Of a DNA stretch of 64,000 bases, positions 1 through 64,000 are shown in pieces. This stretch comes from Streptomyces sp. P9-A2. GTDB lineage: Bacteria; Actinomycetota; Actinomycetes; Streptomycetales; Streptomycetaceae. The notes beneath the pieces were generated by a model, which saw only the letters and a program-made list of their open reading frames with translations, ran no database searches and had not been told where the DNA came from. Made by a program: the position numbers and the translations under genes. The number at the start of each line of letters is the position of its first letter. Position 1 is the first letter of the stretch. The stretch is taken from assembly GCF_036634175.1 (NCBI RefSeq), contig NZ_JAZIFX010000001.1, positions 1,426,001 to 1,490,000 of the forward strand, in the 5' to 3' direction.

Positions 1-343
1 CCTGCGCCTCGACGATCATGCACTCCTCCTCGCCGTCCCAGGCGAGCGCCATGGTGCCGACGCGGAACTCCTCCTCCACGGGGGCGTCCAGCGGGGCGGT
101 GTCGGCGATCTCCGTCGGTGCCACGGCGGGCACGGCCGCGCCGCCGCCGCTACGGCGTACGACCTCGTCGAGCAGTTCGTCCATGCGTTCGGCGAGTGCG
201 GCGACCTGGGTCTTCTCCAGGGCCACGCTGGTCACCCGGGAGCCGGCTGAGGCCTGGAGGAAGAACGTACGGCGCCCTGGCAGTCCGACCGTACCGGCCA
301 CGAAACGTTCCGGTTGGTCGTAGAGGAACACCTGACGGGACAC
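1..343 (-). CDS. DUF3090 family protein (partial, C-terminus beyond window)
   Basis: This is the N-terminal 114 residues of a DUF3090 protein; the rest lies left of base 1. The GTG at 343 is chosen because GGAG sits about 7 nt upstream and translation begins MSRQVFLYDQPERF, the typical family start, followed by GRRTFFLQA and a helical segment. The biochemical function is unknown. In actinobacteria the family usually sits directly downstream of the MSMEG_4193-type histidine phosphatase and near mycothiol synthesis genes, and the phosphatase at 422-1108 precedes it here on the same strand. Co-transcription is inferred from the 78-bp gap. Confidence 0.85.
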   Translation of the reverse strand, partial: MSRQVFLYDQPERFVAGTVGLPGRRTFFLQASAGSRVTSVALEKTQVAALAERMDELLDEVVRRSGGGAAVPAVAPTEIADTAPLDAPVEEEFRVGTMALAWDGEEECMIVEAQ

Positions 344-421
344 GTCCTGACTCCATCGAGAGTTGTGGGTACTTGTATCCACGGCGCTGCCGCGTCGGCT
401 TCACCCTACTGCGGCCGACGA

Positions 422-1108
422 TCACGGTGCGCCCGCGCCGCCCCCCACCGGGGCGTCGTCGGAGGGCGGCTCCTCGCTCGGTGCCAGGGCGGCGAAGTCG
501 CCGGTGTCGCCGAGCCGCACGAGGTAGGGGCGCAGCCGTGTGTAGCGGATCGCGGTGACGGAACACGGATCGACGGAAATCCGCTGGAAGAGGTCCAGAT
601 GAAGTCCGAGTGCCTCGGCGACGAGGGACTTGATGATGTCCCCGTGCGAACACATGAGATAGACCGCGTCGGCGCCGTGATCACGCTCCACGCGCGCGTT
701 CCACTCGCGCACCGCCTCGGCGGCGCGTGTCTGCATCGCGCGCATGGACTCCCCGCCGGGGAAGGCCGCGGCCGACGGATGGGCCTGGACCACCTCCATG
801 AGGGGCTCGTCCTTCAGCTCGGCGAGCTTGCGGCCCGTCCAGTCGCCGTAGTCGCACTCCCCGATGCGGTCGTCGGTGCGGGCGGTGAGGCCGGGCCGGG
901 CCTCCAGGAGCGGTCGGATCGTCTCCTGGCAGCGCTGGAGGGGGCTGGTGACGACCTCGGAGAGGGGCAGGGCGGCGAGCCGTCCGGGCAGGGCTGCGGC
1001 CTGCGCGGCCCCGCGTTCGTCGAGGGCGACGCCGGGCGTCCGGCCGGCGAGCAGTCCCTCGGTGTTGGCTGTGGATCGTCCGTGCCGGACCAGGAGCAAC
1101 GTGGGCAT
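422..1108 (-). CDS. Histidine phosphatase family protein (MSMEG_4193-like)
   Basis: This is a 228-residue protein of the phosphoglycerate mutase-like histidine phosphatase superfamily. It opens MPTLLLVRHGRSTAN, where RHG (residues 8-10) holds the phosphate-accepting histidine. The second catalytic histidine is in the CSHGD motif near residue 164, and an acidic residue follows the TSPLQRC arginine region. An in-frame reading to 1300 exists, but its extra 64 residues are low-complexity Arg/Pro sequence, so the ATG at 1108 is preferred. Pairing with the DUF3090 gene downstream fits the conserved actinobacterial neighbourhood linked to mycothiol genes. The natural substrate is unknown. The Asp/Pro/Gly-rich tail is probably disordered. 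Confidence 0.88.
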   Translation of the reverse strand: MPTLLLVRHGRSTANTEGLLAGRTPGVALDERGAAQAAALPGRLAALPLSEVVTSPLQRCQETIRPLLEARPGLTARTDDRIGECDYGDWTGRKLAELKDEPLMEVVQAHPSAAAFPGGESMRAMQTRAAEAVREWNARVERDHGADAVYLMCSHGDIIKSLVAEALGLHLDLFQRISVDPCSVTAIRYTRLRPYLVRLGDTGDFAALAPSEEPPSDDAPVGGGAGAP

Positions 1109-1218
1109 GCGGCCCAGGGTAGGCGCACGCGCGGGTGCGTGGCCGGGCGCGTCGCACGATGCGCCGTCCGCTGCGCCGCCGGATGTGTTGTCCGGCCGGT
1201 GCGGGGAATGCGCGCTCC

Positions 1219-2214
1219 ATGATCGTCGACTGTGCCGTTTACCGGGAGGGGCGCCGGACGGAGGGGCCCGGTGACTTCTCCGACGCGCTGGAGCAGGCAC
1301 GTGCGTCGGGGGGGTTCGTCTGGATCGGGCTGCACGAGCCGACGGCGGACGAGTTCGGCCTGGTCTCCCAGGAGTTCGGGCTGCACCCGCTGGCGGTGGA
1401 GGACGCCCTCAAGGCGCATCAGCGGCCCAAGCTGGAGGTGTACGACGACTCGCTGTTCATGGTCCTCAAGCCGGTCGCCTACGAGCCGGACAGCGACGCC
1501 GTCTCCACCGGCGAGATCATGATCTTCCTGGGTGACGCGTTCGTGGTGACCGTCCGGCACGGCGAGGGCTCCCCGCTGAACGCCGTACAGAGCCGTCTGG
1601 AGCACGAACCGGAACTGCTGGGCAAGGGGCCGACATCGGTGGTGTACGCGATCGCCGACGCCGCCGTCGACCACTATCTCGACGTGGCGACCGAACTGCA
1701 GACCGACCTGGAGGAGCTGGAGGCGGAGGTATTCAGCCCGGACGGCGCCGGTACGCAGCACACGGCGTCCAGGATCTACACCTTCAAGCGGCAGATCCTG
1801 GAGTTCCGCCGGGCGACCGGGCCGCTGACGCAGCCGGTGGCACGGCTCACAGGGGCGGGCGCGTCCGGTGCGGCGGTGCCCTTCGTGTCCAAGAAGTCGC
1901 GGCCCTTCTTCCGTGACGTGCACGATCACCTCACGCGCGTGAACGAGTCCGTGGAGAACCTGGACCGGCTGGTCTCGGACATCCTCTCGGCGCATCTGGC
2001 CCAGGTGAGCGTCCGGCAGAACGACGACATGCGGAAGATCTCCGCATGGGCGGCCATGGCGGCGGTCCCCACGATGCTCGCGGGGATCTACGGCATGAAC
2101 TTCGAGCACATGCCGGAGCTGCGGTGGGAGTGGTCCTATCCGGCGGTGATCCTGGTGATGGCCGTGCTGGAGGTTCTGCTGTACCGGCTGTTCAAACGGC
2201 GCGGCTGGATGTAG
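1219..2214 (+). CDS. CorA family magnesium/divalent cation transporter
   Basis: This 331-residue protein belongs to the CorA family of homopentameric membrane channels for Mg2+ and related ions. The N-terminal two thirds are the acidic cytoplasmic domain (GGFVWIGLHEP, then HPLAVEDALKAHQRPKLEVYD), followed by the long stalk helix. The C-terminus has two membrane segments joined by the family's YGMNFEHMPE loop (GMN gate motif near residue 294), and the chain ends in basic residues. The ATG at 1219 is chosen because the family-typical MIVDCAVY start follows; the longer reading from 1135 adds only an Arg-rich extension that overlaps the divergent promoter region. It is transcribed away from the phosphatase gene. 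Confidence 0.9.
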   Translation: MIVDCAVYREGRRTEGPGDFSDALEQARASGGFVWIGLHEPTADEFGLVSQEFGLHPLAVEDALKAHQRPKLEVYDDSLFMVLKPVAYEPDSDAVSTGEIMIFLGDAFVVTVRHGEGSPLNAVQSRLEHEPELLGKGPTSVVYAIADAAVDHYLDVATELQTDLEELEAEVFSPDGAGTQHTASRIYTFKRQILEFRRATGPLTQPVARLTGAGASGAAVPFVSKKSRPFFRDVHDHLTRVNESVENLDRLVSDILSAHLAQVSVRQNDDMRKISAWAAMAAVPTMLAGIYGMNFEHMPELRWEWSYPAVILVMAVLEVLLYRLFKRRGWM

Positions 2215-2221
2215 CGGGCGG

Positions 2222-2250
2222 CGGGCCGGAGGGGACCGGCGTCCGGCCCG
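2222..2250. terminator. Convergent hairpin terminator
   Basis: A perfect 9-bp stem (2222-2230 with 2242-2250) and an 11-nt loop lie between the convergent CorA and ferritin-like genes. There is no U-tract, which is usual in Streptomyces. Confidence 0.55.
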
Positions 2251-2305
2251 GTGCGGGCGGCGGGCCCTCTCCGGCGGCGCGGCCTCCTCCGGCTCCGTCC
2301 GCGGC

Positions 2306-3097
2306 TCAGGCGAACCCGGGGGCCGTGCTCGCCGGGCCGCCCAGGGCGTTACGGCGGTCCGGCATCCTCAGCGAGACCATGCGGCGCCAGCCGCCCAGAC
2401 GCTCGTAGACGTAGACCGCGTGGATGCCGGCCGCCAGGAGCGCCGCCCTGGCCCTGGACCAGCCGAGGATGCGGCCCATCCGGTCCATCACCGCGAGGCT
2501 GACGTCCCGGTAGACGCGGATCTCGGCGAGCGCGTTCGCGCGCAGGGTGCGCTGGATGACACGGCCGTGTCCGGCGTAGGCGAAGCGCAGGAGTTCCTCG
2601 TGGCAGTAGGCGAGGTGGTTGTCCTCGTCGGCGGAGATCATCCTGACCGCGCGGCCGAGTTCGGGGTGGTCGGAGAAGTGCTTGCGGAGCAGTTCCATCT
2701 GCTCGGAGGCGCGCTGTTCGGTGACCCGGCTGTGGGCGAGGTAGGTCACGATGTCCTCGACGGTGAGCGGCGCGTCGTGCCTGAGCCTGTCGTGCGCCAG
2801 GCCTACGCCGCCGCGCTCGAGGAGCATCGTGTAGTCGGTCTCGGGCGGGACGGGGACGGGCCGCACACCGCGCTTCTTCATCAGTGCGTCGAAGATGCGG
2901 CCGTGCTTGTCCTCGTCGGCGCCGTGCCTGGTGATCTTGGGAATGAGCGCGCGCTGGGACTCGGGGACCAGAGCGGCGATCCGGGCGTTCTCCCAGCCGC
3001 CCTGGGACTCTCCACCGGCCGCGATGGAACAGAACAGCGCGAAGGACTCGTCGTCGTCGAGGATCTCCTGGAACAGACTCTTGGTCGAAAGCATCAT
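2306..3097 (-). CDS. Ferritin-like domain-containing protein
   Basis: This 263-residue helical protein resembles the ferritin-like di-iron superfamily. Two carboxylate/histidine motifs stand out: GADEDKHGRIFDAL (around residues 60-73) and SADEDNHLAYCHEE (around 155-168). Their D/E-x-x-H spacing fits a four-helix-bundle metal site. The ATG at 3097 (MMLSTKSLFQEILDDDE) opens the frame; the second Met is an equally good start. The C-terminal part is basic and more variable. The substrate is unknown; iron oxidation and hydroxylation chemistry are both possible. It converges on corA and stands alone on its strand. Confidence 0.75.
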   Translation of the reverse strand: MMLSTKSLFQEILDDDESFALFCSIAAGGESQGGWENARIAALVPESQRALIPKITRHGADEDKHGRIFDALMKKRGVRPVPVPPETDYTMLLERGGVGLAHDRLRHDAPLTVEDIVTYLAHSRVTEQRASEQMELLRKHFSDHPELGRAVRMISADEDNHLAYCHEELLRFAYAGHGRVIQRTLRANALAEIRVYRDVSLAVMDRMGRILGWSRARAALLAAGIHAVYVYERLGGWRRMVSLRMPDRRNALGGPASTAPGFA

Positions 3098-3285
3098 GGG
3101 CCCCCTCTCCGCGAGAATTCCGTACGTCCGCGGTGCCGCGGTGGTCCGAAGTGGTCCGCGAAGAAGAAGTCAAATGCGAGGAGGGGCGCAGGGCAACAGG
3201 GACGGCCCACAACTGCGCCGAACGGAGGACGGCCGAGGGGGCACCGGGGCGTAACCACGGGGGCCGCCGGGCGTTGTGGTGGGTG

Positions 3286-3328
3286 ACGGCCGTGGCGGGG
3301 AAGACCCCCGAGCCCCCGCCACGGCCGT
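3286..3328 (-). terminator. Terminator of the LLM oxidoreductase gene
   Basis: A perfect 15-bp GC-rich stem (3286-3300 with 3314-3328) and a 13-nt loop begin about 20 bp beyond the stop of the gene at 3349-4404. Confidence 0.75.
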
Positions 3329-3348
3329 GGAATTCCTCGCGGGCGGCC

Positions 3349-4404
3349 CTATGCGAGCCCGGCGCGTTCCAGGGCCTCGGTACCGGCGCGCAGCGACGCG
3401 AGTCGCTCGTCGAGGGTGAAACCGGCCGGGGCGAGGGTGAGGGTGGTGACCCCGGCCGCCGCGTAGGCCTTCATCCGGTCCGCGATGCGGTCCACGGAGC
3501 CGAGGAGCGTCGTTGAGTCGATCAGGTCGTGCGGTACGGCCGCGGCAGCGCCCTGCTTGTCGCCGGACAGGTACTTGTCCTGAATCTCGGCGGCCTCCCG
3601 CTCGTAGCCCATGCGCCCGGCGAGCTGGTTGTAGAAGTTCTGCTTGCGGCTGCCCATGCCACCGACGTAGAGCGCGGTGTAGGGGCGGAAGGTGTCGGCG
3701 AGGGCGGTGACGTCCTTGTCGTCGCCGACGGCGAGGGGCAGTGTGGGGCAGATGTCGAAGCCGTCGAGGGTCTTGCCCGCCTTCTCCCGGCCCGCCCTCA
3801 GGTACCTGACGGCGGTGTCCTCCAGGTGGTCGGCGGAGGGGAAGATCAGCAGGGCGCCGTCGGCGATCTCGCCGGTCTGTTCGAGGTTCTTCGGGCCGAT
3901 CGCGGCGATGTAGAGGGGAATGTGCTCGCGCTGCGGGTGCACGGTGAGCTTGATGGGCTTGCCGGGGCCGCCGGGGAGGGGAAGCGTCCAGTGCTCGCCG
4001 TCGTGGGTGAGGCGCTCGCGCGTCATGGCCTTGCGGATGATCTCGACGTACTCGCGGGTCCGGGCGAGCGGCTTGTCGAACTTGACGCCGTACCAGCCCT
4101 CGGAGACCTGCGGGCCGGAGACGCCGAGGCCGAGGCGGAACCGGCCGCCGGAGAGGGAGTCGAGGGTGGCGGCCGTCATCGCGGTCATCGCGGGCTGGCG
4201 GGCCGGGATCTGGAAGATGGCCGATCCCACGTCGATGCGTTCGGTATGGGCCGCGACCCAGGTGAGCACGGTGGCGGCGTCGGAGCCGTAGGCCTCGGCC
4301 GCCCAGCAGACCGCGTACCCGAGGCGGTCGGCCTCCTGCGCCACGGCGAGGTTGTCCGCGTCCATTCCGGCGCCCCAGTAGCCGAGGTTGATCCCGAGCT
4401 GCAT
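3349..4404 (-). CDS. LLM class F420-dependent oxidoreductase
   Basis: This 351-residue TIM-barrel protein belongs to the luciferase-like monooxygenase superfamily, in the F420-dependent branch. It begins MQLGINLGYWGAG and contains AQEADRLGYAVCWAAE, then SAIFQIPARQPAMTAMTAATLDSLSGGRFRLGLG, the signature strand-helix block of this family, then SGPQVSEGWYG. Such enzymes transfer hydride to or from deazaflavin F420; the substrate here cannot be read from sequence. The ATG at 4404 has GGGGAG about 7 nt upstream. A near-palindrome TTACCGATCAGTAA lies just upstream, so TetR-type control is plausible. No close operon partner is seen. Confidence 0.88.
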   Translation of the reverse strand: MQLGINLGYWGAGMDADNLAVAQEADRLGYAVCWAAEAYGSDAATVLTWVAAHTERIDVGSAIFQIPARQPAMTAMTAATLDSLSGGRFRLGLGVSGPQVSEGWYGVKFDKPLARTREYVEIIRKAMTRERLTHDGEHWTLPLPGGPGKPIKLTVHPQREHIPLYIAAIGPKNLEQTGEIADGALLIFPSADHLEDTAVRYLRAGREKAGKTLDGFDICPTLPLAVGDDKDVTALADTFRPYTALYVGGMGSRKQNFYNQLAGRMGYEREAAEIQDKYLSGDKQGAAAAVPHDLIDSTTLLGSVDRIADRMKAYAAAGVTTLTLAPAGFTLDERLASLRAGTEALERAGLA

Positions 4405-4416
4405 GGCCGTCTCCCC

Positions 4417-4430
4417 TTACCGATCAGTAA
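4417..4430. promoter_or_regulatory. TetR-type operator candidate
   Basis: The sequence TTACCGATCAGTAA is a 14-bp near-palindrome with one mismatched pair, 12 bp upstream of the LLM oxidoreductase start. Similar TTACC/GGTAA palindromes serve as TetR-family operators in actinobacteria. No cognate regulator is adjacent. Confidence 0.45.
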
Positions 4431-4624
4431 CGTCGTGTGTGCGGAGACCCTATACCGCGGGGAGCCGGGCGGGGCATGCGACGCCGCACCCTGTCTTCGG
4501 GCCGGGCGGGGCTCGGGCGGGGCAGGAGCGGGGGCCCGGCAGGGGCCCGGCGGCCCGGTGACCGGGCGAATCCGTTGTCCACAGGTACCCACACCACAAG
4601 GTCTGGCCAGTAATCTCGGCGTTC

Positions 4625-5611
4625 ATGGAGCAGAGGCATCTCGGCCGTACCGGCCTGCGCGTGTCCCGGATCGGTCTCGGGACCCTGACCTGGGGTCGGG
4701 ACACCGACGAGCATGACGCCGCGGACCTCTTGAAGACCTTCTGGGAGGCGGGCGGGAACCTCGTCGACACCGCCGACGTGTACGGCGACGGGGAGGCCGA
4801 GTATCTGCTCGGGCAGCTCATGGACGGGCTGGTGCCGCGCCGGGATCTCGTCATCTCGACCAAGGCCGGCAGCGTGCCGGACCCGGACCGCAGGGTCGAC
4901 GGCTCGCGCGGTCATCTGCTCTCCGCGCTGGACGCCTCGCTCGCACGCCTGGGCACCGACCACGTCGACGTGTGGCATCTCCACTCCTACGATCCCGCCA
5001 CCCCGCTGGAGGAGACGCTCCAGGCCCTCGACATCGCCGTCGCCAGCGGGCGGGCCCGCTATGCCGGCGTGGCCGACTTCTGCGGCTGGCAGCTGGCCAG
5101 GGCGGCGACCTGGCAGCTCGCCGCGCCCGGCTCGCGGGCCCGGCTCGCGAGCACCCAGATGGAGTACTCGCTGCTCCAGCGGGGCGTGGAGCGGGAGGTG
5201 CTGCCGGCCGCCGTCGACACCGGGATCGGGCTGCTCCCCTCGTCCCCGCTCGGGCGGGGCGTGCTGACCGGCAAGTACCGGGGCGGCGCCGTGCCGCCGG
5301 ACTCGCGGGGCGCCTCCGAGCACCTGGCGCCGTTCGTGGAGCCGTACCTGGACGACACGGCGAGCAGGATCGTGGACGCGGTGACGACGGCGGCGGACGG
5401 GCTGGCCGTGACCGCGCTCCAGGTGGCTCTCGCGTGGGTGCGGGACCGGCCGGGCGTGGCCGCCCCCGTGGTCGGCGCGCGCAACGCACGGCAGCTCGCG
5501 GCGGCGTTGTCAGTGGAGGCCCTTAGTCTTCCTGACGAGATCTGCCGGGCGCTCGACGATGTGTCGGCGCCCGTGCACCGCTATCCCGATCACGACTGGA
5601 GCACGCTGTGA
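4625..5611 (+). CDS. Aldo/keto reductase
   Basis: This 328-residue protein belongs to the aldo/keto reductase superfamily of NADPH-dependent TIM-barrel carbonyl reductases. The catalytic tetrad is recognisable: Asp48 and Tyr53 in LVDTADVYGDGEAE, Lys80 in ISTKAG, and His118/His120 in VDVWHLHSYDP. The C-terminal cofactor block includes GVLTGKYRG and VVGARNARQL. The ATG at 4625 begins the family-typical MEQRHLGRTGLRVSRIGLGT. The stop overlaps the GTG of the next gene by 4 bp (5608-5611), so the two are translationally coupled. The physiological substrate is not apparent. Confidence 0.92.
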   Translation: MEQRHLGRTGLRVSRIGLGTLTWGRDTDEHDAADLLKTFWEAGGNLVDTADVYGDGEAEYLLGQLMDGLVPRRDLVISTKAGSVPDPDRRVDGSRGHLLSALDASLARLGTDHVDVWHLHSYDPATPLEETLQALDIAVASGRARYAGVADFCGWQLARAATWQLAAPGSRARLASTQMEYSLLQRGVEREVLPAAVDTGIGLLPSSPLGRGVLTGKYRGGAVPPDSRGASEHLAPFVEPYLDDTASRIVDAVTTAADGLAVTALQVALAWVRDRPGVAAPVVGARNARQLAAALSVEALSLPDEICRALDDVSAPVHRYPDHDWSTL

Positions 5612-7911
5612 GCACGGAGCCGCCCGAGACCACGGAGGACGCCGAGCCGGGGACACCGGGCGAGGCGGCGGACACCTCGGAGACCGCGGCGGCCTCGGGT
5701 ACCGCGGAGGTCTCCCCCGAGGCCGCCCCGGATGCCCCCGCGGAGGCGGAGGGCACGGAGACGGCGGGCACGGAGGCGGCGGGCACGGAGACGGAGAGCG
5801 TGCAGACGCCCGGGGCCGGGCAGGTGTCCGAGGCCGAGGCCGAGTTGCTGGCGCAGCGGGCCGAGCGGGAGCGGATCGAGCGGCGGAAGGCGCAGCGGCA
5901 GGAGCCTATCGAGGCCGGCGGCAAGCTGAGCGGCACGGCAGCCGATCTGCTCGCCGCCGTACGGGCTGTGGAGAGCGGCGAGAAGCCGGCGACCGCGGTG
6001 TTCGAGGAGGCCCCCCGGCCCGCGCCGCGGCGGCCCGCTCCCGAACCGGTGCGGCCGGCGCCGCCGGTGACCGTCGAGCCGGTCCCCGCCGACGGCGTGG
6101 TCGCGGCCGTGCGTGAGGTGCTCGTCCAGGGCGGCGCGCCCGAAGGGCTCGCCGCGCGGGCTGCCGGTGTGCTGGGCGAGGGGGCCGCACAGGCGTTGCG
6201 GGCCGATCCCTGGCAGCTGTTGCGGGTGGCGGGTGTGCGGCCCGAGCAGGCGGACGGTTTCGCACGGGCGCTGCTCGGCGGTGAGGCCGGGCCGGAGGAC
6301 GGGCGGCGCGAGCGGGCGGTCACCGGATGGCTGATGGAGCAGGCCGCGGCGGCCGGGCACACCGCCCTGGAGATGTCCGCGCTGACCACCGTGCTGGCTC
6401 GGCAGGGGGTACCGGATCCCGAGGAGGCCGTGCGGACCGCGATCGCCGACGGTGACGTCCTGGTCTTCCAGGACCCGCTGCCGGAGACGGGCGCCCCGGC
6501 ACCCCGGCGGGGCGGTGCCGCGGACGGCGCGGACGGCGCCGAGGAGGAGCGGCCCGTCCGAGTGCTCGTGGGACTCGAGCGGTATGCGATGGCCGAGGAG
6601 AGCCTCGCCGACGGGCTGGCCCGGCTCGTCAACTCCGCTCCCCAGCAGGACGGTCCGGGTGCGGAGTGGGAGCGGGCCGCCGCCTCGGCGAGCGGATCCG
6701 CGGGGGAGCTGATCCGCGCGGTCGCCGGTCACGGACTGGTGCTGCACACGGGCGGGGAGGCGTCCCTCGTCGAGCCGGCGGCTCTGCTCCGGGCGGCACA
6801 CGGTCTCGGACTGCGTGCCTGGGCCGCCGCCCACACCCCGATCGGGCGGGCCCGGTTCGCGGCCCTGCTGGAGGCCGCCACGGCCGGGGGCGTGGAGACC
6901 GGAGGGACGGGCGCCGGCGTCACCGTGGCGGAGGGCGAGAGGGCCGAGGGCCCCGCGGTCGCCACCGTCGCCGGGCTGCTGTCCGGTGCCGAGGGACCGG
7001 GGCGGGACGCCGACGGGGCGCTGCTGCTGGACCTGCTCGTCGTGCTGGACGCTCCTCAGCTCGACGTCGAGACGGCCGCGCTGGTCACGGAGTCGCTACC
7101 GGACGGTTCCCGGCTGCTGCTGGCCGGGGACCCGGGCGTGCTGTGGTCCGTCGGCCCGGGGCGGGTGTTCGCCGATCTGCTGGCCGCGCGTGTGTGCCCG
7201 CAGATCGCCTCCCGACGGCCGGATCCCGGGCCGCTGGGCGAACTGGTCTCCGGTATCGGGGCCGGTGAGCTGAACCAGGTGGCGGCACCCGGCAAGGAGG
7301 TCGTCATCGTGCCGGTGCGGGACCCGGGTGAGGCCGTGCACCGGACGGTGCAGCTCGTGGTCGACTCGGTGCCGCGCGCGATCGGGGTACCGGCGGAGGA
7401 GACGCAGGTGATCACGCCGGGGCACGGGGGTGCGGTGGGCACGCGCGCGCTGAACGCGGCGTTGAAGGAGCGACTGAATCCGGGGCCGGGGCGCTTCGGC
7501 GGGTTCGACCCGGGTGACCGGATCGCCTACTCCCCCGCCCCGGGGCGTACGGTGCCGGGCCGGGTGGTGAAGGCCGATGCCGACGGGCTGCACCTGGCCT
7601 GCGCGGGCGAGGCCGTCGTCGTGCCGCAGGAACGGGTGGAGCAGGCGGTACGGCACGGCTGGGCGCTGACGGCGCACCAGGCGGCCGGGGGCCGGTGGCC
7701 GGCCGTGGTCGTGGTCCTGCCCGGCGATGCCGTGCAGGCGTTGAGCCGGCCCTGGGTGTACACGGCGTTCAGCAGGGCGGACCGCCATCTGTCCGTGGTG
7801 CACGGGGTGGAGCAGGCGCTGCCGCGTGCCGTGGCGGAGGTGGCGGCGAAGCCCCGGACGACCCGGCTGCCGGTACTGCTGGCGCCGCAGGTCCCCGCAG
7901 CGGCCGGCTGA
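5608..7911 (+). CDS. RecD2-like helicase homologue with eroded ATPase motifs
   Basis: This 767-residue protein has four parts: an acidic low-complexity N-terminus (1-100), a helical region resembling the RecD2 helix-hairpin-helix segment (about 155-300), a degenerate helicase core, and a UvrD C-terminal-2-like region (about 625-755) ending PWVYTAFSRADRHLSVVHG. Where RecD2 has the Walker A GGPGTGKT, this chain has TGGEASL (residues 381-387). Where RecD2 has the DEAS Walker B, it has LDAPQLD (about 480-486). Motif III, GDPGVLWSVGPG, is better preserved. It is probably not an active ATPase, though DNA binding may persist. The GTG start overlaps the aldo/keto reductase stop by 4 bp. Streptomyces homologues are often annotated simply as helix-hairpin-helix proteins. 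Confidence 0.8.
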   Translation: MSTEPPETTEDAEPGTPGEAADTSETAAASGTAEVSPEAAPDAPAEAEGTETAGTEAAGTETESVQTPGAGQVSEAEAELLAQRAERERIERRKAQRQEPIEAGGKLSGTAADLLAAVRAVESGEKPATAVFEEAPRPAPRRPAPEPVRPAPPVTVEPVPADGVVAAVREVLVQGGAPEGLAARAAGVLGEGAAQALRADPWQLLRVAGVRPEQADGFARALLGGEAGPEDGRRERAVTGWLMEQAAAAGHTALEMSALTTVLARQGVPDPEEAVRTAIADGDVLVFQDPLPETGAPAPRRGGAADGADGAEEERPVRVLVGLERYAMAEESLADGLARLVNSAPQQDGPGAEWERAAASASGSAGELIRAVAGHGLVLHTGGEASLVEPAALLRAAHGLGLRAWAAAHTPIGRARFAALLEAATAGGVETGGTGAGVTVAEGERAEGPAVATVAGLLSGAEGPGRDADGALLLDLLVVLDAPQLDVETAALVTESLPDGSRLLLAGDPGVLWSVGPGRVFADLLAARVCPQIASRRPDPGPLGELVSGIGAGELNQVAAPGKEVVIVPVRDPGEAVHRTVQLVVDSVPRAIGVPAEETQVITPGHGGAVGTRALNAALKERLNPGPGRFGGFDPGDRIAYSPAPGRTVPGRVVKADADGLHLACAGEAVVVPQERVEQAVRHGWALTAHQAAGGRWPAVVVVLPGDAVQALSRPWVYTAFSRADRHLSVVHGVEQALPRAVAEVAAKPRTTRLPVLLAPQVPAAAG

Positions 7912-7944
7912 CTCCGGACATCACCCGCGGACGGTGACCGCGGT

Positions 7945-7971
7945 GGCGGTGGCACCCTCGGTGCCACCGCC
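7945..7971. terminator. Bidirectional hairpin terminator
   Basis: A perfect 12-bp stem (7945-7956 with 7960-7971) and a 3-nt loop lie between the convergent RecD2-like gene and the acidic-protein gene. Confidence 0.75.
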
Positions 7972-8026
7972 TGTGCCGCTCTCGCCGCCACCGTCACCCA
8001 TGCCGTCCGCGTGGCTCCGGGCCTGA

Positions 8027-8734
8027 TCAGCGATCGGTGCCGAGGGCCGGGACCGGCCCGTCCTCGAGGCCGTCGTCGGTGTCGTCCGGATCGTCGAGGT
8101 CGTCCACCTCGTCGTCGGGGTCCTCGTCGAAGACGGCACTGACGTCGAAGCGGCACACCACCAGCGCCGGGTCCACCTGTTCGAACGGGGCCTCCAGCCA
8201 TTCACCGGGTTCCGCCGGTTCGTCCGATGCCGTCACCCAGAGCGTGGAGTCGCCCTCCTCCAGGCCGAACTCCTTGTGCCGTGAGGCGACCTCGTCCGGC
8301 TCGTACTCGCCGAACAGGAGGCCGAGCGCGCCGTGGACGGTGCCCGAGGTCTCGGAGGTGTCGGAGGCGTCCGAGATGTCGTCGTCCGCCGCCTCGATCC
8401 GCTGCGCGTGCGCCAGCAGCCGCTGCGGCTCCGCGACGGCGTAGTCACGGCGGATCAGCACACTGAGCGCGCTGGGCTCCTCGGGGCCGGTGTAGGGCGG
8501 CAGCGCGTCCTCGGCCTCGGGGATTTCGAAGGGGGTCACCTCGTCGTAGCGGTCGTAGAGCAGTTCGTCGTACGACTCGGCGGCCACGGCCAGCTCGTTG
8601 AACGCTTCGTAGACGGCCGGGTCGTCCTCCCCCGACCGGCGTTCGACCGCGGCCAGGTGGCGGTCGAGCGCGGTCTTGACCGCCTCGGCGGCGGCGCGTA
8701 CCTCGGCAGCGGTGGGCTGCGCAGCATCAGACAT
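8027..8734 (-). CDS. Acidic conserved hypothetical protein
   Basis: This is a 235-residue soluble protein of unknown function. The ATG at 8734 (MSDAAQPTAAEVR) is preferred over an in-frame start 13 codons upstream, which would crowd the divergent promoter. The N-terminal half is predicted helical with many Ala/Glu residues (VKTALDRHLAAVERR). The C-terminus is strikingly acidic, with runs of Asp after residue 215, and is probably disordered. No catalytic or metal motif is visible. It is divergent from the DUF5703 gene across 47 bp, and this pairing appears conserved in Streptomyces (from memory). Confidence 0.75.
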   Translation of the reverse strand: MSDAAQPTAAEVRAAAEAVKTALDRHLAAVERRSGEDDPAVYEAFNELAVAAESYDELLYDRYDEVTPFEIPEAEDALPPYTGPEEPSALSVLIRRDYAVAEPQRLLAHAQRIEAADDDISDASDTSETSGTVHGALGLLFGEYEPDEVASRHKEFGLEEGDSTLWVTASDEPAEPGEWLEAPFEQVDPALVVCRFDVSAVFDEDPDDEVDDLDDPDDTDDGLEDGPVPALGTDR

Positions 8735-8781
8735 AGTGCAGACGCTATCCGTACCGGGGCCCAGCCCGCACAATAGATGCG

Positions 8782-8970
8782 ATGCCGGAATACGAATTTG
8801 TCCACGTGTACGTACCGCGCGGGGTCTCCCGCAAGGAGGCGGCCCGTCTGCTGACGGACCACGCGGAGTACGGTCACTGGGAGTTGGACCGACTGAGCCT
8901 GCTGCGCGACGGGAGCCGCAAGGTGCGGCTGCGGCGGCGGATCATCCGACAGGTGCGCGCGACCTGGTGA
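8782..8970 (+). CDS. DUF5703 family small protein
   Basis: This 62-residue protein begins MPEYEFVHVYVPRGVSRKEAARLL and ends with a basic cluster (KVRLRRRIIRQVRATW). It matches the small actinobacterial DUF5703 family, whose role is unknown. The alternating hydrophobic start suggests a short beta strand followed by a helix (EAARLLTDHAEYG). It is transcribed divergently from the acidic protein gene and ends at a strong hairpin. Confidence 0.85.
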   Translation: MPEYEFVHVYVPRGVSRKEAARLLTDHAEYGHWELDRLSLLRDGSRKVRLRRRIIRQVRATW

Positions 8971-9006
8971 GCCCGGCCACCCCGCCGACCGGTACCCCTT
9001 CACCCA

Positions 9007-9039
9007 CGGAGCGGCCCCGGCACAGCCGGGGCCGCTCCG
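9007..9039. terminator. Strong hairpin terminator
   Basis: A perfect 15-bp stem (9007-9021 with 9025-9039) with a 3-nt loop lies between the convergent DUF5703 and chpC genes and can serve both. Confidence 0.8.
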
Positions 9040-9072
9040 CACGACCGGTGTGGGCCGCTGTCGCGGCCGGTG

Positions 9073-9777
9073 TCACGCGGCGGCTCGTGCCTTGCGGTAG
9101 AGGACCACGCCGGCGAGCAGCGCGCCCGCGCCGACCGGCAGGGTGAGACCGATCGGCAGCTCACTGCCGGTCGCGGCGAGCTCCACGTCTCCCAGGGGCT
9201 GGGCGGCGGTGTGGGTGACCGGCTGATTACCGGGCGCGGAGACGCCGGGGGTGGCCTCGCCCGGGGCGGGCGGTGTGCCCGGCTCGCCCTCGTCCGGCTC
9301 GCCCTCGTCCGGCTCGCCGGGCAGGCCGGGCGCCTCCTGGCCGCCGGATCCGCCGTTCGCGCAGTCGTTGCCCAGAGCGGTGTTGCCGAGGCCGATGACG
9401 TTGACACTGTTGCCGCAGACGTTCACCGGGATGTGGACCGGCGCCTCGATGCGGTTGCCGGACGCCACGCCGGGCGAGTCGGCGGTGTGCCCGTCGGTCT
9501 GCGCGCCACCGTGACCGCTCGACGGTGAGCCGCCCTGGTTGGCGCAGGCGTTGCCCACGGACGGGTTGAGGACGCCGACGGCGTCGACCGTGTTTCCGCA
9601 GACGTTGACCGGCGCGTGCACCGGCGCCTGGAGCGAGTTCCCGGAGAGCACTCCGGGTGAACCCTTGGCCGTGCCCTGCGCGCCGGAGTCGGCGTGCGCG
9701 ACCCCGCCCGCGGCGGCGGCGAGCACGCCGGACGCGGCTGCCACGGTCATCAGGCCCTTACGGGTGACCTGTCGCAT
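9073..9777 (-). CDS. chpC: Long chaplin, sortase-anchored (ChpC-type)
   Basis: This 234-residue secreted chaplin coats aerial hyphae and spores with an amphipathic amyloid layer. A signal peptide (about 1-29, ending GGVAHA) is followed by two chaplin domains. Each has the SPG-SGN-PVH-PVNVCGN core and two conserved cysteines (CGNTVDAVGVLNPSVGNAC and CGNSVNVIGLGNTALGNDC). A Pro/Glu/Gly-rich spacer follows with the duplicated unit GEPDE. A sortase signal LAATG, a hydrophobic helix and a basic tail end the protein, so it should be covalently attached to the wall. The ATG at 9777 is chosen from AGGGAA upstream and the signal peptide. It lies directly downstream of chpH, the same arrangement as chpC-chpH in S. 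coelicolor. Confidence 0.95.
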   Translation of the reverse strand: MRQVTRKGLMTVAAASGVLAAAAGGVAHADSGAQGTAKGSPGVLSGNSLQAPVHAPVNVCGNTVDAVGVLNPSVGNACANQGGSPSSGHGGAQTDGHTADSPGVASGNRIEAPVHIPVNVCGNSVNVIGLGNTALGNDCANGGSGGQEAPGLPGEPDEGEPDEGEPGTPPAPGEATPGVSAPGNQPVTHTAAQPLGDVELAATGSELPIGLTLPVGAGALLAGVVLYRKARAAA

Positions 9778-9897
9778 GTACTGATTCCCTGCCTTCGACC
9801 AAGTACCGGGAGGATGTTCCACGGATTTCCGGGATTTCTCGGAGCCCCCGGAATCCGCGGAATCCCTTCCCGGTGTTCGGGACGTACTGGAAAACCG

Positions 9898-9936
9898 GTC
9901 GGCCCCGGAGCACATGGCGCGCACTCCGGGGCCGAC
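9898..9936 (-). terminator. Terminator of chpH
   Basis: A perfect 13-bp stem (9898-9910 with 9924-9936) follows the chpH stop and is followed on the minus strand by a short T-run. It insulates chpH from chpC. Confidence 0.75.
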
Positions 9937-9982
9937 AAGCTCAAACCCTGAAAGGGCGGGCCCTAATGGGCGAGGCACAACG

Positions 9983-10216
9983 TCACTGGTTGACGCAGGT
10001 GTTGCCGAACGCGGGGTTCAGCAGCCCGACCACGGAGACCGTGTTGCCGCAGGCGTTCACCGGGACGTGCACCGGAACCTGAACGACGTTGCCCGAAGCG
10101 ACACCCGGGGAATTCACGGCAGCACCCTGGGCACCGGAATCGGCGGCGGCCATGCCCGCACCCGCGAGAACCAGTCCACCGGTGGCGGCAGCGACAGCGA
10201 CGACCTTCTTGAGCAT
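9983..10216 (-). CDS. chpH: Short chaplin ChpH
   Basis: This is a 77-residue secreted chaplin. The signal peptide (residues 1 to about 28, MLKKVVAVAAATGG...AAA) precedes one chaplin domain with SPGVASGN, VPVHVPVNACGN and GNTCVNQ at the C-terminus; the two cysteines form the family disulfide. There is no sortase motif, so it is released and self-assembles into surface amyloid. The sequence is close to S. coelicolor ChpH (recollection). The ATG at 10216 is preceded by an unusually strong ribosome binding site, AACGAGGAGGAA. That site is perfectly complementary to a segment 37 nt further upstream, suggesting translational control. Confidence 0.97.
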   Translation of the reverse strand: MLKKVVAVAAATGGLVLAGAGMAAADSGAQGAAVNSPGVASGNVVQVPVHVPVNACGNTVSVVGLLNPAFGNTCVNQ

Positions 10217-10218
10217 TA

Positions 10219-10279
10219 TTCCTCCTCGTTGGCAATGCGATCCAAATCCGCGGATCACATCACGAGTAACGAGGAGGAA
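10219..10279 (-). promoter_or_regulatory. chpH leader hairpin masking the ribosome binding site
   Basis: The chpH Shine-Dalgarno region (complement of 10219-10230, AACGAGGAGGAA) has a perfect 12-bp inverted copy at 10268-10279, separated by 37 nt. In a transcript starting upstream of 10279 this would form a stem that hides the ribosome binding site. The spacer contains the palindrome ATCCGCGGAT, which could form an inner helix. The pairing is seen directly. The regulatory role is inferred and depends on the transcription start. Confidence 0.6.
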
Positions 10280-10360
10280 GTAATGGGGATACGAGCTTAT
10301 CGTCGCATTCACCCTTCCCAGCTAATTCCGCACATCTGCACGATTACTGAAAGGGGTTGC

Positions 10361-11689
10361 TCAGGACGCGTCCAGGAACCGGTCGAGCACCCGCACACCG
10401 AACTTCAGGCCGTCCACCGGCACCCGCTCGTCGACTCCGTGGAACATGCCGGCGAAGTCCAGCTCCGGCGGCAGCTTCAGCGGGGCGAAGCCGAAGCAGC
10501 GGATACCCAGGTCGTCGAAGGACTTGGCGTCGGTGCCTCCGGAGAGCATGTACGGCACCGCCCGCGCGATCGGGTCCTCGGCGCCGAGCGCCAGCTGCAT
10601 GGCGTCGACGAGCCGGCCGTCGAATCCGGTCTCCAGCGCCTTGTCCGCGTGCACGTCCTCGCGCTTCACGCGCGGGCCGAGGATCCGGTCGAGGTCGGCC
10701 AGGAACTCCTCCTCGTATCCGGGCAGGAAGCGGCCGTCGACATGGGCGGTGGCCTGGCCCGGGATGACGTTGACCTTGTAGCCGGCGCCGAGCATGGTGG
10801 GCGCCGCCGAGTTGCGCAGCGTGGTGCCGATCATGCGGGCGATGCCGCCGAGCTTGGCGAGGGTCTCGTCCATGTTCTCCGGGTCGAGCTCGGTGCCGAG
10901 GGCGTCGGAGAGCTCGTCCAGGAAGGCCCGTACGGTCTTGGTGACCCGTACCGGCCACGTGTGGCGGCCGAGCCGGGCGACCGCCTCGGAGAGTTCGGTG
11001 ATCGCGTTGTCGTCGTTGGTCATCGAGCCGTGGCCGGCCGTGCCGTCGACGGTGAGCCGCATCCAGTGCATGCCCTTCTCGGCGGTCTCGACGAGGTAGA
11101 GGCGCAGCTTCTCGTTCACCGTGAAGGAGAACCCGCCGACCTCGCCGATCGCCTCGGTGACGCCCTCGAACAGCTCGGGATGCTCGCGGACCAGGTGCTT
11201 GGCGCCATAGGTGCCGCCGGCCTCCTCGTCGGCGAGGAAGGCGAGGACGACGTCGCGCGGGGGCTTGCGCCCACTGCGCATGCGGTCGCGGACGACCGCC
11301 AGGGTCATCGCGTCCATGTCCTTCATGTCGACGGCGCCGCGCCCCCACACGCATCCGTCGGCGATCTCACCGGAGAAGGGGTGGTGGGTCCAGTCGTCGG
11401 CGTTGGCCGGTACGACGTCGGTGTGGCCGTGGATCAGCAGGGCCGGCCGGGAGGGGTCCTCCCCCTCGATACGGGCCACGGTGGAGGCGCGGCCCTTGTG
11501 CGACTCGAAGATCTGCGGTTCGAGCCCCACCTCGGCGAGCTTCTCGGCGACGTACTCGGCCGCCTTGCGCTCGCCGGGACCCGAGTGGTCGCCGTAGTTG
11601 CTGGTGTCGATCCGGATCAGGTCGCGGCAGAGGTCCACGACCTCGTCCTCACCGGTGACGCCCTTGGCCGTGCCGTCCGTCGCGCTCAC
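10361..11689 (-). CDS. M20 family metallopeptidase/dipeptidase
   Basis: This 442-residue cytoplasmic M20/M28-clan hydrolase has two zinc ions in its active site. Visible motifs are HGHTDVVPA (metal His and catalytic Asp), WGRGAVDMKD (bridging Asp), FLADEEAGG (catalytic and metal Glu), and a late HGVDERV (last metal His). A dimerisation domain sits in the middle. The GTG at 11689 is chosen because GGGAGGAA lies about 6 nt upstream; an in-frame ATG at 11728 has no such site. Family members cleave dipeptides or N-acyl amino acids; the exact substrate is undetermined. It precedes chpH in conserved order and borders the tRNA-Leu gene. Confidence 0.9.
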   Translation of the reverse strand: MSATDGTAKGVTGEDEVVDLCRDLIRIDTSNYGDHSGPGERKAAEYVAEKLAEVGLEPQIFESHKGRASTVARIEGEDPSRPALLIHGHTDVVPANADDWTHHPFSGEIADGCVWGRGAVDMKDMDAMTLAVVRDRMRSGRKPPRDVVLAFLADEEAGGTYGAKHLVREHPELFEGVTEAIGEVGGFSFTVNEKLRLYLVETAEKGMHWMRLTVDGTAGHGSMTNDDNAITELSEAVARLGRHTWPVRVTKTVRAFLDELSDALGTELDPENMDETLAKLGGIARMIGTTLRNSAAPTMLGAGYKVNVIPGQATAHVDGRFLPGYEEEFLADLDRILGPRVKREDVHADKALETGFDGRLVDAMQLALGAEDPIARAVPYMLSGGTDAKSFDDLGIRCFGFAPLKLPPELDFAGMFHGVDERVPVDGLKFGVRVLDRFLDAS

Positions 11690-11973
11690 GTCGTTCCTCC
11701 CGCTGTCGCTGCACACTGTTCCCTGCACGCTGTCACTGTTCGTGGCTCTCCCCTCATCCTCTCCCCTGCGCGGCCCCGCCCCAAGACGGGACCCGGCCCG
11801 TCACACGGCGTTCACGCCGGGACGGAGCAACGACCCGGGGGGCGAGCCGGGCGGAAGCGCGGCCGGAACGGGCGCGGCCGGGCCACCCGCCCACCGGGGG
11901 TGATCGGCCACCCCGGAAAGCCTGGTAATGTTTACGTCGTCGCAGCGGGGGAAACCCGCGCGTCAGACACCTT

Positions 11974-12061
11974 GTCCGGGTGGCGGAATGGCAGACGCGC
12001 TAGCTTGAGGTGCTAGTGCCCTTTAACGGGCGTGGGGGTTCAAGTCCCCCCTCGGACACCA
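11974..12061 (+). tRNA. tRNA-Leu (anticodon GAG)
   Basis: This is a complete 88-nt class II tRNA. The acceptor arms GTCCGGG and CTCGGAC pair with one G-U. The anticodon stem CTAGC/GCTAG encloses loop TTGAGGT, giving anticodon GAG, which reads CUC/CUU leucine codons. A long variable arm (GTGCCCTTTAACGGGCGT region), the T-loop GGTTCAAGTCC and an encoded CCA (12059-12061) are present. It marks the left border of the accessory island. Confidence 0.96.
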
Positions 12062-12064
12062 GTA

Positions 12065-12103
12065 GGCGAAGGGCCCTTGTCGAGCAAGGGCCCTTCGCCT
12101 TTT
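12065..12103 (+). terminator. tRNA-Leu intrinsic terminator
   Basis: A perfect 15-bp stem (12065-12079 with 12085-12099) with a 5-nt loop is followed by TTTT. It starts 3 nt after the tRNA CCA. Confidence 0.92.
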
Positions 12104-12140
12104 CCCGGCTCACTGAGGGTTCCTGCTCGGACAGAAATGG

Positions 12141-12887
12141 TCAGAGCCCAGGCAGGAGCGCTGCGCGAACATCGTGGTCGCGCAGCAGTGTGAGGGCTTC
12201 GGAGTCGTCCATGAAGATGTCGTCGGCGCCCGGCGCGAGCGCCTGGTGAAACATGGCGTGGACGACATCGGCGGTCGGTTGCTCCCAGATGGCGGCGGCG
12301 CAGTCCGCGGCATCCTCCAGATCGCCCTTGTCGACGGCGTTGCGCCAGTCCTTCAGGAGGAGCGGGGTGACCCGGTACGCACGTCGGCGTCCTCGGATGA
12401 GGATGCCGCGGTTGAGGCGGAAGACGTTGATCGTTTCCTTGCCCCGGTCCGTGAGGTCCAGGTACTCGCCGGTGGCCAGCGAGAGGTGCAGATGTGCCGC
12501 GGGGTCCTCACTGCTCGGGTCGATGAGCAGGGGCGTGCCGTCAACGGCGAGCGGGAAGACATCGCGCTTCAAGTGGCTGTTGCATAAGGAGCACGCCAGC
12601 AGATGGTTGCTCCAGTCGAAGGTCCGGAGCGGATTTTCACGGATGGGCTCGAAGTGATCGATGTCCGTGCCCTGGTTGTCCCCGCAGTACATGCAGCGTT
12701 CCAGCCCCGGCGCCATCTCCGCCAGGGCGGTGCGCAGGACCGGATGTACGTGTCTCCGCACGGTCGTGTGCTTCCATAACCACTTTGCCCGCTGCCTCGG
12801 GACGGGAGCCTGCCCGATGTCATCCGTGTGCCCGGACATCGCAGTCCGGGTCTGTTGCGGAAGAGACCCCCGAATGATGCGAATCAT
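12141..12887 (-). CDS. ptuB: HNH endonuclease, Septu PtuB-like
   Basis: This 248-residue HNH nuclease has a beta-beta-alpha metal finger formed by Cys65 and Cys68 (CMYCGD), Asp77-His78 (TDIDHFEP), Asn94-His95 (SNHLLAC) and Cys99/Cys102-Asn103 (CSLCNSH). The zinc and catalytic sets therefore look intact. The N-terminal 45 residues are basic and the C-terminus is helical. It overlaps the ATPase gene by 4 bp (12884-12887) and is its obligate downstream partner. In Septu defence (PtuA ATPase plus PtuB HNH nuclease) the pair degrades nucleic acid on phage infection. The assignment rests on domain pairing and order, not on a search. Confidence 0.78.
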   Translation of the reverse strand: MIRIIRGSLPQQTRTAMSGHTDDIGQAPVPRQRAKWLWKHTTVRRHVHPVLRTALAEMAPGLERCMYCGDNQGTDIDHFEPIRENPLRTFDWSNHLLACSLCNSHLKRDVFPLAVDGTPLLIDPSSEDPAAHLHLSLATGEYLDLTDRGKETINVFRLNRGILIRGRRRAYRVTPLLLKDWRNAVDKGDLEDAADCAAAIWEQPTADVVHAMFHQALAPGADDIFMDDSEALTLLRDHDVRAALLPGL

Positions 12888-14260
12888 GATTCGCCCCGTG
12901 GGCGGCCCGAGTGGCGCCGGGCCGCAATTTCGTCGACACGGGTCGCCGGGGAGCTGGTCAGCTTGCGTTTCAGTGCCCGGTACTGGGCCTTCTCCTCCTC
13001 GCTGGCGTGGCCTCGCACGACGTCCAGTTCCAGGGCGATGAGCTCGTCCCGTTTCTGCTCGGCCTTCTCCGAATAGAGCGTGTCGAGCCCGAAAAGGTCG
13101 GACAGCACAGCGTCGTCCCCACTGCCGAAGATGATGCGGTCGTAGAGGTGTTGAGGCACGACTTCCACCGGGCTGTCCTCGTCCGGCCCGGGGAGCCGGA
13201 TCAGTCCGCCCGGGTCGGCCGCCTGGCAGATGTAGGGGCTGTGCGTGGTGACGATGAACTGGATGTTCGGGAAGTGCGCCTTCAGCCAGCCGCCGATCCT
13301 CTTCTGCCAGGAGACGTGCAGGTGGGCGTCGATCTCGTCGATGATGACGACCCCGGTACTCGGCACGTTCGGGACACCGTCCGTCGTGTCGAGGACGAGT
13401 TCGCCGTAGGCGTCGTGGATCTGCTTGAGGATGTCCACGACCAGGGCGGCCACCGTCCGGTAGCCGTCGCTCATCTCACGCAGCGGGAACCGGTGGTCCC
13501 GGTTCATGACCCACAGGCCCTCGGAGTCGACGCTGTCGATGCGGTAGTCGTCGGGAAGCAGGTCGTCGCCGAGGATCGCCAAAGCGGCGGTCTTGAGATC
13601 CCGGGCGCCCTCACGGTCCTCGAAGGTGCGCAGATGCTGCTCGATGAGCCAGCTCACGCCTTCCGCCAGGGAGGCATCTTCGTGGAAGAGGCTGGTCAGT
13701 CGGGCGACCGCGCCCGAGGTGGACATCAGCCGCTGGATGTCGTTGGAGCCGCCGGCCAGTCGGCGGAAGGGGCCGTACCCGGCGCAGAACCACCCCACAG
13801 GATTGTCGGCCCACGGACCGCGCAACGCGACGGGTCGTTCCTTCTGGTAGCCGATGGCCATCAGCGACGGCTGGCCGGTCCTACTGGACCCCGGCTTGCC
13901 GGACAGCGATCCATCGCTCGACGCGGCCCACCGCAGGCCGGCCCAGACTGGCAGGGCCGACCGCCTCCCCCCGGTGAATTCGTCCTGCCCCGGCTCGTGG
14001 ACCAGGCACACCTCCGCCTTCGCCACCCGCTCGTCCCGGGAGACCCAGGTCTCGAACCCGGGGACGAGGCTCCGGGCGACGGCCGGCCCGCTGATCGCCA
14101 GGGCGAGCGCGCGCAGCAGCGTCGTCTTCCCCGAGCCGTTGCGGCCGGCCAGGACCGTCCAGCCGGCGTACGAGCCGTCGGGCCTGGTCAAGTCCAGGTC
14201 GACCGTGCGCCCACCGTGGAACGACCTGATGTTCCGTAGGCGCAGATTCTTGAGGTACAT
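12884..14260 (-). CDS. ptuA: AAA/ABC-type ATPase, Septu PtuA-like
   Basis: This 458-residue ATPase belongs to the SMC/OLD/PtuA-like group. Walker A is GRNGSGKTT (residues 39-47). A signature-like REMSDGYRT lies at 261-269, Walker B VVIIDEID at 304-311, D-loop AHLH follows, and the H-switch TTHSP is at 338-342. The start MYLKNLRLRNIRSF is the classic beta strand before the P-loop in RecF/SMC-type proteins. The C-terminal 100 residues are a charged helical region. It overlaps the HNH gene by 4 bp. No TOPRIM domain is seen, arguing against an OLD nuclease and for a PtuA-type sensor/regulator of the nuclease. Confidence 0.8.
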   Translation of the reverse strand: MYLKNLRLRNIRSFHGGRTVDLDLTRPDGSYAGWTVLAGRNGSGKTTLLRALALAISGPAVARSLVPGFETWVSRDERVAKAEVCLVHEPGQDEFTGGRRSALPVWAGLRWAASSDGSLSGKPGSSRTGQPSLMAIGYQKERPVALRGPWADNPVGWFCAGYGPFRRLAGGSNDIQRLMSTSGAVARLTSLFHEDASLAEGVSWLIEQHLRTFEDREGARDLKTAALAILGDDLLPDDYRIDSVDSEGLWVMNRDHRFPLREMSDGYRTVAALVVDILKQIHDAYGELVLDTTDGVPNVPSTGVVIIDEIDAHLHVSWQKRIGGWLKAHFPNIQFIVTTHSPYICQAADPGGLIRLPGPDEDSPVEVVPQHLYDRIIFGSGDDAVLSDLFGLDTLYSEKAEQKRDELIALELDVVRGHASEEEKAQYRALKRKLTSSPATRVDEIAARRHSGRPRGES

Positions 14261-14354
14261 GTCTCGTCCGCCCGCATCCCATTCTGAGGTGAGAGCCGTA
14301 CAGCGGCCGGCTCCGCGGTGACTCTAACGCGCCACTCCGTCGAATCGCCGCAGG

Positions 14355-14831
14355 TCAGTGGCTTCCTTCCAGGAAGGGGCTGTGCTTTACCGCCCACGTG
14401 ACGGCCAACTGTTCGCGGGCCCTGGTGGCTGCGACGAACAGCAGGGAGCGCTCACGCTGCATGTCACGCTCGTGCTGCAGACGGTCTTCGGACACCGGGG
14501 TGACGGCATGGGGCTGGGGCACGTGGTCGGCGCCGACGCCGATGATCGCCACCGCCCGGTATTCCAGTCCCTTGATCCGGTGCATCGTCATCACGTGTAC
14601 TCCGGAACCGGGCGCCGGGGTCTGCCGCGGCTTCACCTTGACGGCCTTGATCCCCGCACTCTCCAACGCCTCCACCGCCGCCTCGACGAGCTTGTTGGTG
14701 CGGGCGGTGACGACGATCTCGTCCTCCTTCAGCCCCTCGCCCAGCCAGCCCTCGACCCGTGCGGCCAGGCCGGTGAGCTCGGCAGCCGTGGAGGGGTATT
14801 CGACGAACTCCGGTCCGGCTCCCCCGCCCTA
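14355..14831 (-). pseudogene. UvrD/Rep-type helicase C-terminal remnant
   Basis: Open frame in this interval translates into the last part of a superfamily 1A helicase. It includes IVVTARTNKLVEAAVEALES, then motif V-like VMTMHRIKGLEYRAVAI, then motif VI SLLFVAATRAREQLAVTW, and a normal stop at 14355. Homology starts immediately after an in-frame TAG near 14832, so the N-terminal ATPase half, with Walker A and B, is missing. A 106-codon ATG frame inside it cannot be a functional helicase. It is transcribed toward the Septu-like ATPase and probably marks a deletion or recombination scar in the island. Confidence 0.75.
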
Positions 14832-14882
14832 ATCGACTGCACAGCGCATTCGATGCACTTCGGGATTCGCGCGCAGATCGGA

Positions 14883-15101
14883 TCAAGCCTTACTGCTGTG
14901 GCGCGCAGCGAAGCCAGTGAAGTCCGCCCACGTGGTGGGGGTCACCGTGAGCGCCGGGCCGGTGACGGCCTTCGAGTCACGAATGTGGACGGCCTGCCGC
15001 GAAGTGGCCACCTCTACGCACTGGCCACCCTCCGCACCGCTGTAACTGCTCTTGAACCACCGCAGATCCTGGGCCATGGTCGTGATCCCTCGGGCGTTCA
15101 T
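14883..15101 (-). CDS. DUF397 domain-containing protein
   Basis: This 72-residue protein is built almost entirely of a DUF397 domain. It has WFKSSYSG near the N-terminus, CVEVA, then VHIRDSK and WADFTGFA, all hallmark blocks. The ATG at 15101 overlaps the stop of the upstream regulator by 4 bp, although Met9 (15077), with AGGGA upstream, is a good alternative. DUF397 proteins are small partners of WhiJ-like XRE regulators in Streptomyces and modulate development or antibiotic production in the characterised loci. The exact mechanism is not settled. Confidence 0.93.
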   Translation of the reverse strand: MNARGITTMAQDLRWFKSSYSGAEGGQCVEVATSRQAVHIRDSKAVTGPALTVTPTTWADFTGFAARHSSKA

Positions 15102-15910
15102 AGCTCCCTCAGCAACTTCTCGATATAGGCCAGAGACTCACACGGAGTGAGGGCCTGCGCACGGATGATCCCATAGCGCGCGGCGAGTGCACGGACCTCT
15201 TCGCGATCAGTCACCAGTGTGCTACGTCCTTGCGCTTCTGTGTAGCCGATCTGCTCTCCTCCCTTAAGGGTGAACACCGTGAAGCCGCCGTCCACGCCAG
15301 CGTTGTCCTCCCGGTCGAGCGGCATCACCTGCACTTCAACATTGCGCTTCTCTCCGATCAGAAGGATCTGCTCCAACTGGCCTCTCACCACCGAGGCCCC
15401 TCCGAGCCGTCGCAGCATCACATGCTCTTCCATGACAAAACTGAACAAAGGAGCGGGCCACTTGTCGAGGATCTCCTGGCGAACCAGACGCGCCGCCATC
15501 CGCTCCTCGATCGTCTCTTCCTTCAGGAGCGGCCGACGCATGCGCAAAACCCCTCGCGTGTACTCCTCCGTCTGCAACAGGCCGTTGACCATGTGGGTGT
15601 CGTACATCTGCAACTCGACCGCCTCGGCCTCCAGCCGCGCCGCATCCCGGAAGAACGCCGGGTACCGCGCCCGCGCGACCTCCTCCTTCATCGCCCGCAG
15701 GACGCCTCCCGCATCCAGTACCTCATCCGCCCTGTCGATCAGCTCGGGCTTGGGGATACGGCGGCCGAGCTCGACCGACGTGATCTGGTCCTCCCCGTAA
15801 CCGAGCCGGGAACCCAGCTCCCCTCGCGTCAGCCCGGCCCGCTCCCGCAGCAGCTTCATCTGCCGCCCGAAGCACCGCAGGAAGTTCGCCCCGTCGTCCT
15901 GTTCCACCAT
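15098..15910 (-). CDS. XRE-family regulator with DUF5753 domain (WhiJ-like)
   Basis: This 270-residue protein has an N-terminal helix-turn-helix (LLRERAGLTRGELGSRLGYGEDQITSVE, about residues 20-50) and a long DUF5753 sensor domain. That domain includes YDTHMVNGLLQTEEYTRGVLR, RQEIL, and FTVFTLKGGEQIGYTEA near the C-terminus. The ATG at 15910 is preferred because GGAGG lies about 9 nt upstream, and because the longer frame to 15979 would cover repeated GCCGTACAC promoter elements. It forms an operon with DUF397 and is divergent from an ATP-binding protein gene, the classic Streptomyces abaA/whiJ-type trio. It probably represses its own intergenic region. Confidence 0.92.
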   Translation of the reverse strand: MVEQDDGANFLRCFGRQMKLLRERAGLTRGELGSRLGYGEDQITSVELGRRIPKPELIDRADEVLDAGGVLRAMKEEVARARYPAFFRDAARLEAEAVELQMYDTHMVNGLLQTEEYTRGVLRMRRPLLKEETIEERMAARLVRQEILDKWPAPLFSFVMEEHVMLRRLGGASVVRGQLEQILLIGEKRNVEVQVMPLDREDNAGVDGGFTVFTLKGGEQIGYTEAQGRSTLVTDREEVRALAARYGIIRAQALTPCESLAYIEKLLREL

Positions 15911-16158
15911 GCCCGCCGCCTCCGGCAACCCCTTAGCCCACAGTTCTGCCGCGCAGCCGTACACACTGAAGCCGTACACGCAGCGCGAGGCGTCACGCTA
16001 CGCGCAGTGACGAGGCGCTTGTCCCCCGAACACCCGCAAGTTCCCTCGTACGAGCATCCGCCGCCGCGTGTACGCACTCGGAAACCACCTGTACAGACCG
16101 GGCACGTACAGGCGTTTCCGCTGGTCAGCGCCGTGCCGTCTTCGGCAGGCTCACGGCC
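15911..16158. promoter_or_regulatory. Divergent promoter region of the WhiJ-like trio
   Basis: This 248-bp spacer separates the XRE gene from the ATP-binding gene. It has two GCCGTACAC direct repeats (15956-15964 and 15971-15979), further GTAC-containing repeats between 16060 and 16115, and a CGTCAC/GTGACG inverted pair (15991-15996 and 16007-16012). These are candidate operators for the XRE protein. No confident -10/-35 was picked. Confidence 0.4.
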
Positions 16159-16674
16159 ATGGAAACCTCTGGCATCACCACCCCGCAGGCGGACCAACCC
16201 CTCGCCGTCCCGCACGAGTTCGCCATGCAGTTCACCTCCACCCCGCGCGGTGCCCGTCTCGCCCGGCGTCTCGTCTCGCACCGGCTCGACCAGTGGGGAT
16301 ACCCATACGACTCCCCCGTCAACGAGACCCTGACCCTGATCACGGCCGAACTCGCGGCCAACGCCGTGCGGCACGGGCACGTCCCCGGCCGGGACTTCCA
16401 CCTCCGGCTGACCGCGGCCCCGGAGCTGCTCCGCGTCGAGGTGACGGACACCCGCACCGAGCGGGTGCCGCCCCCGTCCGTTCACGAGGCGTCCGGCGAC
16501 GCGGAGTCGGGCCGGGGGCTGCTGCTGGTGACCCGACTGGCCACCCGATGGGGCGCCGACCCACGGCCCGTCGCACCCGGCAAGACCGTCTGGGCGGAGC
16601 TCTCTCCAGCAGCCCCCTGCACGACCGCCGGAGTCAGTGCGCCGGCTTCCCCGGACGTACGGTCTTGCGGGTAG
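16159..16674 (+). CDS. ATP-binding protein, HATPase_c_2 anti-sigma-like
   Basis: This 171-residue protein has the GHKL fold of RsbW/SpoIIAB-type serine kinases. The N-box is LITAELAANAVRHGH (about residues 54-68), the G1-like strand is VEVTDT, and the G2 box is SGRGLLLVTRLATRWG (about 115-130). Such proteins in Streptomyces accompany WhiJ-like XRE regulators and DUF397 proteins, and may bind or phosphorylate a regulatory partner. The start MET at 16159 follows a short AT-poor leader. Its last 41 bp overlap, tail to tail, the 3' end of the Hsp70 gene on the other strand. Confidence 0.9.
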   Translation: METSGITTPQADQPLAVPHEFAMQFTSTPRGARLARRLVSHRLDQWGYPYDSPVNETLTLITAELAANAVRHGHVPGRDFHLRLTAAPELLRVEVTDTRTERVPPPSVHEASGDAESGRGLLLVTRLATRWGADPRPVAPGKTVWAELSPAAPCTTAGVSAPASPDVRSCG

Positions 16675-19132
16675 GAGCACGGAACTCGGCCTGGTCCCGG
16701 CGCATGTCCCGGTAGAGGTCCGCAATGCGGGACTTGGCGGCGTCGGTACGGGCGAGGTCGCCCTGCTGGACCGCATCGGTCAGTCCTTCACCGGCCTGGC
16801 GAATGCGTTGCTTCAACGCCGGGTTCACGCCGTTCTGGGAAGCGAAGCCCAAGGCACTCATCACCTGGTACAGGTCCTCCCCGAGGCGGCTTCGCATGGC
16901 CAGTACCTCCTGGGCGATCTTGTGTCCCCGGTCGAAGTCTCCGGCCTTGCGCGTGGTCTGCAGCTCGTTGCGGTGGCGGCGCATCGCCTCCAGGTCCTCC
17001 GGCGGCATCAGCTCCGCCACATGATGCGGGTAGAGGAACGCGAGGGCGGATGCCCAGCGGACGGCCTTCTGCCGCTCCAGAAGCTCGTCCGCCTCTTCCA
17101 GGAGCGTGTCCAGGGACCGTCCGGGCGCCTCGCCTCGCACGGTCAGCTCCAGCGCGCTCGCGGTCTCCTTCAGCACGGCGGATTCGGCCCGGGTGAGTTC
17201 ATGCTCCCACTCGGCGAGGAACATCTGGAACCGCTGGTGGACGTCCTTCGCCCGCCTGCGGAACTCCGGTGCCAGCAGATTGCGCCGGAAGACGGCGGGG
17301 GCGAAGTCCGCTCCGCCGAGCCGGGTCTCCAGGCGGATCGTGCGGTCCTTGTCGAGGTGCACGGCGAGGGTGAGGGGGTTGGTTCCCGTGATGCCCTCGG
17401 GCAGCGGGTACATCACGACGCCGCACAGATCGTTGCGCTCCGCGGGCTGGAGGTCGCCTTCGTACAGCGCGATCTCGAGCAGATCACCCGCGTTGCCGAT
17501 GACGGGGGAGTCGTACCGGGCTGCCTGCTCCGTGGGGTAGCGTTCGCCGGCCGGGAGCAGAGGAGTCGACAGCCCGTCGGCGGTATGGACGCCGATGCGG
17601 TGAGGGATCACACCGGACGGGGCCGTGACGGGCAGTTCCTCGTCACAGTACGAACACACCGTGAGACCCGGCCGGTTCACCAGCGCGCACTCCGGGCACT
17701 TCAGACCGCCGCCGCCCTGCAGTTCGGCTTCGCACAGGCCGCACTCCAGAGCCCCCGGGGCGTTCTCCTCCCCGCACTCGTCGCAGACGGCCAGGGAGGG
17801 CGTGGGCCGTTCGGCCGCGAGCCCGGTGAGGTCGGACGCGCAGACGGGACACGCCCCCGTCCCCTCGGAGGCGGGTACGTGGCACGTCGGGCACTCCACC
17901 GTCAAAGCGCCCACGAGCGGGGCGGCGCACTCGGGACACGCGTCGGCGTCCAGCGGACACACCGCGCGGCATTCGGGGCACTCCAGCTCTTCGACGAGCG
18001 CCGACTGAACGGCCGCGCCCAGCGCCACGCACGTCATGGGGTCCACGTCCGTGCGCAGCTTCTCCCGGCCGAAGACGGCCGCCAGCCGCTCCCCCACCAG
18101 CGGGACGGCGCTCGAGCCGCCCACCAGGAGAACCTGGTCCATGTCCTCCGGGCGCAGTGAGGCCTCGGCCACGGTCCTCAGGGTCAGCCGGACGGTCTCC
18201 TCGATCCTGTCGGAGATCAGGTCTTCGAGTGCCCCGCGGTCCACGGTCTCCGAGAGGGTCTCGCCGGAAGTGCCGAGCGGCGAGAGGATCACCTCGGTCG
18301 AGGAAGCGGCCGACAGGGTGATCTTGGCGCGCTCGGCGGCCTTGCGGATCCTCGCGGCATCGCCCGGCAGCGGTTCGTGTCCGGGGTTGCGTGCGTCGAG
18401 GAGTTCCTGGAGGTGGCCGGCCAGGCTGCTGTCGAAGTCCGTACCGCCGAGCAGGTTGTCCCCGCCCACGCCGAGCTCGTCCAGCACGCCCGGCATCAGG
18501 GTGAGGATGGAGACGTCGAAGGTGCCGCCTCCCAGGTCGTAGACGAGGACGGTCGCGGTGTCCTCGTCCTTCGCGCGGCCGAGGCCGTGGGCGAGCGCCG
18601 CCGACGTGGGTTCCGACAGCACCCGGACGACGTGGAAGCCGGCCAGTCTGCCCGCTTCGCGGGTGGCGGCGATCTGCCGTTCGCCGAAGTAGGCCGGTGC
18701 CGTGATCACCGCGCGGCCGAACTCCGTTTCGAGACGGGCCTCGGCGTTCCGCTTGAGCCGCCGGAGGATGATCGCGGAGATCTGGACGGGGGTGTAGCGG
18801 TGCTCTCCCAGCCGGATCAGAACGCCGCCGTCCGGCCCTTCGGTGATCTCGGGGCCGTCGTTCCCCATGCGGCGGAGGGCCTGCTGCACCTTCTCGTCCT
18901 TGAACTGACGCCCCATGAGGCGCTTGACGGTGGTGATCACGCGTGTGGCGTCCCGCTCCACCCAGTTCAGCGCCTCCTGTCCGACGAGGAGGCCGTCGTC
19001 CGCGGTGAGGCCCACGGCCGAGGGGGTTCCACTGGCCTCCGGGGTGCTGGAGACGACTTCCGGTTCGCCGTCCTTGAGCCAGGCCACGACCGAGTTGGTG
19101 GTGCCGAGGTCGATTCCGAGGGTTCTGCGCAC
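16634..19132 (-). CDS. Hsp70 family protein with four zinc ribbons in the interdomain linker
   Basis: This 832-residue DnaK-like chaperone has a complete nucleotide-binding domain (1-380) with IDLGTTNSVV (7-16), VLVYDLGGGTFDVSIL (195-210) and VLLVGGSSAVPLV (334-346). Instead of the short DnaK linker, residues 385-500 carry eight CxxC knuckles forming four zinc ribbons (CPEC/CPEC, CPTC/CPVC, CDEC/CGLC, CPEC/CSYC). A beta-type substrate-binding domain follows (about 508-610) and then a helical lid. The GTG at 19132 gives VRRTLGIDLGTTNS with AGGAA upstream; an earlier frame overlaps grpE. It is the last gene of the operon, 55 bp after the GrpE-like gene. The ribbons may contact nucleic acid or partners (inference). 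Confidence 0.9.
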   Translation of the reverse strand: MRRTLGIDLGTTNSVVAWLKDGEPEVVSSTPEASGTPSAVGLTADDGLLVGQEALNWVERDATRVITTVKRLMGRQFKDEKVQQALRRMGNDGPEITEGPDGGVLIRLGEHRYTPVQISAIILRRLKRNAEARLETEFGRAVITAPAYFGERQIAATREAGRLAGFHVVRVLSEPTSAALAHGLGRAKDEDTATVLVYDLGGGTFDVSILTLMPGVLDELGVGGDNLLGGTDFDSSLAGHLQELLDARNPGHEPLPGDAARIRKAAERAKITLSAASSTEVILSPLGTSGETLSETVDRGALEDLISDRIEETVRLTLRTVAEASLRPEDMDQVLLVGGSSAVPLVGERLAAVFGREKLRTDVDPMTCVALGAAVQSALVEELECPECRAVCPLDADACPECAAPLVGALTVECPTCHVPASEGTGACPVCASDLTGLAAERPTPSLAVCDECGEENAPGALECGLCEAELQGGGGLKCPECALVNRPGLTVCSYCDEELPVTAPSGVIPHRIGVHTADGLSTPLLPAGERYPTEQAARYDSPVIGNAGDLLEIALYEGDLQPAERNDLCGVVMYPLPEGITGTNPLTLAVHLDKDRTIRLETRLGGADFAPAVFRRNLLAPEFRRRAKDVHQRFQMFLAEWEHELTRAESAVLKETASALELTVRGEAPGRSLDTLLEEADELLERQKAVRWASALAFLYPHHVAELMPPEDLEAMRRHRNELQTTRKAGDFDRGHKIAQEVLAMRSRLGEDLYQVMSALGFASQNGVNPALKQRIRQAGEGLTDAVQQGDLARTDAAKSRIADLYRDMRRDQAEFRAPTRKTVRPGKPAH

Positions 19133-19187
19133 TTCCGGGTTCCTGTTCTGCGAGTGGACGATGCGGGGCGAGGGCACACGGGAGGAA

Positions 19188-19793
19188 TCAGGAGCGGCGA
19201 CGGCTGCGTCGCTTGTGCCGCGGCAGCCATCGGGGCTGCCTCCGTGGAGCGGCCGGGCCGGACCGCTTCGGCTCCCGTGCGGGTTCCTCGGGCGCCTCCG
19301 GGTCGGGTCCGTCGACGGCGACGACGACCTCGGCGGTCCGCAGCACCTGCTGCCCCCGATAGAAACCCGCCACCCGCTCCTCCAGCACCGTGTCGGCGGG
19401 CTGTCTGGACGTGGGACGCGTGTCCACGACCCGGGCGACCTCGGGCACCGCACGCCGGTGGGTGAGGTCCATCGGCCGGACATCGGCCTCCAGCAGCCGG
19501 AGACGCAGCAGCCTGTGTGCCGCGGAGACCTGTTCGCTCAGCCTCTCCATGGCCGCCACCGCGTGCCTCGGATCCTGGCGGACCGACCACCGCACGGACT
19601 CGGCGAGCGTGTCGTCGACCTCGAGGAGGCCAATGAGCAGGCGGTGGAGGGAGGACTCGGACTCGGCTTTCCGGTGCGCCAGTTCGTCCTCGTATCGGGC
19701 CCGCCGCCGCTCCAGGGCCTCACAGCGGGTGCGCAACTGCGCGATCAGGCGCTCCGTGTCGGAATCGGGCCGGGCGGAGGACGGTGCGGTCAA
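19188..19793 (-). CDS. GrpE-like nucleotide exchange factor
   Basis: This 201-residue protein has a long N-terminal coiled coil (DTERLIAQLRTRCEALERRR... about residues 12-60) and helical bundle. A short GrpE-like beta domain follows (VAGFYRGQQVLRTAEVVVAVD, about 141-161). The C-terminal tail is strongly basic (KRRSRRRS), which housekeeping GrpE lacks. GrpE proteins release ADP from Hsp70, and the Hsp70 gene follows directly. The start is a TTG at 19793 supported by GGAG 6 nt upstream; the ATG at 19798 is immediately followed by a stop in its frame. The basic tail might bind nucleic acid or acidic protein (inference). Confidence 0.8.
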   Translation of the reverse strand: MTAPSSARPDSDTERLIAQLRTRCEALERRRARYEDELAHRKAESESSLHRLLIGLLEVDDTLAESVRWSVRQDPRHAVAAMERLSEQVSAAHRLLRLRLLEADVRPMDLTHRRAVPEVARVVDTRPTSRQPADTVLEERVAGFYRGQQVLRTAEVVVAVDGPDPEAPEEPAREPKRSGPAAPRRQPRWLPRHKRRSRRRS

Positions 19794-19841
19794 CGCATGC
19801 TCCAGGGGGGTGGGAGGTGGGCTTCCGGAGGGCCTGGGCCT

Positions 19842-20162
19842 TCAGTCGGGCCGTACGCCTAGGCTCGCGGGGTCGGGGAGCAGGGGGGATACCTCCACCA
19901 TGCGCAGACGTGCCTCGTCCGACAGGGCACTGTCCGCATCGGGCGGCAGTCGGCCGGGCAGCGACGTCAAGAGGTTCGCCTCATGGCGTCCGGCGGAGCG
20001 CCGGAGGGTGCTGTACGCCCGAGAGATGCGATCACGCCGGGCGCGATCGCGCTGGGCCGATTTCATGGCTCGGCGGTAGGCGGCATGAACGTCGGCGTCG
20101 GAGGCGCCGATCTCCAGCCCCAGCACGTCGTAGGGGGAATCAGTGAACATCTTCCCGGGCAC
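19842..20162 (-). CDS. J-domain-like protein lacking the HPD motif
   Basis: This 106-residue protein starts with a truncated J-like fold. SPYDVLGLEIGASDADVHAAYRRA corresponds to helices I-II and RISRAYSTLRRSAGR to helix III. The loop that carries the invariant His-Pro-Asp in DnaJ is replaced by a short basic stretch (KSAQRDRARRD), so it should not stimulate Hsp70 ATPase in the normal way. The remainder (after residue 62) is unique. The GTG at 20162 has AGGGA 6 nt upstream; Met5 at 20150 is an alternative. It sits 12 bp after the TPR gene, in the same operon as GrpE and Hsp70, which supports a chaperone role. Confidence 0.72.
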   Translation of the reverse strand: MPGKMFTDSPYDVLGLEIGASDADVHAAYRRAMKSAQRDRARRDRISRAYSTLRRSAGRHEANLLTSLPGRLPPDADSALSDEARLRMVEVSPLLPDPASLGVRPD

Positions 20163-20174
20163 CCCGTTTCCCTG

Positions 20175-22796
20175 TCACCACAGCTGGTCGTCTTCTTGAA
20201 GCCCGAAGAGGGGCAGTTGGCGGTCCGTGTCCCGCGTACGCCCGTCTCGACGGGGTGAACGCGCGTCAATGCGGGCACTCTTGGCCGGCCGCCGACGGGC
20301 GCGCCGGGCACGGGCCTCGGCCACCGCCGCATCGAGTCGGCTCCGGTCGCCGACATCGGACGGGCACCAACAGGCGAGGGCGATGGCCCCGTCGTAATCC
20401 CCGTCCGCGCACAGTAGTTCCGCAAGGTCGGCCAGGAGCCACGCCTGGATGTCGGAGATGTTCTGGAGAACCGCATAGCTACGGACGACGCCCAGGATGT
20501 CGAGTGTTTCCCGCAACTCCTCCTCATCCAGCTCGCGGGGTGGCAAAACCCTCTCGAAGAGGCCGTGCGCGATGTCGCACTCCGGGCCCTCTTCGCTGAA
20601 GCACCGGCAGTCGTCGTCCGAGGGATCCGAGAGAAGCCGGGCCTCCCGCATCAGGCTCAGGGCTTCTGCGCGGTCACCCTCCACAGCACTGTCAAGCGAG
20701 TGTTCGTAAAGAACGGGAACCAAGGCGCGGCGAGCGGGCCGGAAGTCTCCGTCGCGGTCGAGGACTGCGCGCAGTGCGGCGACGGCCCGCTTTCGCCCGG
20801 CTTCGGACTGACTCTCCAGAAGGCGTTCGGCATGGCTCGTCTCGGACGCGTTCAGCGCCGCGACGGCCGACTCGTTCGAGGGATCCAGCTCGTACGCGCG
20901 GGCGAAGCGAACGCGAGCCTCGTCGTGGGCGTTCCGCTGCCGGACCTGCTCGCCCAGGTCCACACATCCGGCGGCCAGGTTCCGTTTCAGCTTCTCGTGC
21001 TGCGGGGCCATGACCAGGACACGCTCAAGGAGGCCGACATACGCCTGCCAGTCGACCTTGACACAGTTCTTGGACAGGGCGAATCCCGCATGCACGCCCG
21101 CCCGCCCGATCTGCTCCTCGTGGCCGACGAGGGAGATGCCGACGGCCGCCGCGTCCTCGAAGTCCCGTACCGCGGCGGACCAGCGTTTGGCCTCCGCATG
21201 TGCGTACGCCCGGGCGAGGAGGGCGGCACCGAGGACACGCCACGGGCCTTGGAAGAGCCCGGTGTCTTCGTGAGCCTTGTGCCTCGCGATGCCTTCGGCT
21301 TCGAGGGCGACGATCACGTCGTCGAACCTGCCGGGCTCCAGCAGCATCAGGTAGCGCCCCTCGGGGGACAACAGGCCCTCGAGCCGATCGCCGGTCGCAT
21401 CACCCTCGAGGCTTGCATCCGACACCGCGCTGTGGACACTCGCGACCAGGGTTTTCCACGAGCTGCCGACCGACGACAGAAGGTCGAGGAAACCCGGGCC
21501 GAAGGAGAAGTCGTACCCGGCCTCCAGGGGCGTCAAGACGTCTTCCATGGCTTCGGGAAGGCTCTGGGCAACGGCCAGTTCGACCTCCCAGGCCAATTCC
21601 AGGCTGTCCACCGGCGGCCGTTCCGCGGCTCTGTCGTCGTCCCGCAGTGTCTGACGGATGCGCTCGGTGAGGGCGTCCGAGGCGGCCTTCCGCTCGTCGG
21701 CCGTCAACGGGCTCCCGGAGTGCCGCTCGAGCTCTTCCCAGTAGGAGACGGAGTGCAGGACCATCGCCCAGCAGGCGACGGCCTGCCGCGCGGCCTCCTC
21801 CCGAGTCTGGTCGTCCGCCTCGGTGTCACCGTCGAAGACCCGTAGAGCCGCGAGTGCCAGGGCGTGCACCGCGGCGGTGTCGACCGGCCTCGTCAGCCAC
21901 TCCTCGTACCGGGCCCGCCACGCCTCGACATGACGGCCCGTACGGCTCAGCCGACGTGCCGCCCAGGGGCGCAGCCACTCGTGTGCCTCGGGAAGCGGCG
22001 AGTCCGAGGCTCCGGGCTCCGGAACACAGGCCCGTTCCAGATCCGTGGGGTGGAGGGTCCTGGACGCGCGGTACAGCAGAAGGGCCGCACGCCGGTCGGG
22101 TGCGAAGGAATCAAGAACGTCGGCCTGCTCACCGAGGTCCGCGGCTTCTTCCGGAGCGAGGCAGGCCAGCAGCGCCTTCGCTGTGCCCCAGTTCGCCGTG
22201 TGGGCCCAGGACGCGAGGGTCTCTATGGCGGTCCCGACACGGTCGGCCAGGGTCGCTGACTGCGCCAGGTTGTGCAGCGCCACGTCGAGACACGGACCGC
22301 AGCGGGCCACACCGTCTTCGCGCTCCGCGCCGTGCTCAGGGCAGAACCAGCGGTCACACTGACCGCACAGGCTGTCGACAGCGCCCGTGCAGTCTTCGTG
22401 GAAGCACAGAAGGGTCTGCTGGCGTGCGTGATCCCCAGGAAGCGAGAAAGCCAGCGACCGCTCGTACCAGTCACAGCACTCGGCCCAGTTCTGTGCGCGG
22501 GCCGCGAGCGCTCCCCGTAGGGCGGCGTGACGGGCATCGACCACCGCGCGGCCGGCTGCCGCGGCACGTTCCAGCCGCCGCAGATGACTGATGGCAATCG
22601 CGAAACGGCCCTGAGTATAGGCAGCGACAGCCTGCTCGAACACAGCGGACGGGTCACCCACCGTTGCACCGTCGTCCTCGGCACCTCCCCACGCGGTGTG
22701 CGACACCACCGTCCCCCTCCGGTCTGCCCACGACACGGAAGCAGGCATCGACCGACGCCCCCTCCGGCCGATCTTCCGCATATGCCTGTGCAGCAT
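20175..22796 (-). CDS. Large zinc-finger/TPR repeat protein
   Basis: This 873-residue protein of unknown function is largely alpha-helical with TPR-like repeats. Clear ones are AVFEQAVAAYTQGRFAIAIS near residue 55 and ARVRFARAYELDPSNESAVAA toward residue 640. Residues 131-169 form a RING/B-box-like zinc module (Cys131, Cys136, Cys144, Cys147, Cys152, His155, Cys166, Cys169). TPR scaffolds often bind Hsp70 and clients, and this gene is followed by J-like, GrpE-like and Hsp70 genes. The ATG at 22796 lies 6 bp after the PLD gene's stop; Met17 (22748), with GGAGG upstream, is a possible alternative. No enzyme motif is seen. Confidence 0.8.
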   Translation of the reverse strand: MLHRHMRKIGRRGRRSMPASVSWADRRGTVVSHTAWGGAEDDGATVGDPSAVFEQAVAAYTQGRFAIAISHLRRLERAAAAGRAVVDARHAALRGALAARAQNWAECCDWYERSLAFSLPGDHARQQTLLCFHEDCTGAVDSLCGQCDRWFCPEHGAEREDGVARCGPCLDVALHNLAQSATLADRVGTAIETLASWAHTANWGTAKALLACLAPEEAADLGEQADVLDSFAPDRRAALLLYRASRTLHPTDLERACVPEPGASDSPLPEAHEWLRPWAARRLSRTGRHVEAWRARYEEWLTRPVDTAAVHALALAALRVFDGDTEADDQTREEAARQAVACWAMVLHSVSYWEELERHSGSPLTADERKAASDALTERIRQTLRDDDRAAERPPVDSLELAWEVELAVAQSLPEAMEDVLTPLEAGYDFSFGPGFLDLLSSVGSSWKTLVASVHSAVSDASLEGDATGDRLEGLLSPEGRYLMLLEPGRFDDVIVALEAEGIARHKAHEDTGLFQGPWRVLGAALLARAYAHAEAKRWSAAVRDFEDAAAVGISLVGHEEQIGRAGVHAGFALSKNCVKVDWQAYVGLLERVLVMAPQHEKLKRNLAAGCVDLGEQVRQRNAHDEARVRFARAYELDPSNESAVAALNASETSHAERLLESQSEAGRKRAVAALRAVLDRDGDFRPARRALVPVLYEHSLDSAVEGDRAEALSLMREARLLSDPSDDDCRCFSEEGPECDIAHGLFERVLPPRELDEEELRETLDILGVVRSYAVLQNISDIQAWLLADLAELLCADGDYDGAIALACWCPSDVGDRSRLDAAVAEARARRARRRPAKSARIDARSPRRDGRTRDTDRQLPLFGLQEDDQLW

Positions 22797-22802
22797 AGAG
22801 TC

Positions 22803-25466
22803 TCAGGTGGTGTCCTCGAACAGTCGTCGCATCAACTCCGGGTACGGCAGATCCACTTCGGCCAAAGTTGTCCTCAAAGCTTCGGGCGGGCCCGTTCTGA
22901 GCGGGGTCGGAGCGCCGACGAGACCGGGGACGGTGGAAAAGTCACCGCCGCTGAACCGTGACTCCGGTGTGGCCGGGGAACGCACCTCGTACGTGCGCCA
23001 CACGCGTGCAGGGGGATTCAGCAGGACCAGCCAGGGCTTCGCCCAGGCGGCGAACGCCCAGCGCCTCCTTCCACGGGCGCGGACGAGCACCCCGTCGGTG
23101 TGATGCCGACCGAGTCGGTCGGCTGCTCTGGCCACGACCGGGATCGGGTTTCCGAAGGAGCCCGTGATGTCCCAGATCCCGTCCTCGTACGTGACGGACC
23201 AGCCCGCCTTGGAGAGCTCCTCGATCACCTCGGCGTGCGGATCGTCCTCCTTGGCCAGGGCCACGAGCCGTTCCACTTCGCTCCAGGGCGCGACGCGGGC
23301 GAGCGCCTGCTCCGGCGGCAGCATCAGGTCCTCGGCCTCGGCAGGGTCGGCACGCGCGATCATGCTCTTGTGGTTCTGCCATGTGCGGGCGGCCAGCACG
23401 TCGTGCTCACCGCCGCCGGTGAAGGTGGCGTCCTGGCTGAGCAGGGTCATCAGGACGGCCGCCACCGCGTCCACGCGTTGTCCGGTCTCGGGCGGGGCCT
23501 GCTGTTCCGCCGTCTCGTCGTCCGGTCCGCCTCGAGGACCGAGATCCCTGAGGAGACCGCTCAAGCCGTCACGCCAGCTGTGATCGTCGTCGTCCCAGAC
23601 GCCTGCGGCCAGGAGTTGGACGTACAGACCGGCCACCATCAGCCGCACCGCAAGGGGTTGCGGTTTGTCAGGGTCGGCGAGCGTGGCAGCCCAGCGCCGC
23701 ACCCAGTGGCGGCAGCGGGCACGCTGCTCAGGGGGGACGTTCGGAACGAGGGGTGAACCGTCGGCAACGAGGTCTTCTTCCTCCCCTGTGTCGTCGTACG
23801 CCTCGTCGTCCTCCGCCGACACGGTGGCGGTGACCGCCGACACGGTCCATCGAGAGGCCGGTGGTTGGGGCAGGCCGATCTGTGCGGTGCCGAATGCCAG
23901 GCCGGTCAGTGGAGCTCCGATCATCCGACTGCATTCGGCGACGTAGGCGTCCCAGCGGTCGATGCCGCTCGTGTCCACCGGGTTCGTCGCCGTTTCCGAC
24001 GTCGCCGCGCTCGCGCGGGAAGCGGACGCACCGGCGGTGAGCTCGCGCAGCCGCAGCAGATCCGTCTCGAAACGGCGGGCCGCGGCTTCGTCCGCGAACA
24101 GCACCTCTGCCGTGTAGTCGTACCGCAGCCGGGGCCCGCTGTCGGCGGTTCGGCCGCCTGCGCAGTGCACGGGGCTGTACACGAAGACGACGGGTGATTC
24201 TGCGCTGCTGCCGTCCGGTCGCAGGCAGGTCGCGCGGACGGCCGCGCCGGGCACCTCGGTGATCGGGAAGGAGCGGGTCGAATCCCCGGCGGGGAGGGAA
24301 CCGATGTCCGTCCAGGAGCCCGGTGATCCGTCCGGGGACGTACTGATCACCACGGGTGCCGGCTCGCCACGGGCCAGCGAGACGTGGAGACCCGCGCTGT
24401 CCGTCTTGGCGCCCAGCAGGACCAGCACGGGGCCGGCGCCGGTGGTGAAGGGACGGAGGGTACGGCCCGTCAGGGCCGTGAGCGCGGTGGTGCGCCCTTC
24501 TTCGGGAAGCAGGGGCGTGGTGTCGGCGGAGAGCACGGCGAGTTCGCAGTTGCCCCCGTCCTTGGTGCTCCTGCACAAGGCGGCGCGGGTGAGGTTGGGG
24601 CTGCCGGTGAGTGCGTGCCTGCGCCCGCCGACGCTCCATTCGACGAACTTGCCGTGCCGCATCCGCGTCTCGTCGAGGAGCCGGATCCGGGTGGGGTATT
24701 CATCGAGCGCCGTCTTGAGCGTTTCGGCGTCGTAGCTCGACCAGCGGGGCTGGAGGCCGAGAGTGACCTGTCCGGGGATCAGGCGGTCGACGAGGGCTCG
24801 GAGGGCGTGTGCCTCCGGGTCGATGAACGGGGCGTATGCCTGGATCTCGTCGACAGGGCCCGCCGGCAGTTGGTCGATCAGGTTCCGGTGGAGGTTGTGC
24901 AGCAGCCGCGGACCGGTTTCCGAACCGGCGGGGGCGTTGACGTGCCTTTCGGTCAGGAGGGCCGCGAGTTCTCCGAGGTGGCCCGCGGTCCAGGGGGCCA
25001 GGTCCACGGCGGCGGGCAGGTCCTCCAGCCATTCCGCGAGATCGGCCAGCAACGCGTGGGAAGCTTCGTCCTCGGTCTCCACGACGGTCCACAGCTCGTC
25101 GTTGGCACCCCAGCCGGACAGCGTCGGGTTCCCCGAGCCGACGGCCAGTCGACAGGCGTGTTCCCCGATCAGCAGGACGACTTTGGGGTGGAACGCGCCC
25201 CGGCAGCCGGCAAGTCCGTGCAGGTAACTGCGGCCTGCCCAGCGCACGTCGACCGGGTCGTACAGCCCTTGGGCCGCGTCGCCGATCACCGCGATCCGGG
25301 CGCCCAGGCCACGTGCGACGGAAATCGCGACCTTTTCCAGGAACGGGAGATCGACGGTGAAACCCAGGAACAGCGCTTCGCGCAGTGCTTGCCCGTCGCT
25401 GCGCTCGGCCCATTCACGCAGCAGCGTGACGGGGGACGCGAACCTGGTGTGCTGTACCGCGCTCAC
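22803..25466 (-). CDS. Phospholipase D-like (PLD nuclease-type) protein
   Basis: This 887-residue protein carries two PLD-like half-sites in its first third. The first is HPK (His93, Lys95) with GSGN (110-113); the second is HGK (His271, Lys273) with GSPN (288-291). The Asp of the classical HKD motif is absent in both, as in several DNA-acting PLD relatives. The remaining 580 residues include an acidic middle (DDEAYDDTGEEEDLVAD) and a C-terminal domain I do not recognise. The GTG start overlaps the 513-aa gene by 4 bp. No signal peptide is present, so it acts in the cytoplasm. It is the likely effector of the operon (inference from family and context). Confidence 0.82.
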   Translation of the reverse strand: MSAVQHTRFASPVTLLREWAERSDGQALREALFLGFTVDLPFLEKVAISVARGLGARIAVIGDAAQGLYDPVDVRWAGRSYLHGLAGCRGAFHPKVVLLIGEHACRLAVGSGNPTLSGWGANDELWTVVETEDEASHALLADLAEWLEDLPAAVDLAPWTAGHLGELAALLTERHVNAPAGSETGPRLLHNLHRNLIDQLPAGPVDEIQAYAPFIDPEAHALRALVDRLIPGQVTLGLQPRWSSYDAETLKTALDEYPTRIRLLDETRMRHGKFVEWSVGGRRHALTGSPNLTRAALCRSTKDGGNCELAVLSADTTPLLPEEGRTTALTALTGRTLRPFTTGAGPVLVLLGAKTDSAGLHVSLARGEPAPVVISTSPDGSPGSWTDIGSLPAGDSTRSFPITEVPGAAVRATCLRPDGSSAESPVVFVYSPVHCAGGRTADSGPRLRYDYTAEVLFADEAAARRFETDLLRLRELTAGASASRASAATSETATNPVDTSGIDRWDAYVAECSRMIGAPLTGLAFGTAQIGLPQPPASRWTVSAVTATVSAEDDEAYDDTGEEEDLVADGSPLVPNVPPEQRARCRHWVRRWAATLADPDKPQPLAVRLMVAGLYVQLLAAGVWDDDDHSWRDGLSGLLRDLGPRGGPDDETAEQQAPPETGQRVDAVAAVLMTLLSQDATFTGGGEHDVLAARTWQNHKSMIARADPAEAEDLMLPPEQALARVAPWSEVERLVALAKEDDPHAEVIEELSKAGWSVTYEDGIWDITGSFGNPIPVVARAADRLGRHHTDGVLVRARGRRRWAFAAWAKPWLVLLNPPARVWRTYEVRSPATPESRFSGGDFSTVPGLVGAPTPLRTGPPEALRTTLAEVDLPYPELMRRLFEDTT

Positions 25467-27004
25467 CGCTCCGTCTCCAGGATCTTCCGGCCGGACGCCG
25501 TGACGACGTGGCAGCCGTCCTGGACGGCGAAGAGTCCGAGCTGTCTGCCGAAGGAACCCAGTTGGGGGATACGGGTACCGATCTCGGAATCTCCCTCGTC
25601 TCCGGTCTTGAAATACCGTTCGTTGCGCAGATGCAGACGCGAGAAGATCTTCAGTCCGCCTGTCGCCGGGTCGGTGCGCAGCTTGCCGAGCGCCACTCTG
25701 CGGGACTGCGCCAGCATGTCGTCCACCAGCCGGGCGGCCAGGTCGTGGACCGGCCGGTCGGAGAAGTCACGGATGAGGCCGTCGACCCAGGTCGGGTCAA
25801 GAAATTCCGCCGACCGCCTCTGCCGGCCGAGGAAGACGGCACGTACGTCGTCGGGCAGTTGGCCCTCCCGGGAACGCAGGGCTCCGGCCAGCAGAAGCAG
25901 CACGTTGGTCATGGGGGCGTCACCGCCGTCCACAAGCAGTTGCCGTTCGGCCGGCAGCAGTCGTCCGTCCGGGCTCTTGAGCTGCGGCAGCTGCCCCAGT
26001 GTCTGCCGCACGGTCCCGGCCGGGGCCTGTTGTGCCAGCCAGTCGCGAAGCTCCTGCGGCGACGTGTCGGCCTCTCCGTCCCTGGATCCGACGCAGGACA
26101 CGAGGGCGGCCCACAACCGGCGCCAGGCGCCAACGGAGTAGTGGCGCAGGAGCAGCCCGCGCCAGCCCATCGCCTCCGGGATGGTGGTCAGGACGGGATC
26201 CGTGCTCATGTCCTCACCGAACACAACGGCTGAGCGCAGAGTCTCCTGGTAGCCCTCGCCCTTCTGGCCATGAAGGGCGATCGCCCGGCCGAGGATCCGG
26301 AAGGTTGCCCTTCGGGTGCGATCGAACGCCTCCCAGTCCTGAGGCCGATGGACTCCCCCGGCATCAGTGGCGGTCAGCACGTGCGTCAGCCAGTCCTGTT
26401 CGACCGGAGACGGGACCCCGAGCGCGACCTGGCCGGCATGCTCCAGATCCGCAGCGGGTACAACGTCCTGCTCGGCGAGGGCGAGCAGCGGGTCGAACAG
26501 TTCCCGGAAAGTCGCGGGAAGGGCACGCCGGCCGGGCCGGAGCGCTCCTTCCCGGACCTCCACAGTTCCGAGCACCGTGGCCGGTCCTCCGTACTGGTCC
26601 CAGAAACCCCATCGACGGGGCGAGTACGACTGGCTCAGGTGTTCCTCGCCGGCCGCACGTGCCAATTCCAGCTCCTGTGTGCGGAATCGCCGCACCCGGT
26701 CGACTCCATGGGCGAACCATGCCTCGTCGGCAGCCTCCGTATCGTGCTGGAGTGCGGCCATCAACACCTCGCAGCGGCGGACGAGTCGGCGGCAGGCGGA
26801 GAGGTCCAAGGCCTTCTGCTCGGCGTGCGCGGCGATCGCCGCGTACAACGAGTGGTAACGGATATAGCGGGTCACTGTGGAAACCCCTGGTACCAACCGG
26901 TCGACCGCCCGCATCACCGGGCCCTCCACAGCCAACGGGTAGCGCCCGGACCGCACCCCCAGTCCTTCCCGTGCCCATGCCGGTCCCTGAACGTCCGTGG
27001 TCAC
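25463..27004 (-). CDS. Unknown 513-aa protein, first gene of the chaperone/PLD operon
   Basis: I do not recognise this protein with confidence. The N-terminus contains VDRLVPGVSTVTRYIRYHSL (residues 35-54), a PG-S/T-x-x-T-R-x-x-RY pattern that faintly recalls DUF6361-type proteins found near PLD genes. That resemblance is from memory and weak. The middle is alpha-helical. The C-terminus (RLHLRNERYF... LGSFGRQLGLF... VTASGRKILE) looks like a winged helix. The GTG at 27004 has GGAGG 6 nt upstream. Its stop overlaps the PLD start by 4 bp, so the two proteins are probably made together, and this one may be the recognition subunit. The promoter must lie in 27005-27238. Confidence 0.75.
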   Translation of the reverse strand: MTTDVQGPAWAREGLGVRSGRYPLAVEGPVMRAVDRLVPGVSTVTRYIRYHSLYAAIAAHAEQKALDLSACRRLVRRCEVLMAALQHDTEAADEAWFAHGVDRVRRFRTQELELARAAGEEHLSQSYSPRRWGFWDQYGGPATVLGTVEVREGALRPGRRALPATFRELFDPLLALAEQDVVPAADLEHAGQVALGVPSPVEQDWLTHVLTATDAGGVHRPQDWEAFDRTRRATFRILGRAIALHGQKGEGYQETLRSAVVFGEDMSTDPVLTTIPEAMGWRGLLLRHYSVGAWRRLWAALVSCVGSRDGEADTSPQELRDWLAQQAPAGTVRQTLGQLPQLKSPDGRLLPAERQLLVDGGDAPMTNVLLLLAGALRSREGQLPDDVRAVFLGRQRRSAEFLDPTWVDGLIRDFSDRPVHDLAARLVDDMLAQSRRVALGKLRTDPATGGLKIFSRLHLRNERYFKTGDEGDSEIGTRIPQLGSFGRQLGLFAVQDGCHVVTASGRKILETER

Positions 27005-27238
27005 CGCGTGCCTCCCCGCTCACCCGGCGTCCGAGTACCTCACCGGCCACCGCTCTGTGATCCAACGCTCAGCGTAGGGGCCGGGTTTTGGGCATGTGGC
27101 CGGTTTCTCCGGACTCTCGGCCGGTCATGGTGCGGGCCGCACGGCAGCGTGCCGCGGATCTCCGGCCCATGCTTGCCGCCGTGTCAGGCGCACCCTCGCG
27201 CGCTCCGAGCCTCAGCCCGGGCCAGGCAGAATGGCGGC

Positions 27239-27613
27239 ATGACCACGCTTTCCTGCCCCTGCGGGCTCCCCGAGACCTACGAGGCGTGCTGCGGCCGCTT
27301 CCACACGGGGGCGGCCGCCGCGCCGACCGCCGAGCGGCTGATGCGGTCGCGGTACTGCGCCTTCGTGCGGCTGGACGCCGGTTACCTGCTGCGCACGTGG
27401 CATCCGCGGACGCGGCCGGAGCGGGTCGACCTCGATCCCGGGATGCGGTGGACCGGGCTGGAGATCCTGGAGACGGCCGGCGGGTCCGCCTTCCACTCCA
27501 CCGGGACGGTGACCTTCCGGGCGTCCTACCGGGGCGGCTCGCTGCACGAGCGCAGCCGCTTCGAGCGGGTGGACGGGGCGTGGGTGTACGTCGACGGGGA
27601 GTTCCTGAGCTGA
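27239..27613 (+). CDS. YchJ family (UPF0225) protein
   Basis: This 124-residue protein begins with an SEC-C-like zinc motif, SCPCGLPETYEACCGRFH (Cys6, Cys8, Cys17, Cys18), followed by AERLMRSRYCAFVRLDAGYLLRTWHP, the core of the YchJ family (SnoaL/NTF2-like fold). The function is unknown. It matches UPF0225 protein SCO1677 in my memory, and marks the right border of the accessory island. The ATG at 27239 is well placed; longer frames run through the divergent operon's promoter. Confidence 0.92.
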   Translation: MTTLSCPCGLPETYEACCGRFHTGAAAAPTAERLMRSRYCAFVRLDAGYLLRTWHPRTRPERVDLDPGMRWTGLEILETAGGSAFHSTGTVTFRASYRGGSLHERSRFERVDGAWVYVDGEFLS

Positions 27614-27619
27614 ACCCGT

Positions 27620-27639
27620 CGGCGGGCTCCCACCCGCCG
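27620..27639 (+). terminator. Hairpin after ychJ-like gene
   Basis: A 7-bp perfect stem (27620-27626 with 27633-27639) and 6-nt loop begin 6 bp after the stop. The remaining 209 bp up to the convergent GntR gene show no gene. Confidence 0.5.
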
Positions 27640-27848
27640 GCCCCGCCCATCTCGACGGGCTCCCGCCCGCCGGGCACGTCCGTCCTTCTCGCTTCGGGCC
27701 GCCGCCGACAGAGCGGAACACTGTTCCGCGTCGCGACCAGGACAACGCTCCGCTCGCCGACGCGGCCGGAGCCGGACGCTTCCGGCCGTCCCGGTTGCCC
27801 CGGTCTCCGTCGGCCGGACGAGGCGACGCCCCGACGCGGCCCGCCCGG

Positions 27849-28550
27849 TCACGGCGCCAGGATGTCCAGTTCCTGGAGGGCGCCCACGGTGATCTCGCGG
27901 GTCAGCTCCTCGGCGCGGGCGGCGTCGCGCTCGCGGACCGCTTCGGCGACCTGGACGTGCAGGGTGACCGCGGCCGGGTCGGGGTCGTCGAACATCACGT
28001 CGTGGTGGGTGCGTCCGGCCAGGACCTCGGCGACGACGTCACCGAGGCGGGCGAACATGTCGTTGCCGGAGGCGGTGAGGATCACCCGGTGGAAGGCCAT
28101 GTCGTGGAAGAGGTACCCCTCCAGCCGGTGGCCGCGCGAGTTGGCGACCATGCCGAGGGCGCACTCGGTGAGTTCGGCGCACTGCTCGGCGGTGGCGTTG
28201 CGGGCGGCGAGCCCCGCCGCGACCGGTTCGACGGCCGAGCGCAGCACCGTGAGCGAACGCAGTTGCCGGGGGCGGTCCGCACCGGCCAGTCGCCAGCGGA
28301 TGACCTGGGGGTCGTACACGTTCCAGTCGCGGGCCGGGCGGACCGTGACGCCCACGCGGCGCCGGGACTCCACGAGGTACATGGACTCCAGGACGCGTAC
28401 CACTTCGCGCATCACGGAGCGCGACACCTCGAAACGCTGGGCGAGTTCGTCGGTGCGCAGGACGCTGCCGGGCGGGTATTCGCCCGCTGTGATCTCGGGG
28501 CCGAGGGTGTCCAGTACGCGGCCGTGCAGTCCCCGGCCCGTGATGCTCAT
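27849..28550 (-). CDS. gntR: FadR/GntR-family regulator of gluconate genes
   Basis: This 233-residue protein has an N-terminal GntR winged helix (RTDELAQRFEVSRSVMREVVRVLES, about residues 32-56) and a C-terminal all-helical FCD effector domain with the metal/ligand residues in FHDMAFHRVI and the final HVQVAEAVRERD. It is divergent from gluconokinase and gluconate permease, so it most likely represses them and is relieved by gluconate or gluconate-6-phosphate. Candidate operators with a TTGTCG-AC core lie between the genes. Confidence 0.88.
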   Translation of the reverse strand: MSITGRGLHGRVLDTLGPEITAGEYPPGSVLRTDELAQRFEVSRSVMREVVRVLESMYLVESRRRVGVTVRPARDWNVYDPQVIRWRLAGADRPRQLRSLTVLRSAVEPVAAGLAARNATAEQCAELTECALGMVANSRGHRLEGYLFHDMAFHRVILTASGNDMFARLGDVVAEVLAGRTHHDVMFDDPDPAAVTLHVQVAEAVRERDAARAEELTREITVGALQELDILAP

Positions 28551-28585
28551 GCACTCAGAGTACGGGGCGGATCACCGAAACCAAA

Positions 28586-28670
28586 GGTCGGACTTATTCG
28601 TCACAGACTCTTGAATTTGTCGTACTTTTAAGTTTCAGTTGCCTCGACATCAGGTTGTCGACGACGACAG
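28586..28670. promoter_or_regulatory. Candidate GntR operators upstream of gntK
   Basis: Three related elements lie in the gntR-gntK spacer: GGTCGGACTT (28586-28595), TTGTCGTACTT (28617-28627) and TTGTCGACGAC (28655-28665). Each approximates the T-N-G-T-NNN-A-C half-symmetry bound by FadR/GntR-subfamily regulators. The spacer is also locally AT-richer than its surroundings. Confidence 0.4.
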
Positions 28671-28687
28671 CAGACAGTGAGGCAGCG

Positions 28688-29206
28688 ATGAACACCCCCC
28701 ATGTCGTAGTGGTCATGGGCGTCGCGGGCACCGGCAAGACCACCATCGGTCCCCTGCTCGCGGCCCGGTACGGCGTCCCGTACGCCGAGGGCGACGACTT
28801 CCACCCGCCGGCCAACATCGCCAAGATGTCGGCCGGCACCCCGCTCGACGACGACGACCGCCACCCCTGGCTGGACGCCATCGGCGCGTGGGCGCACGAA
28901 CGGGCCGGACTCGGCGGAGTGGTCAGCTCCTCGGCGCTGAAGCGGTCGTACCGCGACCGGCTTCGGGCGGCCGCGCCCGGCGTGGTCTTCGTGCATCTCA
29001 CCGGTGACCGCGCGCTCATCGAGGACCGGATGTCGCACCGCGAGGGGCACTTCATGCCCACGGCCCTGCTCGACTCCCAGTTCGCCACGCTCCAGCCGCT
29101 GGAGACGGACGAGGCCGGGGTCGCCGTGGAGGTCTCGGGCAGCCCCGAGGAGATCACCGAGCAGGCGGTCACCGCCCTCGCGAACCTCTCCGGGGCGACC
29201 TCGTAG
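28688..29206 (+). CDS. gntK: Gluconokinase
   Basis: This 172-residue P-loop kinase phosphorylates gluconate to 6-phosphogluconate for the pentose phosphate pathway. Walker A is MGVAGTGKTT (residues 9-18), followed by the substrate block EGDDFHPPANIAKMSAG and LDDDDRHPWLD, the signature of GntK-type gluconokinases. REGHFMPTALLDSQFATLQPLE is the lid and C-terminal motif. The ATG at 28688 is chosen with GAGG 6 nt upstream; an earlier in-frame start lies in the operator region. It is followed by the gluconate permease gene after 149 bp. Confidence 0.95.
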   Translation: MNTPHVVVVMGVAGTGKTTIGPLLAARYGVPYAEGDDFHPPANIAKMSAGTPLDDDDRHPWLDAIGAWAHERAGLGGVVSSSALKRSYRDRLRAAAPGVVFVHLTGDRALIEDRMSHREGHFMPTALLDSQFATLQPLETDEAGVAVEVSGSPEEITEQAVTALANLSGATS

Positions 29207-29355
29207 CTGCCGGCCGAAGTCGCCTTCGCCGGTCGGCCCCTTCCGTCCGAGCCGGCTCCGCCTGCCGCTGCCGGACCCCATGAACCCCGGGACGCCCCCA
29301 TCGTCCCGGTCCTCTCCCTGATTTTCTTCCTCCCCGTACTCACAAGGAATCCACC

Positions 29356-30753
29356 GTGACCAGTCTCAGTGTCGAGATGCTGGCAGCGGACGTACCCGAG
29401 TCCATCACCTCGGCCGGCCACGCACAGCTGGGCATCGCAGTCCTGGCGGGTATCGCCGTCATCGTTCTGCTCATCACCAAATTCAAGCTGCACGCCTTCC
29501 TGGCGCTGACCATCGGTTCGCTGGCGCTCGGCGCGTTCGCCGGGGCGCCGCTGGACAAGGTCATCGCCAGTTTCAGCGCGGGCCTCGGTTCCACCGTCGC
29601 CGGTGTCGGCGTGCTCATCGCCCTCGGAGCGATCCTCGGCAAGATGCTCGCCGACTCGGGCGGCGCCGACCAGATCGTCGACACGATCCTCGCCAGGGCC
29701 AAGGGCCGCACCATGCCGTGGGCGATGGTGCTGATCGCCTCGGTGATCGGTCTGCCGCTGTTCTTCGAGGTCGGCGTCGTCCTGCTGATCCCGGTCGTGC
29801 TGATAGTCGCCAAGCGCGGCAACTACTCGCTGATGCGGATCGGCATCCCGGCGCTCGCCGGTCTGTCCGTGATGCACGGCCTGGTGCCTCCGCACCCCGG
29901 CCCGCTGGTCGCGATCGACGCGCTCGACGCCAACCTCGGCGTGACGCTCGCGCTGGGTGTGCTCATCGCCATCCCGACGGTGATCATCGCCGGTCCGGTG
30001 TTCTCCAAGTACGCGGCCCGCTGGGTGGACGTCCCCGCCCCGGACCGGATGATCCCGCAGCGCCCCTCCGAGGACCTGGAGAAGCGTCCCGGGTTCGGTC
30101 CGACGCTGGCGACCATTCTGCTGCCGGTCGTGCTGATGCTGGCCAGGGCCCTGGTCGAGATCGTCGTCGACGACCCGGAGAGCGGCGTTCAGCGCGTGTT
30201 CAACGTCATCGGCTCCCCGATGATCGCCCTGCTCGCGTCCGTGCTCGTCGGCATCTTCACGCTGGTCCTGCCCGCCGGGTTCAGCAAGGAGCGGATCTCG
30301 GGGCTGGTCGAGAAGGGCCTCGGCCCGATCGCGGGCATCCTGCTCATCGTCGGCGCCGGCGGCGGCTTCAAGCAGACGCTGATCGACTCCGGTGTGGGTC
30401 AGATGATCCTCGACATCTCCGCGGACTGGGCGATCCCGGCCCTGCTGCTCGGCTGGCTGATCGCGGTGGCGATCCGGCTGGCGACCGGTTCGGCGACCGT
30501 GGCGACCATCTCGGCGGCCGGACTGGTGGCACCGCTCGCGGCCGACATGTCGACCACGCACGCCGCCCTGCTGGTGCTCGCCATCGGCGCCGGCTCGGTC
30601 TTCTTCAGCCATGTCAACGACGCCGGTTTCTGGCTGGTGAAGGAGTACTTCGGGCTCACCGTCGGCCAGACGATCAAGACCTGGTCGGTCATGGAGACGA
30701 TCATCTCGGTGGTCGCGGGAGCGCTGGTGCTGCTGCTCTCGTTGGTCATTTAG
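29356..30753 (+). CDS. gntP: GntP family gluconate permease
   Basis: This 465-residue integral membrane protein of the GntP family imports gluconate by proton symport. It has about 12-14 hydrophobic segments. Family blocks include VGVLIALGAILGKMLADSGGAD, GLPLFFEVGVVLLIPV and GLVPPHPGPLVAID. The GTG at 29356 has AAGGA 7 nt upstream. Gene order gntR < > gntK-gntP indicates a gluconate-inducible unit. It ends before a very long hairpin that also faces the convergent APC permease. Confidence 0.95.
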   Translation: MTSLSVEMLAADVPESITSAGHAQLGIAVLAGIAVIVLLITKFKLHAFLALTIGSLALGAFAGAPLDKVIASFSAGLGSTVAGVGVLIALGAILGKMLADSGGADQIVDTILARAKGRTMPWAMVLIASVIGLPLFFEVGVVLLIPVVLIVAKRGNYSLMRIGIPALAGLSVMHGLVPPHPGPLVAIDALDANLGVTLALGVLIAIPTVIIAGPVFSKYAARWVDVPAPDRMIPQRPSEDLEKRPGFGPTLATILLPVVLMLARALVEIVVDDPESGVQRVFNVIGSPMIALLASVLVGIFTLVLPAGFSKERISGLVEKGLGPIAGILLIVGAGGGFKQTLIDSGVGQMILDISADWAIPALLLGWLIAVAIRLATGSATVATISAAGLVAPLAADMSTTHAALLVLAIGAGSVFFSHVNDAGFWLVKEYFGLTVGQTIKTWSVMETIISVVAGALVLLLSLVI

Positions 30754-30827
30754 CTGTACGCGGATCCAGCTGTACGCGGCTCCAGCCGCACACTGATCAT
30801 TCGGCCGCTCGGGCGGCCGGCCGATCG

Positions 30828-30880
30828 AACGGCCGCGACCGCGGCACCGCTCCTGGGGCGGTGCCGCGGTCGCGGCCGTT
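30828..30880. terminator. Very long bidirectional terminator
   Basis: A perfect 23-bp inverted repeat (30828-30850 with 30858-30880) with a 7-nt loop lies between the convergent gntP and APC permease genes. It carries AAC/GTT at its ends. Confidence 0.85.
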
Positions 30881-30924
30881 GTCCGTGGTCCTCAGGACCG
30901 CCGGCCACACACCGGCGGCACGGG

Positions 30925-32475
30925 CTACGGCTTGCGCCCGGCTTCCTTGTCCAGTTGGAACGCCTCGTTGCCGAGCCCGATCCGGGCGTGCGTCCCGGGG
31001 GCACGGGAACGCAGCACCAGGCCCTGGACCAGGCCGGCGACGAGGGCCAGCCCGATGATGCCGGGCAGCAGCAGGCTCAGGACGGAGTCGGGTCCGGTGC
31101 CGACGAGTACGTCGAAGTCCTTGACGGTGTAGCCGGCGATCACCGCCAGGGCGATGCCCGCCAGCGACGAGGTGACCAGCCGCCAGGCCTGGGCGCCCGC
31201 GGCACCGCGGCGGACGAAGAAGACGACGACGGACAGCGAGGCGATCGCCATCAGGACGATCACGCCGAGCGCGCCGACGTTGCCGCCCCAGGTGAACAGG
31301 TGCAGGACGGGCGCGGTCGGGTCGCCGGTCGGCTTGTCGTCGGTGAGCGCGAAGGCGAGGACGAGCACCGCGGCGATGCCCGTCTGGAGCAGCGACCCGG
31401 TGCCGGGGGCGCCGCTGGTGCCGGTGGTGCGGCCGAAGGCGGAGGGCAGCAGGCCCTCGCGGCCCATGGCGAACGCGTACCGGGCGACGACGTTGTGGAA
31501 GCTGAGCATCGCGGCGAACATGCCGGTGACGAAGAGCATGTGCAGGACGTCCGTGAAGGTGCCGCCGAGCCGGGACTCGGTGAGGAAGAACAGCAGTCCC
31601 GCGCTCTGCTCCTGCGAGGTGGCGACGATGCCCGCGGGACCGGTGGCGACGGTGAGGGCCCAGCTGCTGATCGCGAAGAACACGGCGACGCCCGTGACGG
31701 CCAGGAACATCACGCGCGGCACCAGGACGTGCGGCCTGCTGGTCTCCTCGGCGTACACCGGGGCCTGTTCGAAGCCGAGGAAGGCGGCGATGCAGAAGCA
31801 CAGGGCGGTGCCGACGCCGGCACCGGTGAGGGTGTCCGGGTTGAAGGCGTGCAGCGACAGCCCTTCCTTGCCCGGGTCGGCGATGGCGGCGATGTCGAAG
31901 ACGACGACCAGGAGCACCTCGATGACCAGCAGGACGCCCAGCACGCGCGCGTTGACGTCGATCTTCAGCCAGCCCAGCGCGCCGACGGCGGCCAGCGCCA
32001 CCAGCGACGGTATCCACCAGGCGACCTCGAGGTCGGCGTAGGTGGCGAAGAGCCCGGAGACCTCGAAGCCGAAGATGCCGTAGATGCCGACCTGGAGGGC
32101 GTTGTAGGCGACCAGCGCGACCATCGCGGCGCCCGCGCCGACGGTGCCGCCGAGGCCGCGGGAGATGTACGCGTAGAAGGCGCCGGCGTTGTGGACGTGC
32201 CGGCTCATCTCGGCGTATCCGAGGCTGAACAGCACCAGCACGATGCCGAGGACGACGAAGAGCAGCGGCTGGCCCACGATGCCCATCACCGCGAATGTAG
32301 TGGGCATGACACCCGCGACCACCATGAGGGGAGCGGTCGCGGCGAGCACGGAGAGCAGCAGACCGCCCGTGCCGAGACGGTCGGCCCGCAGGGCGCGCTC
32401 CTGCCCCTTGAAGGTGCTGATGCCGTCCGCTGCGGAGCTGCTCGTGCGCGAACTGCGCGAACTGTCCGTCGTCAT
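30925..32475 (-). CDS. APC family amino acid permease
   Basis: This 516-residue amino acid-polyamine-organocation transporter has about 12 membrane segments. The first unwound helix region, LLSVLAATAPLMVVAGVMPT, is followed by GYAEMSRHVHNAGAFYAYIS, a signature of the APC family. The middle has FLGFEQAPVYAEE, and the C-terminus is cytoplasmic and basic. The ATG at 32475 is preferred with AGGACGG upstream; the longer reading to 32547 adds Pro/Arg-rich sequence. The substrate is unknown. It converges on gntP and follows a hypothetical gene on its strand, with an 85-bp gap. Confidence 0.9.
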   Translation of the reverse strand: MTTDSSRSSRTSSSAADGISTFKGQERALRADRLGTGGLLLSVLAATAPLMVVAGVMPTTFAVMGIVGQPLLFVVLGIVLVLFSLGYAEMSRHVHNAGAFYAYISRGLGGTVGAGAAMVALVAYNALQVGIYGIFGFEVSGLFATYADLEVAWWIPSLVALAAVGALGWLKIDVNARVLGVLLVIEVLLVVVFDIAAIADPGKEGLSLHAFNPDTLTGAGVGTALCFCIAAFLGFEQAPVYAEETSRPHVLVPRVMFLAVTGVAVFFAISSWALTVATGPAGIVATSQEQSAGLLFFLTESRLGGTFTDVLHMLFVTGMFAAMLSFHNVVARYAFAMGREGLLPSAFGRTTGTSGAPGTGSLLQTGIAAVLVLAFALTDDKPTGDPTAPVLHLFTWGGNVGALGVIVLMAIASLSVVVFFVRRGAAGAQAWRLVTSSLAGIALAVIAGYTVKDFDVLVGTGPDSVLSLLLPGIIGLALVAGLVQGLVLRSRAPGTHARIGLGNEAFQLDKEAGRKP

Positions 32476-32560
32476 CGGGAGAACCGTCCTTGGGTCGGGA
32501 GTGGGTGCTGCGTGGCGGGTGGAGCGGGCTGGGTTCCGGGGGATCAAGGGGGCACGGGGG

Positions 32561-33526
32561 TCATCCGGTGCCGAGGGCGGTGGTCCGCGCGGTGCGGAAA
32601 GCGGTGAGCGGGTCCCGGTCGGGGTACGACCAGGGGACCGGGGTGACCTTGTCGCCGATCCGGTGGAACAGGGCGGCGGCCTCGGCGCTCCGGCCCTCGC
32701 AGACCTTGGCGTGGGCGAGGAAGTTCAGGTCGATCAGGCGGCGCGGATGCTCTTCGTGCTCCCACTCCAGCCACCAGTCGAAGGCGGCCTTCATCACCTG
32801 CCGGGCGCGGCGGCCCACCCAGTGTCCGGAGGCGACCGGGTCGGCGCGCTCCTGACCCGCGGCGGCGAGGGCGCGGTAGCGCTCGGCGTGCGCGATGACC
32901 GGCAGGATCGCCAGGGGCGAGTCCGCCGGCGCCTGCTCCGCGGACCAGTTGGCGAAGTCGTAAACCTCGTGCAGCGGGTCCGGGCCCGCCTCCACACGGC
33001 GTTCGGCGAGCCAGGCGACCACCAGGTGGTGGGCGTGGTGGTGGTCCGCGTACCGGGAGCGGATCTGCTCGAAGACGCGGACCGCGTCGCCGCCGGCCCC
33101 CTGGGCGCACTCCAGCAGGAGCAGGCCGAGCCAGGGGGTGGGGTCGGCGGGCAGCACGGCGGCGGCCCGGTGGCAGGCCTCTCGCGCGCGGTCGGTCCTG
33201 TCCTTGCCGCGCAGGGCGCGTCGCACCTGGGCCAGGGCGAGCAGGACGGCTCCGTCCCCGGAGTCGGGTTCGGCCAGCAGCCAGTCGCGGGCCCAGGTGG
33301 CGCAGGAGGACTCCCGGGCGAGCACCGTGATCCGGTGGCCGCGGCGGTCCCAGTCGTCCCCCGTGCGCACCAGCAGCGAGCGGCTTTTCTGCCACCGGCC
33401 CTGCGCCAGCGCGGTTCGCGCGGCAACGAGTTCTTCATCGTCGAGGGCCTCGTCGAAGGCCTGTGCCGCCCGTCTGCGGACACGGCCGAGGGGAGGCGGG
33501 GGTGGGGGCACCGCGGACTTCCTCAC
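32561..33526 (-). CDS. Helical-repeat hypothetical protein
   Basis: This 321-residue protein starts with a polyproline segment (MRKSAVPPPPPPLG) and continues as an all-helical TPR-like fold: ARTALAQGRWQKSRSLL, AREACHRAAAVLPADPTPWLGLLLLE, CEGRSAEAAALFHRIGD. Trp and His residues are frequent. I do not recognise a characterised family, though similar proteins are common in Streptomyces. The GTG at 33526 has GGAAGAG just upstream. The 289-bp upstream region shared with the NUDIX gene holds TGACGTCA palindromes. It may form an operon with the APC permease. Confidence 0.75.
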   Translation of the reverse strand: MRKSAVPPPPPPLGRVRRRAAQAFDEALDDEELVAARTALAQGRWQKSRSLLVRTGDDWDRRGHRITVLARESSCATWARDWLLAEPDSGDGAVLLALAQVRRALRGKDRTDRAREACHRAAAVLPADPTPWLGLLLLECAQGAGGDAVRVFEQIRSRYADHHHAHHLVVAWLAERRVEAGPDPLHEVYDFANWSAEQAPADSPLAILPVIAHAERYRALAAAGQERADPVASGHWVGRRARQVMKAAFDWWLEWEHEEHPRRLIDLNFLAHAKVCEGRSAEAAALFHRIGDKVTPVPWSYPDRDPLTAFRTARTTALGTG

Positions 33527-33586
33527 GCGCTCTTCCGGTGGCTCGGCCCATGGCGGGTGGTCGGCCCGTACGGCAGTGGTCGGCTG

Positions 33587-33678
33587 CCGTCAGCCATGGG
33601 CTGATCACAGGTAGCAAACCGTCAGCCAACAGTTGACGTCAAGAGCGCTCGAGGCATTACACGCGTCAACTGACGTCA
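33587..33678. promoter_or_regulatory. Repeat-rich divergent promoter region
   Basis: Between the helical-repeat gene and NUDIX gene lie two CCGTCAGCCA direct repeats (33587-33596 and 33619-33628). A CAGTTGACG/CGTCAACTG inverted pair (33630-33638 and 33664-33672) and two perfect palindromes, TTGACGTCAA (33633-33642) and TGACGTCA (33671-33678), are also present. The arrangement suggests a dimeric repressor or activator site. The regulator is unknown. Confidence 0.5.
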
Positions 33679-33815
33679 CAGACACATCACTTGAAAGCAG
33701 CAACCATACGGACGGGGCCGGAGGAGGCTCCCAGGCCGGGCCCACGAGGTGGATCGGTGACGTGTCATCAGGCCCTCGTGCACAGGGCCGGGCGCGGGCC
33801 TGCTTCGATGGGTCC

Positions 33816-34346
33816 ATGACCGCTGCCGATGAACCCGCGCCCGCCGCGGACGAGATCCTCGACATCGTGGACGAGAACGACCGGGTGACCGGCCGGGCCC
33901 CGCGCGGCGAGGCCTATGCGCGAAAGTTGCGGCACCGTTGCGCTTTCATCCTGGTCAGGGATGCCGAGGGCCGGATCTTCGTGCACCGGCGCACTCCGAC
34001 GAAACTGGTGTATCCCTCCCTGTACGACATGTTCGTCGGCGGGGTCGTGGGCACCGGCGAGAGCTACGCCGAGGCGGCCCTGCGCGAGGCCGAGGAGGAA
34101 CTGGGCGTGTCCGGGCTGGCGCAGCCCACGCACCTCTTCACGTTCCTCTACGACGCCGACGACGGGCGGAGCTGGTGGTCGGCGGTCCACGAGGTCCGCT
34201 GCGACCTGCCCGTGCGGCCCCAGGCCGAGGAGGTGGCCTGGCACACCTTCCTGAGCGAGCCTGAACTGGAGCGCCGCCTGGGCGAATGGGCATGGACCCC
34301 GGACGGTCTGGAAGCGTACGAACGCCTCAAGGCCAGGCGCGGGTGA
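33816..34346 (+). CDS. NUDIX hydrolase
   Basis: This 176-residue NUDIX hydrolase cleaves nucleoside diphosphates linked to another moiety. The Nudix box is complete: GGVVGTGESYAEAALREAEEELGV (about residues 73-96), with the RE and EExG metal-binding glutamates. The N-terminal ILDIVDENDRVTGRAPRGEAY and the RHRCAFILVRD strand resemble the YfcD/isopentenyl-diphosphate isomerase-like subgroup. The ATG at 33816 is chosen; the longer frame passes through operator repeats. It is probably a monocistronic unit ending at a 17-bp hairpin. Confidence 0.92.
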   Translation: MTAADEPAPAADEILDIVDENDRVTGRAPRGEAYARKLRHRCAFILVRDAEGRIFVHRRTPTKLVYPSLYDMFVGGVVGTGESYAEAALREAEEELGVSGLAQPTHLFTFLYDADDGRSWWSAVHEVRCDLPVRPQAEEVAWHTFLSEPELERRLGEWAWTPDGLEAYERLKARRG

Positions 34347-34366
34347 CCGCACCACCGGGACCCGCA

Positions 34367-34404
34367 CCGGCCGGTACAGCGGGCCGGCCCGCTGTACCGG
34401 CCGG
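34367..34404. terminator. Palindromic terminator
   Basis: A perfect 17-bp inverted repeat (34367-34383 with 34388-34404) with a 4-nt centre lies 20 bp after the NUDIX stop. Confidence 0.8.
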
Positions 34405-34438
34405 ACCCATGTCCTGGCGTCCCGGGTAGGGTCGCGGA

Positions 34439-34831
34439 GTGATCGACTTCGTACGGAACGTCCGGTTGTGGTTCGCGCCCCAGGACGTGCGGCAGGAGGG
34501 GGACACGCCCGACTACCGGTTCTCGCTGGCGAACGAACGTACGTTCCTGGCCTGGCTGCGCACCGCGCTCGCGCTGATCGGCGGCGGCTTCGCCGTGGAC
34601 CAGTTCCTGCCGGACCTGCGCTGGGGCTGGCGGGTCGGGCTCGCGCTGGCGCTGCTCGCCGCGGGGGTGCTGTGCGCGCTGCGCGCGGTCAACCACTGGG
34701 TGCGCTGCGAGCGGGCCATGCGGCGCGGCGAGGACCTTCCGGTGTCCCGGTTCCCGGTGGTGCTGAGTCTGGCCGTCGCCGTCGTCGCCGTGGTGATGGT
34801 CGTCGTGGTGCTCGCCGGGTGGAACGGGTGA
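34439..34831 (+). CDS. DUF202/YidH family membrane protein
   Basis: This 130-residue protein has three membrane helices (about 43-58, 64-83 and 104-126), preceded by YRFSLANERTFLAWLRTALALIGGG, the signature of the DUF202 (YidH) family. The function is unknown. The GTG at 34439 follows a purine-rich leader. It overlaps the next gene, another DUF202 protein, by 4 bp (34828-34831), so the two small membrane proteins are probably made and work together. Confidence 0.9.
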   Translation: MIDFVRNVRLWFAPQDVRQEGDTPDYRFSLANERTFLAWLRTALALIGGGFAVDQFLPDLRWGWRVGLALALLAAGVLCALRAVNHWVRCERAMRRGEDLPVSRFPVVLSLAVAVVAVVMVVVVLAGWNG

Positions 34832-35163
34832 CCGGCCCGGCCGCGGTACGGGCGGACCGGGACCCGGGGCTGCAGCCCGAGCGGACCCGGCTCGCGTGGC
34901 GCCGTACGACCCTGGCGTGCACGGTCGCGTCCGTGCTGGCGGTACGGACCGCGCTGTACGGCGGGGTCTCGGCCCTCGGGGTCGTCCTGTGCGCGCTGTG
35001 CTGCGCCTGCTGGCTGGGGCTCCTCCTGGTCGCCCACCGCCGGATCCGCACCCTCGCGGCCACCGGCGCCCCGGCCGCCGCCGCCCCGCTCCACCTCACC
35101 GCCGCGGTGCTGTGCACCACGGCCCTGGCCGTGTGCGGGGCGGCCCTCGTCCTCCAGGGCTGA
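34828..35163 (+). CDS. Second DUF202 family membrane protein
   Basis: This 111-residue paralogue of the preceding gene has the core LQPERTRLAWRRTTLACTVASVLAVRT (DUF202), two further hydrophobic helices and a short C-terminus. The GTG at 34828 overlaps the upstream stop as GTGA. A two-gene DUF202 operon of this kind is common in Streptomyces (from memory). The function is unknown. Confidence 0.85.
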   Translation: MTGPAAVRADRDPGLQPERTRLAWRRTTLACTVASVLAVRTALYGGVSALGVVLCALCCACWLGLLLVAHRRIRTLAATGAPAAAAPLHLTAAVLCTTALAVCGAALVLQG

Positions 35164-35177
35164 CGGACGGGGACGAC

Positions 35178-35229
35178 GGACGGCCGTCCTACCGGCCGTC
35201 CCTCCCTCCCGCTTCCCCGTCCGTCGTCC
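35178..35229. terminator. Convergent terminator with alternative stems
   Basis: A GGACGGCC/GGCCGTCC stem (35178-35185 with 35194-35201) and an alternative 13-bp stem (35171-35183 with 35217-35229) lie between the DUF202 pair and the convergent oxidoreductase. Confidence 0.6.
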
Positions 35230-35243
35230 GCCCCGTCCGTCGT

Positions 35244-36188
35244 CTACCCCTCCGCCGTCTCCCCGTCCACCGTCACCACGATCTTCCCCCTGGTCCGGCC
35301 CTCCTGGTTGAGGCGGTGGGCGTCCGCCGCGCGTTCCAGCGGGAACGTCTCGGAGACGTGCACGCTCACCACGCCCTGTTCCGCCAGTTCGGACAGGTGC
35401 CCGAGATCCTGCGGGTCGGGGCGGACGAACCAGTAGCCGCCGCCGTGCTCCACGACGGCGGGGTCGGCGATCGACGCGAGCCGGCCCCCGGAGGCCAGGG
35501 CGGTGACGGAGGCCTTCAGGGCGTCACCGCCGACCGAGTCGAACGCGGCGTCCACGCCGGCCGGGGCCAGCTCCCGCAGCCGCTCGGCGAGGCCGTCGCC
35601 GTAGGCCACCGGCTCCCCGCCCAGGCTTCGGACGAAGTCGTGGTTGCGCTCGCTCGCCGTACCGAGGACGCGGGCGCCGAGGTGCACGGCGAGCTGGACG
35701 GCGATGGAGCCGACACCGCCGGCCGCGGCGTGCACCAGGACGGTCTCGTCCCGCTTCACCCGCAGGACCTTGTGCAGCACCTGGTAGGCGGTGAGTCCCG
35801 CGAGGGGCAGTCCCGCGGCCTCCTCGAAGGACAGGTTGCGCGGCTTGCGCGCGAGGGCCCGTACCGGGGCGGCCACGTACTCGGCGAAGGTGCCGCGGGA
35901 GAGGAAGTCCTCGCGCACATAGCCGATGACCTCGTCGCCGGCGGCGAACTCGGGGACGGCGGCGCCCGGTCGTACCACCACGCCCGAGACGTCCCACCCC
36001 GGAACCACGGGGAACACCGGGGCCAGGACCTGGTCGAGGTAGCCTTCGCGGCACTTCCAGTCGACCGGGTTGACGGCCGCCGCCCGTACCTTCACGAGCA
36101 CCGAGTCGGGGCCGACCCGGGGCTCCGGCATCTCCGTGAGTTCGAGTACCTCGGGGCCGCCGTAGCGTGCATAGCTGATCGCCTTCAT
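35244..36188 (-). CDS. Zinc-less MDR/quinone oxidoreductase-type NADP enzyme
   Basis: This 314-residue medium-chain dehydrogenase/reductase is of the quinone oxidoreductase type. The N-terminal GroES-like domain contains VRAAAVNPVDWKCREG. The nucleotide-binding motif is VLVHAAAGGVGSIAVQLAVHLG (about 140-161), and no structural zinc cysteines are present. It reduces quinones or alpha,beta-unsaturated carbonyls with NADPH. The ATG at 36188 begins MKAISYARYGGPEVLEL, a perfect family start; the longer frame is rejected. It is divergent from the phosphotransferase-like gene, with a TetR-type palindrome in between. Confidence 0.92.
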   Translation of the reverse strand: MKAISYARYGGPEVLELTEMPEPRVGPDSVLVKVRAAAVNPVDWKCREGYLDQVLAPVFPVVPGWDVSGVVVRPGAAVPEFAAGDEVIGYVREDFLSRGTFAEYVAAPVRALARKPRNLSFEEAAGLPLAGLTAYQVLHKVLRVKRDETVLVHAAAGGVGSIAVQLAVHLGARVLGTASERNHDFVRSLGGEPVAYGDGLAERLRELAPAGVDAAFDSVGGDALKASVTALASGGRLASIADPAVVEHGGGYWFVRPDPQDLGHLSELAEQGVVSVHVSETFPLERAADAHRLNQEGRTRGKIVVTVDGETAEG

Positions 36189-36351
36189 GGGACCGACCCT
36201 TCGTTGTCGTCTCCCGCCGCGCAAGTGGATCGCCGGGACTGCCACCGTTCACGTGACGGCCGGCGGGCGGCGGGCCGGTGGCCGCCGGGTTCCCCTCGCG
36301 GCCCCGGCCACGTCGTGGCCCCGATCACGTTTCATCCTCACCCTGGACGAC

Positions 36352-36369
36352 ATACCGACTGGTCGGCAT
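36352..36369. promoter_or_regulatory. TetR-type palindrome upstream of phosphotransferase-like gene
   Basis: ATACCGACTGGTCGGCAT is an 18-bp near-palindrome 42 bp upstream of the gene at 36412. Closely related half-sites occur upstream of the SDR gene (40386-40403) and near 53861. It is a candidate operator for the TetR encoded at 38738-39340. Confidence 0.55.
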
Positions 36370-36411
36370 CATGTGGGGGTACTGTCACGTCACCGGCCCG
36401 TAGGAGCGAGT

Positions 36412-37470
36412 ATGAGCCCCGACCACCCGCCCGGACTGGATCTCGACCGGCTGGGCGCGCTGCTCGGCCGGGAGCGGCCCGGTCTGGTGAACGGCCCGCT
36501 CTCCGGCCGGCTGATCGAGGGCGGCAGGTCGAACCTCACCTACGCGGTCTCCGACGGCACCGCGCACTGGGTGGTACGGCGTCCGCCGCTCGGGCACGTC
36601 CTGGCCACCGCGCACGACATGAGGCGCGAGCACCGTGTGATCAGCGCGCTGCACCCCACTCCCGTCCCGGTGCCCCGCACGGTGCTGCTGTGCGAGGACG
36701 AGGAGGTGCTCGGGGCGCCCTTCTACGTCATGGAGTTCGTCGAGGGCACCCCGTACCGGACGGCGGACCAACTGGCGCCGCTCGGCCCGGAGCGCACCCG
36801 GCGGGCGGTGCTCGCCCTGGTGGACACACTGGTCGACCTGCACGCGGTGGACCCCGCTGAGGTGGGCCTGGCCGACTTCGGCCGCCCCGAGGGCTTCCTG
36901 GACCGGCAGCTGCGGCGCTGGGGCAAGCAGCTGGACGCCTCCCGCAACCGGGAGCTGGCCGGGATCGACGAACTGCACGCCGCGCTCGGCCGGGAGCTGC
37001 CCCGTTCCCCCGCGCCGTCCGTGGTGCACGGCGACTACCGCCTGGACAACGTCCTGATCGCGAGCGCCGAGGGGGGCGCCGACGGGCGCGCCGACTCGAT
37101 CCGGGCGGTCCTCGACTGGGAGATGTCCACACTCGGTGATCCGCTGACCGACCTCGGCCTGCTGGTGATGTACGGCATGCCGCTGGGCATGCCCGACTCC
37201 CCGGTCTCCACGACCGCCGAGGCCCCCGGGCATCCGTCGCCCGCCGAGCTGATCGAGCGGTACGCCGCCCGTTCGGGCCGTGACGTCTCCGGGGTCGCCT
37301 GGTACACGGCGTTCGCCTGGTTCAAGCTCGCGGTGATCCTCGAGGGCATCCACTACCGCTACACGCTGGGGCAGACCGTCGGCCCCGGCTTCGACCGTAT
37401 CGGCGATCTCGTGCCCGTCTTCATCGAACACGGGCTGACCACGCTTCGCGAAGGCCTCCGGAAGGGCTGA
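36412..37470 (+). CDS. Phosphotransferase (APH) family protein, ACAD-associated
   Basis: This 352-residue protein has the aminoglycoside phosphotransferase/choline kinase fold. The Brenner motif is VVHGDYRLDNVLI (about 203-215) and the metal motif is VLDWEMSTLGDPLTDLG (about 231-247). Together with the acyl-CoA dehydrogenase 3 bp downstream it resembles the two halves of animal ACAD10/11, where the kinase domain phosphorylates 4-hydroxyacyl-CoAs before dehydrogenation. A similar role in hydroxy-fatty acid catabolism is likely but inferred. The ATG at 36412 has AGGAG 6 nt upstream. Confidence 0.88.
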   Translation: MSPDHPPGLDLDRLGALLGRERPGLVNGPLSGRLIEGGRSNLTYAVSDGTAHWVVRRPPLGHVLATAHDMRREHRVISALHPTPVPVPRTVLLCEDEEVLGAPFYVMEFVEGTPYRTADQLAPLGPERTRRAVLALVDTLVDLHAVDPAEVGLADFGRPEGFLDRQLRRWGKQLDASRNRELAGIDELHAALGRELPRSPAPSVVHGDYRLDNVLIASAEGGADGRADSIRAVLDWEMSTLGDPLTDLGLLVMYGMPLGMPDSPVSTTAEAPGHPSPAELIERYAARSGRDVSGVAWYTAFAWFKLAVILEGIHYRYTLGQTVGPGFDRIGDLVPVFIEHGLTTLREGLRKG

Positions 37471-37473
37471 ACC

Positions 37474-38688
37474 ATGGACTTCACGTTCGACGCGCGCACC
37501 GAGGAACTGCGGGCCGCGCTCCTCGCCTTCATGGACGAGCACGTCCACCCCGCCGAGCGGGTCGCCGACGAGCAGCGCGCCGCGCAGGCCTCGCCGTGGG
37601 CGAGCCCTCCGGTCGTGGAGGAGCTCAAGGCCGAGGCACGCAGGCGGGGCCTGTGGAACCTGTTCCTGCCCGGCTCCGCGCACGGTGCCGGGCTCACCAA
37701 CCTCCAGTACGCGCCGCTCGCCGAGATCATGGGCCGCTCCCCGCAGCTGGCGCCCACGGCGACTAACTGCGCGGCGCCCGACACCGGCAACATGGAGGTG
37801 CTGGCGCAGTTCGGCGACGAGCGGCAGCAGAAGCAGTGGCTGGAGCCGCTGCTGGCGGGTGAGATCCGCTCGGCGTTCGCGATGACCGAGCCGGACGTGG
37901 CCTCGTCCGACGCCACCAACATCACCACGCGGATCGAGCGGGACGGCGACGACTACGTCGTCACGGGCCGCAAGTGGTACATCTCCGGGGCGATGCATCC
38001 GGACTGCCGGATCTTCATCGTGATGGGCAAGACCGACCCGGACGGGGCGGACGCCCGGCGTCAGCAGTCCATGGTCCTGGTACCGCGCGACACCCCGGGC
38101 GTCACGATCACGCGCGCCATGCGGGTGTTCGGCTACGAGGACCACTCCCACGGCGGCCATGCCGAGGTGGTCTTCGACCGGGCGCGCGTGCCGGTGGCGA
38201 ACCTGATCGGCGAGGAGAGCGGCGGCTTCGCCATCGCGCAGGCCCGGCTCGGTCCCGGCCGGATCCACCACTGCATGCGGCTGATCGGCATGGCCGAGCG
38301 GGCGATCGAGCTGATGTGCCGGCGGGCCGTGTCCCGTGACGCCTTCGGCAAGTCGCTGGCCCAGCAGGGTGTCGTACAGAACTGGATCGCGGACGCGCGG
38401 GTCGCGGTCGAGCAGCTGCGGCTGCTGGTGCTGAAGACGGCCTGGATGATGGACACGGTCGGCAACCGGGGCGCCCACACCGAGATCCAGGCCATCAAGA
38501 TCGCGACCCCGCGCACGGTCGTCGGCATCCTCGACCGGGCCATCCAGCTGTACGGCGCGGGCGGGGTCAGCCAGGACCATCCGCTGGCCGAGCTGTACGC
38601 GGCCGCCCGGACCCTGATGATCGCCGATGGACCGGACGAGGTGCACCAGCGGTCGCTGGCGCGGCGGGAGATCAAGAAGTACCGCTAG
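37474..38688 (+). CDS. Acyl-CoA dehydrogenase (ACAD10/11-like)
   Basis: This 404-residue FAD-dependent acyl-CoA dehydrogenase contains the FAD/substrate block FAMTEPDVASSDATNI, the strand DDYVVTGRKWYISGA, and the C-terminal AAARTLMIADGPDEVHQ. At the usual catalytic Glu position the residue is Asp (ADGPDEVH), as in ACAD10/11-type enzymes. The start is 3 bp after the kinase-like gene's stop. Together they probably handle hydroxylated or branched acyl-CoAs. It converges with the TetR gene across a short hairpin. Confidence 0.92.
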   Translation: MDFTFDARTEELRAALLAFMDEHVHPAERVADEQRAAQASPWASPPVVEELKAEARRRGLWNLFLPGSAHGAGLTNLQYAPLAEIMGRSPQLAPTATNCAAPDTGNMEVLAQFGDERQQKQWLEPLLAGEIRSAFAMTEPDVASSDATNITTRIERDGDDYVVTGRKWYISGAMHPDCRIFIVMGKTDPDGADARRQQSMVLVPRDTPGVTITRAMRVFGYEDHSHGGHAEVVFDRARVPVANLIGEESGGFAIAQARLGPGRIHHCMRLIGMAERAIELMCRRAVSRDAFGKSLAQQGVVQNWIADARVAVEQLRLLVLKTAWMMDTVGNRGAHTEIQAIKIATPRTVVGILDRAIQLYGAGGVSQDHPLAELYAAARTLMIADGPDEVHQRSLARREIKKYR

Positions 38689-38700
38689 GCCCTCGGTGCC

Positions 38701-38724
38701 CGGGCCCCGGTTCCGCGGGGCCCG
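38701..38724. terminator. Convergent hairpin
   Basis: A 9-bp perfect stem (38701-38709 with 38716-38724) lies in the 49-bp gap between the acyl-CoA dehydrogenase and TetR genes. Confidence 0.55.
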
Positions 38725-38737
38725 CGGCCCCGGCGTC

Positions 38738-39340
38738 TCAGGGACGCAGGGCGCGCAGCAGCAGGTCGGCGAGGTGGTCGGCGACCTGCTGCGGGGTGAG
38801 GGAGCCGTCGGGGCGGTACCAGGTCGACAGGTGGTGGACGGAGCCGAAGTGGTAGTCCACCACCAGGTCGGCCGGGGTCGCCGTGGAGAACACGCCCGCC
38901 GCCTGGCCTTCCTCGACCAGCGCGCGGAAGCGCTCGTGGTAGCGGCGGCGCTCGGCCCGTACCTGCTTGTTCTTCTCCGGACTCAGATGGTGCATGGAGC
39001 GGAAGAAGATCGACGCGTCGTCGAGGTTCTCGATCGTCGTGACGACGACGTCGGCCGCGGCGCCCCGCAGGCGCTCCTCGATCGGCTCGTCGGCGTTCGC
39101 GTAGGCGTCCAGACGCTCCTGCTGGACGCGCAGCACGCGTGCGTAGATCTCGTGCAGCAGGTCGTCCTTGGAGCCGAAGTAGTGGTAGAGCGCGCCCTTG
39201 GTGACTCCGGCCGCCTCGACGATCTCCTGCACCGAAGTGCGGTCGTAGCCCTGCTCGGCGAAGAGCCGGGTGGCGGCGGCCAGGAGCCGCTGCGGCACCG
39301 GGAGCCCGTCGCCGTCCGTCGTCCTGGCCACTTCCGCCAC
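38738..39340 (-). CDS. TetR family regulator of the acyl-CoA set
   Basis: This 200-residue TetR protein has the helix-turn-helix RTSVQEIVEAAGVTKGALYHYFGSKDDLL (about residues 34-62), followed by a helical ligand domain with FFRSMHHLSPEKNKQVRAERRRYHERFRALV. That C-terminal arrangement is common in regulators of fatty-acid genes. The GTG at 39340 has GGAAGG upstream. Flanking genes (kinase-like, dehydrogenase, SDR) and the shared ATACCGAC/GGTCGGTAT half-sites suggest it represses this local catabolic set. Confidence 0.88.
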   Translation of the reverse strand: MAEVARTTDGDGLPVPQRLLAAATRLFAEQGYDRTSVQEIVEAAGVTKGALYHYFGSKDDLLHEIYARVLRVQQERLDAYANADEPIEERLRGAAADVVVTTIENLDDASIFFRSMHHLSPEKNKQVRAERRRYHERFRALVEEGQAAGVFSTATPADLVVDYHFGSVHHLSTWYRPDGSLTPQQVADHLADLLLRALRP

Positions 39341-39507
39341 CTGCCTTCCGTGTCACTGCCGGTCGTCGTCGGACCCCGCCGGCACCGCCGGCCGTCATCG
39401 GCCGGGGCGCTCGGTACGTTTCCCCGACGGGGATCTTCCCACCCCGCGGCCCCGGCGTGTCGGGCAGGACCGCATCGCGGTACGCGGGACCTTCCCGCGT
39501 ACCGGTT

Positions 39508-40281
39508 TCACCGGGTGGACTCCCAGTGCCGCTGGATGCGGTTCATGCCGCCGAGCCAGCGCTCCGGATCGGCGGCGCGGGCCTGGTAGTACTCGGCGAC
39601 CTCGGGGTGCGGCAGGATCAGGAAGCGGTCCTCGTCGATGCCGCGGAACAGCGCGTCGGCCACGTCGTCCGGCTCGATCGCGGTCGGCCCGAGGACCAGT
39701 TCGCCCGCACTGCCGCTGGCGGTGAGCATGTCGGTGCGTACGCCCTGAGGACAGATCGCGTGGACCTTCACCCCTCGGTGGCGGTACGTCAGCGACAGCC
39801 ACTCGGCGAAGGCGTAGGCACCGTGCTTGGTGACGCTGTAGGGGGCCGTGCCGATCATGGTGAGCAGTCCGGCGGCGGAGACGGTGGAGACGAAGCGGCC
39901 GCTGCCGCGCTCCAGCCAGTGAGGGAGCAGCGCGTGCGCCGCGCGGACGTGGGCCATGACGTTGACGTCCCAGGAGAGGGCCCAGCCCTGCTCGTCGAGC
40001 GGTTCGCCGGGTTCCCCGCCGTCGCGGCCGACGCCGGCGTTGGCGCAGTAGACGTCGACCGTGCCGCCGAGCGCGTCGCGGGCGTCGGTGACGACGGACG
40101 AGGCGTCGCCCGGGACCGCGATGCCGCCGATCTCGTCGGCGACGGCCTTGGCCCGGTCGGCGTCCAGGTCGTTGACGGCGACCAGCGCCCCCTGGCCTGC
40201 GAAGCGGCGGGCGAGTGCCGCCCCGATGCCGCCCCCGGCCCCCGTGACGACCACCTTCGCACCCTGTACGGCTTCCACCAT
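39508..40281 (-). CDS. SDR family oxidoreductase
   Basis: This is a 257-residue short-chain dehydrogenase/reductase. The cofactor motif is VTGAGGGIGAALARRFAGQ (TGxxxGIG, about 12-30), then NDLDADRA, indicating NAD preference. The structural motif CANAGV and the active-site Ser with Tyr-x-x-x-Lys (VSAAG and YSVTKHG) are present. The ATG at 40281 has AAGGAG upstream. It is probably a hydroxyacyl or alcohol dehydrogenase acting with the neighbouring acyl-CoA enzymes; a TetR-type half-palindrome lies upstream. Confidence 0.9.
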   Translation of the reverse strand: MVEAVQGAKVVVTGAGGGIGAALARRFAGQGALVAVNDLDADRAKAVADEIGGIAVPGDASSVVTDARDALGGTVDVYCANAGVGRDGGEPGEPLDEQGWALSWDVNVMAHVRAAHALLPHWLERGSGRFVSTVSAAGLLTMIGTAPYSVTKHGAYAFAEWLSLTYRHRGVKVHAICPQGVRTDMLTASGSAGELVLGPTAIEPDDVADALFRGIDEDRFLILPHPEVAEYYQARAADPERWLGGMNRIQRHWESTR

Positions 40282-40385
40282 CGGCTCCTTCGGCGCGGCT
40301 GCCCGGTTGTTTCCCGGCCATGTGACGGTATGACCACATGGCCGCCTCGGCCGCACGACCACGTGGCCGTGCGACGCGTCGCGCC

Positions 40386-40403
40386 AGACTAACCGGTCGG
40401 TAT
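40386..40403. promoter_or_regulatory. TetR-type half-palindrome upstream of the SDR gene
   Basis: AGACTAACCGGTCGGTAT carries a perfect right half-site (GTCGGTAT) and a weaker left half. It is about 105 bp upstream of the SDR start and similar to the palindrome at 36352-36369. Confidence 0.45.
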
Positions 40404-40514
40404 GCCGGGTGGAAGGGAAGCGCCGAACGGCGGCGGTCCGGCTCGTTCCCCGAGCGGTTCACGCGCGTTAACGTGCGTGAGCATGACACCGGCAGCGATC
40501 ACGGAGGTCACGGT

Positions 40515-41813
40515 ATGAGACTGTCCAGACGGAGCCTGCTCGCCACCACCACAGCCACCCTCGCGGCCGTCGGCGCGACCCCGGCGGCCGCCCGGAGCCG
40601 TAGTCACACGGGCCCTGCGGAAGGGCCCACGGAATCCGGGCGGGCGGCCCCGGCGACCGGGGGCCGGCGCCTGCGCACCGGCTTCGAGCAGCTCGCCGCG
40701 GACGGTTACGCGCCGCTCGGCGGGGAGCGGGTCGGCGTGGTCACCAACCCCACGGGCATCACCCGGGACGTGCGGCACATCGTCGACGTCATGCACGCCG
40801 ACGACCGCGTGGACCTGACCGCCGTGTTCGGCCCCGAGCACGGTTTCCGGGGCACCGCGCAGGCGGGCGGCTCGGAGGGCCGCCACGACGACCCGGCGAC
40901 CGGACTGCCCGTCTACGACACGTACCTGAAGAGCGGCCGGCCGCTCGCCGACGTCTTCACCGCGTCGGGCGTCGACACGGTCGTCTTCGACATCCAGGAC
41001 GCGGGCGCCCGCTTCTACACGTACATCTGGACGCTCTACGACTGCATGGAGGCGGCGCGGCTCGCGGGCAAGCGGTTCGTGGTCCTCGACCGGCCGAACC
41101 CGGTGACCGGGCGGGCCGCCCTGGGGCCCGTGCTGCACCCGGAGTTCGCGACGTTCGTCGGGCGGCAGCCGATCGCGCAGGCGCACGGGATGACGGTGGC
41201 GGAACTGGCGCGGCTGTTCAACGCCGAGTTCCTGACCGCGCCGGTGCGGCTGGAGACGGTACGGATGTCGGGCTGGCGGCGGTCCGACTTCTACGACGCC
41301 TCGGGGCTACCCTGGGTGCCGCCCAGCCCGAACATGCCGACGCCCGAGACGGCCCTGGTGTACGCGGGGACGTGCCTGTTCGAGGGCACCAACCTGTCCG
41401 AGGGGCGCGGGACGACCCGGCCGTTCGAGCTCCTGGGCGCGGAGGGGATCGACGGGCGCTGGGCGGCCGAGGCGAACGGCCTGGGTCTGGCGGGCGTGCG
41501 GCTGCGCGAGGCGTACTTCGCCCCCACCTTCTCCAAGTTCCAGGGGAGGACGGTCGGGGGTGTGCAGCTCCATGTGCACGACCGGAAGGCGTTCGATCCG
41601 GTGCGTACGGGGGTGGGGCTGCTGGTGAGCGCGAAACGGACGTGGAGCGGGTTCGCCTGGCGCCCGGACCACTGGATCGACAAGCTCACCGGCTCCGAAC
41701 GGGTGCGCACGATGATCGACGCGGGTGCGGACACGGACGAGGTGGTGGCCGGCTGGCGGGAGGAACTGGCGACGTTCCGGCGGACGCGGCGGGAGTACCT
41801 GCTGTACCGCTGA
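40515..41813 (+). CDS. Secreted DUF1343 protein, NamZ-type exo-N-acetylmuramidase
   Basis: This is a 432-residue exported protein. It starts MRLSRRSLLATTTATLAAVG, a twin-arginine-like signal ending near AAARS. The mature part has VGVVTNPTGITRDVRHIVDVM, FGPEHGFRG and VVFDIQDAGARFYTYIWTLYDC, hallmarks of DUF1343/NamZ proteins that remove terminal N-acetylmuramic acid from peptidoglycan fragments. The ATG at 40515 has GGAGG 8 nt upstream; longer frames are rejected. It is likely to act in cell-wall recycling outside the membrane. It ends before a 12-bp hairpin. Confidence 0.9.
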   Translation: MRLSRRSLLATTTATLAAVGATPAAARSRSHTGPAEGPTESGRAAPATGGRRLRTGFEQLAADGYAPLGGERVGVVTNPTGITRDVRHIVDVMHADDRVDLTAVFGPEHGFRGTAQAGGSEGRHDDPATGLPVYDTYLKSGRPLADVFTASGVDTVVFDIQDAGARFYTYIWTLYDCMEAARLAGKRFVVLDRPNPVTGRAALGPVLHPEFATFVGRQPIAQAHGMTVAELARLFNAEFLTAPVRLETVRMSGWRRSDFYDASGLPWVPPSPNMPTPETALVYAGTCLFEGTNLSEGRGTTRPFELLGAEGIDGRWAAEANGLGLAGVRLREAYFAPTFSKFQGRTVGGVQLHVHDRKAFDPVRTGVGLLVSAKRTWSGFAWRPDHWIDKLTGSERVRTMIDAGADTDEVVAGWREELATFRRTRREYLLYR

Positions 41814-41975
41814 GCGCGCGTCCCGGGCACCGGCGCCCCGGACAGCGGCCGACCGCCGCCGCCCGGGGCGCTCGGCATGTGCCGGCCCTCCACCGCTGTC
41901 ACCTGCGCGGACACCGCTCCGGCGGCGTTCTCCGGGACGGCGGGGTGATCAGGGGCACGATCGGTGCGCATAACA

Positions 41976-42007
41976 CCGCGGCCTTCAGGAACCCGTGAAG
42001 GCCGCGG
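41976..42007 (+). terminator. Hairpin terminator
   Basis: A perfect 12-bp stem (41976-41987 with 41996-42007) with an 8-nt loop lies about 160 bp after the NamZ-like stop. Confidence 0.6.
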
Positions 42008-42075
42008 GGAGTTCTCTGTCTGTCGAGGGTGACGCGCGCGGTCCGCCGCGGCACGGGCGTCCCCCGACGGGCCGG

Positions 42076-42111
42076 AGTACCGGGAGATTCCTTAGTACCG
42101 GGAGATTCCTT
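42076..42111. repeat. Tandem 18-bp duplication
   Basis: AGTACCGGGAGATTCCTT occurs twice in direct head-to-tail order (42076-42093 and 42094-42111) without mismatch. Confidence 0.9.
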
Positions 42112-42422
42112 CCCGCCGGGCATGCGCACGGGCCCGCCAGGGCAGCCGCCGGGAACCGGGGCGGCGAGCGGAACGGCGAGGGAGGCGACCATGGACATGA
42201 CCGCGGAGACGATCGTGGAGCGGACCACGGGACCGCCGTGGGGAATCACAACTGAAACACGGGTCACTGAAGTTGACTCAGATCTCCGCGCGACCGGCCG
42301 AGGGAGGCCGTCGGAAAAAGGATGGAGCCGATTCGCTTGTCGATACGTCTATTCGACGACGTCCGTTCGACGACGCCGAAGTGACCGGATTACAGGTGCA
42401 GGTGTGACGGAGGTGCAGGACG

Positions 42423-43025
42423 ATGGCCGGTTTCCGAAGTCTGGCGAGACAGGTCCGAGATCCGCGGTGCGACCTGGCACTGCGGCGCTATTCGCTGCGC
42501 AAGTGCCTTGAGCGGTTCGCTCCGTACGGGCACAGGGCGACCTGGAACCATCTGTGCGCGCGTGCGGGATTCGACCCCGAGGACCGCTCCGTCGACCCGG
42601 CGCGGCTCGTGGCCGCACTGGACGAGCTGGAGGAGGCCCGCGCGGTCTGGCTGGGCTACGAGGTGGAGTTCGCCGAGCGCCGCAGGAAGGAGAAGCACGG
42701 CGGCCTGCGCAGGCCGGGCAGTGTGGACGACTGGCACCGGCTCACCTGGGGCGGTTTCGGCGTGGCCTGGTGCGACGACCCGGGGGTGCATCCGCGGGAA
42801 GCGCTGGCCGAGGTGCTGCGGCGGCTGATCGCCGCGCTGGAGCGCAAGCCGGGTGCGGCCTGCCCCGTGTGCCGGGGGGAACGGCTCAGGTGGCGGTACG
42901 GCCTGGACCACGAGCCGTCGGCGGGACCGGTCTGCGCGGACTGCGGAATCCTGGTGCCGCGCCCCGTCCTGACGACCGAGGCGCTGGCGGACGCCAGGCG
43001 GTCGAAGGTGCTGGTGTCGGCCTGA
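42423..43025 (+). CDS. Hypothetical protein with C-terminal zinc ribbon
   Basis: This is a 200-residue protein of unknown function. The N-terminus is helical and basic (MAGFRSLARQVRDPRCDLALRRYSLRKCLERFAPYG). A C-terminal zinc ribbon is formed by CPVC (Cys142/Cys145 region) and CADC (about 167-170). The middle has WGGFGVAWCDDPG. It could bind nucleic acid through the ribbon, but nothing proves it. The ATG at 42423 follows a GGAGG-containing leader. It converges on soxR and ends at a hairpin. Confidence 0.75.
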   Translation: MAGFRSLARQVRDPRCDLALRRYSLRKCLERFAPYGHRATWNHLCARAGFDPEDRSVDPARLVAALDELEEARAVWLGYEVEFAERRRKEKHGGLRRPGSVDDWHRLTWGGFGVAWCDDPGVHPREALAEVLRRLIAALERKPGAACPVCRGERLRWRYGLDHEPSAGPVCADCGILVPRPVLTTEALADARRSKVLVSA

Positions 43026-43030
43026 GGAGT

Positions 43031-43062
43031 GTGGGGGTGCGCCGGGGATGCCGCGCCCCCAC
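43031..43062. terminator. Convergent hairpin
   Basis: GTGGGGG (43031-43037) pairs with CCCCCAC (43056-43062) between the zinc-ribbon gene and soxR. Confidence 0.5.
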
Positions 43063-43064
43063 TG

Positions 43065-43565
43065 TCACGCGGTACCGGTGCCGGTCTGCGGGGTGCCCGG
43101 CCCGGGGGCGCCTTTCTCGGTCAGCAGCCGGGAGCCCGTCAGACGGTCGCCGAAGTTGTCGTCCGGGTTGGACAGGGCGCAGGTGTCCAGCGAGAGGCAG
43201 CCGCAGCCGATGCAGTCGGTGAGGTGGTCGCGCAGCCGGTTGAGCTGCTTGATGCGCTCGTCCAGCTCCGTACGCCACACCTCGGAGAGGTGGGCCCAGT
43301 CGTCCCGGGTGGGGGTGCGCTCCTGGGGCAGTTCGGCGAGCGCCCCGCGGATCGTGGCGAGCGGGATGCCGACCCGCTGGGCGGCCCGGATGAAGGCGAC
43401 CCGGCGCAGGGTGTCACGGGTGTAGCGGCGCTGGTTGCCCGAGGTGCGCCGACTGCTGATCAGGCCTTTGGACTCGTAGAAGTGCAGGGCCGAGACGGCG
43501 GCGCCGCTGCGCGCGGCGAGCCGGCCGACCGTGAGTTCGTGGACCTTCTCCGGAATCTGGGGCAC
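43065..43565 (-). CDS. soxR: Redox-sensitive regulator SoxR
   Basis: This 166-residue MerR-family activator has an N-terminal winged helix ([28 protein letters not shown]), a dimerisation helix and the 2Fe-2S cysteine cluster [12 protein letters not shown] (four Cys, about residues 116-127). In Streptomyces SoxR responds to redox-active antibiotics rather than superoxide, and activates export and oxidation genes elsewhere in the chromosome. The GTG at 43565 ([13 protein letters not shown]) matches the S. coelicolor start as remembered; the GTG six codons earlier is an alternative. It is transcribed away from the MaoC gene. Confidence 0.96.
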
Positions 43566-43631
43566 GCCCCGAAGGCTACCCACTCCGACGCGGTCGCCGG
43601 TCCGTTGACAAGGGCCGTACCGCCGACCATG

Positions 43632-43647
43632 CTAAGCAGTCGCTTAG
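43632..43647. promoter_or_regulatory. TetR-type operator upstream of maoC gene
   Basis: CTAAGCAGTCGCTTAG is a perfect 6-bp-arm palindrome with a 4-bp centre, 50 bp upstream of the MaoC start. A matching site lies upstream of the TetR gene at 44177-44827 (44872-44887). Confidence 0.75.
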
Positions 43648-43696
43648 GCATGCGCGCGAGTGGCGCGTGCGATCACGTGACGCGGGAGGCCGGGAC

Positions 43697-44158
43697 ATGG
43701 CAGAGCCGAGAATCTTCACGTCCGTCGACGATCTGAAGGCGGCGGTGGGTGAGCAGCTGGGATACACGGACTGGCTGGAGGTCGACCAGAAGCGGATCGA
43801 CCTGTTCGCCGAGGCCACCGGGGACCACCAGTGGATTCACGTCGATCCGGAGCGGGCCGCGGCGGGGCCGTTCGGCACGACCATCGCGCACGGCTATCTG
43901 ACGCTGTCGCTGCTGCCCCTGTTCGGCCCGCAGCTGCTCTCCGTCGAGGGCGTGCGGATGGGCGTCAACTACGGTACGAACAAGGTGCGTTTCCCCGCGC
44001 CCGTCCCGGTGGGATCGCGGGTGCGCGCCACCGCGAAGGTCACCGCCGTCGACGAGGTGGAGGGCGGTGTCCAGGTGACCACGGCGTTCACCGTGGAGCG
44101 CGAGGGCGGCGACAAGCCGGTGTGCGTGGCCGAGTCGGTGGCCCGGTACTACCTCTGA
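43697..44158 (+). CDS. MaoC family (R)-enoyl-CoA hydratase
   Basis: This 153-residue hot-dog fold protein is of the MaoC-like dehydratase family. The hydratase motif is present: the catalytic Asp and His in GDHQWIHVDPERA, then PFGTTIAHGYLTLSLLP, the overhanging segment that binds the acyl-CoA. It hydrates enoyl-CoA intermediates of fatty-acid degradation. The ATG at 43697 has GGGAGG upstream. The shared operator and convergent TetR at 44177-44827 suggest that this regulator controls it. Confidence 0.92.
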   Translation: MAEPRIFTSVDDLKAAVGEQLGYTDWLEVDQKRIDLFAEATGDHQWIHVDPERAAAGPFGTTIAHGYLTLSLLPLFGPQLLSVEGVRMGVNYGTNKVRFPAPVPVGSRVRATAKVTAVDEVEGGVQVTTAFTVEREGGDKPVCVAESVARYYL

Positions 44159-44176
44159 AGCCCGGCGGGCCGTGCG

Positions 44177-44827
44177 CTACTCCGCCCGGGTCGTCTCCGC
44201 GCGCTCGGCGCCGACCATGCGCAGGACGAGGTCGGCGTAGAGGGCGCCGACCTCCTCGGGGGTGCGGGAGCCGTTGATGTTGAACCAGCGTGCCACGTCG
44301 ATGCAGAGGGAGAGCACGGCGAGGGTGGTTCCCCGCACGTCGGGGACGTCGAACTCGCCCGAGCGCACACCCTCCTCGATGATCCCGTGCACCTCGGCGT
44401 CGACCTGCCGGCGCAGGGCGATGATCTCGGCGCGGGCATCGGGGCCGAGCGAGTCGAGTTCGTACTGCACGACCCGTGCGGTGGTGCGTCCGCCCGCGTG
44501 CCAGCGGACGAAGGAACTCACGGCCTCGGCGAGGCGCCGGGTCGGGCTGCCCTCGGCGCGGGCCGCGGTACGCAGGATGTCCAGGGCCTTCTCGTGGCCG
44601 ATCCTGCTGATGCGGTGGAGCAGCTCTTCCTTGGTCTTGTAGTGGATGTAGAGCGCGGCCGGGCTCATGCCGGCGCGGCCCGCGATGTCGCGGGTCGTCG
44701 TGGCGTGGTAGCCCCGCTCCGCGAACGCCTCGACGGCGGCGAGCAGCAGCCGTCGGGCCGCGTCGGGCGTGACCTCACCCCACGGCTGCGCCTCGGCGCC
44801 GGCCGTCTCCTCCGCCGTACCACTCAT
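44177..44827 (-). CDS. TetR family regulator of the maoC gene
   Basis: This 216-residue TetR protein has the helix-turn-helix TTTRDIAGRAGMSPAALYIHYKTKEELL (about residues 42-69). A helical ligand domain includes RWHAGGRTTARVVQYELDSLGPDARAEI, typical of actinobacterial fatty-acid regulators of the KstR2/FadR type. The ATG at 44827 is used. It converges on maoC with 18 bp between stops, and the operator TAAGC-NNNN-GCTTA occurs upstream of both, indicating autoregulation plus control of maoC (inference from shared sites). Confidence 0.9.
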   Translation of the reverse strand: MSGTAEETAGAEAQPWGEVTPDAARRLLLAAVEAFAERGYHATTTRDIAGRAGMSPAALYIHYKTKEELLHRISRIGHEKALDILRTAARAEGSPTRRLAEAVSSFVRWHAGGRTTARVVQYELDSLGPDARAEIIALRRQVDAEVHGIIEEGVRSGEFDVPDVRGTTLAVLSLCIDVARWFNINGSRTPEEVGALYADLVLRMVGAERAETTRAE

Positions 44828-44871
44828 CGCTCACCCCATTCACTGACAGGGGTAACACCATACCGGCAAGG

Positions 44872-44887
44872 GTGAGCGATCGCTTAG
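44872..44887. promoter_or_regulatory. TetR autoregulatory operator candidate
   Basis: GTGAGCGATCGCTTAG matches the site at 43632-43647 in the right arm and in four of six left-arm bases; it is 45 bp upstream of the TetR start. Its last base abuts the inverted repeat of the MITE-like element. Confidence 0.6.
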
Positions 44888-45138
44888 GGCCGGTCCGGCG
44901 GATCAAGTCGGAGGCAATCGGCGGTATCCGTCCAGCCGGGGTGAGTGGGGTCATGGGGGTCCCCCCTGCTCATGGGGGGGTCCCCCTGTTCGAGCGGAGC
45001 CGAGAGCTCGGGGGAGAAGCCGAGAACTCGGGGGAGTCGGTAACCGACGACAACGCGGCTGGGGGTCCCCCTGCTCGAAGAGCTTGAGGGAGGGCGTGCC
45101 GGACCCCACGTCTCCGGCATGATCCGCCGGACCGGCCC
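44887..45138. mobile_element. 252-bp MITE-like element with terminal inverted repeats
   Basis: The termini are inverted copies of GGGCCGGTCCGGCGGATCA (44887-44905 and the complement of 45120-45138), and similarity extends inward for about 10 more bases with two mismatches. The interior contains several copies of the common Streptomyces intergenic GGGGGTCCCCC / CTCGAGCG-type palindromes (about 44955-45095). There is no open frame of substance. Target-site duplication was not found. It may be a non-autonomous element or a folded intergenic repeat. Confidence 0.55.
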
Positions 45139-45297
45139 CAGTGCCGATGTCGGCGACTTTGCAGCCTTCCAGAACTCGCCAGTGAGGACATCGCCGCAGG
45201 TCAAAGGCTCACACGCGCCGTTAAGCCAGTGGTATCGGCCCTGGGGTGTCTCCGCCCACTCGTCCGAGCGGAGACCGGCCGCCGCGCCACGGAGCGC

Positions 45298-45585
45298 TCA
45301 CAGTTTCTCGAACGGGTCGTGTTCCGCGAGGAGCTTCTCCAGCCGCGCCTGGTCCACCCGGCTCACGATCTGCCCGGCCTCCTGACGGTCACGGATGACT
45401 TTGGCCAGGGTGAAGGCGGAGGTGACGAGGTACAGGACGGCGATCGCCATGAAGCCGCGCACCCAGGCGTTGGCGTCGAGCCGGATGATGCCGAAGGCGG
45501 TCGCGCCCAGGGCGACGGCGAACGATGCGACGGCCTGACCGTAGAAGGCCGCCGTGTTCTGCTGCTTGAGGGGTGTGTCGCTCAT
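45298..45585 (-). CDS. YiaA/YiaB family inner-membrane protein
   Basis: This 95-residue protein has paired hydrophobic helices (FYGQAVASFAVALGATAFGI and AWVRGFMAIAVLYLVTSAFTLAKVI), matching the two-helix YiaAB domain. The tail (QIVSRVDQARLEKLLAEHDPFEKL) is cytoplasmic and charged. The function is unknown. The ATG at 45585 gives MSDTPLKQQNTAAF, a typical family start, although the ribosome binding site is weak. It follows the acyl-CoA dehydrogenase gene on the same strand after 155 bp. Confidence 0.87.
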   Translation of the reverse strand: MSDTPLKQQNTAAFYGQAVASFAVALGATAFGIIRLDANAWVRGFMAIAVLYLVTSAFTLAKVIRDRQEAGQIVSRVDQARLEKLLAEHDPFEKL

Positions 45586-45740
45586 GGGAACAGGGTCGGC
45601 GGCCGCGGTACTCCGCACATCCGTCGGGATACTCAGACGCGCCACGGACCGGCTACTCAGACCGGCCGGTCCGCCTCCTGTCATCCGGCCCGTCCCACCC
45701 GGTTCGTCCTGTCCGTGCGGTCCCGCCCGGCGGCTCCGTC

Positions 45741-46895
45741 TCAGAACGCCGAAACCCCGGTCAGCGCACGGCCGATGACCAGCTTCTGGATCTGGCTCGT
45801 GCCCTCGTAGAGCGTCATGACACGGGCGTCGCGCAGCAGCTTGCCCGCCGGGTACTCGTCGATGTAGCCGTAACCGCCGTAGACCTGGAGGGCGTTGTTG
45901 GCGGCGCGGACGGCCGCCTCCGAGGCGAAGAGCTTGGCCTTGGAGGACTCGACGGCGAACGGCCGGCCGCGGTCGATCAGATCGGCGACCCGCCAGGTCA
46001 GCAGCCGGGCGGCGTCGACGTCCACGGCGATGTCGCTGATCAGTTCCTGGACGAGCTGGTGATGGGCGATGGTCTTCCCGAACTGCTCGCGCTCCCCCGC
46101 GTACCGCACGGCCGCGTCGAGCGCGGCCTGGGCTATGCCGACACAGCCCGCGGCGACCGACATGCGCCCCTTGGCGAGGGCGGACATGGCGACGGAGAAG
46201 CCCTTGCCCTCGGGGGCCAGCATCGCCGACGCGGGCACGCGCACGTCCTCCAGCACCAGCTCGGCGGTGGCCTGGCCGCGCAGGCCGAGCTTTCCGTGCA
46301 GGGTGCGGCGGGTCAGGCCGGGGGTGTCGGCGGGCACGAGGAAGGCGGACACGCCCTTGTGGCCGGGGGCGTCGGTGGACCGGGCGAACAGCAGGACGAC
46401 ATCGGCCCAGGTGCCGTTGGTGATGAACGTCTTGGTGCCGTTGATGACGTAGTCTCCCCCGCCGTCGCGCACCGCGCGGGTGGAGAGGTTGCCGGCGTCG
46501 GAACCGGTGCCCGGCTCGGTGAGGCCGAAGCAGCCGATGTACGTGCCGGAGGTGAGCCCGGGGAGCCAGGTCCGCTTCTGCTCCTCGCTGCCCCACGCGG
46601 CGACGGTCTTGGCGACCAGTCCCAGGGACACGGAGACGATCCCGCGCACGGAGGAGTCGCCGCGGCCCAGTTCCTCGGTGACCAGGCAGTACGCGAGATG
46701 GTCGCCGCCGCAGCCGCCGTACCGTTCGTCGATCGTCAGCCCGAGGAAGCCGAGGTCGCCGAGTTTCTTCACGATGCCCCGGTCGACCTCTTCCGCACGG
46801 TCCCAGGCCGTGGCGTGGGGCACGACCTCACGCTCGACGAAGTCCCGGGCGAGCCGGCGGACGGCGCTCTGCTCCTCGCTGAGCTCCAGGTTCAT
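45741..46895 (-). CDS. Acyl-CoA dehydrogenase
   Basis: This 384-residue acyl-CoA dehydrogenase has all family blocks: CFGLTEPGTGSDAGNLSTRA (FAD/substrate), DYVINGTKTFITNG, YAGEREQFGKTIAHHQLVQE, and the C-terminal TLYEGTSQIQKLVIGRAL holding the catalytic Glu. It oxidises short or medium acyl-CoA thioesters and passes electrons to ETF. The ATG at 46895 (MNLELSEEQ) is favoured, with GGTGA upstream; a GTG three codons earlier is possible. It is divergent from a TetR gene, with an operator between them that recurs upstream of the aldehyde dehydrogenase. Confidence 0.94.
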   Translation of the reverse strand: MNLELSEEQSAVRRLARDFVEREVVPHATAWDRAEEVDRGIVKKLGDLGFLGLTIDERYGGCGGDHLAYCLVTEELGRGDSSVRGIVSVSLGLVAKTVAAWGSEEQKRTWLPGLTSGTYIGCFGLTEPGTGSDAGNLSTRAVRDGGGDYVINGTKTFITNGTWADVVLLFARSTDAPGHKGVSAFLVPADTPGLTRRTLHGKLGLRGQATAELVLEDVRVPASAMLAPEGKGFSVAMSALAKGRMSVAAGCVGIAQAALDAAVRYAGEREQFGKTIAHHQLVQELISDIAVDVDAARLLTWRVADLIDRGRPFAVESSKAKLFASEAAVRAANNALQVYGGYGYIDEYPAGKLLRDARVMTLYEGTSQIQKLVIGRALTGVSAF

Positions 46896-46918
46896 GAAAG
46901 TCACCCAACCCCGGGATT

Positions 46919-46939
46919 TTAATTACCACTGCTAGTTTT
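46919..46939. promoter_or_regulatory. TetR operator, site A
   Basis: This AT-rich site lies between the acyl-CoA dehydrogenase and its divergent TetR. On the minus strand it reads AAAACTAGC, then a 3-bp centre, then GGTAATTAA. It matches site B at 51259-51279 in 8 of 9 bases of the left arm and in most of the right arm. Confidence 0.7.
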
Positions 46940-46964
46940 CTGGTCCAGCCCTACTATGTGCGCC

Positions 46965-47606
46965 ATGGCCCGACCGCGCAAGCCCTTGCTCAGCACCGAC
47001 CGGATCGTCGAAACGGCCCGGGAGCTCGTGGACGCGGAGGGCCTGGCGGCCCTCTCCACACGTCGGCTCGCCGCGCGGCTGGGGGTCAGCGGGCCCTCGC
47101 TCTACAACCACTTCCGCACCAAGGACGAGATCCTGGAGGCGGTGGCCGACTCGGTGAGCGCGCTGGTCGACCTCTCGATGTTCGAGGACGGCCGGGACTG
47201 GCGGACCGCGCTGCACGACTGGGCCGTCTCCTACCGGGCGGCGCTGCGCGCCCACCCCAACATCGTGCCGGTCCTGGCGTGCGGCCCCGGCCGCCGCCCC
47301 GCCGCCCTGCGGCTCGCCGACGCGGTCTACGGCGCGATGGTCGAGGCGGGCTGGCCGCCCGCGCAGGCCACCTCGATCGGCGCGCTGATGCGGTACTTCA
47401 TCATGGGTTCGGCGCTCGGCTCCTTCGCCGGAGGTTTCGTGGACGACGCCGGCGCCTACGACCCCGCCGACTACCCCCACCTCGGCCAGGCCCATCTGCT
47501 CGCCGAGAAGCAGGAGAAGATCGACGAGCGAGCCTTCGAGACGGGTCTGACGGCGCTGCTGGACGGCTTGGCCGGGCAGTACGAGCAGGCTCGGGGCGCC
47601 GAATAG
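46965..47606 (+). CDS. TetR family regulator (ACAD/ALDH regulon)
   Basis: This 213-residue TetR protein has STRRLAARLGVSGPSLYNHFRTKDEIL (about residues 30-56) as its helix-turn-helix and a C-terminal domain resembling the tetracycline-repressor type (RYFIMGSALGSFAGGFVDDAGAYDP). MARPRKPLLS at 46965 is the likely start; an ATG three codons earlier also reads in frame. It is divergent from the acyl-CoA dehydrogenase. The operator shared with the aldehyde dehydrogenase upstream region suggests it controls an acyl-CoA/aldehyde catabolic regulon. Confidence 0.9.
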   Translation: MARPRKPLLSTDRIVETARELVDAEGLAALSTRRLAARLGVSGPSLYNHFRTKDEILEAVADSVSALVDLSMFEDGRDWRTALHDWAVSYRAALRAHPNIVPVLACGPGRRPAALRLADAVYGAMVEAGWPPAQATSIGALMRYFIMGSALGSFAGGFVDDAGAYDPADYPHLGQAHLLAEKQEKIDERAFETGLTALLDGLAGQYEQARGAE

Positions 47607-47653
47607 GGCCTCTCCCGGGTGTCACGGGCACGGACACCGCGGGACGGCACGGG

Positions 47654-47704
47654 CACGGACAGGGGCAGAGCAGGGGCAGAGCAGAGCAGGGCAGGGCAGG
47701 GGAA
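47654..47704. repeat. Purine-rich GGGCA/GAGCA tandem repeat
   Basis: A low-complexity stretch of GGGCAC, GGGCAGAGCA and GGGCA units lies between the TetR and ArsR genes. It is imperfect and short, and no function is evident. Confidence 0.7.
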
Positions 47705-47753
47705 CAGCACGGTTCGGCCGTCGCCGAAGTGTCCGTACCGCATGCTGGGGCGC

Positions 47754-48461
47754 ATGACCACGAAGGACCCCCGGGCCACCGGGCTCGCACGGCTCGCCGG
47801 GCTGCTCGCCGACGAGACCCGGGCCGCGTGTCTGCTGGCACTGCTGGACGGCCGGGCGTGGACGGCGGGCGAGCTGGCGCGGCACGCGGGTGTCGCCCCC
47901 TCCACGCTGAGCGGGCACCTGGGCAAGCTCGTCGCCGGCGGGCTGCTCGCCGAGGAACGGCAGGGCCGGCACCGGTACGTACGGCTCGCCGACACGCGGG
48001 CCGCCCAGCTGGTGGAGGAACTGACCGCACAGGTCGCCCCGGCCGCGCACCCGCGTCCGCGCACCCTGCGGCAGGCGGGTGCGGAATCGGCGGCGGCCCG
48101 CGGACGGACCTGCTACGACCATCTCGCCGGCCGGCTCGGGATCGCGGTCACGGACGCGTTCACGGCCCGCGGGCTGCTGCTCCAGGACACCGGGTTCGCG
48201 CTCACCGAGGCGGGCCTGGACTGGTTCGACGCCCTCGGCATCGGCCTCGACCGGAGCGGGCGCCGCCCGCCGGCCCGCGCCTGCCTGGACTGGACGGAAC
48301 GCCGCCCCCACCTCGCCGGAGCCGCCGGGGCGGCCCTGTGCCGGCACGCCCTGGACGTGCGGTGGTGCGTCCGCATCGGCTCCGAGCGCGCTGTGAAGGT
48401 GACGGAGGAGGGCGCGCGGGCGCTGTCGGAGCTGCTGGGGATCGAGGAGTCGACCCTGTGA
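47754..48461 (+). CDS. ArsR family winged-helix regulator
   Basis: This 235-residue protein has an N-terminal ArsR winged helix (LLDGRAWTAGELARHAGVAPSTLSGHLGKLVAGGLLAEERQGRHRYVRLAD) without the classic metal-binding cysteines. A larger C-terminal domain contains GRTCYDHLAGRLGIAV and a conserved ACLDWTERRPHLAG. The family regulates small-molecule or antibiotic responses. The ATG at 47754 is chosen; longer frames pass through a purine repeat. The targets are unknown; it converges on the alcohol dehydrogenase. Confidence 0.85.
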   Translation: MTTKDPRATGLARLAGLLADETRAACLLALLDGRAWTAGELARHAGVAPSTLSGHLGKLVAGGLLAEERQGRHRYVRLADTRAAQLVEELTAQVAPAAHPRPRTLRQAGAESAAARGRTCYDHLAGRLGIAVTDAFTARGLLLQDTGFALTEAGLDWFDALGIGLDRSGRRPPARACLDWTERRPHLAGAAGAALCRHALDVRWCVRIGSERAVKVTEEGARALSELLGIEESTL

Positions 48462-48624
48462 CGGAGGCCGGCGGCCACCGGCCCGCCCACCGGTCCGCTC
48501 GCCGGGCCCGGAGTGCCGTGCCGTAGCCCTTGCGGGCGCCTTCGCATGTGCGCGGCAACGCGACGAGGTGCGGTGCCGGGACCCGCGAGCCAGACCCGCC
48601 GGCCCGATCCCCGAAGGACAGGCT

Positions 48625-49710
48625 CTAGAAGACCACCAGGGCCCGTCCGCCCTTGCCCGCCAGCATGTTGTCGAAGGCGGCCGGAATGCCGTCCAGGCCG
48701 ACCCGTTCCGTCACCAGGGCGCCCAGGTCGAACCGGCCGGCCCTGATGTGTCCGGCGAGGACGGGGAGGTCGCGGGCGGGGTCGGAGTTGCCGTAGACGC
48801 AGCCGGACAGGGTTCTGCCCCAGTGGAAGATCTCCAGGGCGTTGAAGGTGACCTGCTGGTCCTTGCCGCCGATGCCGACGACCGCGGTGCGTCCGCCGCG
48901 CCGGGTGGATTCCCAGGCGGTGCGGATGGTGATCGCTCGGCCCACGCACTCGACGGCCACGTCCACGCCCTGCTTCCCGGTGAGGGCCCGGATCTCGCGG
49001 GCGGTGGTGTCCGAGGCCACGACGTACTCGGTCGCCCCGGCGGAGCGGGCCAGTTCCTCCTTCTCCGGGGAGACGTCGACCGCGACGATCGTCGCCGCGC
49101 CCGCGATCCGGGCCGCCTGAAGGGCGGCGAGGCCCACTCCCCCGACGCCGAACACGGCGACCGACTCACCGGGCCTGACCTGCGCGCAGTGGTGGACGGC
49201 GCCGTAGCCGGTGAGCACGGCGCAGCCGAGCAGGGCGGCGTCGGTGAGCGGCACGCCGTCGGGGGCGGGCAGGACGCAGGACGCGGGCACCACCGTCTCC
49301 TCGGCGAAGGCGGCGACGTTCAGCCCGGGGTGGAGCGCGGTGCCGTCGTCGGCACGGTGGGCGTGCACCGCGGCGGCGCCGCTCAGGGCGTCGGCGCACA
49401 GCCACACCTCGCCGCGCGCACAGGCGGGGCAGGCACCGCAGGAGGGCGCCCAGTTGAGGACGACGCCGTCGCCGGGCGCGACGTGGGTGACGCCCTCGCC
49501 GACGGAGACGACCGTGCCGGCCCCCTCATGACCCAGCACCGCCGGGACCGGGAGGCGCATGGTGCCGTTGGTCAGGGACAGGTCGGAGTGGCAGACCCCG
49601 GCTGCGGCGAGCCGGACCCGGACCTTCCCGGGGCCGGGCTCGGGCAGATCGATCTCCGTGATCTCCAACGGGGCGTCGACGGCGGACAGTACGGCGGCGC
49701 GGACAACCAT
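48625..49710 (-). CDS. Zinc-dependent alcohol dehydrogenase
   Basis: This 361-residue medium-chain alcohol dehydrogenase has catalytic zinc ligands in GVCHSDLS and GHEGAG (Cys, His-Glu). The structural zinc site CGACPACARGEVWLC has four cysteines, and the Rossmann motif VAVFGVGGVGLAALQAA (about 187-203) is present. It oxidises alcohols to aldehydes with NAD(P). The ATG at 49710 begins MVVRAAVLSAVDAPLEITEIDLPEPGPGKV. It lies 121 bp after the aldehyde dehydrogenase on the same strand, so an alcohol-to-acid pathway is likely, with a strong hairpin between them. Confidence 0.95.
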   Translation of the reverse strand: MVVRAAVLSAVDAPLEITEIDLPEPGPGKVRVRLAAAGVCHSDLSLTNGTMRLPVPAVLGHEGAGTVVSVGEGVTHVAPGDGVVLNWAPSCGACPACARGEVWLCADALSGAAAVHAHRADDGTALHPGLNVAAFAEETVVPASCVLPAPDGVPLTDAALLGCAVLTGYGAVHHCAQVRPGESVAVFGVGGVGLAALQAARIAGAATIVAVDVSPEKEELARSAGATEYVVASDTTAREIRALTGKQGVDVAVECVGRAITIRTAWESTRRGGRTAVVGIGGKDQQVTFNALEIFHWGRTLSGCVYGNSDPARDLPVLAGHIRAGRFDLGALVTERVGLDGIPAAFDNMLAGKGGRALVVF

Positions 49711-49731
49711 GGCGATGGAACTCCCCTGGAT

Positions 49732-49862
49732 CTGGAGGGACTTGGTCAGTACTCGAGGAACGGGGCCCGCTTCGGTTCCGAGCCGGGTCGGAACCGAAGC
49801 GGAACCGGCTCGGAATCAGGTCGGAACCGGCTCAGAACTGGAGGGACTTGGTCTGGAGGTAC
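49732..49862. repeat. Duplicated ALDH 3' end with 15-bp hairpin
   Basis: CTGGAGGGACTTGGTC, part of the ALDH coding end (near 49840), is repeated at 49732-49747 in the spacer. Between them, 49767-49781 and 49788-49802 form a perfect 15-bp hairpin, a likely terminator or attenuator. Confidence 0.7.
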
Positions 49863-51220
49863 TCGGTCAGGCCGTGCACGCCGAGTTCGCGGCCCACGCC
49901 CGACTGCTTGTAACCGCCGAAGGGCGCGAGGGGGTTGAAGCGGCCGCCGTTGATGTCGACCTGGCCGGTCTCCATGCGGCGGGCGAACGCCGTCGCCTGC
50001 GCCTCGTCGGCGGCCCAGACCGCGCCGGCGAGTCCGTAGACGGTGCCGTTGGCGATGCGCAGGGCGTCCTCCTCGTCCTCGTAGCGCAGGACGGACAGGA
50101 CGGGGCCGAAGATCTCCTCCTGGGCGATGGTCATGTCCGGGGTGACGTCGGCGAAGACGGTGGGGCTGACGAAGCAGCCCTGCTCGCGCGGCGCGTCGGG
50201 GCCGCCGGCGACCAGGCGCGCTCCCTCGGCGACGCCCTTCTCGATGTAACCGCGCACCCGTTCCTGCTGCTTGGCGTTGACGAGGGGGCCGATACGGTCG
50301 CCGTACTTGGCCGCGGCGGCCGCGGCGAGCTCGACGGCCTCGTCGTACTGGTCGCGGTGGACCAGCATGCGGGTCCAGGCGCTGCACGTCTGACCGGAGT
50401 TGGACATCACGTTGGCGACCCCGACGTTGACCGCCCGTGCCAGGTCGGCGCCGGGGAGGATCACGTTGGCGGACTTGCCGCCGAGTTCGAGGGCGATCTT
50501 CTTGACGGCGGCCGCGGCGACGGCGCCGATCCGGCGGCCGACGGCGGTGGAGCCGGTGAAGGAGACCAGGTCGACGCCCGGGTGTTCGGCGAGGGCCTGG
50601 CCGGCCACCGGGCCGAGGCCGGTGACCAGGTTGAACACGCCCGCCGGGACACCGGCCTCGTGCACCGCCTCCGCGAAGAGCCGGGCGACCAGCGGGGTGT
50701 CCTCGGCGGGCTTGACCACGATCGTGCAGCCGGCGGCGAGGGCCGGGGCGGTCTTGGCGACGATCTGGTGCAGGGGGTAGTTCCAGGGGGTGATCGCGCC
50801 GACCACACCGACCGGCTCGTGGAGGACGGTCGAGTTACCCGTCCGCTCCTCGAAGGGGTACGTCGCCGCCAGCTCGGCGTACGAGCCCGCCACCGCGATC
50901 GGCACGGCCGCGTGCACGGCCTGCGAGAGCTTCAGGGGTGCTCCGAGTTCGGCGGTCACCGTCCGCGCGATCTCGTCCTGCCGGGCCACCAGCACGTCCC
51001 GGAGGGCGGCGAGACGGGCCGCGCGCTCGGCGGGCGCGGTCGCGGCCCAGCCGGGGAGGGCGGCGCGGGCCGCCCGCACGGCGGCGTCCACGTCCTCGAC
51101 GGTGCCGGCGGGGACGGTGGCGATCACCTGCCCGTCGGCCGGGTCCACGACCTCGATCACGTCCGGGCCGGCAGCGGGGCGCCAGGCCCCGTCGATGTAC
51201 ATGCCGTCGTATGCCTTCAT
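49832..51220 (-). CDS. Aldehyde dehydrogenase family protein
   Basis: This 462-residue NAD(P)-dependent aldehyde dehydrogenase has the cofactor/oxyanion region VIVKPAEDTPL (about 160-170). The catalytic Glu lies in ALELGGKSANVILPGADL and the catalytic Cys in NSGQTCSAWTRMLV. The C-terminal EEIFGPVLSVLRYEDEEDALRIAN is family-typical. The ATG at 51220 has GGAAG upstream. It is coupled in order to the alcohol dehydrogenase downstream and carries the TetR operator site B 39 bp upstream of its start, placing it in the same regulon as the acyl-CoA dehydrogenase. Confidence 0.95.
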   Translation of the reverse strand: MKAYDGMYIDGAWRPAAGPDVIEVVDPADGQVIATVPAGTVEDVDAAVRAARAALPGWAATAPAERAARLAALRDVLVARQDEIARTVTAELGAPLKLSQAVHAAVPIAVAGSYAELAATYPFEERTGNSTVLHEPVGVVGAITPWNYPLHQIVAKTAPALAAGCTIVVKPAEDTPLVARLFAEAVHEAGVPAGVFNLVTGLGPVAGQALAEHPGVDLVSFTGSTAVGRRIGAVAAAAVKKIALELGGKSANVILPGADLARAVNVGVANVMSNSGQTCSAWTRMLVHRDQYDEAVELAAAAAAKYGDRIGPLVNAKQQERVRGYIEKGVAEGARLVAGGPDAPREQGCFVSPTVFADVTPDMTIAQEEIFGPVLSVLRYEDEEDALRIANGTVYGLAGAVWAADEAQATAFARRMETGQVDINGGRFNPLAPFGGYKQSGVGRELGVHGLTEYLQTKSLQF

Positions 51221-51258
51221 CGCACTTCCTCCGGGGCGGGGCGTCGTCGTCCACCTCA

Positions 51259-51279
51259 TAAACTAGCGGCGCTAATTTA
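51259..51279. promoter_or_regulatory. TetR operator, site B, upstream of ALDH
   Basis: This 21-bp imperfect palindrome, TAAACTAGC-GGC-GCTAATTTA, is 39 bp upstream of the ALDH start. It is strikingly AT-rich in this genome and matches site A at 46919-46939. Confidence 0.75.
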
Positions 51280-51365
51280 ATGACGCCAGGGGGCCACGGC
51301 CACCGACCGGCAGCGGCCGATGCGGGTACGAGTGTGTACAAGTGTGTACGGGCGGGGTCGCCGCG

Positions 51366-53660
51366 TCACTCGTCCGGGTCGGGCAGCTGCGCCGGGACGT
51401 CGTGCCCTGCCCCGGACGCGCCCCCGGGTGCGATCCCCGGTGCGATCTCGACGGGCACCCCGTTGAGCACGGCGTTGCCCGACAGCGGGTCGAGGAGACT
51501 GCCGTCGAGCAGTTGGTTGACGTTGACGCCGGGGTCGGCCGCCGCGTGCCGCAGCCGGGTGCCGGGCCGGTCGTGGCCCCAACCGTGCGGCAGGCTCACC
51601 ACGCCCCGGCGCAGCCCGTCGGTCACTTCGGCGGGCGCGGTCACCTCTCCCCCGGCGCCCCGGACGCGTACCGGCTGTCCGTCCCGGACGCCGAGGCGTT
51701 CGGCGTCGTCGGGGTGGATCTGCAGCGTGCACCGGTTGCTGCCGCCGGTGAGGGCGGGCACGTTGTGCATCCAGCTGTTGTTGGAGCGCAGATGGCGGCG
51801 GCCGACCAGGACGAAGCCGTCGGGGCGTTCGTCGAGGGCGGCGCGCAGCCGGGGGAGGTCGGCGGCGATCGGTTCCGGCAGGAGCTCCACCCGCCCGCTG
51901 CGGGTCTTCAAGGGCTGCGGGAGGCGGGGGCTCAGGGGTCCGAGGTCGATGCCGTGCGGGTGGGCGAGCAGCCGGTCGAGGGTGAGGCCGTCCGGGTCGG
52001 CGCCGAAGCCGTCGCCATAGGGGCCGAGGCGGAGCATCATGTCCAGCCGCCGCTCGGGGCCGTCGTGGCCGGTGAGCAGCCCCGCGAGTTCCTCCGGGTC
52101 GCGGCCGTGCACCGGGGAGTGCGGGTCCTTCACCGCCCTGCCGAGGGTCTGGTCGACGACCAGCCGGTCGACGGCCGCCGGGTCGGCGCCGTGCCGGCCG
52201 GTGGCGGCGAGGACGAGCCGGGCCAGGATCTCGGTCTCCGGCATGCGACCGGGTTCCGGCGGGAGGGCGGGGCGGGTGTAGCGGACCTGGTTGCGTACGG
52301 CGAGGGTGTTGAAGGCGAAGTCGTGGTGCGGGCTCTGCGCGGGCGGGGGCGGCGGCAGGACGACGTGGGCGTGGCGCGAGGTCTCGTTGAGGTACGGGTC
52401 GACGCTGACCATGAAGTCGAGACAGCCGAGGGCCTTGTCCAGGCGGTCGCCGTCGGGTGCGGACAGGACCGGGTTGGCGGCGACGGCGATGAGGGCGCGC
52501 AGCGGTTCGCCTTCCTCGGTGGCGGTGTCGATCTCCTCGGCGAGGGCGGAGAGCGGCAGTTCGCCCTTGGCCTCGGGGTGCCGGCTCACCCGGGAGTGCC
52601 AGCGTCCGAGGGCGAAGCCGCGGCCGGGTCCGGCGGGGCGCGGGGTCCTGTCGGTGGCGGCACGGGGGAAGAGTGCGCCGCCGGGCCGGTCGAGGTTGCC
52701 GGTGAGGATGTTGAGGACGTCGACGAGCCAGCTGGCCAGGGTGCCGTGCGGGACGGTGCAGCTGCCGATGCGGCCGTAGACGGCGGCGGTGGGGGCGGCG
52801 GCGAGTTCGCGGGCGAGGGTGCGGATGGTGTCCGCGTCGACGTCGCAGGCAGGGGCGACGGCCTCGGGGGTGAAGTCCTGGACGGCGTCGGCGAGTTCGG
52901 CGACACCTTGCACATGGGGAGCACAGTCCCCCAGGTCGATGAGGTGCTCCTCGACGAGCACGGATGCCATCGCCGCGAGCAGCAGGGCGTCGGTGCCGGG
53001 CCGGATGGCGATGTGCCGGTCGGCGAGGCGGGCGGTGCGGGTGCGGCGCGGATCGACGACGGTGAGGGTGCCGCCACGGGCCCTGAGCGCCCTGAGGCGG
53101 CCGGGGAAGTCGGGTGCCGTGCACAGACTCCCGTTGGATTCCAGGGGGTTGGCGCCGATCAGCAGCAGGTGGTCGGTGCGGTCGAGGTCGGGCACGGGGA
53201 TCGCGTTGGCGTCGCCGAAGAGAAGTCCGCTGGACACGTGCTTGGGCATCTGGTCGACGGTGGAGGCGGTGAAGAGGCTGCGGGTGCCGAGCCCGGCGAT
53301 CAGGACGGGCGGGTAGAGGGCGCCGGCCACGGTGTGCACGTTGGGGTTCCCGAGGACGACTCCGACGGCGTTCGGACCGTGGCGTTCGACGACGGGCCGG
53401 ATACCGGCTGCGACCGCGTCGAACGCCTCCTCCCAACTGGCCTCGCGCAACACGCCGTCGACCCGGACGAGCGGGCCGCGCAGCCGGTCGGGGTCGGCGT
53501 CGACGGCGGGGAAGGAGGCGCCCTTGGGGCAGATGAACCCCTTGCTGAAGACGTCGTCGCGGTCACCCCGGGCGCCGGTGACCCTGCCTTCGTCGAGGGT
53601 GAGGGTCAGGCCGCAGGTGGCCTCGCACAGGGGGCAGATACGAAGGGCGGTGCGGGACAT
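51366..53660 (-). CDS. Molybdopterin-dependent oxidoreductase (DMSO reductase superfamily)
   Basis: This 764-residue protein has an N-terminal 4Fe-4S cluster (CPLC, CGLT region, CPKG; about residues 8-48), then the molybdopterin-binding domains (GNPNVHTVAGALYPPVL, GANPLESNGS, VVDPRRTRTARLADRHIAIRPGTDALLLAAM) and the C-terminal dinucleotide domain (WMHNVPALTGGSNRCTLQIHPDD...). It transfers electrons in an oxidation or dehydrogenation of unknown substrate. The ATG at 53660 has GGGAGG upstream; the longer frame reads straight into the 12-bp tandem repeat and is rejected. No maturation partner is nearby. Confidence 0.92.
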   Translation of the reverse strand: MSRTALRICPLCEATCGLTLTLDEGRVTGARGDRDDVFSKGFICPKGASFPAVDADPDRLRGPLVRVDGVLREASWEEAFDAVAAGIRPVVERHGPNAVGVVLGNPNVHTVAGALYPPVLIAGLGTRSLFTASTVDQMPKHVSSGLLFGDANAIPVPDLDRTDHLLLIGANPLESNGSLCTAPDFPGRLRALRARGGTLTVVDPRRTRTARLADRHIAIRPGTDALLLAAMASVLVEEHLIDLGDCAPHVQGVAELADAVQDFTPEAVAPACDVDADTIRTLARELAAAPTAAVYGRIGSCTVPHGTLASWLVDVLNILTGNLDRPGGALFPRAATDRTPRPAGPGRGFALGRWHSRVSRHPEAKGELPLSALAEEIDTATEEGEPLRALIAVAANPVLSAPDGDRLDKALGCLDFMVSVDPYLNETSRHAHVVLPPPPPAQSPHHDFAFNTLAVRNQVRYTRPALPPEPGRMPETEILARLVLAATGRHGADPAAVDRLVVDQTLGRAVKDPHSPVHGRDPEELAGLLTGHDGPERRLDMMLRLGPYGDGFGADPDGLTLDRLLAHPHGIDLGPLSPRLPQPLKTRSGRVELLPEPIAADLPRLRAALDERPDGFVLVGRRHLRSNNSWMHNVPALTGGSNRCTLQIHPDDAERLGVRDGQPVRVRGAGGEVTAPAEVTDGLRRGVVSLPHGWGHDRPGTRLRHAAADPGVNVNQLLDGSLLDPLSGNAVLNGVPVEIAPGIAPGGASGAGHDVPAQLPDPDE

Positions 53661-53729
53661 GGGACCTCCCGGGTACGGCGGCGGTGACGCACGGACAGGC
53701 GGGCGGAGGGGCAGGCGCGGAGACAGCCG

Positions 53730-53858
53730 GACGGACCGGCCGACGGACCGGCCGACGGACCGGCCGACGGACCGGCCGACGGACCGGCCGACGGACCGGC
53801 CGACGGACCGGCCGACGGACCGGCCGACGGACCGGCCGACGGACCGGCCGACGGACCG
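53730..53858. repeat. 12-bp tandem repeat, 10.75 copies
   Basis: GACGGACCGGCC is repeated ten times without mismatch (53730-53849) plus a partial eleventh copy to 53858, upstream of the molybdopterin oxidoreductase. In one frame it reads as repeating Gly-Arg-Ser-Val, but no ribosome binding site or gene supports translation. It is a likely polymorphic minisatellite. Confidence 0.95.
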
Positions 53859-53860
53859 AG

Positions 53861-53880
53861 CATACCGACCGGTACGCATG
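53861..53880. promoter_or_regulatory. TetR-type half-site beside the minisatellite
   Basis: CATACCGACCGGTACGCATG shares the ATACCGAC half of the 36352-36369 palindrome. It lies about 200 bp upstream of the molybdopterin gene and 114 bp past the TetR stop. Weak candidate. Confidence 0.3.
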
Positions 53881-53993
53881 TACGGGAGCCCCGTACCGGT
53901 TCGTTCTCGGCCGAACGGCAGGGGCCCGTCGCGGGCCGACGGCCGGTTCGCCGCCCGGCCCCGCGGCGAGAGGCGGGCAGACCGGCTTCCGGA

Positions 53994-54620
53994 TCAGTCC
54001 AGTACGCGTGCCAGATAGGCCCGCAGCATCTCCCTCAGTTCGGCGATGATCTCCTCGTCGCCCTCGGGCGCCATCCGGAAGGCGAGGTGGACGAGGGCGT
54101 CTGCGGTCTCGACGGCGATGAGGAAGCCACGGCGCAGTTCCTCGTCCGGTTCGCGGTCCAGGTGGCCGGACAGCAGGTCGGTGAGGTGGTCGGCGACGCG
54201 GTGGTTGGGTTCGGTCCGGCGGGTGCCGACGGGAATCTGGTTGCCGAAGTCGACCAGGGAGAAGCCGGGCGCGGTGCGCTTCATGTCCAGGTACTCGTCG
54301 AGCACGACGTCCATGGCCTGCCGCCAGCCCGGGTCGCCGGTGACCGCCTTCAGGTGGTCGGTTACCTGCCGCGTGAAGCGCTCCAGGTTGCGCTGGGCCA
54401 GCGCGTCGGCCATCTCACGCTTGTTGCCGAAGAAGCGGTAGACGGAGCCGATGGGCACACCGGCGCGCTGCGCGACGGCGCGGGTACTCAGGGCGTCGTA
54501 GCCGACCTCGTCGAGGAGCGCGGCGCAGGCGTCCAGGATTCCGGCCAGCCGTTCGGTGCTGCGGCGCTGCACCGGCGCGCGGCGCAGCGAGGTCGCGTGG
54601 GACACGGGCACGGGCTTCAT
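53994..54620 (-). CDS. TetR family regulator
   Basis: This 208-residue TetR protein has the helix-turn-helix LSTRAVAQRAGVPIGSVYRFFGNKREMADAL (about residues 45-75), followed by a helical domain (QAMDVVLDEYLDMKRTAPGFSLVDFGNQIP) resembling regulators of lipid or drug response. The ATG at 54620 overlaps the upstream lipoprotein stop by 4 bp, so both are one transcript. It probably regulates the operon with the lipoprotein, but no clear palindromic operator was found there. Confidence 0.9.
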   Translation of the reverse strand: MKPVPVSHATSLRRAPVQRRSTERLAGILDACAALLDEVGYDALSTRAVAQRAGVPIGSVYRFFGNKREMADALAQRNLERFTRQVTDHLKAVTGDPGWRQAMDVVLDEYLDMKRTAPGFSLVDFGNQIPVGTRRTEPNHRVADHLTDLLSGHLDREPDEELRRGFLIAVETADALVHLAFRMAPEGDEEIIAELREMLRAYLARVLD

Positions 54621-55216
54621 TCTGCCCTTCGGTCCCGGTCGGGTGAATCCCGGCCCCCGGCGGGGCCGGGGCCCGCCGCTCCTCGCTCCGTCACGGTCGG
54701 GGCCGCGGTGGGGCTCGGCTCCGAGACCGTGATGTCGGCCGTGCTCTCCACCGGCTTTCCGCCCACGGCCCACACCGAGTCGTCGTCCGCGTAGAGGCGG
54801 ACGGTGACCTGGTGCGTGCCGCGCGGGACGGTGTGCGCGGAGAGGTGGTGGCCGGGTGCGCGCAGCAGGGCGACGAGGCGGTCGTTCACGTAGAGGTGCG
54901 CGAGGCCGCGGCCGGGCACCGCCCGGCCGGCGGTGCCGTCCGGCGAGAAGCGGAAGTTGCGTATGCGCAGTCGTACGTCCCAGCCGCCGCCGGTGTCGGG
55001 CGTGACCTCTACGCCGACCTCGGGGGCACCCTCCTCGTCCACCTCGCGGTAGGGCCGGCCCTCGTCGTCCCGCTCCTCCAGGAGTTCGCCCACCGGCGAC
55101 GGCGAGCCGGCACCCTGCTCCTCTTCCTGGCCGGCGCGCGAGCCGCAGCCCGCGGATCCGGCCAGCAGTACGCCGCACACCGCGAGCGCGGTGATCAGCC
55201 TCCCCGTCCACACCAT
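54617..55216 (-). CDS. Secreted lipoprotein of unknown function
   Basis: This 199-residue protein has an N-terminal lipoprotein signal with the lipobox LAGSAGC (Cys about 25), so the mature protein is anchored outside the membrane. The mature part starts with an acidic segment, then a beta-rich domain (GWDVRLRIRNFRFSPDGT, GLAHLYVNDRLVALLRAPGHHL, THQVTVRLYADDDSVW). That domain resembles small immunoglobulin-like extracellular domains; the exact family is uncertain. The ATG at 55216 is chosen for the signal. The stop overlaps the downstream TetR start by 4 bp. Confidence 0.82.
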   Translation of the reverse strand: MVWTGRLITALAVCGVLLAGSAGCGSRAGQEEEQGAGSPSPVGELLEERDDEGRPYREVDEEGAPEVGVEVTPDTGGGWDVRLRIRNFRFSPDGTAGRAVPGRGLAHLYVNDRLVALLRAPGHHLSAHTVPRGTHQVTVRLYADDDSVWAVGGKPVESTADITVSEPSPTAAPTVTERGAAGPGPAGGRDSPDRDRRAE

Positions 55217-55334
55217 GCGGGGGAGCTTAGAACAGGCGTCCGGTCGCACGGATCCCCCTGAAGTCGGGTTCCGCATCCTCCGCCGAGAGGAGGGCTGGGG
55301 CACTACGGGAGGAGGGCGACAGTCGGGCCGGCGC

Positions 55335-55380
55335 GAGACCGGAGGGGCACGAGACCGGAGGGGCACGAGACCGGAGGGGC
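55335..55380. repeat. 16-bp tandem repeat, 2.9 copies
   Basis: GAGACCGGAGGGGCAC occurs at 55335-55350, 55351-55366 and (first 14 nt) 55367-55380 in the hmgA upstream region. Confidence 0.9.
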
Positions 55381-55507
55381 GCGGGCGGCATCCGGGAAGG
55401 GAGGGGACCACCGTATTTCAGGAGACGATGTCGCGCGGTCCTCTTGCGCCGGGGAAATCGCAATCCTACGGTGATCCATAGGAATCGCACGCAAGGGAGC
55501 AGCGAAG

Positions 55508-56866
55508 ATGAGCGATGGGGGCACCGCCCGCGCGAGCGCATTCGAGCGTGGGGGAGCGCGCGAGGCCGCCGAGGGACTCGGTCACCTCTCCGGTTTCGGC
55601 AACGAGCACAGCTCCGAGGCGGTCCCGGGCGCCCTGCCCGAGGGACGCAACACTCCGCAGCGCGCACCGCTCGGGCTGTACGCGGAACAGCTGAGCGGTA
55701 CGGCGTTCACCGAGCCGCGGGCCCACAACCGCCGGTCGTGGCTGTACCGGATCCGTCCGTCGGCCGCGCACCCGGCGTTCACCCGTACGGGCAACGGGGC
55801 GATCCGCAGCGCGCCCTTCAACCAGACGGTGCCCGACCCCAACCGCCTGCGGTGGAGCCCGCTGCCCGCACCGGCCGAGGGCACGGACTTCCTGGCCGGT
55901 CTGTGGACGCTGGGCGGCAACGGCGACGTCACCCAGCGCGCCGGCATGGCGGTGCATCTCTATTACGCGAACGCGTCGATGGACCGGGTGTTCAGCGATG
56001 CCGACGGTGAACTGCTGATCGTCCCGGAGCAGGGCGGGCTGGTGCTGCGGACCGAGTTCGGGCTGCTGCATGTGGAGCCAGGACACATCGCGCTGATTCC
56101 CCGTGGGGTGCGCTTCCGGGTGGAGCTTCTGGACGATGTGGCCCGCGGCTATGTGTGCGAGAACTACGGTGCCGCCTTCCGGCTTCCCGAGCTCGGCCCC
56201 ATCGGCGCCAACGGCCTGGCGAACGCACGGGACTTCCGGGCGCCCGTCGCCGCGTACGAGGACGTCGAGGGGCCGGTGGAGGTGGTGAACAAGTTCTGCG
56301 GCAACCTCTGGTCGGCCACCTACGGCCACTCCCCGCTGGATGTCGTCGCCTGGCACGGCAACCATGTGCCGTACGCCTACGATCTGCGCCGCTTCAATGT
56401 GATGGGCACCATCTCGTACGACCATCCGGACCCGTCGGTCTTCACCGTGCTGACGGCGCCGAGCGATACGCCGGGGCTGGCGGGGGTGGACTTCGTGGTG
56501 TTCGCGCCGCGCTGGCTGGTGGGCGAGGACACCTTCCGGCCGCCGTACTTCCACCGGAACGTGATGAGCGAGTACATGGGCCTGATCGAAGGCGCGTACG
56601 ACGCGAAGGCGGAGGGGTTCGTGCCGGGCGGCGGCTCGCTGCACAACATGATGTCGGCGCACGGGCCGGACCGGGAGACGTTCGACAGGGCGAGCGCCGC
56701 CGAGCTGCGCCCGCAGAAGATCGACGACGGTCTCGCGTTCATGTTCGAGACGCGCTGGCCGATGTCCCTGACACCGCAGGCGGCACGCGCGGAACATCTG
56801 CAGCGGCGCTACGACGACGTGTGGCAGGGCCTCGAACGTCATTTCCGCACGGTGCGGTCCGGGTGA
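55508..56866 (+). CDS. hmgA: Homogentisate 1,2-dioxygenase
   Basis: This 452-residue Fe(II) dioxygenase cleaves homogentisate to maleylacetoacetate in tyrosine and phenylalanine catabolism. The N-terminal [23 protein letters not shown] is the family signature. Iron ligands are visible in [15 protein letters not shown] (His and Glu) and MMSAHGPD (His). The length is close to bacterial homologues. The ATG at 55508 follows GGGAG. The gene is followed by a GntR/HutC regulator that may control it. From memory it corresponds to SCO1715. Confidence 0.97.
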
Positions 56867-56984
56867 CCCGGGTCGTCAAGGACGGTCCGGGCGGCCCGGT
56901 TCGGCTCCGGGGTGTCACAGCCGGTGACGGTGCACCCCCACGTCTCACATTGCACTGGACGTTCCCGACCGGTACGGATAGCCC

Positions 56985-57734
56985 GTGACCTCCTTCGCGC
57001 CGGATTCGATCGTCCTGAACCGCAAGTTGCCGCTCTGGTACCAGGTGTCGCAGTCGCTGCGTGCCTCGATCCTCGGTCGCTCGGCCCGGGACCCACTGCG
57101 CCTGCCCACCGAGGAACAGCTGGCCGGGCACTACGGAGTGAGTGTGCTGACCATGCGGCAGGCGCTGAAGGAGCTGGAGGACGAAGGGCTGATCACCCGG
57201 CACCGCCGGCGCGGCACGTTCATCGAGCCCCACGCCCTCCGGGGCGCCCCGGTGCGGCTGCTGGGGTCGGTGGACGCGATCGTGGCCCAGCAGTCCGGCA
57301 TGACGACCGAACTGTTGGAGCACGGCACCGCGCCGGTGCCGGCCGAACTCGCCGAGTACTTCCCCGGGCTGACGGAGGCGGCGGCCTACCACCGGCTGCG
57401 CAGTGACGAGAAGACCGGCGAGCCGACCAACCACGCCCGCAACTACGTCCGTCCGGAACTCGCCGCCCGGATCGACCTGGAGGAGCTGCGGCGTCGGCCG
57501 ATGACCAAGGTGCTACGGGATGTCGTCGGGGTGGAGATCAGCCGCATCACGGACACCGTCCAGGCGCGGCTCGCGGATCCGGAGACGGCCCGGCTGCTCC
57601 GGGTTCCGCTGCTCAGCCCGATCCTGCACTACACCGGCATCACCTACGACACCGACGGCGTCCCTCTGGACGTGGCCGTGATCAACTACCGGGGCGACCG
57701 CTTCTCCTTCACCGTGACCCTGGACGCCACCTGA
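56985..57734 (+). CDS. GntR/HutC-type transcriptional regulator
   Basis: This 249-residue HutC-subfamily regulator has an N-terminal GntR winged helix (RLPTEEQLAGHYGVSVLTMRQALKELEDEGLITRHRRRGTFI, about residues 39-80) and a C-terminal UTRA ligand domain (SILHYTGITYDTDGVPLDVAVINYRGDRFSF). The GTG at 56985 starts MTSFAPDSIVLNRKLPLWYQV. It lies 118 bp after hmgA on the same strand and is a plausible regulator of homogentisate catabolism, although the effector is not shown by sequence. Confidence 0.92.
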   Translation: MTSFAPDSIVLNRKLPLWYQVSQSLRASILGRSARDPLRLPTEEQLAGHYGVSVLTMRQALKELEDEGLITRHRRRGTFIEPHALRGAPVRLLGSVDAIVAQQSGMTTELLEHGTAPVPAELAEYFPGLTEAAAYHRLRSDEKTGEPTNHARNYVRPELAARIDLEELRRRPMTKVLRDVVGVEISRITDTVQARLADPETARLLRVPLLSPILHYTGITYDTDGVPLDVAVINYRGDRFSFTVTLDAT

Positions 57735-57759
57735 CCCCGCCCGCCCGTCGGGTCGTACG

Positions 57760-59010
57760 ATGCCCAGCGTGACGCACGACGACGCTCCGCTGCTGGCGGA
57801 CCTCATGCCGTGGTCCGTCGCACCGCCACGGCTCGGCCGGGCATGGCCGGCGGCACCCGATCCGGCGGCCCTGAAAGCCCGTTGGGACGCTCTGATGAAG
57901 GCCGCGGGACCGGACAGGGAGACCCTGCTGCGGCCGACCCGCTCACGGACCGGGCACACGGCGGTCGGGCGGCTTCCGGGCCGGTCGGGCGGCACGGAGC
58001 GACTGACGCGCGCCTCGGGCCCGTGCCCGGAGCCGGTCCGCGTGCTGCGCTCCCCCTTCGACGAGCAGTGGTTGATTCCCGACCAGCGGCTGATCGACGC
58101 GGCCCGTCCCGAGCTGTGGCGGGTGGCGGACGAGCGGCAGATCTTCCTCGTCGAGACCGGGACCGCGACGGGACGCGGGGCACGCACACGAGGGGAAAGC
58201 ACCAGGGGCGGCGCTGCCGGTACCGGCGCCGCCGGTGCCACCGCCGGTCCTCGGCTCCTCGCCACCTCCCTGCTGCCGATGCTCCGTTCCGGCCGGGTCC
58301 GCCCGTTGTACCGCCGGCCCGGGGGCGCGGAGCCGAACCTGGCGCCGGGCCTGTCCGAGCACCTGACCGCACACCTCGGCCGGGAGGTACCGGCCGTCGA
58401 CGTGCTCGCCTGGATGACGGCCGTGGTGCGGCCCGGCCCCGGAGGGCTCGCGGTGCCGCTCACCGGGGACCTCGGCGTGTGGGACGCGGGGGTGGAGGTG
58501 GGGCGCCGGATGCTGTGGCTGATGCGGCGCGACGGGGAGCGCCCCCGGCTCCCGGGCGGACGGCGCCCCTACGTCCGCGCCCCGCTCCCGTCCCGCCCGC
58601 CGACCGTCCGGTACGACCGCGACGAGGAGGCCCTGCTCTTCGACGAGGGCCGCATCTCGCCGGTGCCGCCGGCGGCCTGGGACTACGAGGTGGCCGGGGT
58701 CCCGGTGCTGGAGCAGTGGTGCGCGGCCCGTACGGAGGAGGCCGAGCCGGGGACGCTGGAGGCGATCCGTCCGGTCCGCTGGCCGCAGAGCTGGACGTCG
58801 GAGCTGTTGGAGCTGATCACGGTCCTCACCCTGCTCGCCGAACTGCGCCCTCGGCAGGCCGCGTTGGCAGACCGTGCGACGGCCGATCCGATCACGCCGA
58901 CGGAGTTGCGCCGGGCGGGCGTGCTCCCCGTGCCACGCTCGGCGCACGGGCCCGCCTCGGTCCTGGACGCGCACGAGGAAGGACCGGAGGGCCAGCTCAC
59001 GCTGATCTGA
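57760..59010 (+). CDS. Orphan type ISP-like C-terminal domain protein
   Basis: This 416-residue protein matches the C-terminal specificity-like domain of type ISP restriction-modification enzymes: SPFDEQWLIPDQRLIDAARPELWRV, then AAWDYEVAGVPVLEQWCAARTEE, then IRPVRWPQSWTSELLELITVLTLLAE. Nothing in it looks like a nuclease, helicase or methyltransferase catalytic motif. Streptomyces genomes carry several such stand-alone proteins. It could be a DNA-binding remnant or a repurposed domain. The ATG at 57760 is used; a GTG nine bases later is an alternative. It follows the GntR gene after 25 bp. Confidence 0.75.
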   Translation: MPSVTHDDAPLLADLMPWSVAPPRLGRAWPAAPDPAALKARWDALMKAAGPDRETLLRPTRSRTGHTAVGRLPGRSGGTERLTRASGPCPEPVRVLRSPFDEQWLIPDQRLIDAARPELWRVADERQIFLVETGTATGRGARTRGESTRGGAAGTGAAGATAGPRLLATSLLPMLRSGRVRPLYRRPGGAEPNLAPGLSEHLTAHLGREVPAVDVLAWMTAVVRPGPGGLAVPLTGDLGVWDAGVEVGRRMLWLMRRDGERPRLPGGRRPYVRAPLPSRPPTVRYDRDEEALLFDEGRISPVPPAAWDYEVAGVPVLEQWCAARTEEAEPGTLEAIRPVRWPQSWTSELLELITVLTLLAELRPRQAALADRATADPITPTELRRAGVLPVPRSAHGPASVLDAHEEGPEGQLTLI

Positions 59011-59937
59011 CACGACACACCGCGGATCCGGGCCGCCCCTCCCCGGCCGGGAGACGCGGCCCCGCTCCCGATGGCGTCCCGCCAAGTGGTGCAACCGGTC
59101 AATGGACCGGAACTCGCAGGTCGCGGCAGATACCGGCGCCGGCGGGGGACATTCCCGCGGCCCACCCGGGCGCTTGGCGGGCCGCGCCCGCCGGAGAGAT
59201 CGTCGCGAGCCGAGGACCGGAAGGTGACGCACATGATCGCTTGCACACCACCCGGCGGGACACGACCGCTCCCTGCCGGTCCCCACCGGCTCCGGCCCGC
59301 CGGCCCTCGCCAGTGACCGCCGTCGAAGCCGTCGAGTATTCGTTCGAGGGCCGGTCCGAACACCGCATCCGTGGCGGTCGGCCCCACACCCTCCTGCTCT
59401 GCGACCAGGGCCGTCGGGTCGGCTGCGCACGGTCGCGGAGCGGAATCCGGTCGGCGCGGTGGCGGAGCGCTACGGGACCTCCTCGGCAACGCTCCTGTGC
59501 CAAAAGGGGCGGCCCGACCCATGGCACACCCGGTCGCGGATCGCCGGCCCGGTGCGCGGTACCGGTCGCGGTGCTCGTTCCGCTCGCCGTACGGCGGTAC
59601 ACACTGTACGGCGGTACACGCGGGAGGTCGTGGGACTCACGCCGCACGGGAGGTTGCAGCCGTGGGGCTCACGGGCACGGGCCGGGGCGGCAGGAGCGAG
59701 TGCCGGGGAGCGACAGAGCCCGGGGCGGGACGGCAGAAGCCCGCACGCCCCCGGATCACTGCCGGGTGGATCGGGGCGCCGGAAGGAACGGGACCAGGAA
59801 CGAGGTACCGGAAGGGGTGCCGGAGGAGGACGACGTGCCTGTGCCGGAGCGCACCGGTGGGCGGCGCCGCGCGCCGTGGGGTGACGGGCGGCGCGTGCGC
59901 GGTGTCACGCCGGGACGGGGGCCGCCCGAACGCGGGA
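59011..59937. other. 927-bp interval without a convincing gene
   Basis: No frame here has both a ribosome binding site and a recognisable protein. Two 14-bp direct repeats GTACGGCGGTACAC occur at 59589-59602 and 59606-59619; they are internally palindromic in part. The region may hold regulatory sequence or a decayed gene. Confidence 0.5.
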
Positions 59938-60210
59938 CTAGTGGCTGCCGAAGAGGGAGCGGCGCAGCCGGCGCAGCGGGGCGAAGAGCGAGACACGGCT
60001 CGTCCGTGCCCGTGAACCCTTGGCTCCCCGGTCGTGCCTGTCACGCGCTGTCAGTTCGCGCATCAGTGATGTCGCCTCGGCCGCCTCCCGCTGCGGGACG
60101 GGGGGTCCCGCCAGTACCGAGAGGTGGCGGTCCAGACGCGTACTGGTCGCGCTGCTTCCGCAGGTGATCGCAGGGACCCTGGCCCTGCTGCGCACCGTTA
60201 TCTGATCCAT
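59938..60210 (-). CDS. Small basic hypothetical protein
   Basis: This 90-residue basic protein has a moderately conserved start (MDQITVRSRARVPAITCGSSATSTRLDRHLSVL) and a C-terminus rich in Arg (SLFAPLRRLRRSLFGSH). The ATG at 60210 has a strong GGGGAG 6 nt upstream. No family or function is recognised; similar small Streptomyces proteins are known to me only as conserved hypotheticals. It is transcribed away from the sigma/anti-sigma operon region. Confidence 0.7.
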   Translation of the reverse strand: MDQITVRSRARVPAITCGSSATSTRLDRHLSVLAGPPVPQREAAEATSLMRELTARDRHDRGAKGSRARTSRVSLFAPLRRLRRSLFGSH

Positions 60211-60336
60211 GTCACTCCCCACCCGTACGAGTCCGCCCGGCCCGGGCAGGTTAACCCTATCGCCCCGCCCGGGCACTCGCGTATCTCGGTCGCAGGATTC
60301 ACCTTCCCCATAAGGAGGTTGACGAACACTCGATGG

Positions 60337-61188
60337 TCACTCTCCGAATCCAACAGCTTTCAGGGCGAGTTGGACGACCGGCTGAGTTGTGGGCTGCGGC
60401 GATCCTCCACCCGGTTCGACGGTTACGGCGAGTGACGTCGCGGAGATGTCGAGGTCGGAGGCGACGAGGGGCGCGTCGCTCTCGAAGAGCCCGAGGGAGC
60501 GCGGTTGCGCGCCGGGGCGCATGAGCCAGAGCTGACGCACACGTCCGTTCGGCGGGTTGCCGTATCCGCCGAGGGTGACGACGGCGCTCCGCTCCGATGC
60601 GGAAGCGATCACTCCGATCGTGCCGCCCCGGGCGTCGCGGCCGCTGCTCGCGAGGGCGTCCGGAGCGGCGAGAACGTGGGCGATCTCACGTCCCCGGTCC
60701 CGTTCGGCGGTCAGTTGGTCCTGGGTCCGGTTCGCCTGGACGGCGAACAACGCGGCGACGACGAGGGCAGCGGCGGCGGTGGCCGTCGCGAAGGGCACGA
60801 ACAGCGGCATCCGGCGCCGTCCGCCGGCCCGCGGTACGGGCCCGGCCCCCCATACGTGGGGCGGGAGTTGCGGTGCCCGCGCGCCCTTCTGCTCCTGGGG
60901 CCCGGGAGCGGGAACGGAGGCGGGGGCGGGGTCCTGCGGGGTGGCCCGTACGGCGGCCATGACCCGGTCGCGCAGGGCGGGGGGCGCGGGGGCGGCCGTG
61001 GACCAGGCGAGGCGGACGGCGTCCTCGGCGAGGACGCGTACCTCGGCGGCACAGCGACGGCAGGTCGTCAGATGCCGCTCGAAACGGATGCGTTCGGCGG
61101 GTTCGAGTGCGTCGAGCGCGTAGGGGGCGGCCAGCGAATGGAGGTCTCCGCGACCCCCGCGGCCCAAGAACCGGTCCAGGAAGCTCAT
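60337..61188 (-). CDS. Anti-sigma factor, RskA-like with zinc-binding domain
   Basis: This 283-residue membrane anti-sigma factor has an N-terminal cytoplasmic zinc-binding anti-sigma motif (HLTTCRRC, H-x3-C-x2-C, about residues 38-45). A membrane helix (LFVPFATATAAAALVVAALFAVQ, about 128-150) follows, then an extracellular RskA C-terminal domain (LVTLGGYGNPPNGRVRQLWLMRPG region). It should hold the ECF sigma factor and release it after regulated proteolysis. The ATG at 61188 overlaps the sigma stop by 4 bp, so they are translationally coupled. Confidence 0.92.
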   Translation of the reverse strand: MSFLDRFLGRGGRGDLHSLAAPYALDALEPAERIRFERHLTTCRRCAAEVRVLAEDAVRLAWSTAAPAPPALRDRVMAAVRATPQDPAPASVPAPGPQEQKGARAPQLPPHVWGAGPVPRAGGRRRMPLFVPFATATAAAALVVAALFAVQANRTQDQLTAERDRGREIAHVLAAPDALASSGRDARGGTIGVIASASERSAVVTLGGYGNPPNGRVRQLWLMRPGAQPRSLGLFESDAPLVASDLDISATSLAVTVEPGGGSPQPTTQPVVQLALKAVGFGE

Positions 61189-61730
61189 GCGGCACCTCCC
61201 AGGCAGTGGCGCAGTCGGGTCAGGCCGTCGCGCATGCGGGTCTTGACCGTACCGAGCGGCAGGGAGAGCCGTTCGGCCACCTCTCGGTAGGTGTAGCCGT
61301 CGTAGTAGGCGAGGGTGACCGACTGCCGCTGCAGTGCGGTGAGCCGGTCCAGGCAGCGGCGCACCCACTCGCGTTCGAGGCCGGCCTCGACCTCCTCGGC
61401 GACCTGGTCGAACGCGGGCCCGCTGCCGCGCCGGGCGGCTTCGCGCTGCTCGCGCTCGCCTGCCGCGCGGGCACTGCGCACCCGGTCGACGGCCCGGCGG
61501 TGGGCGAGGGTGAGCACCCAGGACAGTGCGCTGCCCCGCTCGGGGTCGAACCGGGCGGCGGAGCGCCAGAGCTCGAGCAGCACCTCCTGGACGACCTCCT
61601 CCGACTGCGCGGGGTCGCGCACCACTCTTCGCACCAGTCCGTACACCGGCCCGGACACCAGTCCGTACAGCGCCTCGAATGCCTTCTGGTCGCCCCCTGC
61701 CACCCGCACCAGAAGCTCGTCCGCCTCCAA
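61185..61730 (-). CDS. ECF sigma factor, SigK-like
   Basis: This sigma factor has about 181 residues and contains the complete ECF regions 2 (FEALYGLVSGPVYGLVRRVVRDPAQSEEVVQEVLLELWR) and 4 (RQSVTLAYYDGYTYREVAERLSLPLGTVKTRMRDGLTRL). A TTG at 61730 (LEADELLVRVAGGD) with AGGGGGG upstream is chosen; an ATG at 61781 reads in frame but has a poorly placed ribosome binding site. It is coupled to the anti-sigma gene and resembles the SigK/RskA module of actinobacteria. The DUF4331 gene may be its target, but no matching promoter was defined. Confidence 0.88.
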   Translation of the reverse strand: MEADELLVRVAGGDQKAFEALYGLVSGPVYGLVRRVVRDPAQSEEVVQEVLLELWRSAARFDPERGSALSWVLTLAHRRAVDRVRSARAAGEREQREAARRGSGPAFDQVAEEVEAGLEREWVRRCLDRLTALQRQSVTLAYYDGYTYREVAERLSLPLGTVKTRMRDGLTRLRHCLGGAA

Positions 61731-61970
61731 CGCGCACCCCCCTCTCCCGGCCCCTTCGGGCCACCCGGTCACCCGAGGCATGCACAGCGAGCGCGCCTCC
61801 GGATGGGATTACGGATCAACGGACCGAAAACGCGGGTCGAACAGCGAGAAATGCTACGGGCGTTCATCCGCGGCGGACCTGTCGAAACATTTTCGCCTCC
61901 CGACCAATCCGGTCCGGGCACGGCTCCGAATCCCTGTGCGTCAGACAAGTTGGCACTGAGGACGGACGGC

Positions 61971-63503
61971 ATGACACCTAACTCCAGGACCGGCGCGGGA
62001 CGCAGGAACCTCGCGACCCTTATCTGTGGCGCGCTGGCCGCCGGTGGGCTGGCCGCCGCCGGCACGGCAGCGCTGGAACCGGGGGCGGCCGCCGCCTCCA
62101 GTCACCGGGAGGCCCCGCTGATCTCGGGCACTCCGCAGTACGACAACACCGACCTGTACGCGTTCGTCAGCCCCGACAAACCGGACACGACGACGATCAT
62201 CGCGAACTGGATCCCGTTCGAGGAGCCGGCCGGCGGACCGAACTTCTTCACGTTCGCCGAGGACGCGCAGTACGACATCCACATCGACACCAACGGTGAC
62301 GCGCAGGGTGAGCTGCTGTTCCGCTACACCTTCAGGACACACACGAAGAACGAGAAGACGTTCCTCTACAACACGGGCCCGGTCACCAGCCTGGACGACC
62401 CGGACCTCAACATCACGCAGACCTATGACATCGAGCTGCTGAAGCTGAAGGACCAGCATCTGGTGTCCCGTACGAAGATCGCGGACGACGTCCCGGTGGC
62501 GCCGTCGAACGTCGGCAAGGCGTCCATGCCGGACTACGACACGCTCCGCAAGCAGGCCGTGCGCGAACTGGCGGGCGGCACCACGACGTTCGCCGGGCAG
62601 GCCGACGACCCGTTCTTCCTGGACCTGCGCGTCTTCGACCTGCTGTACGGCGGGAACCTCTCCGAGGTCGGCAACGACACGCTCAAGGGGTACAACGTCA
62701 ACTCGCTGGCCCTCCAGGTGCCGACGGACATGATCGTCGAGTCGGCGGACCAGCCGGTCGTCGGCATCTGGTCCACGACCCAGCGCAAGAACGCCAAGGG
62801 GCAGTTCACCCAGGTGTCGCGGCTGGGCAATCCGCTGGTGAACGAGGTCGTCAACCCGCTGAAGGACAAGGACACGTTCAACGCGTCCGCGCCGTGGGAC
62901 GACGCGCAGTTCCTGAAGAACGTCACGAACCCGGAACTGCCGAAGCTCATCGAGGCGATCTACAAGATCGAGGCGCCCGCCGAACCGCGGAACGACCTCG
63001 TCGACGTCTTCCTCAAGGGCGTCGAAGGGCTCAACCAGCCGCCGCACGTGACGCCGTCGGAGATGCTGCGCCTCAACACGTCGATCGAGCCGGCGGCCGA
63101 ACCGAAGCGGCTCGGTGTGCTGGACGGCGACAACGCCGGCTTCCCCAACGGGCGCCGGCTGACGGACGACGTGATCGACGCGGCGCTCCAGGTCGTCGAG
63201 GGCGAACTGGTCGGCGCGGCGAACGACCTCGGTGACGCGGTCGACGCCAACGACAAGGAGTTCGGCGCCTCGTTCCCGTATCTGGCCAACCCGACGGAGG
63301 GGTCGCGCGGTCCGCTCGCCAAGGGTGTGGACAGCGGCAACGACGTACGCAACCAGCTCGGTGACGCGCTGCGGCCGGCCGGGGCCGAGGGCTCCGGCGA
63401 CACCACCCTGATCGCCGCCTCCGCGGGGGCGGGAGCCTTCGGGATCCTGCTGATCGGCGGGGCCCTGATGTGGTGGCGCAGGATGCGCGGCCGGGCGTAC
63501 TGA
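61971..63503 (+). CDS. DUF4331 cell-surface protein
   Basis: This 510-residue exported protein has a signal peptide (about 1-43), then SSHREAPLISGTPQYDNTDLYAFVSP, the start of the DUF4331 domain, which continues to about 450 with repeated TDLYAF/FYF-type beta blocks. A C-terminal hydrophobic helix (LIAASAGAGAFGILLIGGALMWW) followed by RRMRGRAY anchors it in the membrane. The function is unknown. The ATG at 61971 gives the signal; longer frames are rejected. It is divergent from the ECF sigma/anti-sigma operon, a conserved context suggesting control by that sigma factor (inference). Confidence 0.9.
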   Translation: MTPNSRTGAGRRNLATLICGALAAGGLAAAGTAALEPGAAAASSHREAPLISGTPQYDNTDLYAFVSPDKPDTTTIIANWIPFEEPAGGPNFFTFAEDAQYDIHIDTNGDAQGELLFRYTFRTHTKNEKTFLYNTGPVTSLDDPDLNITQTYDIELLKLKDQHLVSRTKIADDVPVAPSNVGKASMPDYDTLRKQAVRELAGGTTTFAGQADDPFFLDLRVFDLLYGGNLSEVGNDTLKGYNVNSLALQVPTDMIVESADQPVVGIWSTTQRKNAKGQFTQVSRLGNPLVNEVVNPLKDKDTFNASAPWDDAQFLKNVTNPELPKLIEAIYKIEAPAEPRNDLVDVFLKGVEGLNQPPHVTPSEMLRLNTSIEPAAEPKRLGVLDGDNAGFPNGRRLTDDVIDAALQVVEGELVGAANDLGDAVDANDKEFGASFPYLANPTEGSRGPLAKGVDSGNDVRNQLGDALRPAGAEGSGDTTLIAASAGAGAFGILLIGGALMWWRRMRGRAY

Positions 63504-63700
63504 GCCCTCCGCGTCCACCGGAGCGGGGCGGGACCCGGGCTCAGGGCTCCGGCCTTCCCTCCCCCACCGGCAGGCGGGTCTCCGGCCCGCCCCGGCAAGC
63601 AGGCGCGGCCCGTCCCCTCCATCCCCACGGCACGGGCCGCGCCGCCGACCCCCGCACCCAGCAGGCAAGCGGGCAAGTGAGCAAGCAACCGAGGAGAGGC

Positions 63701-64000
63701 ATGCCTCCGCGTACGAACGACCACGCCCCGGAGAGCGGCCGGGACACCGGGCCGGCGGAGCCCACAGGGCTGTCCGGGCCCTCCGCATCCGCGGTGACCG
63801 CCGCACCGCCGGACCCCACGGACACGCGGCCGGACGCCGACGACCGGGCCGACGCCCGCACCGACACCGGGTCCGAGGCCGTCACCCACACTCAGCCGGG
63901 GGCCGAGGCCGAGGCCGAGGCCAGGACCGAGGCCGGGACCGGGACCAGGACCGGGGCCAGGACCGAGGCCGGGGCCAGGACCGAGGCCGAGACCGGAACC
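63701..64000 (+). CDS. Gene start with repetitive acidic/basic N-terminus (partial)
   Basis: An ATG at 63701 preceded by GAGGAGAGG opens a frame to the window end without a stop (100 codons visible). The first 66 residues are Pro/Asp/Thr-rich; from 63899 on the frame is a repeat of Glu-Ala, Arg-Thr and Gly-Thr dipeptides. No domain is visible yet, and the C-terminal part beyond the window will decide its identity. The repeated codons could expand or contract. It follows the DUF4331 gene by 197 bp on the same strand and may belong to the same conserved cluster. Confidence 0.6.
   Translation, partial: MPPRTNDHAPESGRDTGPAEPTGLSGPSASAVTAAPPDPTDTRPDADDRADARTDTGSEAVTHTQPGAEAEAEARTEAGTGTRTGARTEAGARTEAETGT
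63899..64000. repeat. Hexanucleotide-type repeat GAGGCC/AGGACC
   Basis: Imperfect 6-bp units (GAGGCC, AGGACC, GGGACC) repeat from 63899 to the window end, coding Glu-Ala, Arg-Thr and Gly-Thr. It is likely length-variable between strains. Confidence 0.85.

Follow-up and report, generated by a model that had tools for sequence, protein, structure and literature searches.

A separable Hsp70 cassette next to a PLD-family gene pair in Streptomyces: a candidate chaperone device of helicase-based defence loci

Four adjacent genes of a Streptomyces genome encode a TPR protein, a J-like protein, a GrpE-like protein and an Hsp70 (C-F). On sequence comparison we favour, by a modest balance of probability, the reading that they form a modular Hsp70 device serving helicase-nuclease defence complexes, left here with the adjoining gene pair A-B as its likely client. 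The window, by which we mean the whole stretch of 64,000 nucleotides analysed (C1:1426001-1490000), belongs to an 8.39 Mb genome in two contigs, and the nearest named homologues of A, B and C are from Streptomyces. The C-F cassette is a module of its own that in Streptomyces lies mostly within defence loci, and A-B is a mobile two-gene module separable from C-F. In relatives the Hsp70 cassette often stands beside large helicase-based defence systems, which suggests that the chaperone machine helps to run them. The genes concerned are the following.

25463..27004, minus strand: A, 513 aa, with a predicted series of helical/winged-helix-like domains; may serve B as a DNA-recognition partner
22803..25466, minus strand: B, 887 aa, PLD family with two HxK half-sites, predicted nuclease (Pfam, alignment, PADLOC)
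20175..22796, minus strand: C, 873 aa, TPR protein with a Cys/His-rich stretch at residues 131-169, predicted scaffold or client binder
19842..20162, minus strand: D, 106 aa, J-like protein without the HPD motif (Pfam; 13-copy alignment)
19188..19793, minus strand: E, 201 aa, GrpE-like nucleotide-exchange factor with a TTG start
16634..19132, minus strand: F, 832 aa, Hsp70
16159..16674, plus strand: HATPase_c_2 protein (PF13581, 1.6e-11), part of a HATPase/XRE/DUF397-like regulatory trio
15098..15910, minus strand: XRE/DUF5753 regulator, with a homologue between the cassette and an ARMADA-like operon in genomes G438 and G312
14883..15101, minus strand: 72-aa ORF, called DUF397-like solely on its position (in locus L089 an annotated DUF397 gene adjoins the XRE gene)
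14358..14825, minus strand: UvrD/GajB-like helicase remnant, residues 558-713 of the gene (713 aa in G312) that is the last of the ARMADA-like operon in relatives
12884..14260, minus strand: PtuA, Septu ATPase (PADLOC E 3.6e-184, 611 bits)
12141..12839, minus strand: PtuB, Septu partner (PADLOC E 3.7e-97, 323 bits)

All six ORFs A-F are intact and tightly packed, with intergenic distances from A to F of -4, 6, 12, 48 and 55 bases, as the preliminary description had it when it reported six adjacent same-strand genes with overlaps or short gaps. The block is complete and collinear in three relatives (L001, L002 and L009). No promoter-like site matching the sigma-70 consensus was found in 15900-27300, and the two terminator-like sites in this interval are below the shuffled mean of 2.9. 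The HATPase_c_2 gene, on the opposite strand, shares 41 bases with the end of F. Gene calls in the neighbourhoods come from a GC-frame script, which may miss genes or misplace starts (D, for one, was missed); it found no genes in the low-GC loci L090 and L091, for which a plain ORF listing was used instead.

F matches the Pfam Hsp70 model at E 6.8e-96, together with a double zinc ribbon. Its layout is an ATPase domain (residues 1-380), four zinc ribbons (385-496) that occupy the linker stretch, an SBD-beta-like region (508-617), weakly but colinearly matched over 508-597, and a helical end (622-816). The catalytic residues expected of an Hsp70 ATPase domain are kept, D8, K70, E174, D199 and T204 being invariant in 14 aligned proteins, and the F model over 2-617 was structurally aligned to DnaK 2-502 with an rmsd of 27. 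Relatives bear out the start at 19132 given in the preliminary description; the longest-ORF start at 19483 lies too far upstream. The genome has two DnaK-type genes elsewhere that match nearly the whole family model, and F is therefore not the housekeeping Hsp70. E is above the Pfam cut-off for GrpE (PF01025, 4.2e-7), while C (TPR_2, 1.4e-4) and D (DnaJ, 1.8e-4) are below theirs. The HPD motif is missing from all 13 aligned D proteins. The J-like D therefore does not qualify as an ordinary J co-chaperone, and we reject its reading as a canonical J protein.

B is a PLD-family protein, as first described. Its Pfam match is below the cut-off (PLDc_2, 4.2e-4), and both half-sites, H93/K95/N113/E124 and H271/K273/N291/E308, are invariant or present in at least 90% of 25 aligned B proteins. 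A has just two Pfam matches (E 0.035-0.062); it has no NCBIfam match and nothing of weight by Foldseek (best E 0.28), and neither A nor B matches PDB sequence profiles at E 1. In PADLOC, proposed earlier as a check on the six genes, A has no match at E 0.1, and B has only weak ones, to ZacB (5e-10), PDC-M27B (8e-7) and DrmC (0.014). ZacABC, of which PADLOC-DB lists ZacB and ZacC only, we take to be Azaca. B is thus weakly like proteins of Azaca and PDC-M27, and we reject Azaca membership for the locus: the ZacB match of B is the only one among the six genes and a weak one, no ZacC-type helicase is among them, and A is matchless. We hold that A-B is a putative recogniser/nuclease pair, A being the likely recogniser and B the likely nuclease, that could work alone or serve a host system.

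A-B can be counted as a unit because every whole-length A found in 256 Streptomyces genomes has B adjoining (15 of 15 genomes; A is in two pieces in G284) and because B lies beside A in all six plasmid records with A. In these 256 genomes A was detected in 17 (2 weak) and B in 18 (2 weak), with one genome, G375, carrying B without a detected A. A was found in 4 of 197 genomes of a class-wide sample, in 6 of 396 genomes of a phylum-wide sample by profile search, and in none of the phage records searched. Five more plasmid records have weak partial B matches only. The pair turns up in varied company. Outside the genus, L024 carries it within a BREX-2-like operon (PglW-PglX-801 aa-A-B-BrxC/PglY-PglZ). 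In L090 it follows DrmMI-DrmA-DrmB on the same strand after ~0.7 kb, at the position where DISARM keeps DrmC, and is followed by a PbeA-like helicase. It adjoins another gene pair in low-GC L091 and, as a diverged copy, Mokosh-like genes in L022. A CHAT gene adjoins it on plasmid L088, and a NACHT gene lies 3.4 kb away on plasmid L095; on plasmids L093 and L094 no annotated gene of a named defence type lies within ~9 kb. The TPR protein beside A-B on plasmid L089 gave no match to C and was rejected as its relative.

An alternative is that A-B is the restriction half of a methylation-based system, with split recognition and PLD cleavage, that needs a neighbouring methyltransferase. The FokI-like top match of A agrees with this, as do the type III methyltransferase and restriction protein behind A-B on plasmid L087 and the N6-methyltransferase matches near A-B in, for example, G312, G250, G287, G261, G227 and G418. 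However, the MT1, MT2 and N6MT queries are unmatched in the window, no methyltransferase turned up among those ORFs of the 12-27 kb interval that were scanned (a subset), and plasmid loci L094 and L095 carry A-B with no annotated methyltransferase nearby. We consider this explanation unlikely.

The cassette has its own distribution. A search seeded with the C-terminal half of F found matches in 16 genomes of the 256 from Streptomyces (4 weak) and in 20 of 372 from the order (5 weak), the two samples overlapping; a locus search seeded with C alone returned two loci only. What we call the first version occurs in the window, L001, L002 and L009, with a remnant in G330 and fragments in G273. A second version, whose F is 41-45% identical to that of the window (7 copies aligned), occurs in 14 genomes over both surveys (G427, G224, G341, G244, G364, G420, G354, G278, G339, G466, G639, G690, G714 and G511), each time in the order TPR protein, J-like protein, GrpE, Hsp70. 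All 14 have a kinase, an SNF2 helicase and a methyltransferase within ~26 kb, neighbour family names having been assigned by PADLOC/Pfam on representatives. In 13 of them the kinase forms a fusion with an MZB-domain helicase (2115 aa in G354), and DrmA and DrmB adjoin the cassette in 10 (the exceptions are G224, G639, G511 and G420). In G420 the cassette instead stands behind a DruE-like helicase (Hel1) and a UvrD-like gene (UvrD1) on the same strand, and this genome has only pieces of DrmA, at 73-80%.

DrmA at least 81% identical to that of L032, over its length, is present in 10 of the 256 genomes. Seven of these also carry a second-version cassette, whereas among the remaining 246 genomes two do (Fisher p 3e-10, with genomes that are not independent of one another). 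The link is not strict: three of the ten lack the second version, and it is in none of the 11 genomes whose DrmA is at 69-71%.

Could C-F be a chaperone set for stress or housekeeping, carried along with defence islands without serving them? Its ATPase motifs are intact, a free-standing first-version-like cassette (F 52%) sits amid ordinary genes in G462, and two genomes of another genus, G657 and G569, have a related set in a core-like context, consisting of a 1408-aa TPR protein, a J-like protein, GrpE, Hsp70 and a 120-aa zinc-ribbon-like protein, with a kinase on the opposite strand. Against this, the distribution of the Hsp70 C-terminal half is patchy, none of the aligned J-like proteins has HPD, and the kinase-SNF2-methyltransferase company is kept at every second-version locus, which makes this explanation decidedly improbable in our view.

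The preliminary description had proposed a self-contained conflict system of six genes, in which A-F would work as one unit and the PLD effector B would be assembled, restrained or released by the chaperones. The tight spacing speaks for it, as does the conserved order in the three relatives with the whole block. At least 8 of 24 C homologues (at least 39% identity, the window's included) apparently share a contig with A or B, by indirect pairing with the best 120 of 232 A and the best 120 of 319 B matches. The conserved-neighbourhood search nevertheless finds A-B and C-F mostly apart, each half staying together; for the six as a unit, this is the outcome that the preliminary description itself had named as refuting. 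Of the 15 A-B genomes, two (the window's and G312) have C-F behind B, and in G273 intact A-B stands beside decayed fragments of C, E and F. The other 12 have no C-F in the stretch fetched (~18-39 kb in total, ~4-30 kb per side), although two of these, G250 and G039, have a different Hsp70-like gene close by. Conversely, A-B is in the fetched surroundings of none of the 14 second-version cassettes. Since each module occurs without the other, the proposal that the chaperones are dedicated to B finds no support, and we reject the six genes as an indivisible system; the conflict system with A-F as its functional unit we judge unlikely.

S. sclerotialus (L002/G439) has the six genes A-F, and none of the 27 query genes besides A-F lies within the ~25 kb fetched on each side. 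This arrangement, with no matches to the helicase operon, fits A-B as client and is also the best point for the six-gene view.

The closest relatives show what the window lacks. G438 (Streptomyces sp. AC558_RSS880, L001/L064) and G312 share the gene order A-B-C-D-E-F-XRE-kinase-SNF2-methyltransferase-DruE-like helicase-UvrD-PtuA-PtuB; G312 has an N6 methyltransferase between XRE and kinase, and its fetched stretch stops inside PtuB. G250 has A-B and the entire downstream operon without C-F. Window positions 14896-27607 and 11895-14806 align with G438, and chromosomal flanks common to both (8403-11817 and 27848-30754, in pieces) place the two loci at the same site. By coordinate subtraction, ~17.5 kb relative to G438 and ~19.5 kb relative to G312 are missing from the window, where the Hel1, SNF2 and MT queries find no match. 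What is left are residues 558-713 of the UvrD-like gene (14358-14825) and the small ORF behind the XRE gene (14883-15101). The cut UvrD-like gene at the joint argues for a deletion in the window's lineage and not an insertion elsewhere, and we infer that the ARMADA-like operon was lost there by internal deletion. The earlier statement that no DISARM helicase or DUF1998 gene is present is true of the window. In close relatives, though, genes of this kind adjoin the locus, and a cut end of that block survives in the window. The defence setting proposed at the outset is borne out: a complete Septu pair remains just downstream, and relatives of both A-B and C-F sit in known defence loci. The genome has another DrmA-DrmB pair near 2.998 Mb.

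After such a loss the cassette might be non-functional and decaying, and the remnants in G273 and G330 show that decay occurs. The six ORFs are nevertheless intact in the window, and A-F are genes under selection, because pairwise dN/dS is 0.16-0.50: 0.16-0.39 for the window against L001 or L002, and up to 0.50 (C) against L009, values that mix the time before and after the deletion. L001 against L002 gives 0.16-0.42, close to the window values. The exception is A, whose dN to L002 is 0.105 from the window against 0.068; the other genes have little extra rate in the window lineage. A decaying cassette is thus very unlikely, and we reject C-F as an unselected relic.

Among known systems, ARMADA resembles the missing operon. 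Its Type II order, as given in the main text of a preprint, is a BrxHII/DrmD-like helicase, a PglX/DrmMI-like methyltransferase, a Druantia-like helicase and a GajB-like helicase (Bell et al. 2025, PMC12458937), and this gene order is carried by G438, G312, G250 and G420 (PADLOC on the G312 copies). The relatives' set consists of a DrmD/BrxHII-like helicase, a type IIG/DrmMI-like methyltransferase, a Druantia-like MZB-domain helicase and a GajB-like helicase, the last whole and in Type II order in G312, where its N-terminus has no RelE match. The YprA-like helicase, BrxHII-like helicase and PglX-like methyltransferase of ARMADA are all three found in G438, G312 and G250 and are absent from the window, where the GajB-like gene is reduced to its final 156 residues. 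We call the operon ARMADA-like because the RelE-like end of UvrD1 and the Vsr-like end of Hel1 were not detected. The kinase-helicase, SNF2 and methyltransferase of the cassette neighbourhoods resemble the Type I order as described in that main text (PMC12458937). The relatives differ in having an additional kinase, and some of them also have the Hsp70 cassette; the ARMADA main text uses none of the words hsp70, kinase or chaperone (PMC12458937). Among the matches listed in searches of open-access papers, no Hsp70-GrpE-TPR cassette tied to DISARM or ARMADA was found, and the ARMADA supplementary tables could list such genes.

Likeness to DISARM, as far as its description in PMC9142583 goes, lies in the DrmA-DrmB genes beside 10 of the 14 second-version cassettes and in the place of A-B in L090. 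The DrmA and DrmB queries match nowhere in the window, nor among the six genes, and B scores only E 0.014 with the DrmC model even though it is a PLD protein with HxK pairs. The GAP1-N2 GTPase systems of actinobacteria and firmicutes link HSP70 and GrpE genes to DnaJ or TPR-FNIII proteins (Kaur et al. 2020, PMC7159879). Those systems, by the same account, centre on a GTPase and GAP1 (PMC7159879), whereas Pfam finds no FNIII, GAP1 or zinc-ribbon GTPase domain in A-F and no FNIII in three further TPR proteins. Type III CoCoNuTs bring a PLD nuclease (III-C) together with an Hsp70-like protein in a single predicted defence operon (PMC11090510), but they centre on a McrB-type GTPase (CnuB), of which A-F have none, and their Hsp70-like proteins are described as carrying degenerate Walker A-like motifs, whereas the ATPase residues of F are intact. 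Membership of A-F in CoCoNuT or GAP1-N2 is, on the domains detected in these six proteins, unlikely. Septu adjoins as a complete neighbour system outside A-F.

In the mechanism that we propose, the usual clients of C-F would be the large complexes of helicase, methyltransferase and kinase that belong to ARMADA- or DISARM-type systems; the Hsp70 machine may load these complexes, hold them inactive or take them apart. F would bind and release clients in its ATP cycle, with E swapping its nucleotide. C would recruit clients through its TPR and Cys/His-rich stretch, and the zinc ribbons between the ATPase and substrate domains may offer a second docking surface. D could be an HPD-less J remnant retained as an adaptor; as it lacks HPD, the trigger for hydrolysis would probably be the client or C. 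Going from shared neighbourhood to client, and with it to every client relation of C-F, is a step that we infer. We favour large defence assemblies because the usual company of the cassette is a helicase, a methyltransferase and a kinase; TPR, Cys/His-rich stretch and zinc ribbons, as adaptor parts, are better matched to fixed clients than to general unfolded protein, and ordinary J-driven folding cycles are made less likely by the missing HPD. In the genome of the window, after the operon loss, the intact C-F would most likely act on A-B, the nearest candidate client left in this strain, or on defence proteins coded elsewhere. The winged-helix-like A may recognise DNA or a defence helicase, and B may cut nucleic acid in a manner like that proposed for DrmC in DISARM.

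How large helicase/nuclease defence systems are assembled and held in check, safe yet ready, is an open question in the field. The recurrent Hsp70 cassette beside DISARM- and ARMADA-type loci provides a concrete, deletable candidate for such control, and A-B is a two-gene candidate defence module, one half of which, A, is without a PADLOC match. More tentatively, and with some doubt on our part, the Hsp70 machine may be a transferable control device for ARMADA/DISARM-class helicase complexes and for A-B, one that assembles them or keeps them off until infection; these systems would then form a chaperone-gated branch of immunity.

Besides the zinc-ribbon Hsp70 of the chaperone cassette, other Hsp70-like genes occur near the pair formed by the 513-aa protein (A) and the PLD-family predicted nuclease (B), or near remnants of the cassette.

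L012 6667-8748 (G250), Hsp70-like protein, 693 aa, that carries a Zc3h12a-like NYN RNase domain at its C-terminus (HSP70, 9e-55; RNase_Zc3h12a, 3.2e-5)
L025 11225-13240 (G330), gene resembling that of G250, the likeness judged by eye
L009 1135-2910 and L011 16198-17973, Hsp70-like protein of 591 aa (Pfam)

The G250 gene lies downstream of B, at the position where the cassette would be expected, and the similar gene of G330 adjoins a remnant of the cassette Hsp70. In two genomes the gene for the 591-aa protein lies upstream of A, at a distance of approximately 1.8 kb; its Pfam match is confined to the ATPase part of the protein, and the PADLOC models gave no match to the L009 copy.

Further observations concern the surroundings of the pair and other loci.

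L022 8201-19032, diverged copy of A-B whose neighbours are a PLD protein of DrmC/MkoB-like type and an MkoA-like helicase
L038 1365-7712, with homologues of the same kind, fusion of a protein kinase and a Druantia-like helicase that has an MZB domain (2115 aa)
L092 9650-14763, additional DrmA-DrmB pair in the strain's own genome, near 2.998 Mb (37% and 33% to DrmA and DrmB of L032)
Window 27849-30753, genes of gluconate type, comprising a GntR-like regulator and ORFs that resemble a kinase and a transporter, assigned by reading of the sequences

On a plasmid of Streptomyces griseoaurantiacus (L089), A-B is flanked by a CATRA conflict locus and by an SNF2-kinase-DUF397-XRE set, which resembles that of the ARMADA-like operon. 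Upstream of the additional DrmA-DrmB pair are a 634-aa helicase-like protein and a 1491-aa protein, and many of the 256 Streptomyces genomes have DrmA matches at about 40-44%. The gluconate-type genes form one border of the window's island, and the same flank is present in the close relative G438.

Two genomes from another genus of the same family have a related chaperone set, in core-like surroundings.

L079 9369-17329 and L082 2377-10337, TPR protein of about 1400 aa, J-like protein of 142 aa, GrpE and Hsp70

By eye, its TPR protein carries a hydrophobic stretch at the N-terminus. This set could be near the ancestral form.
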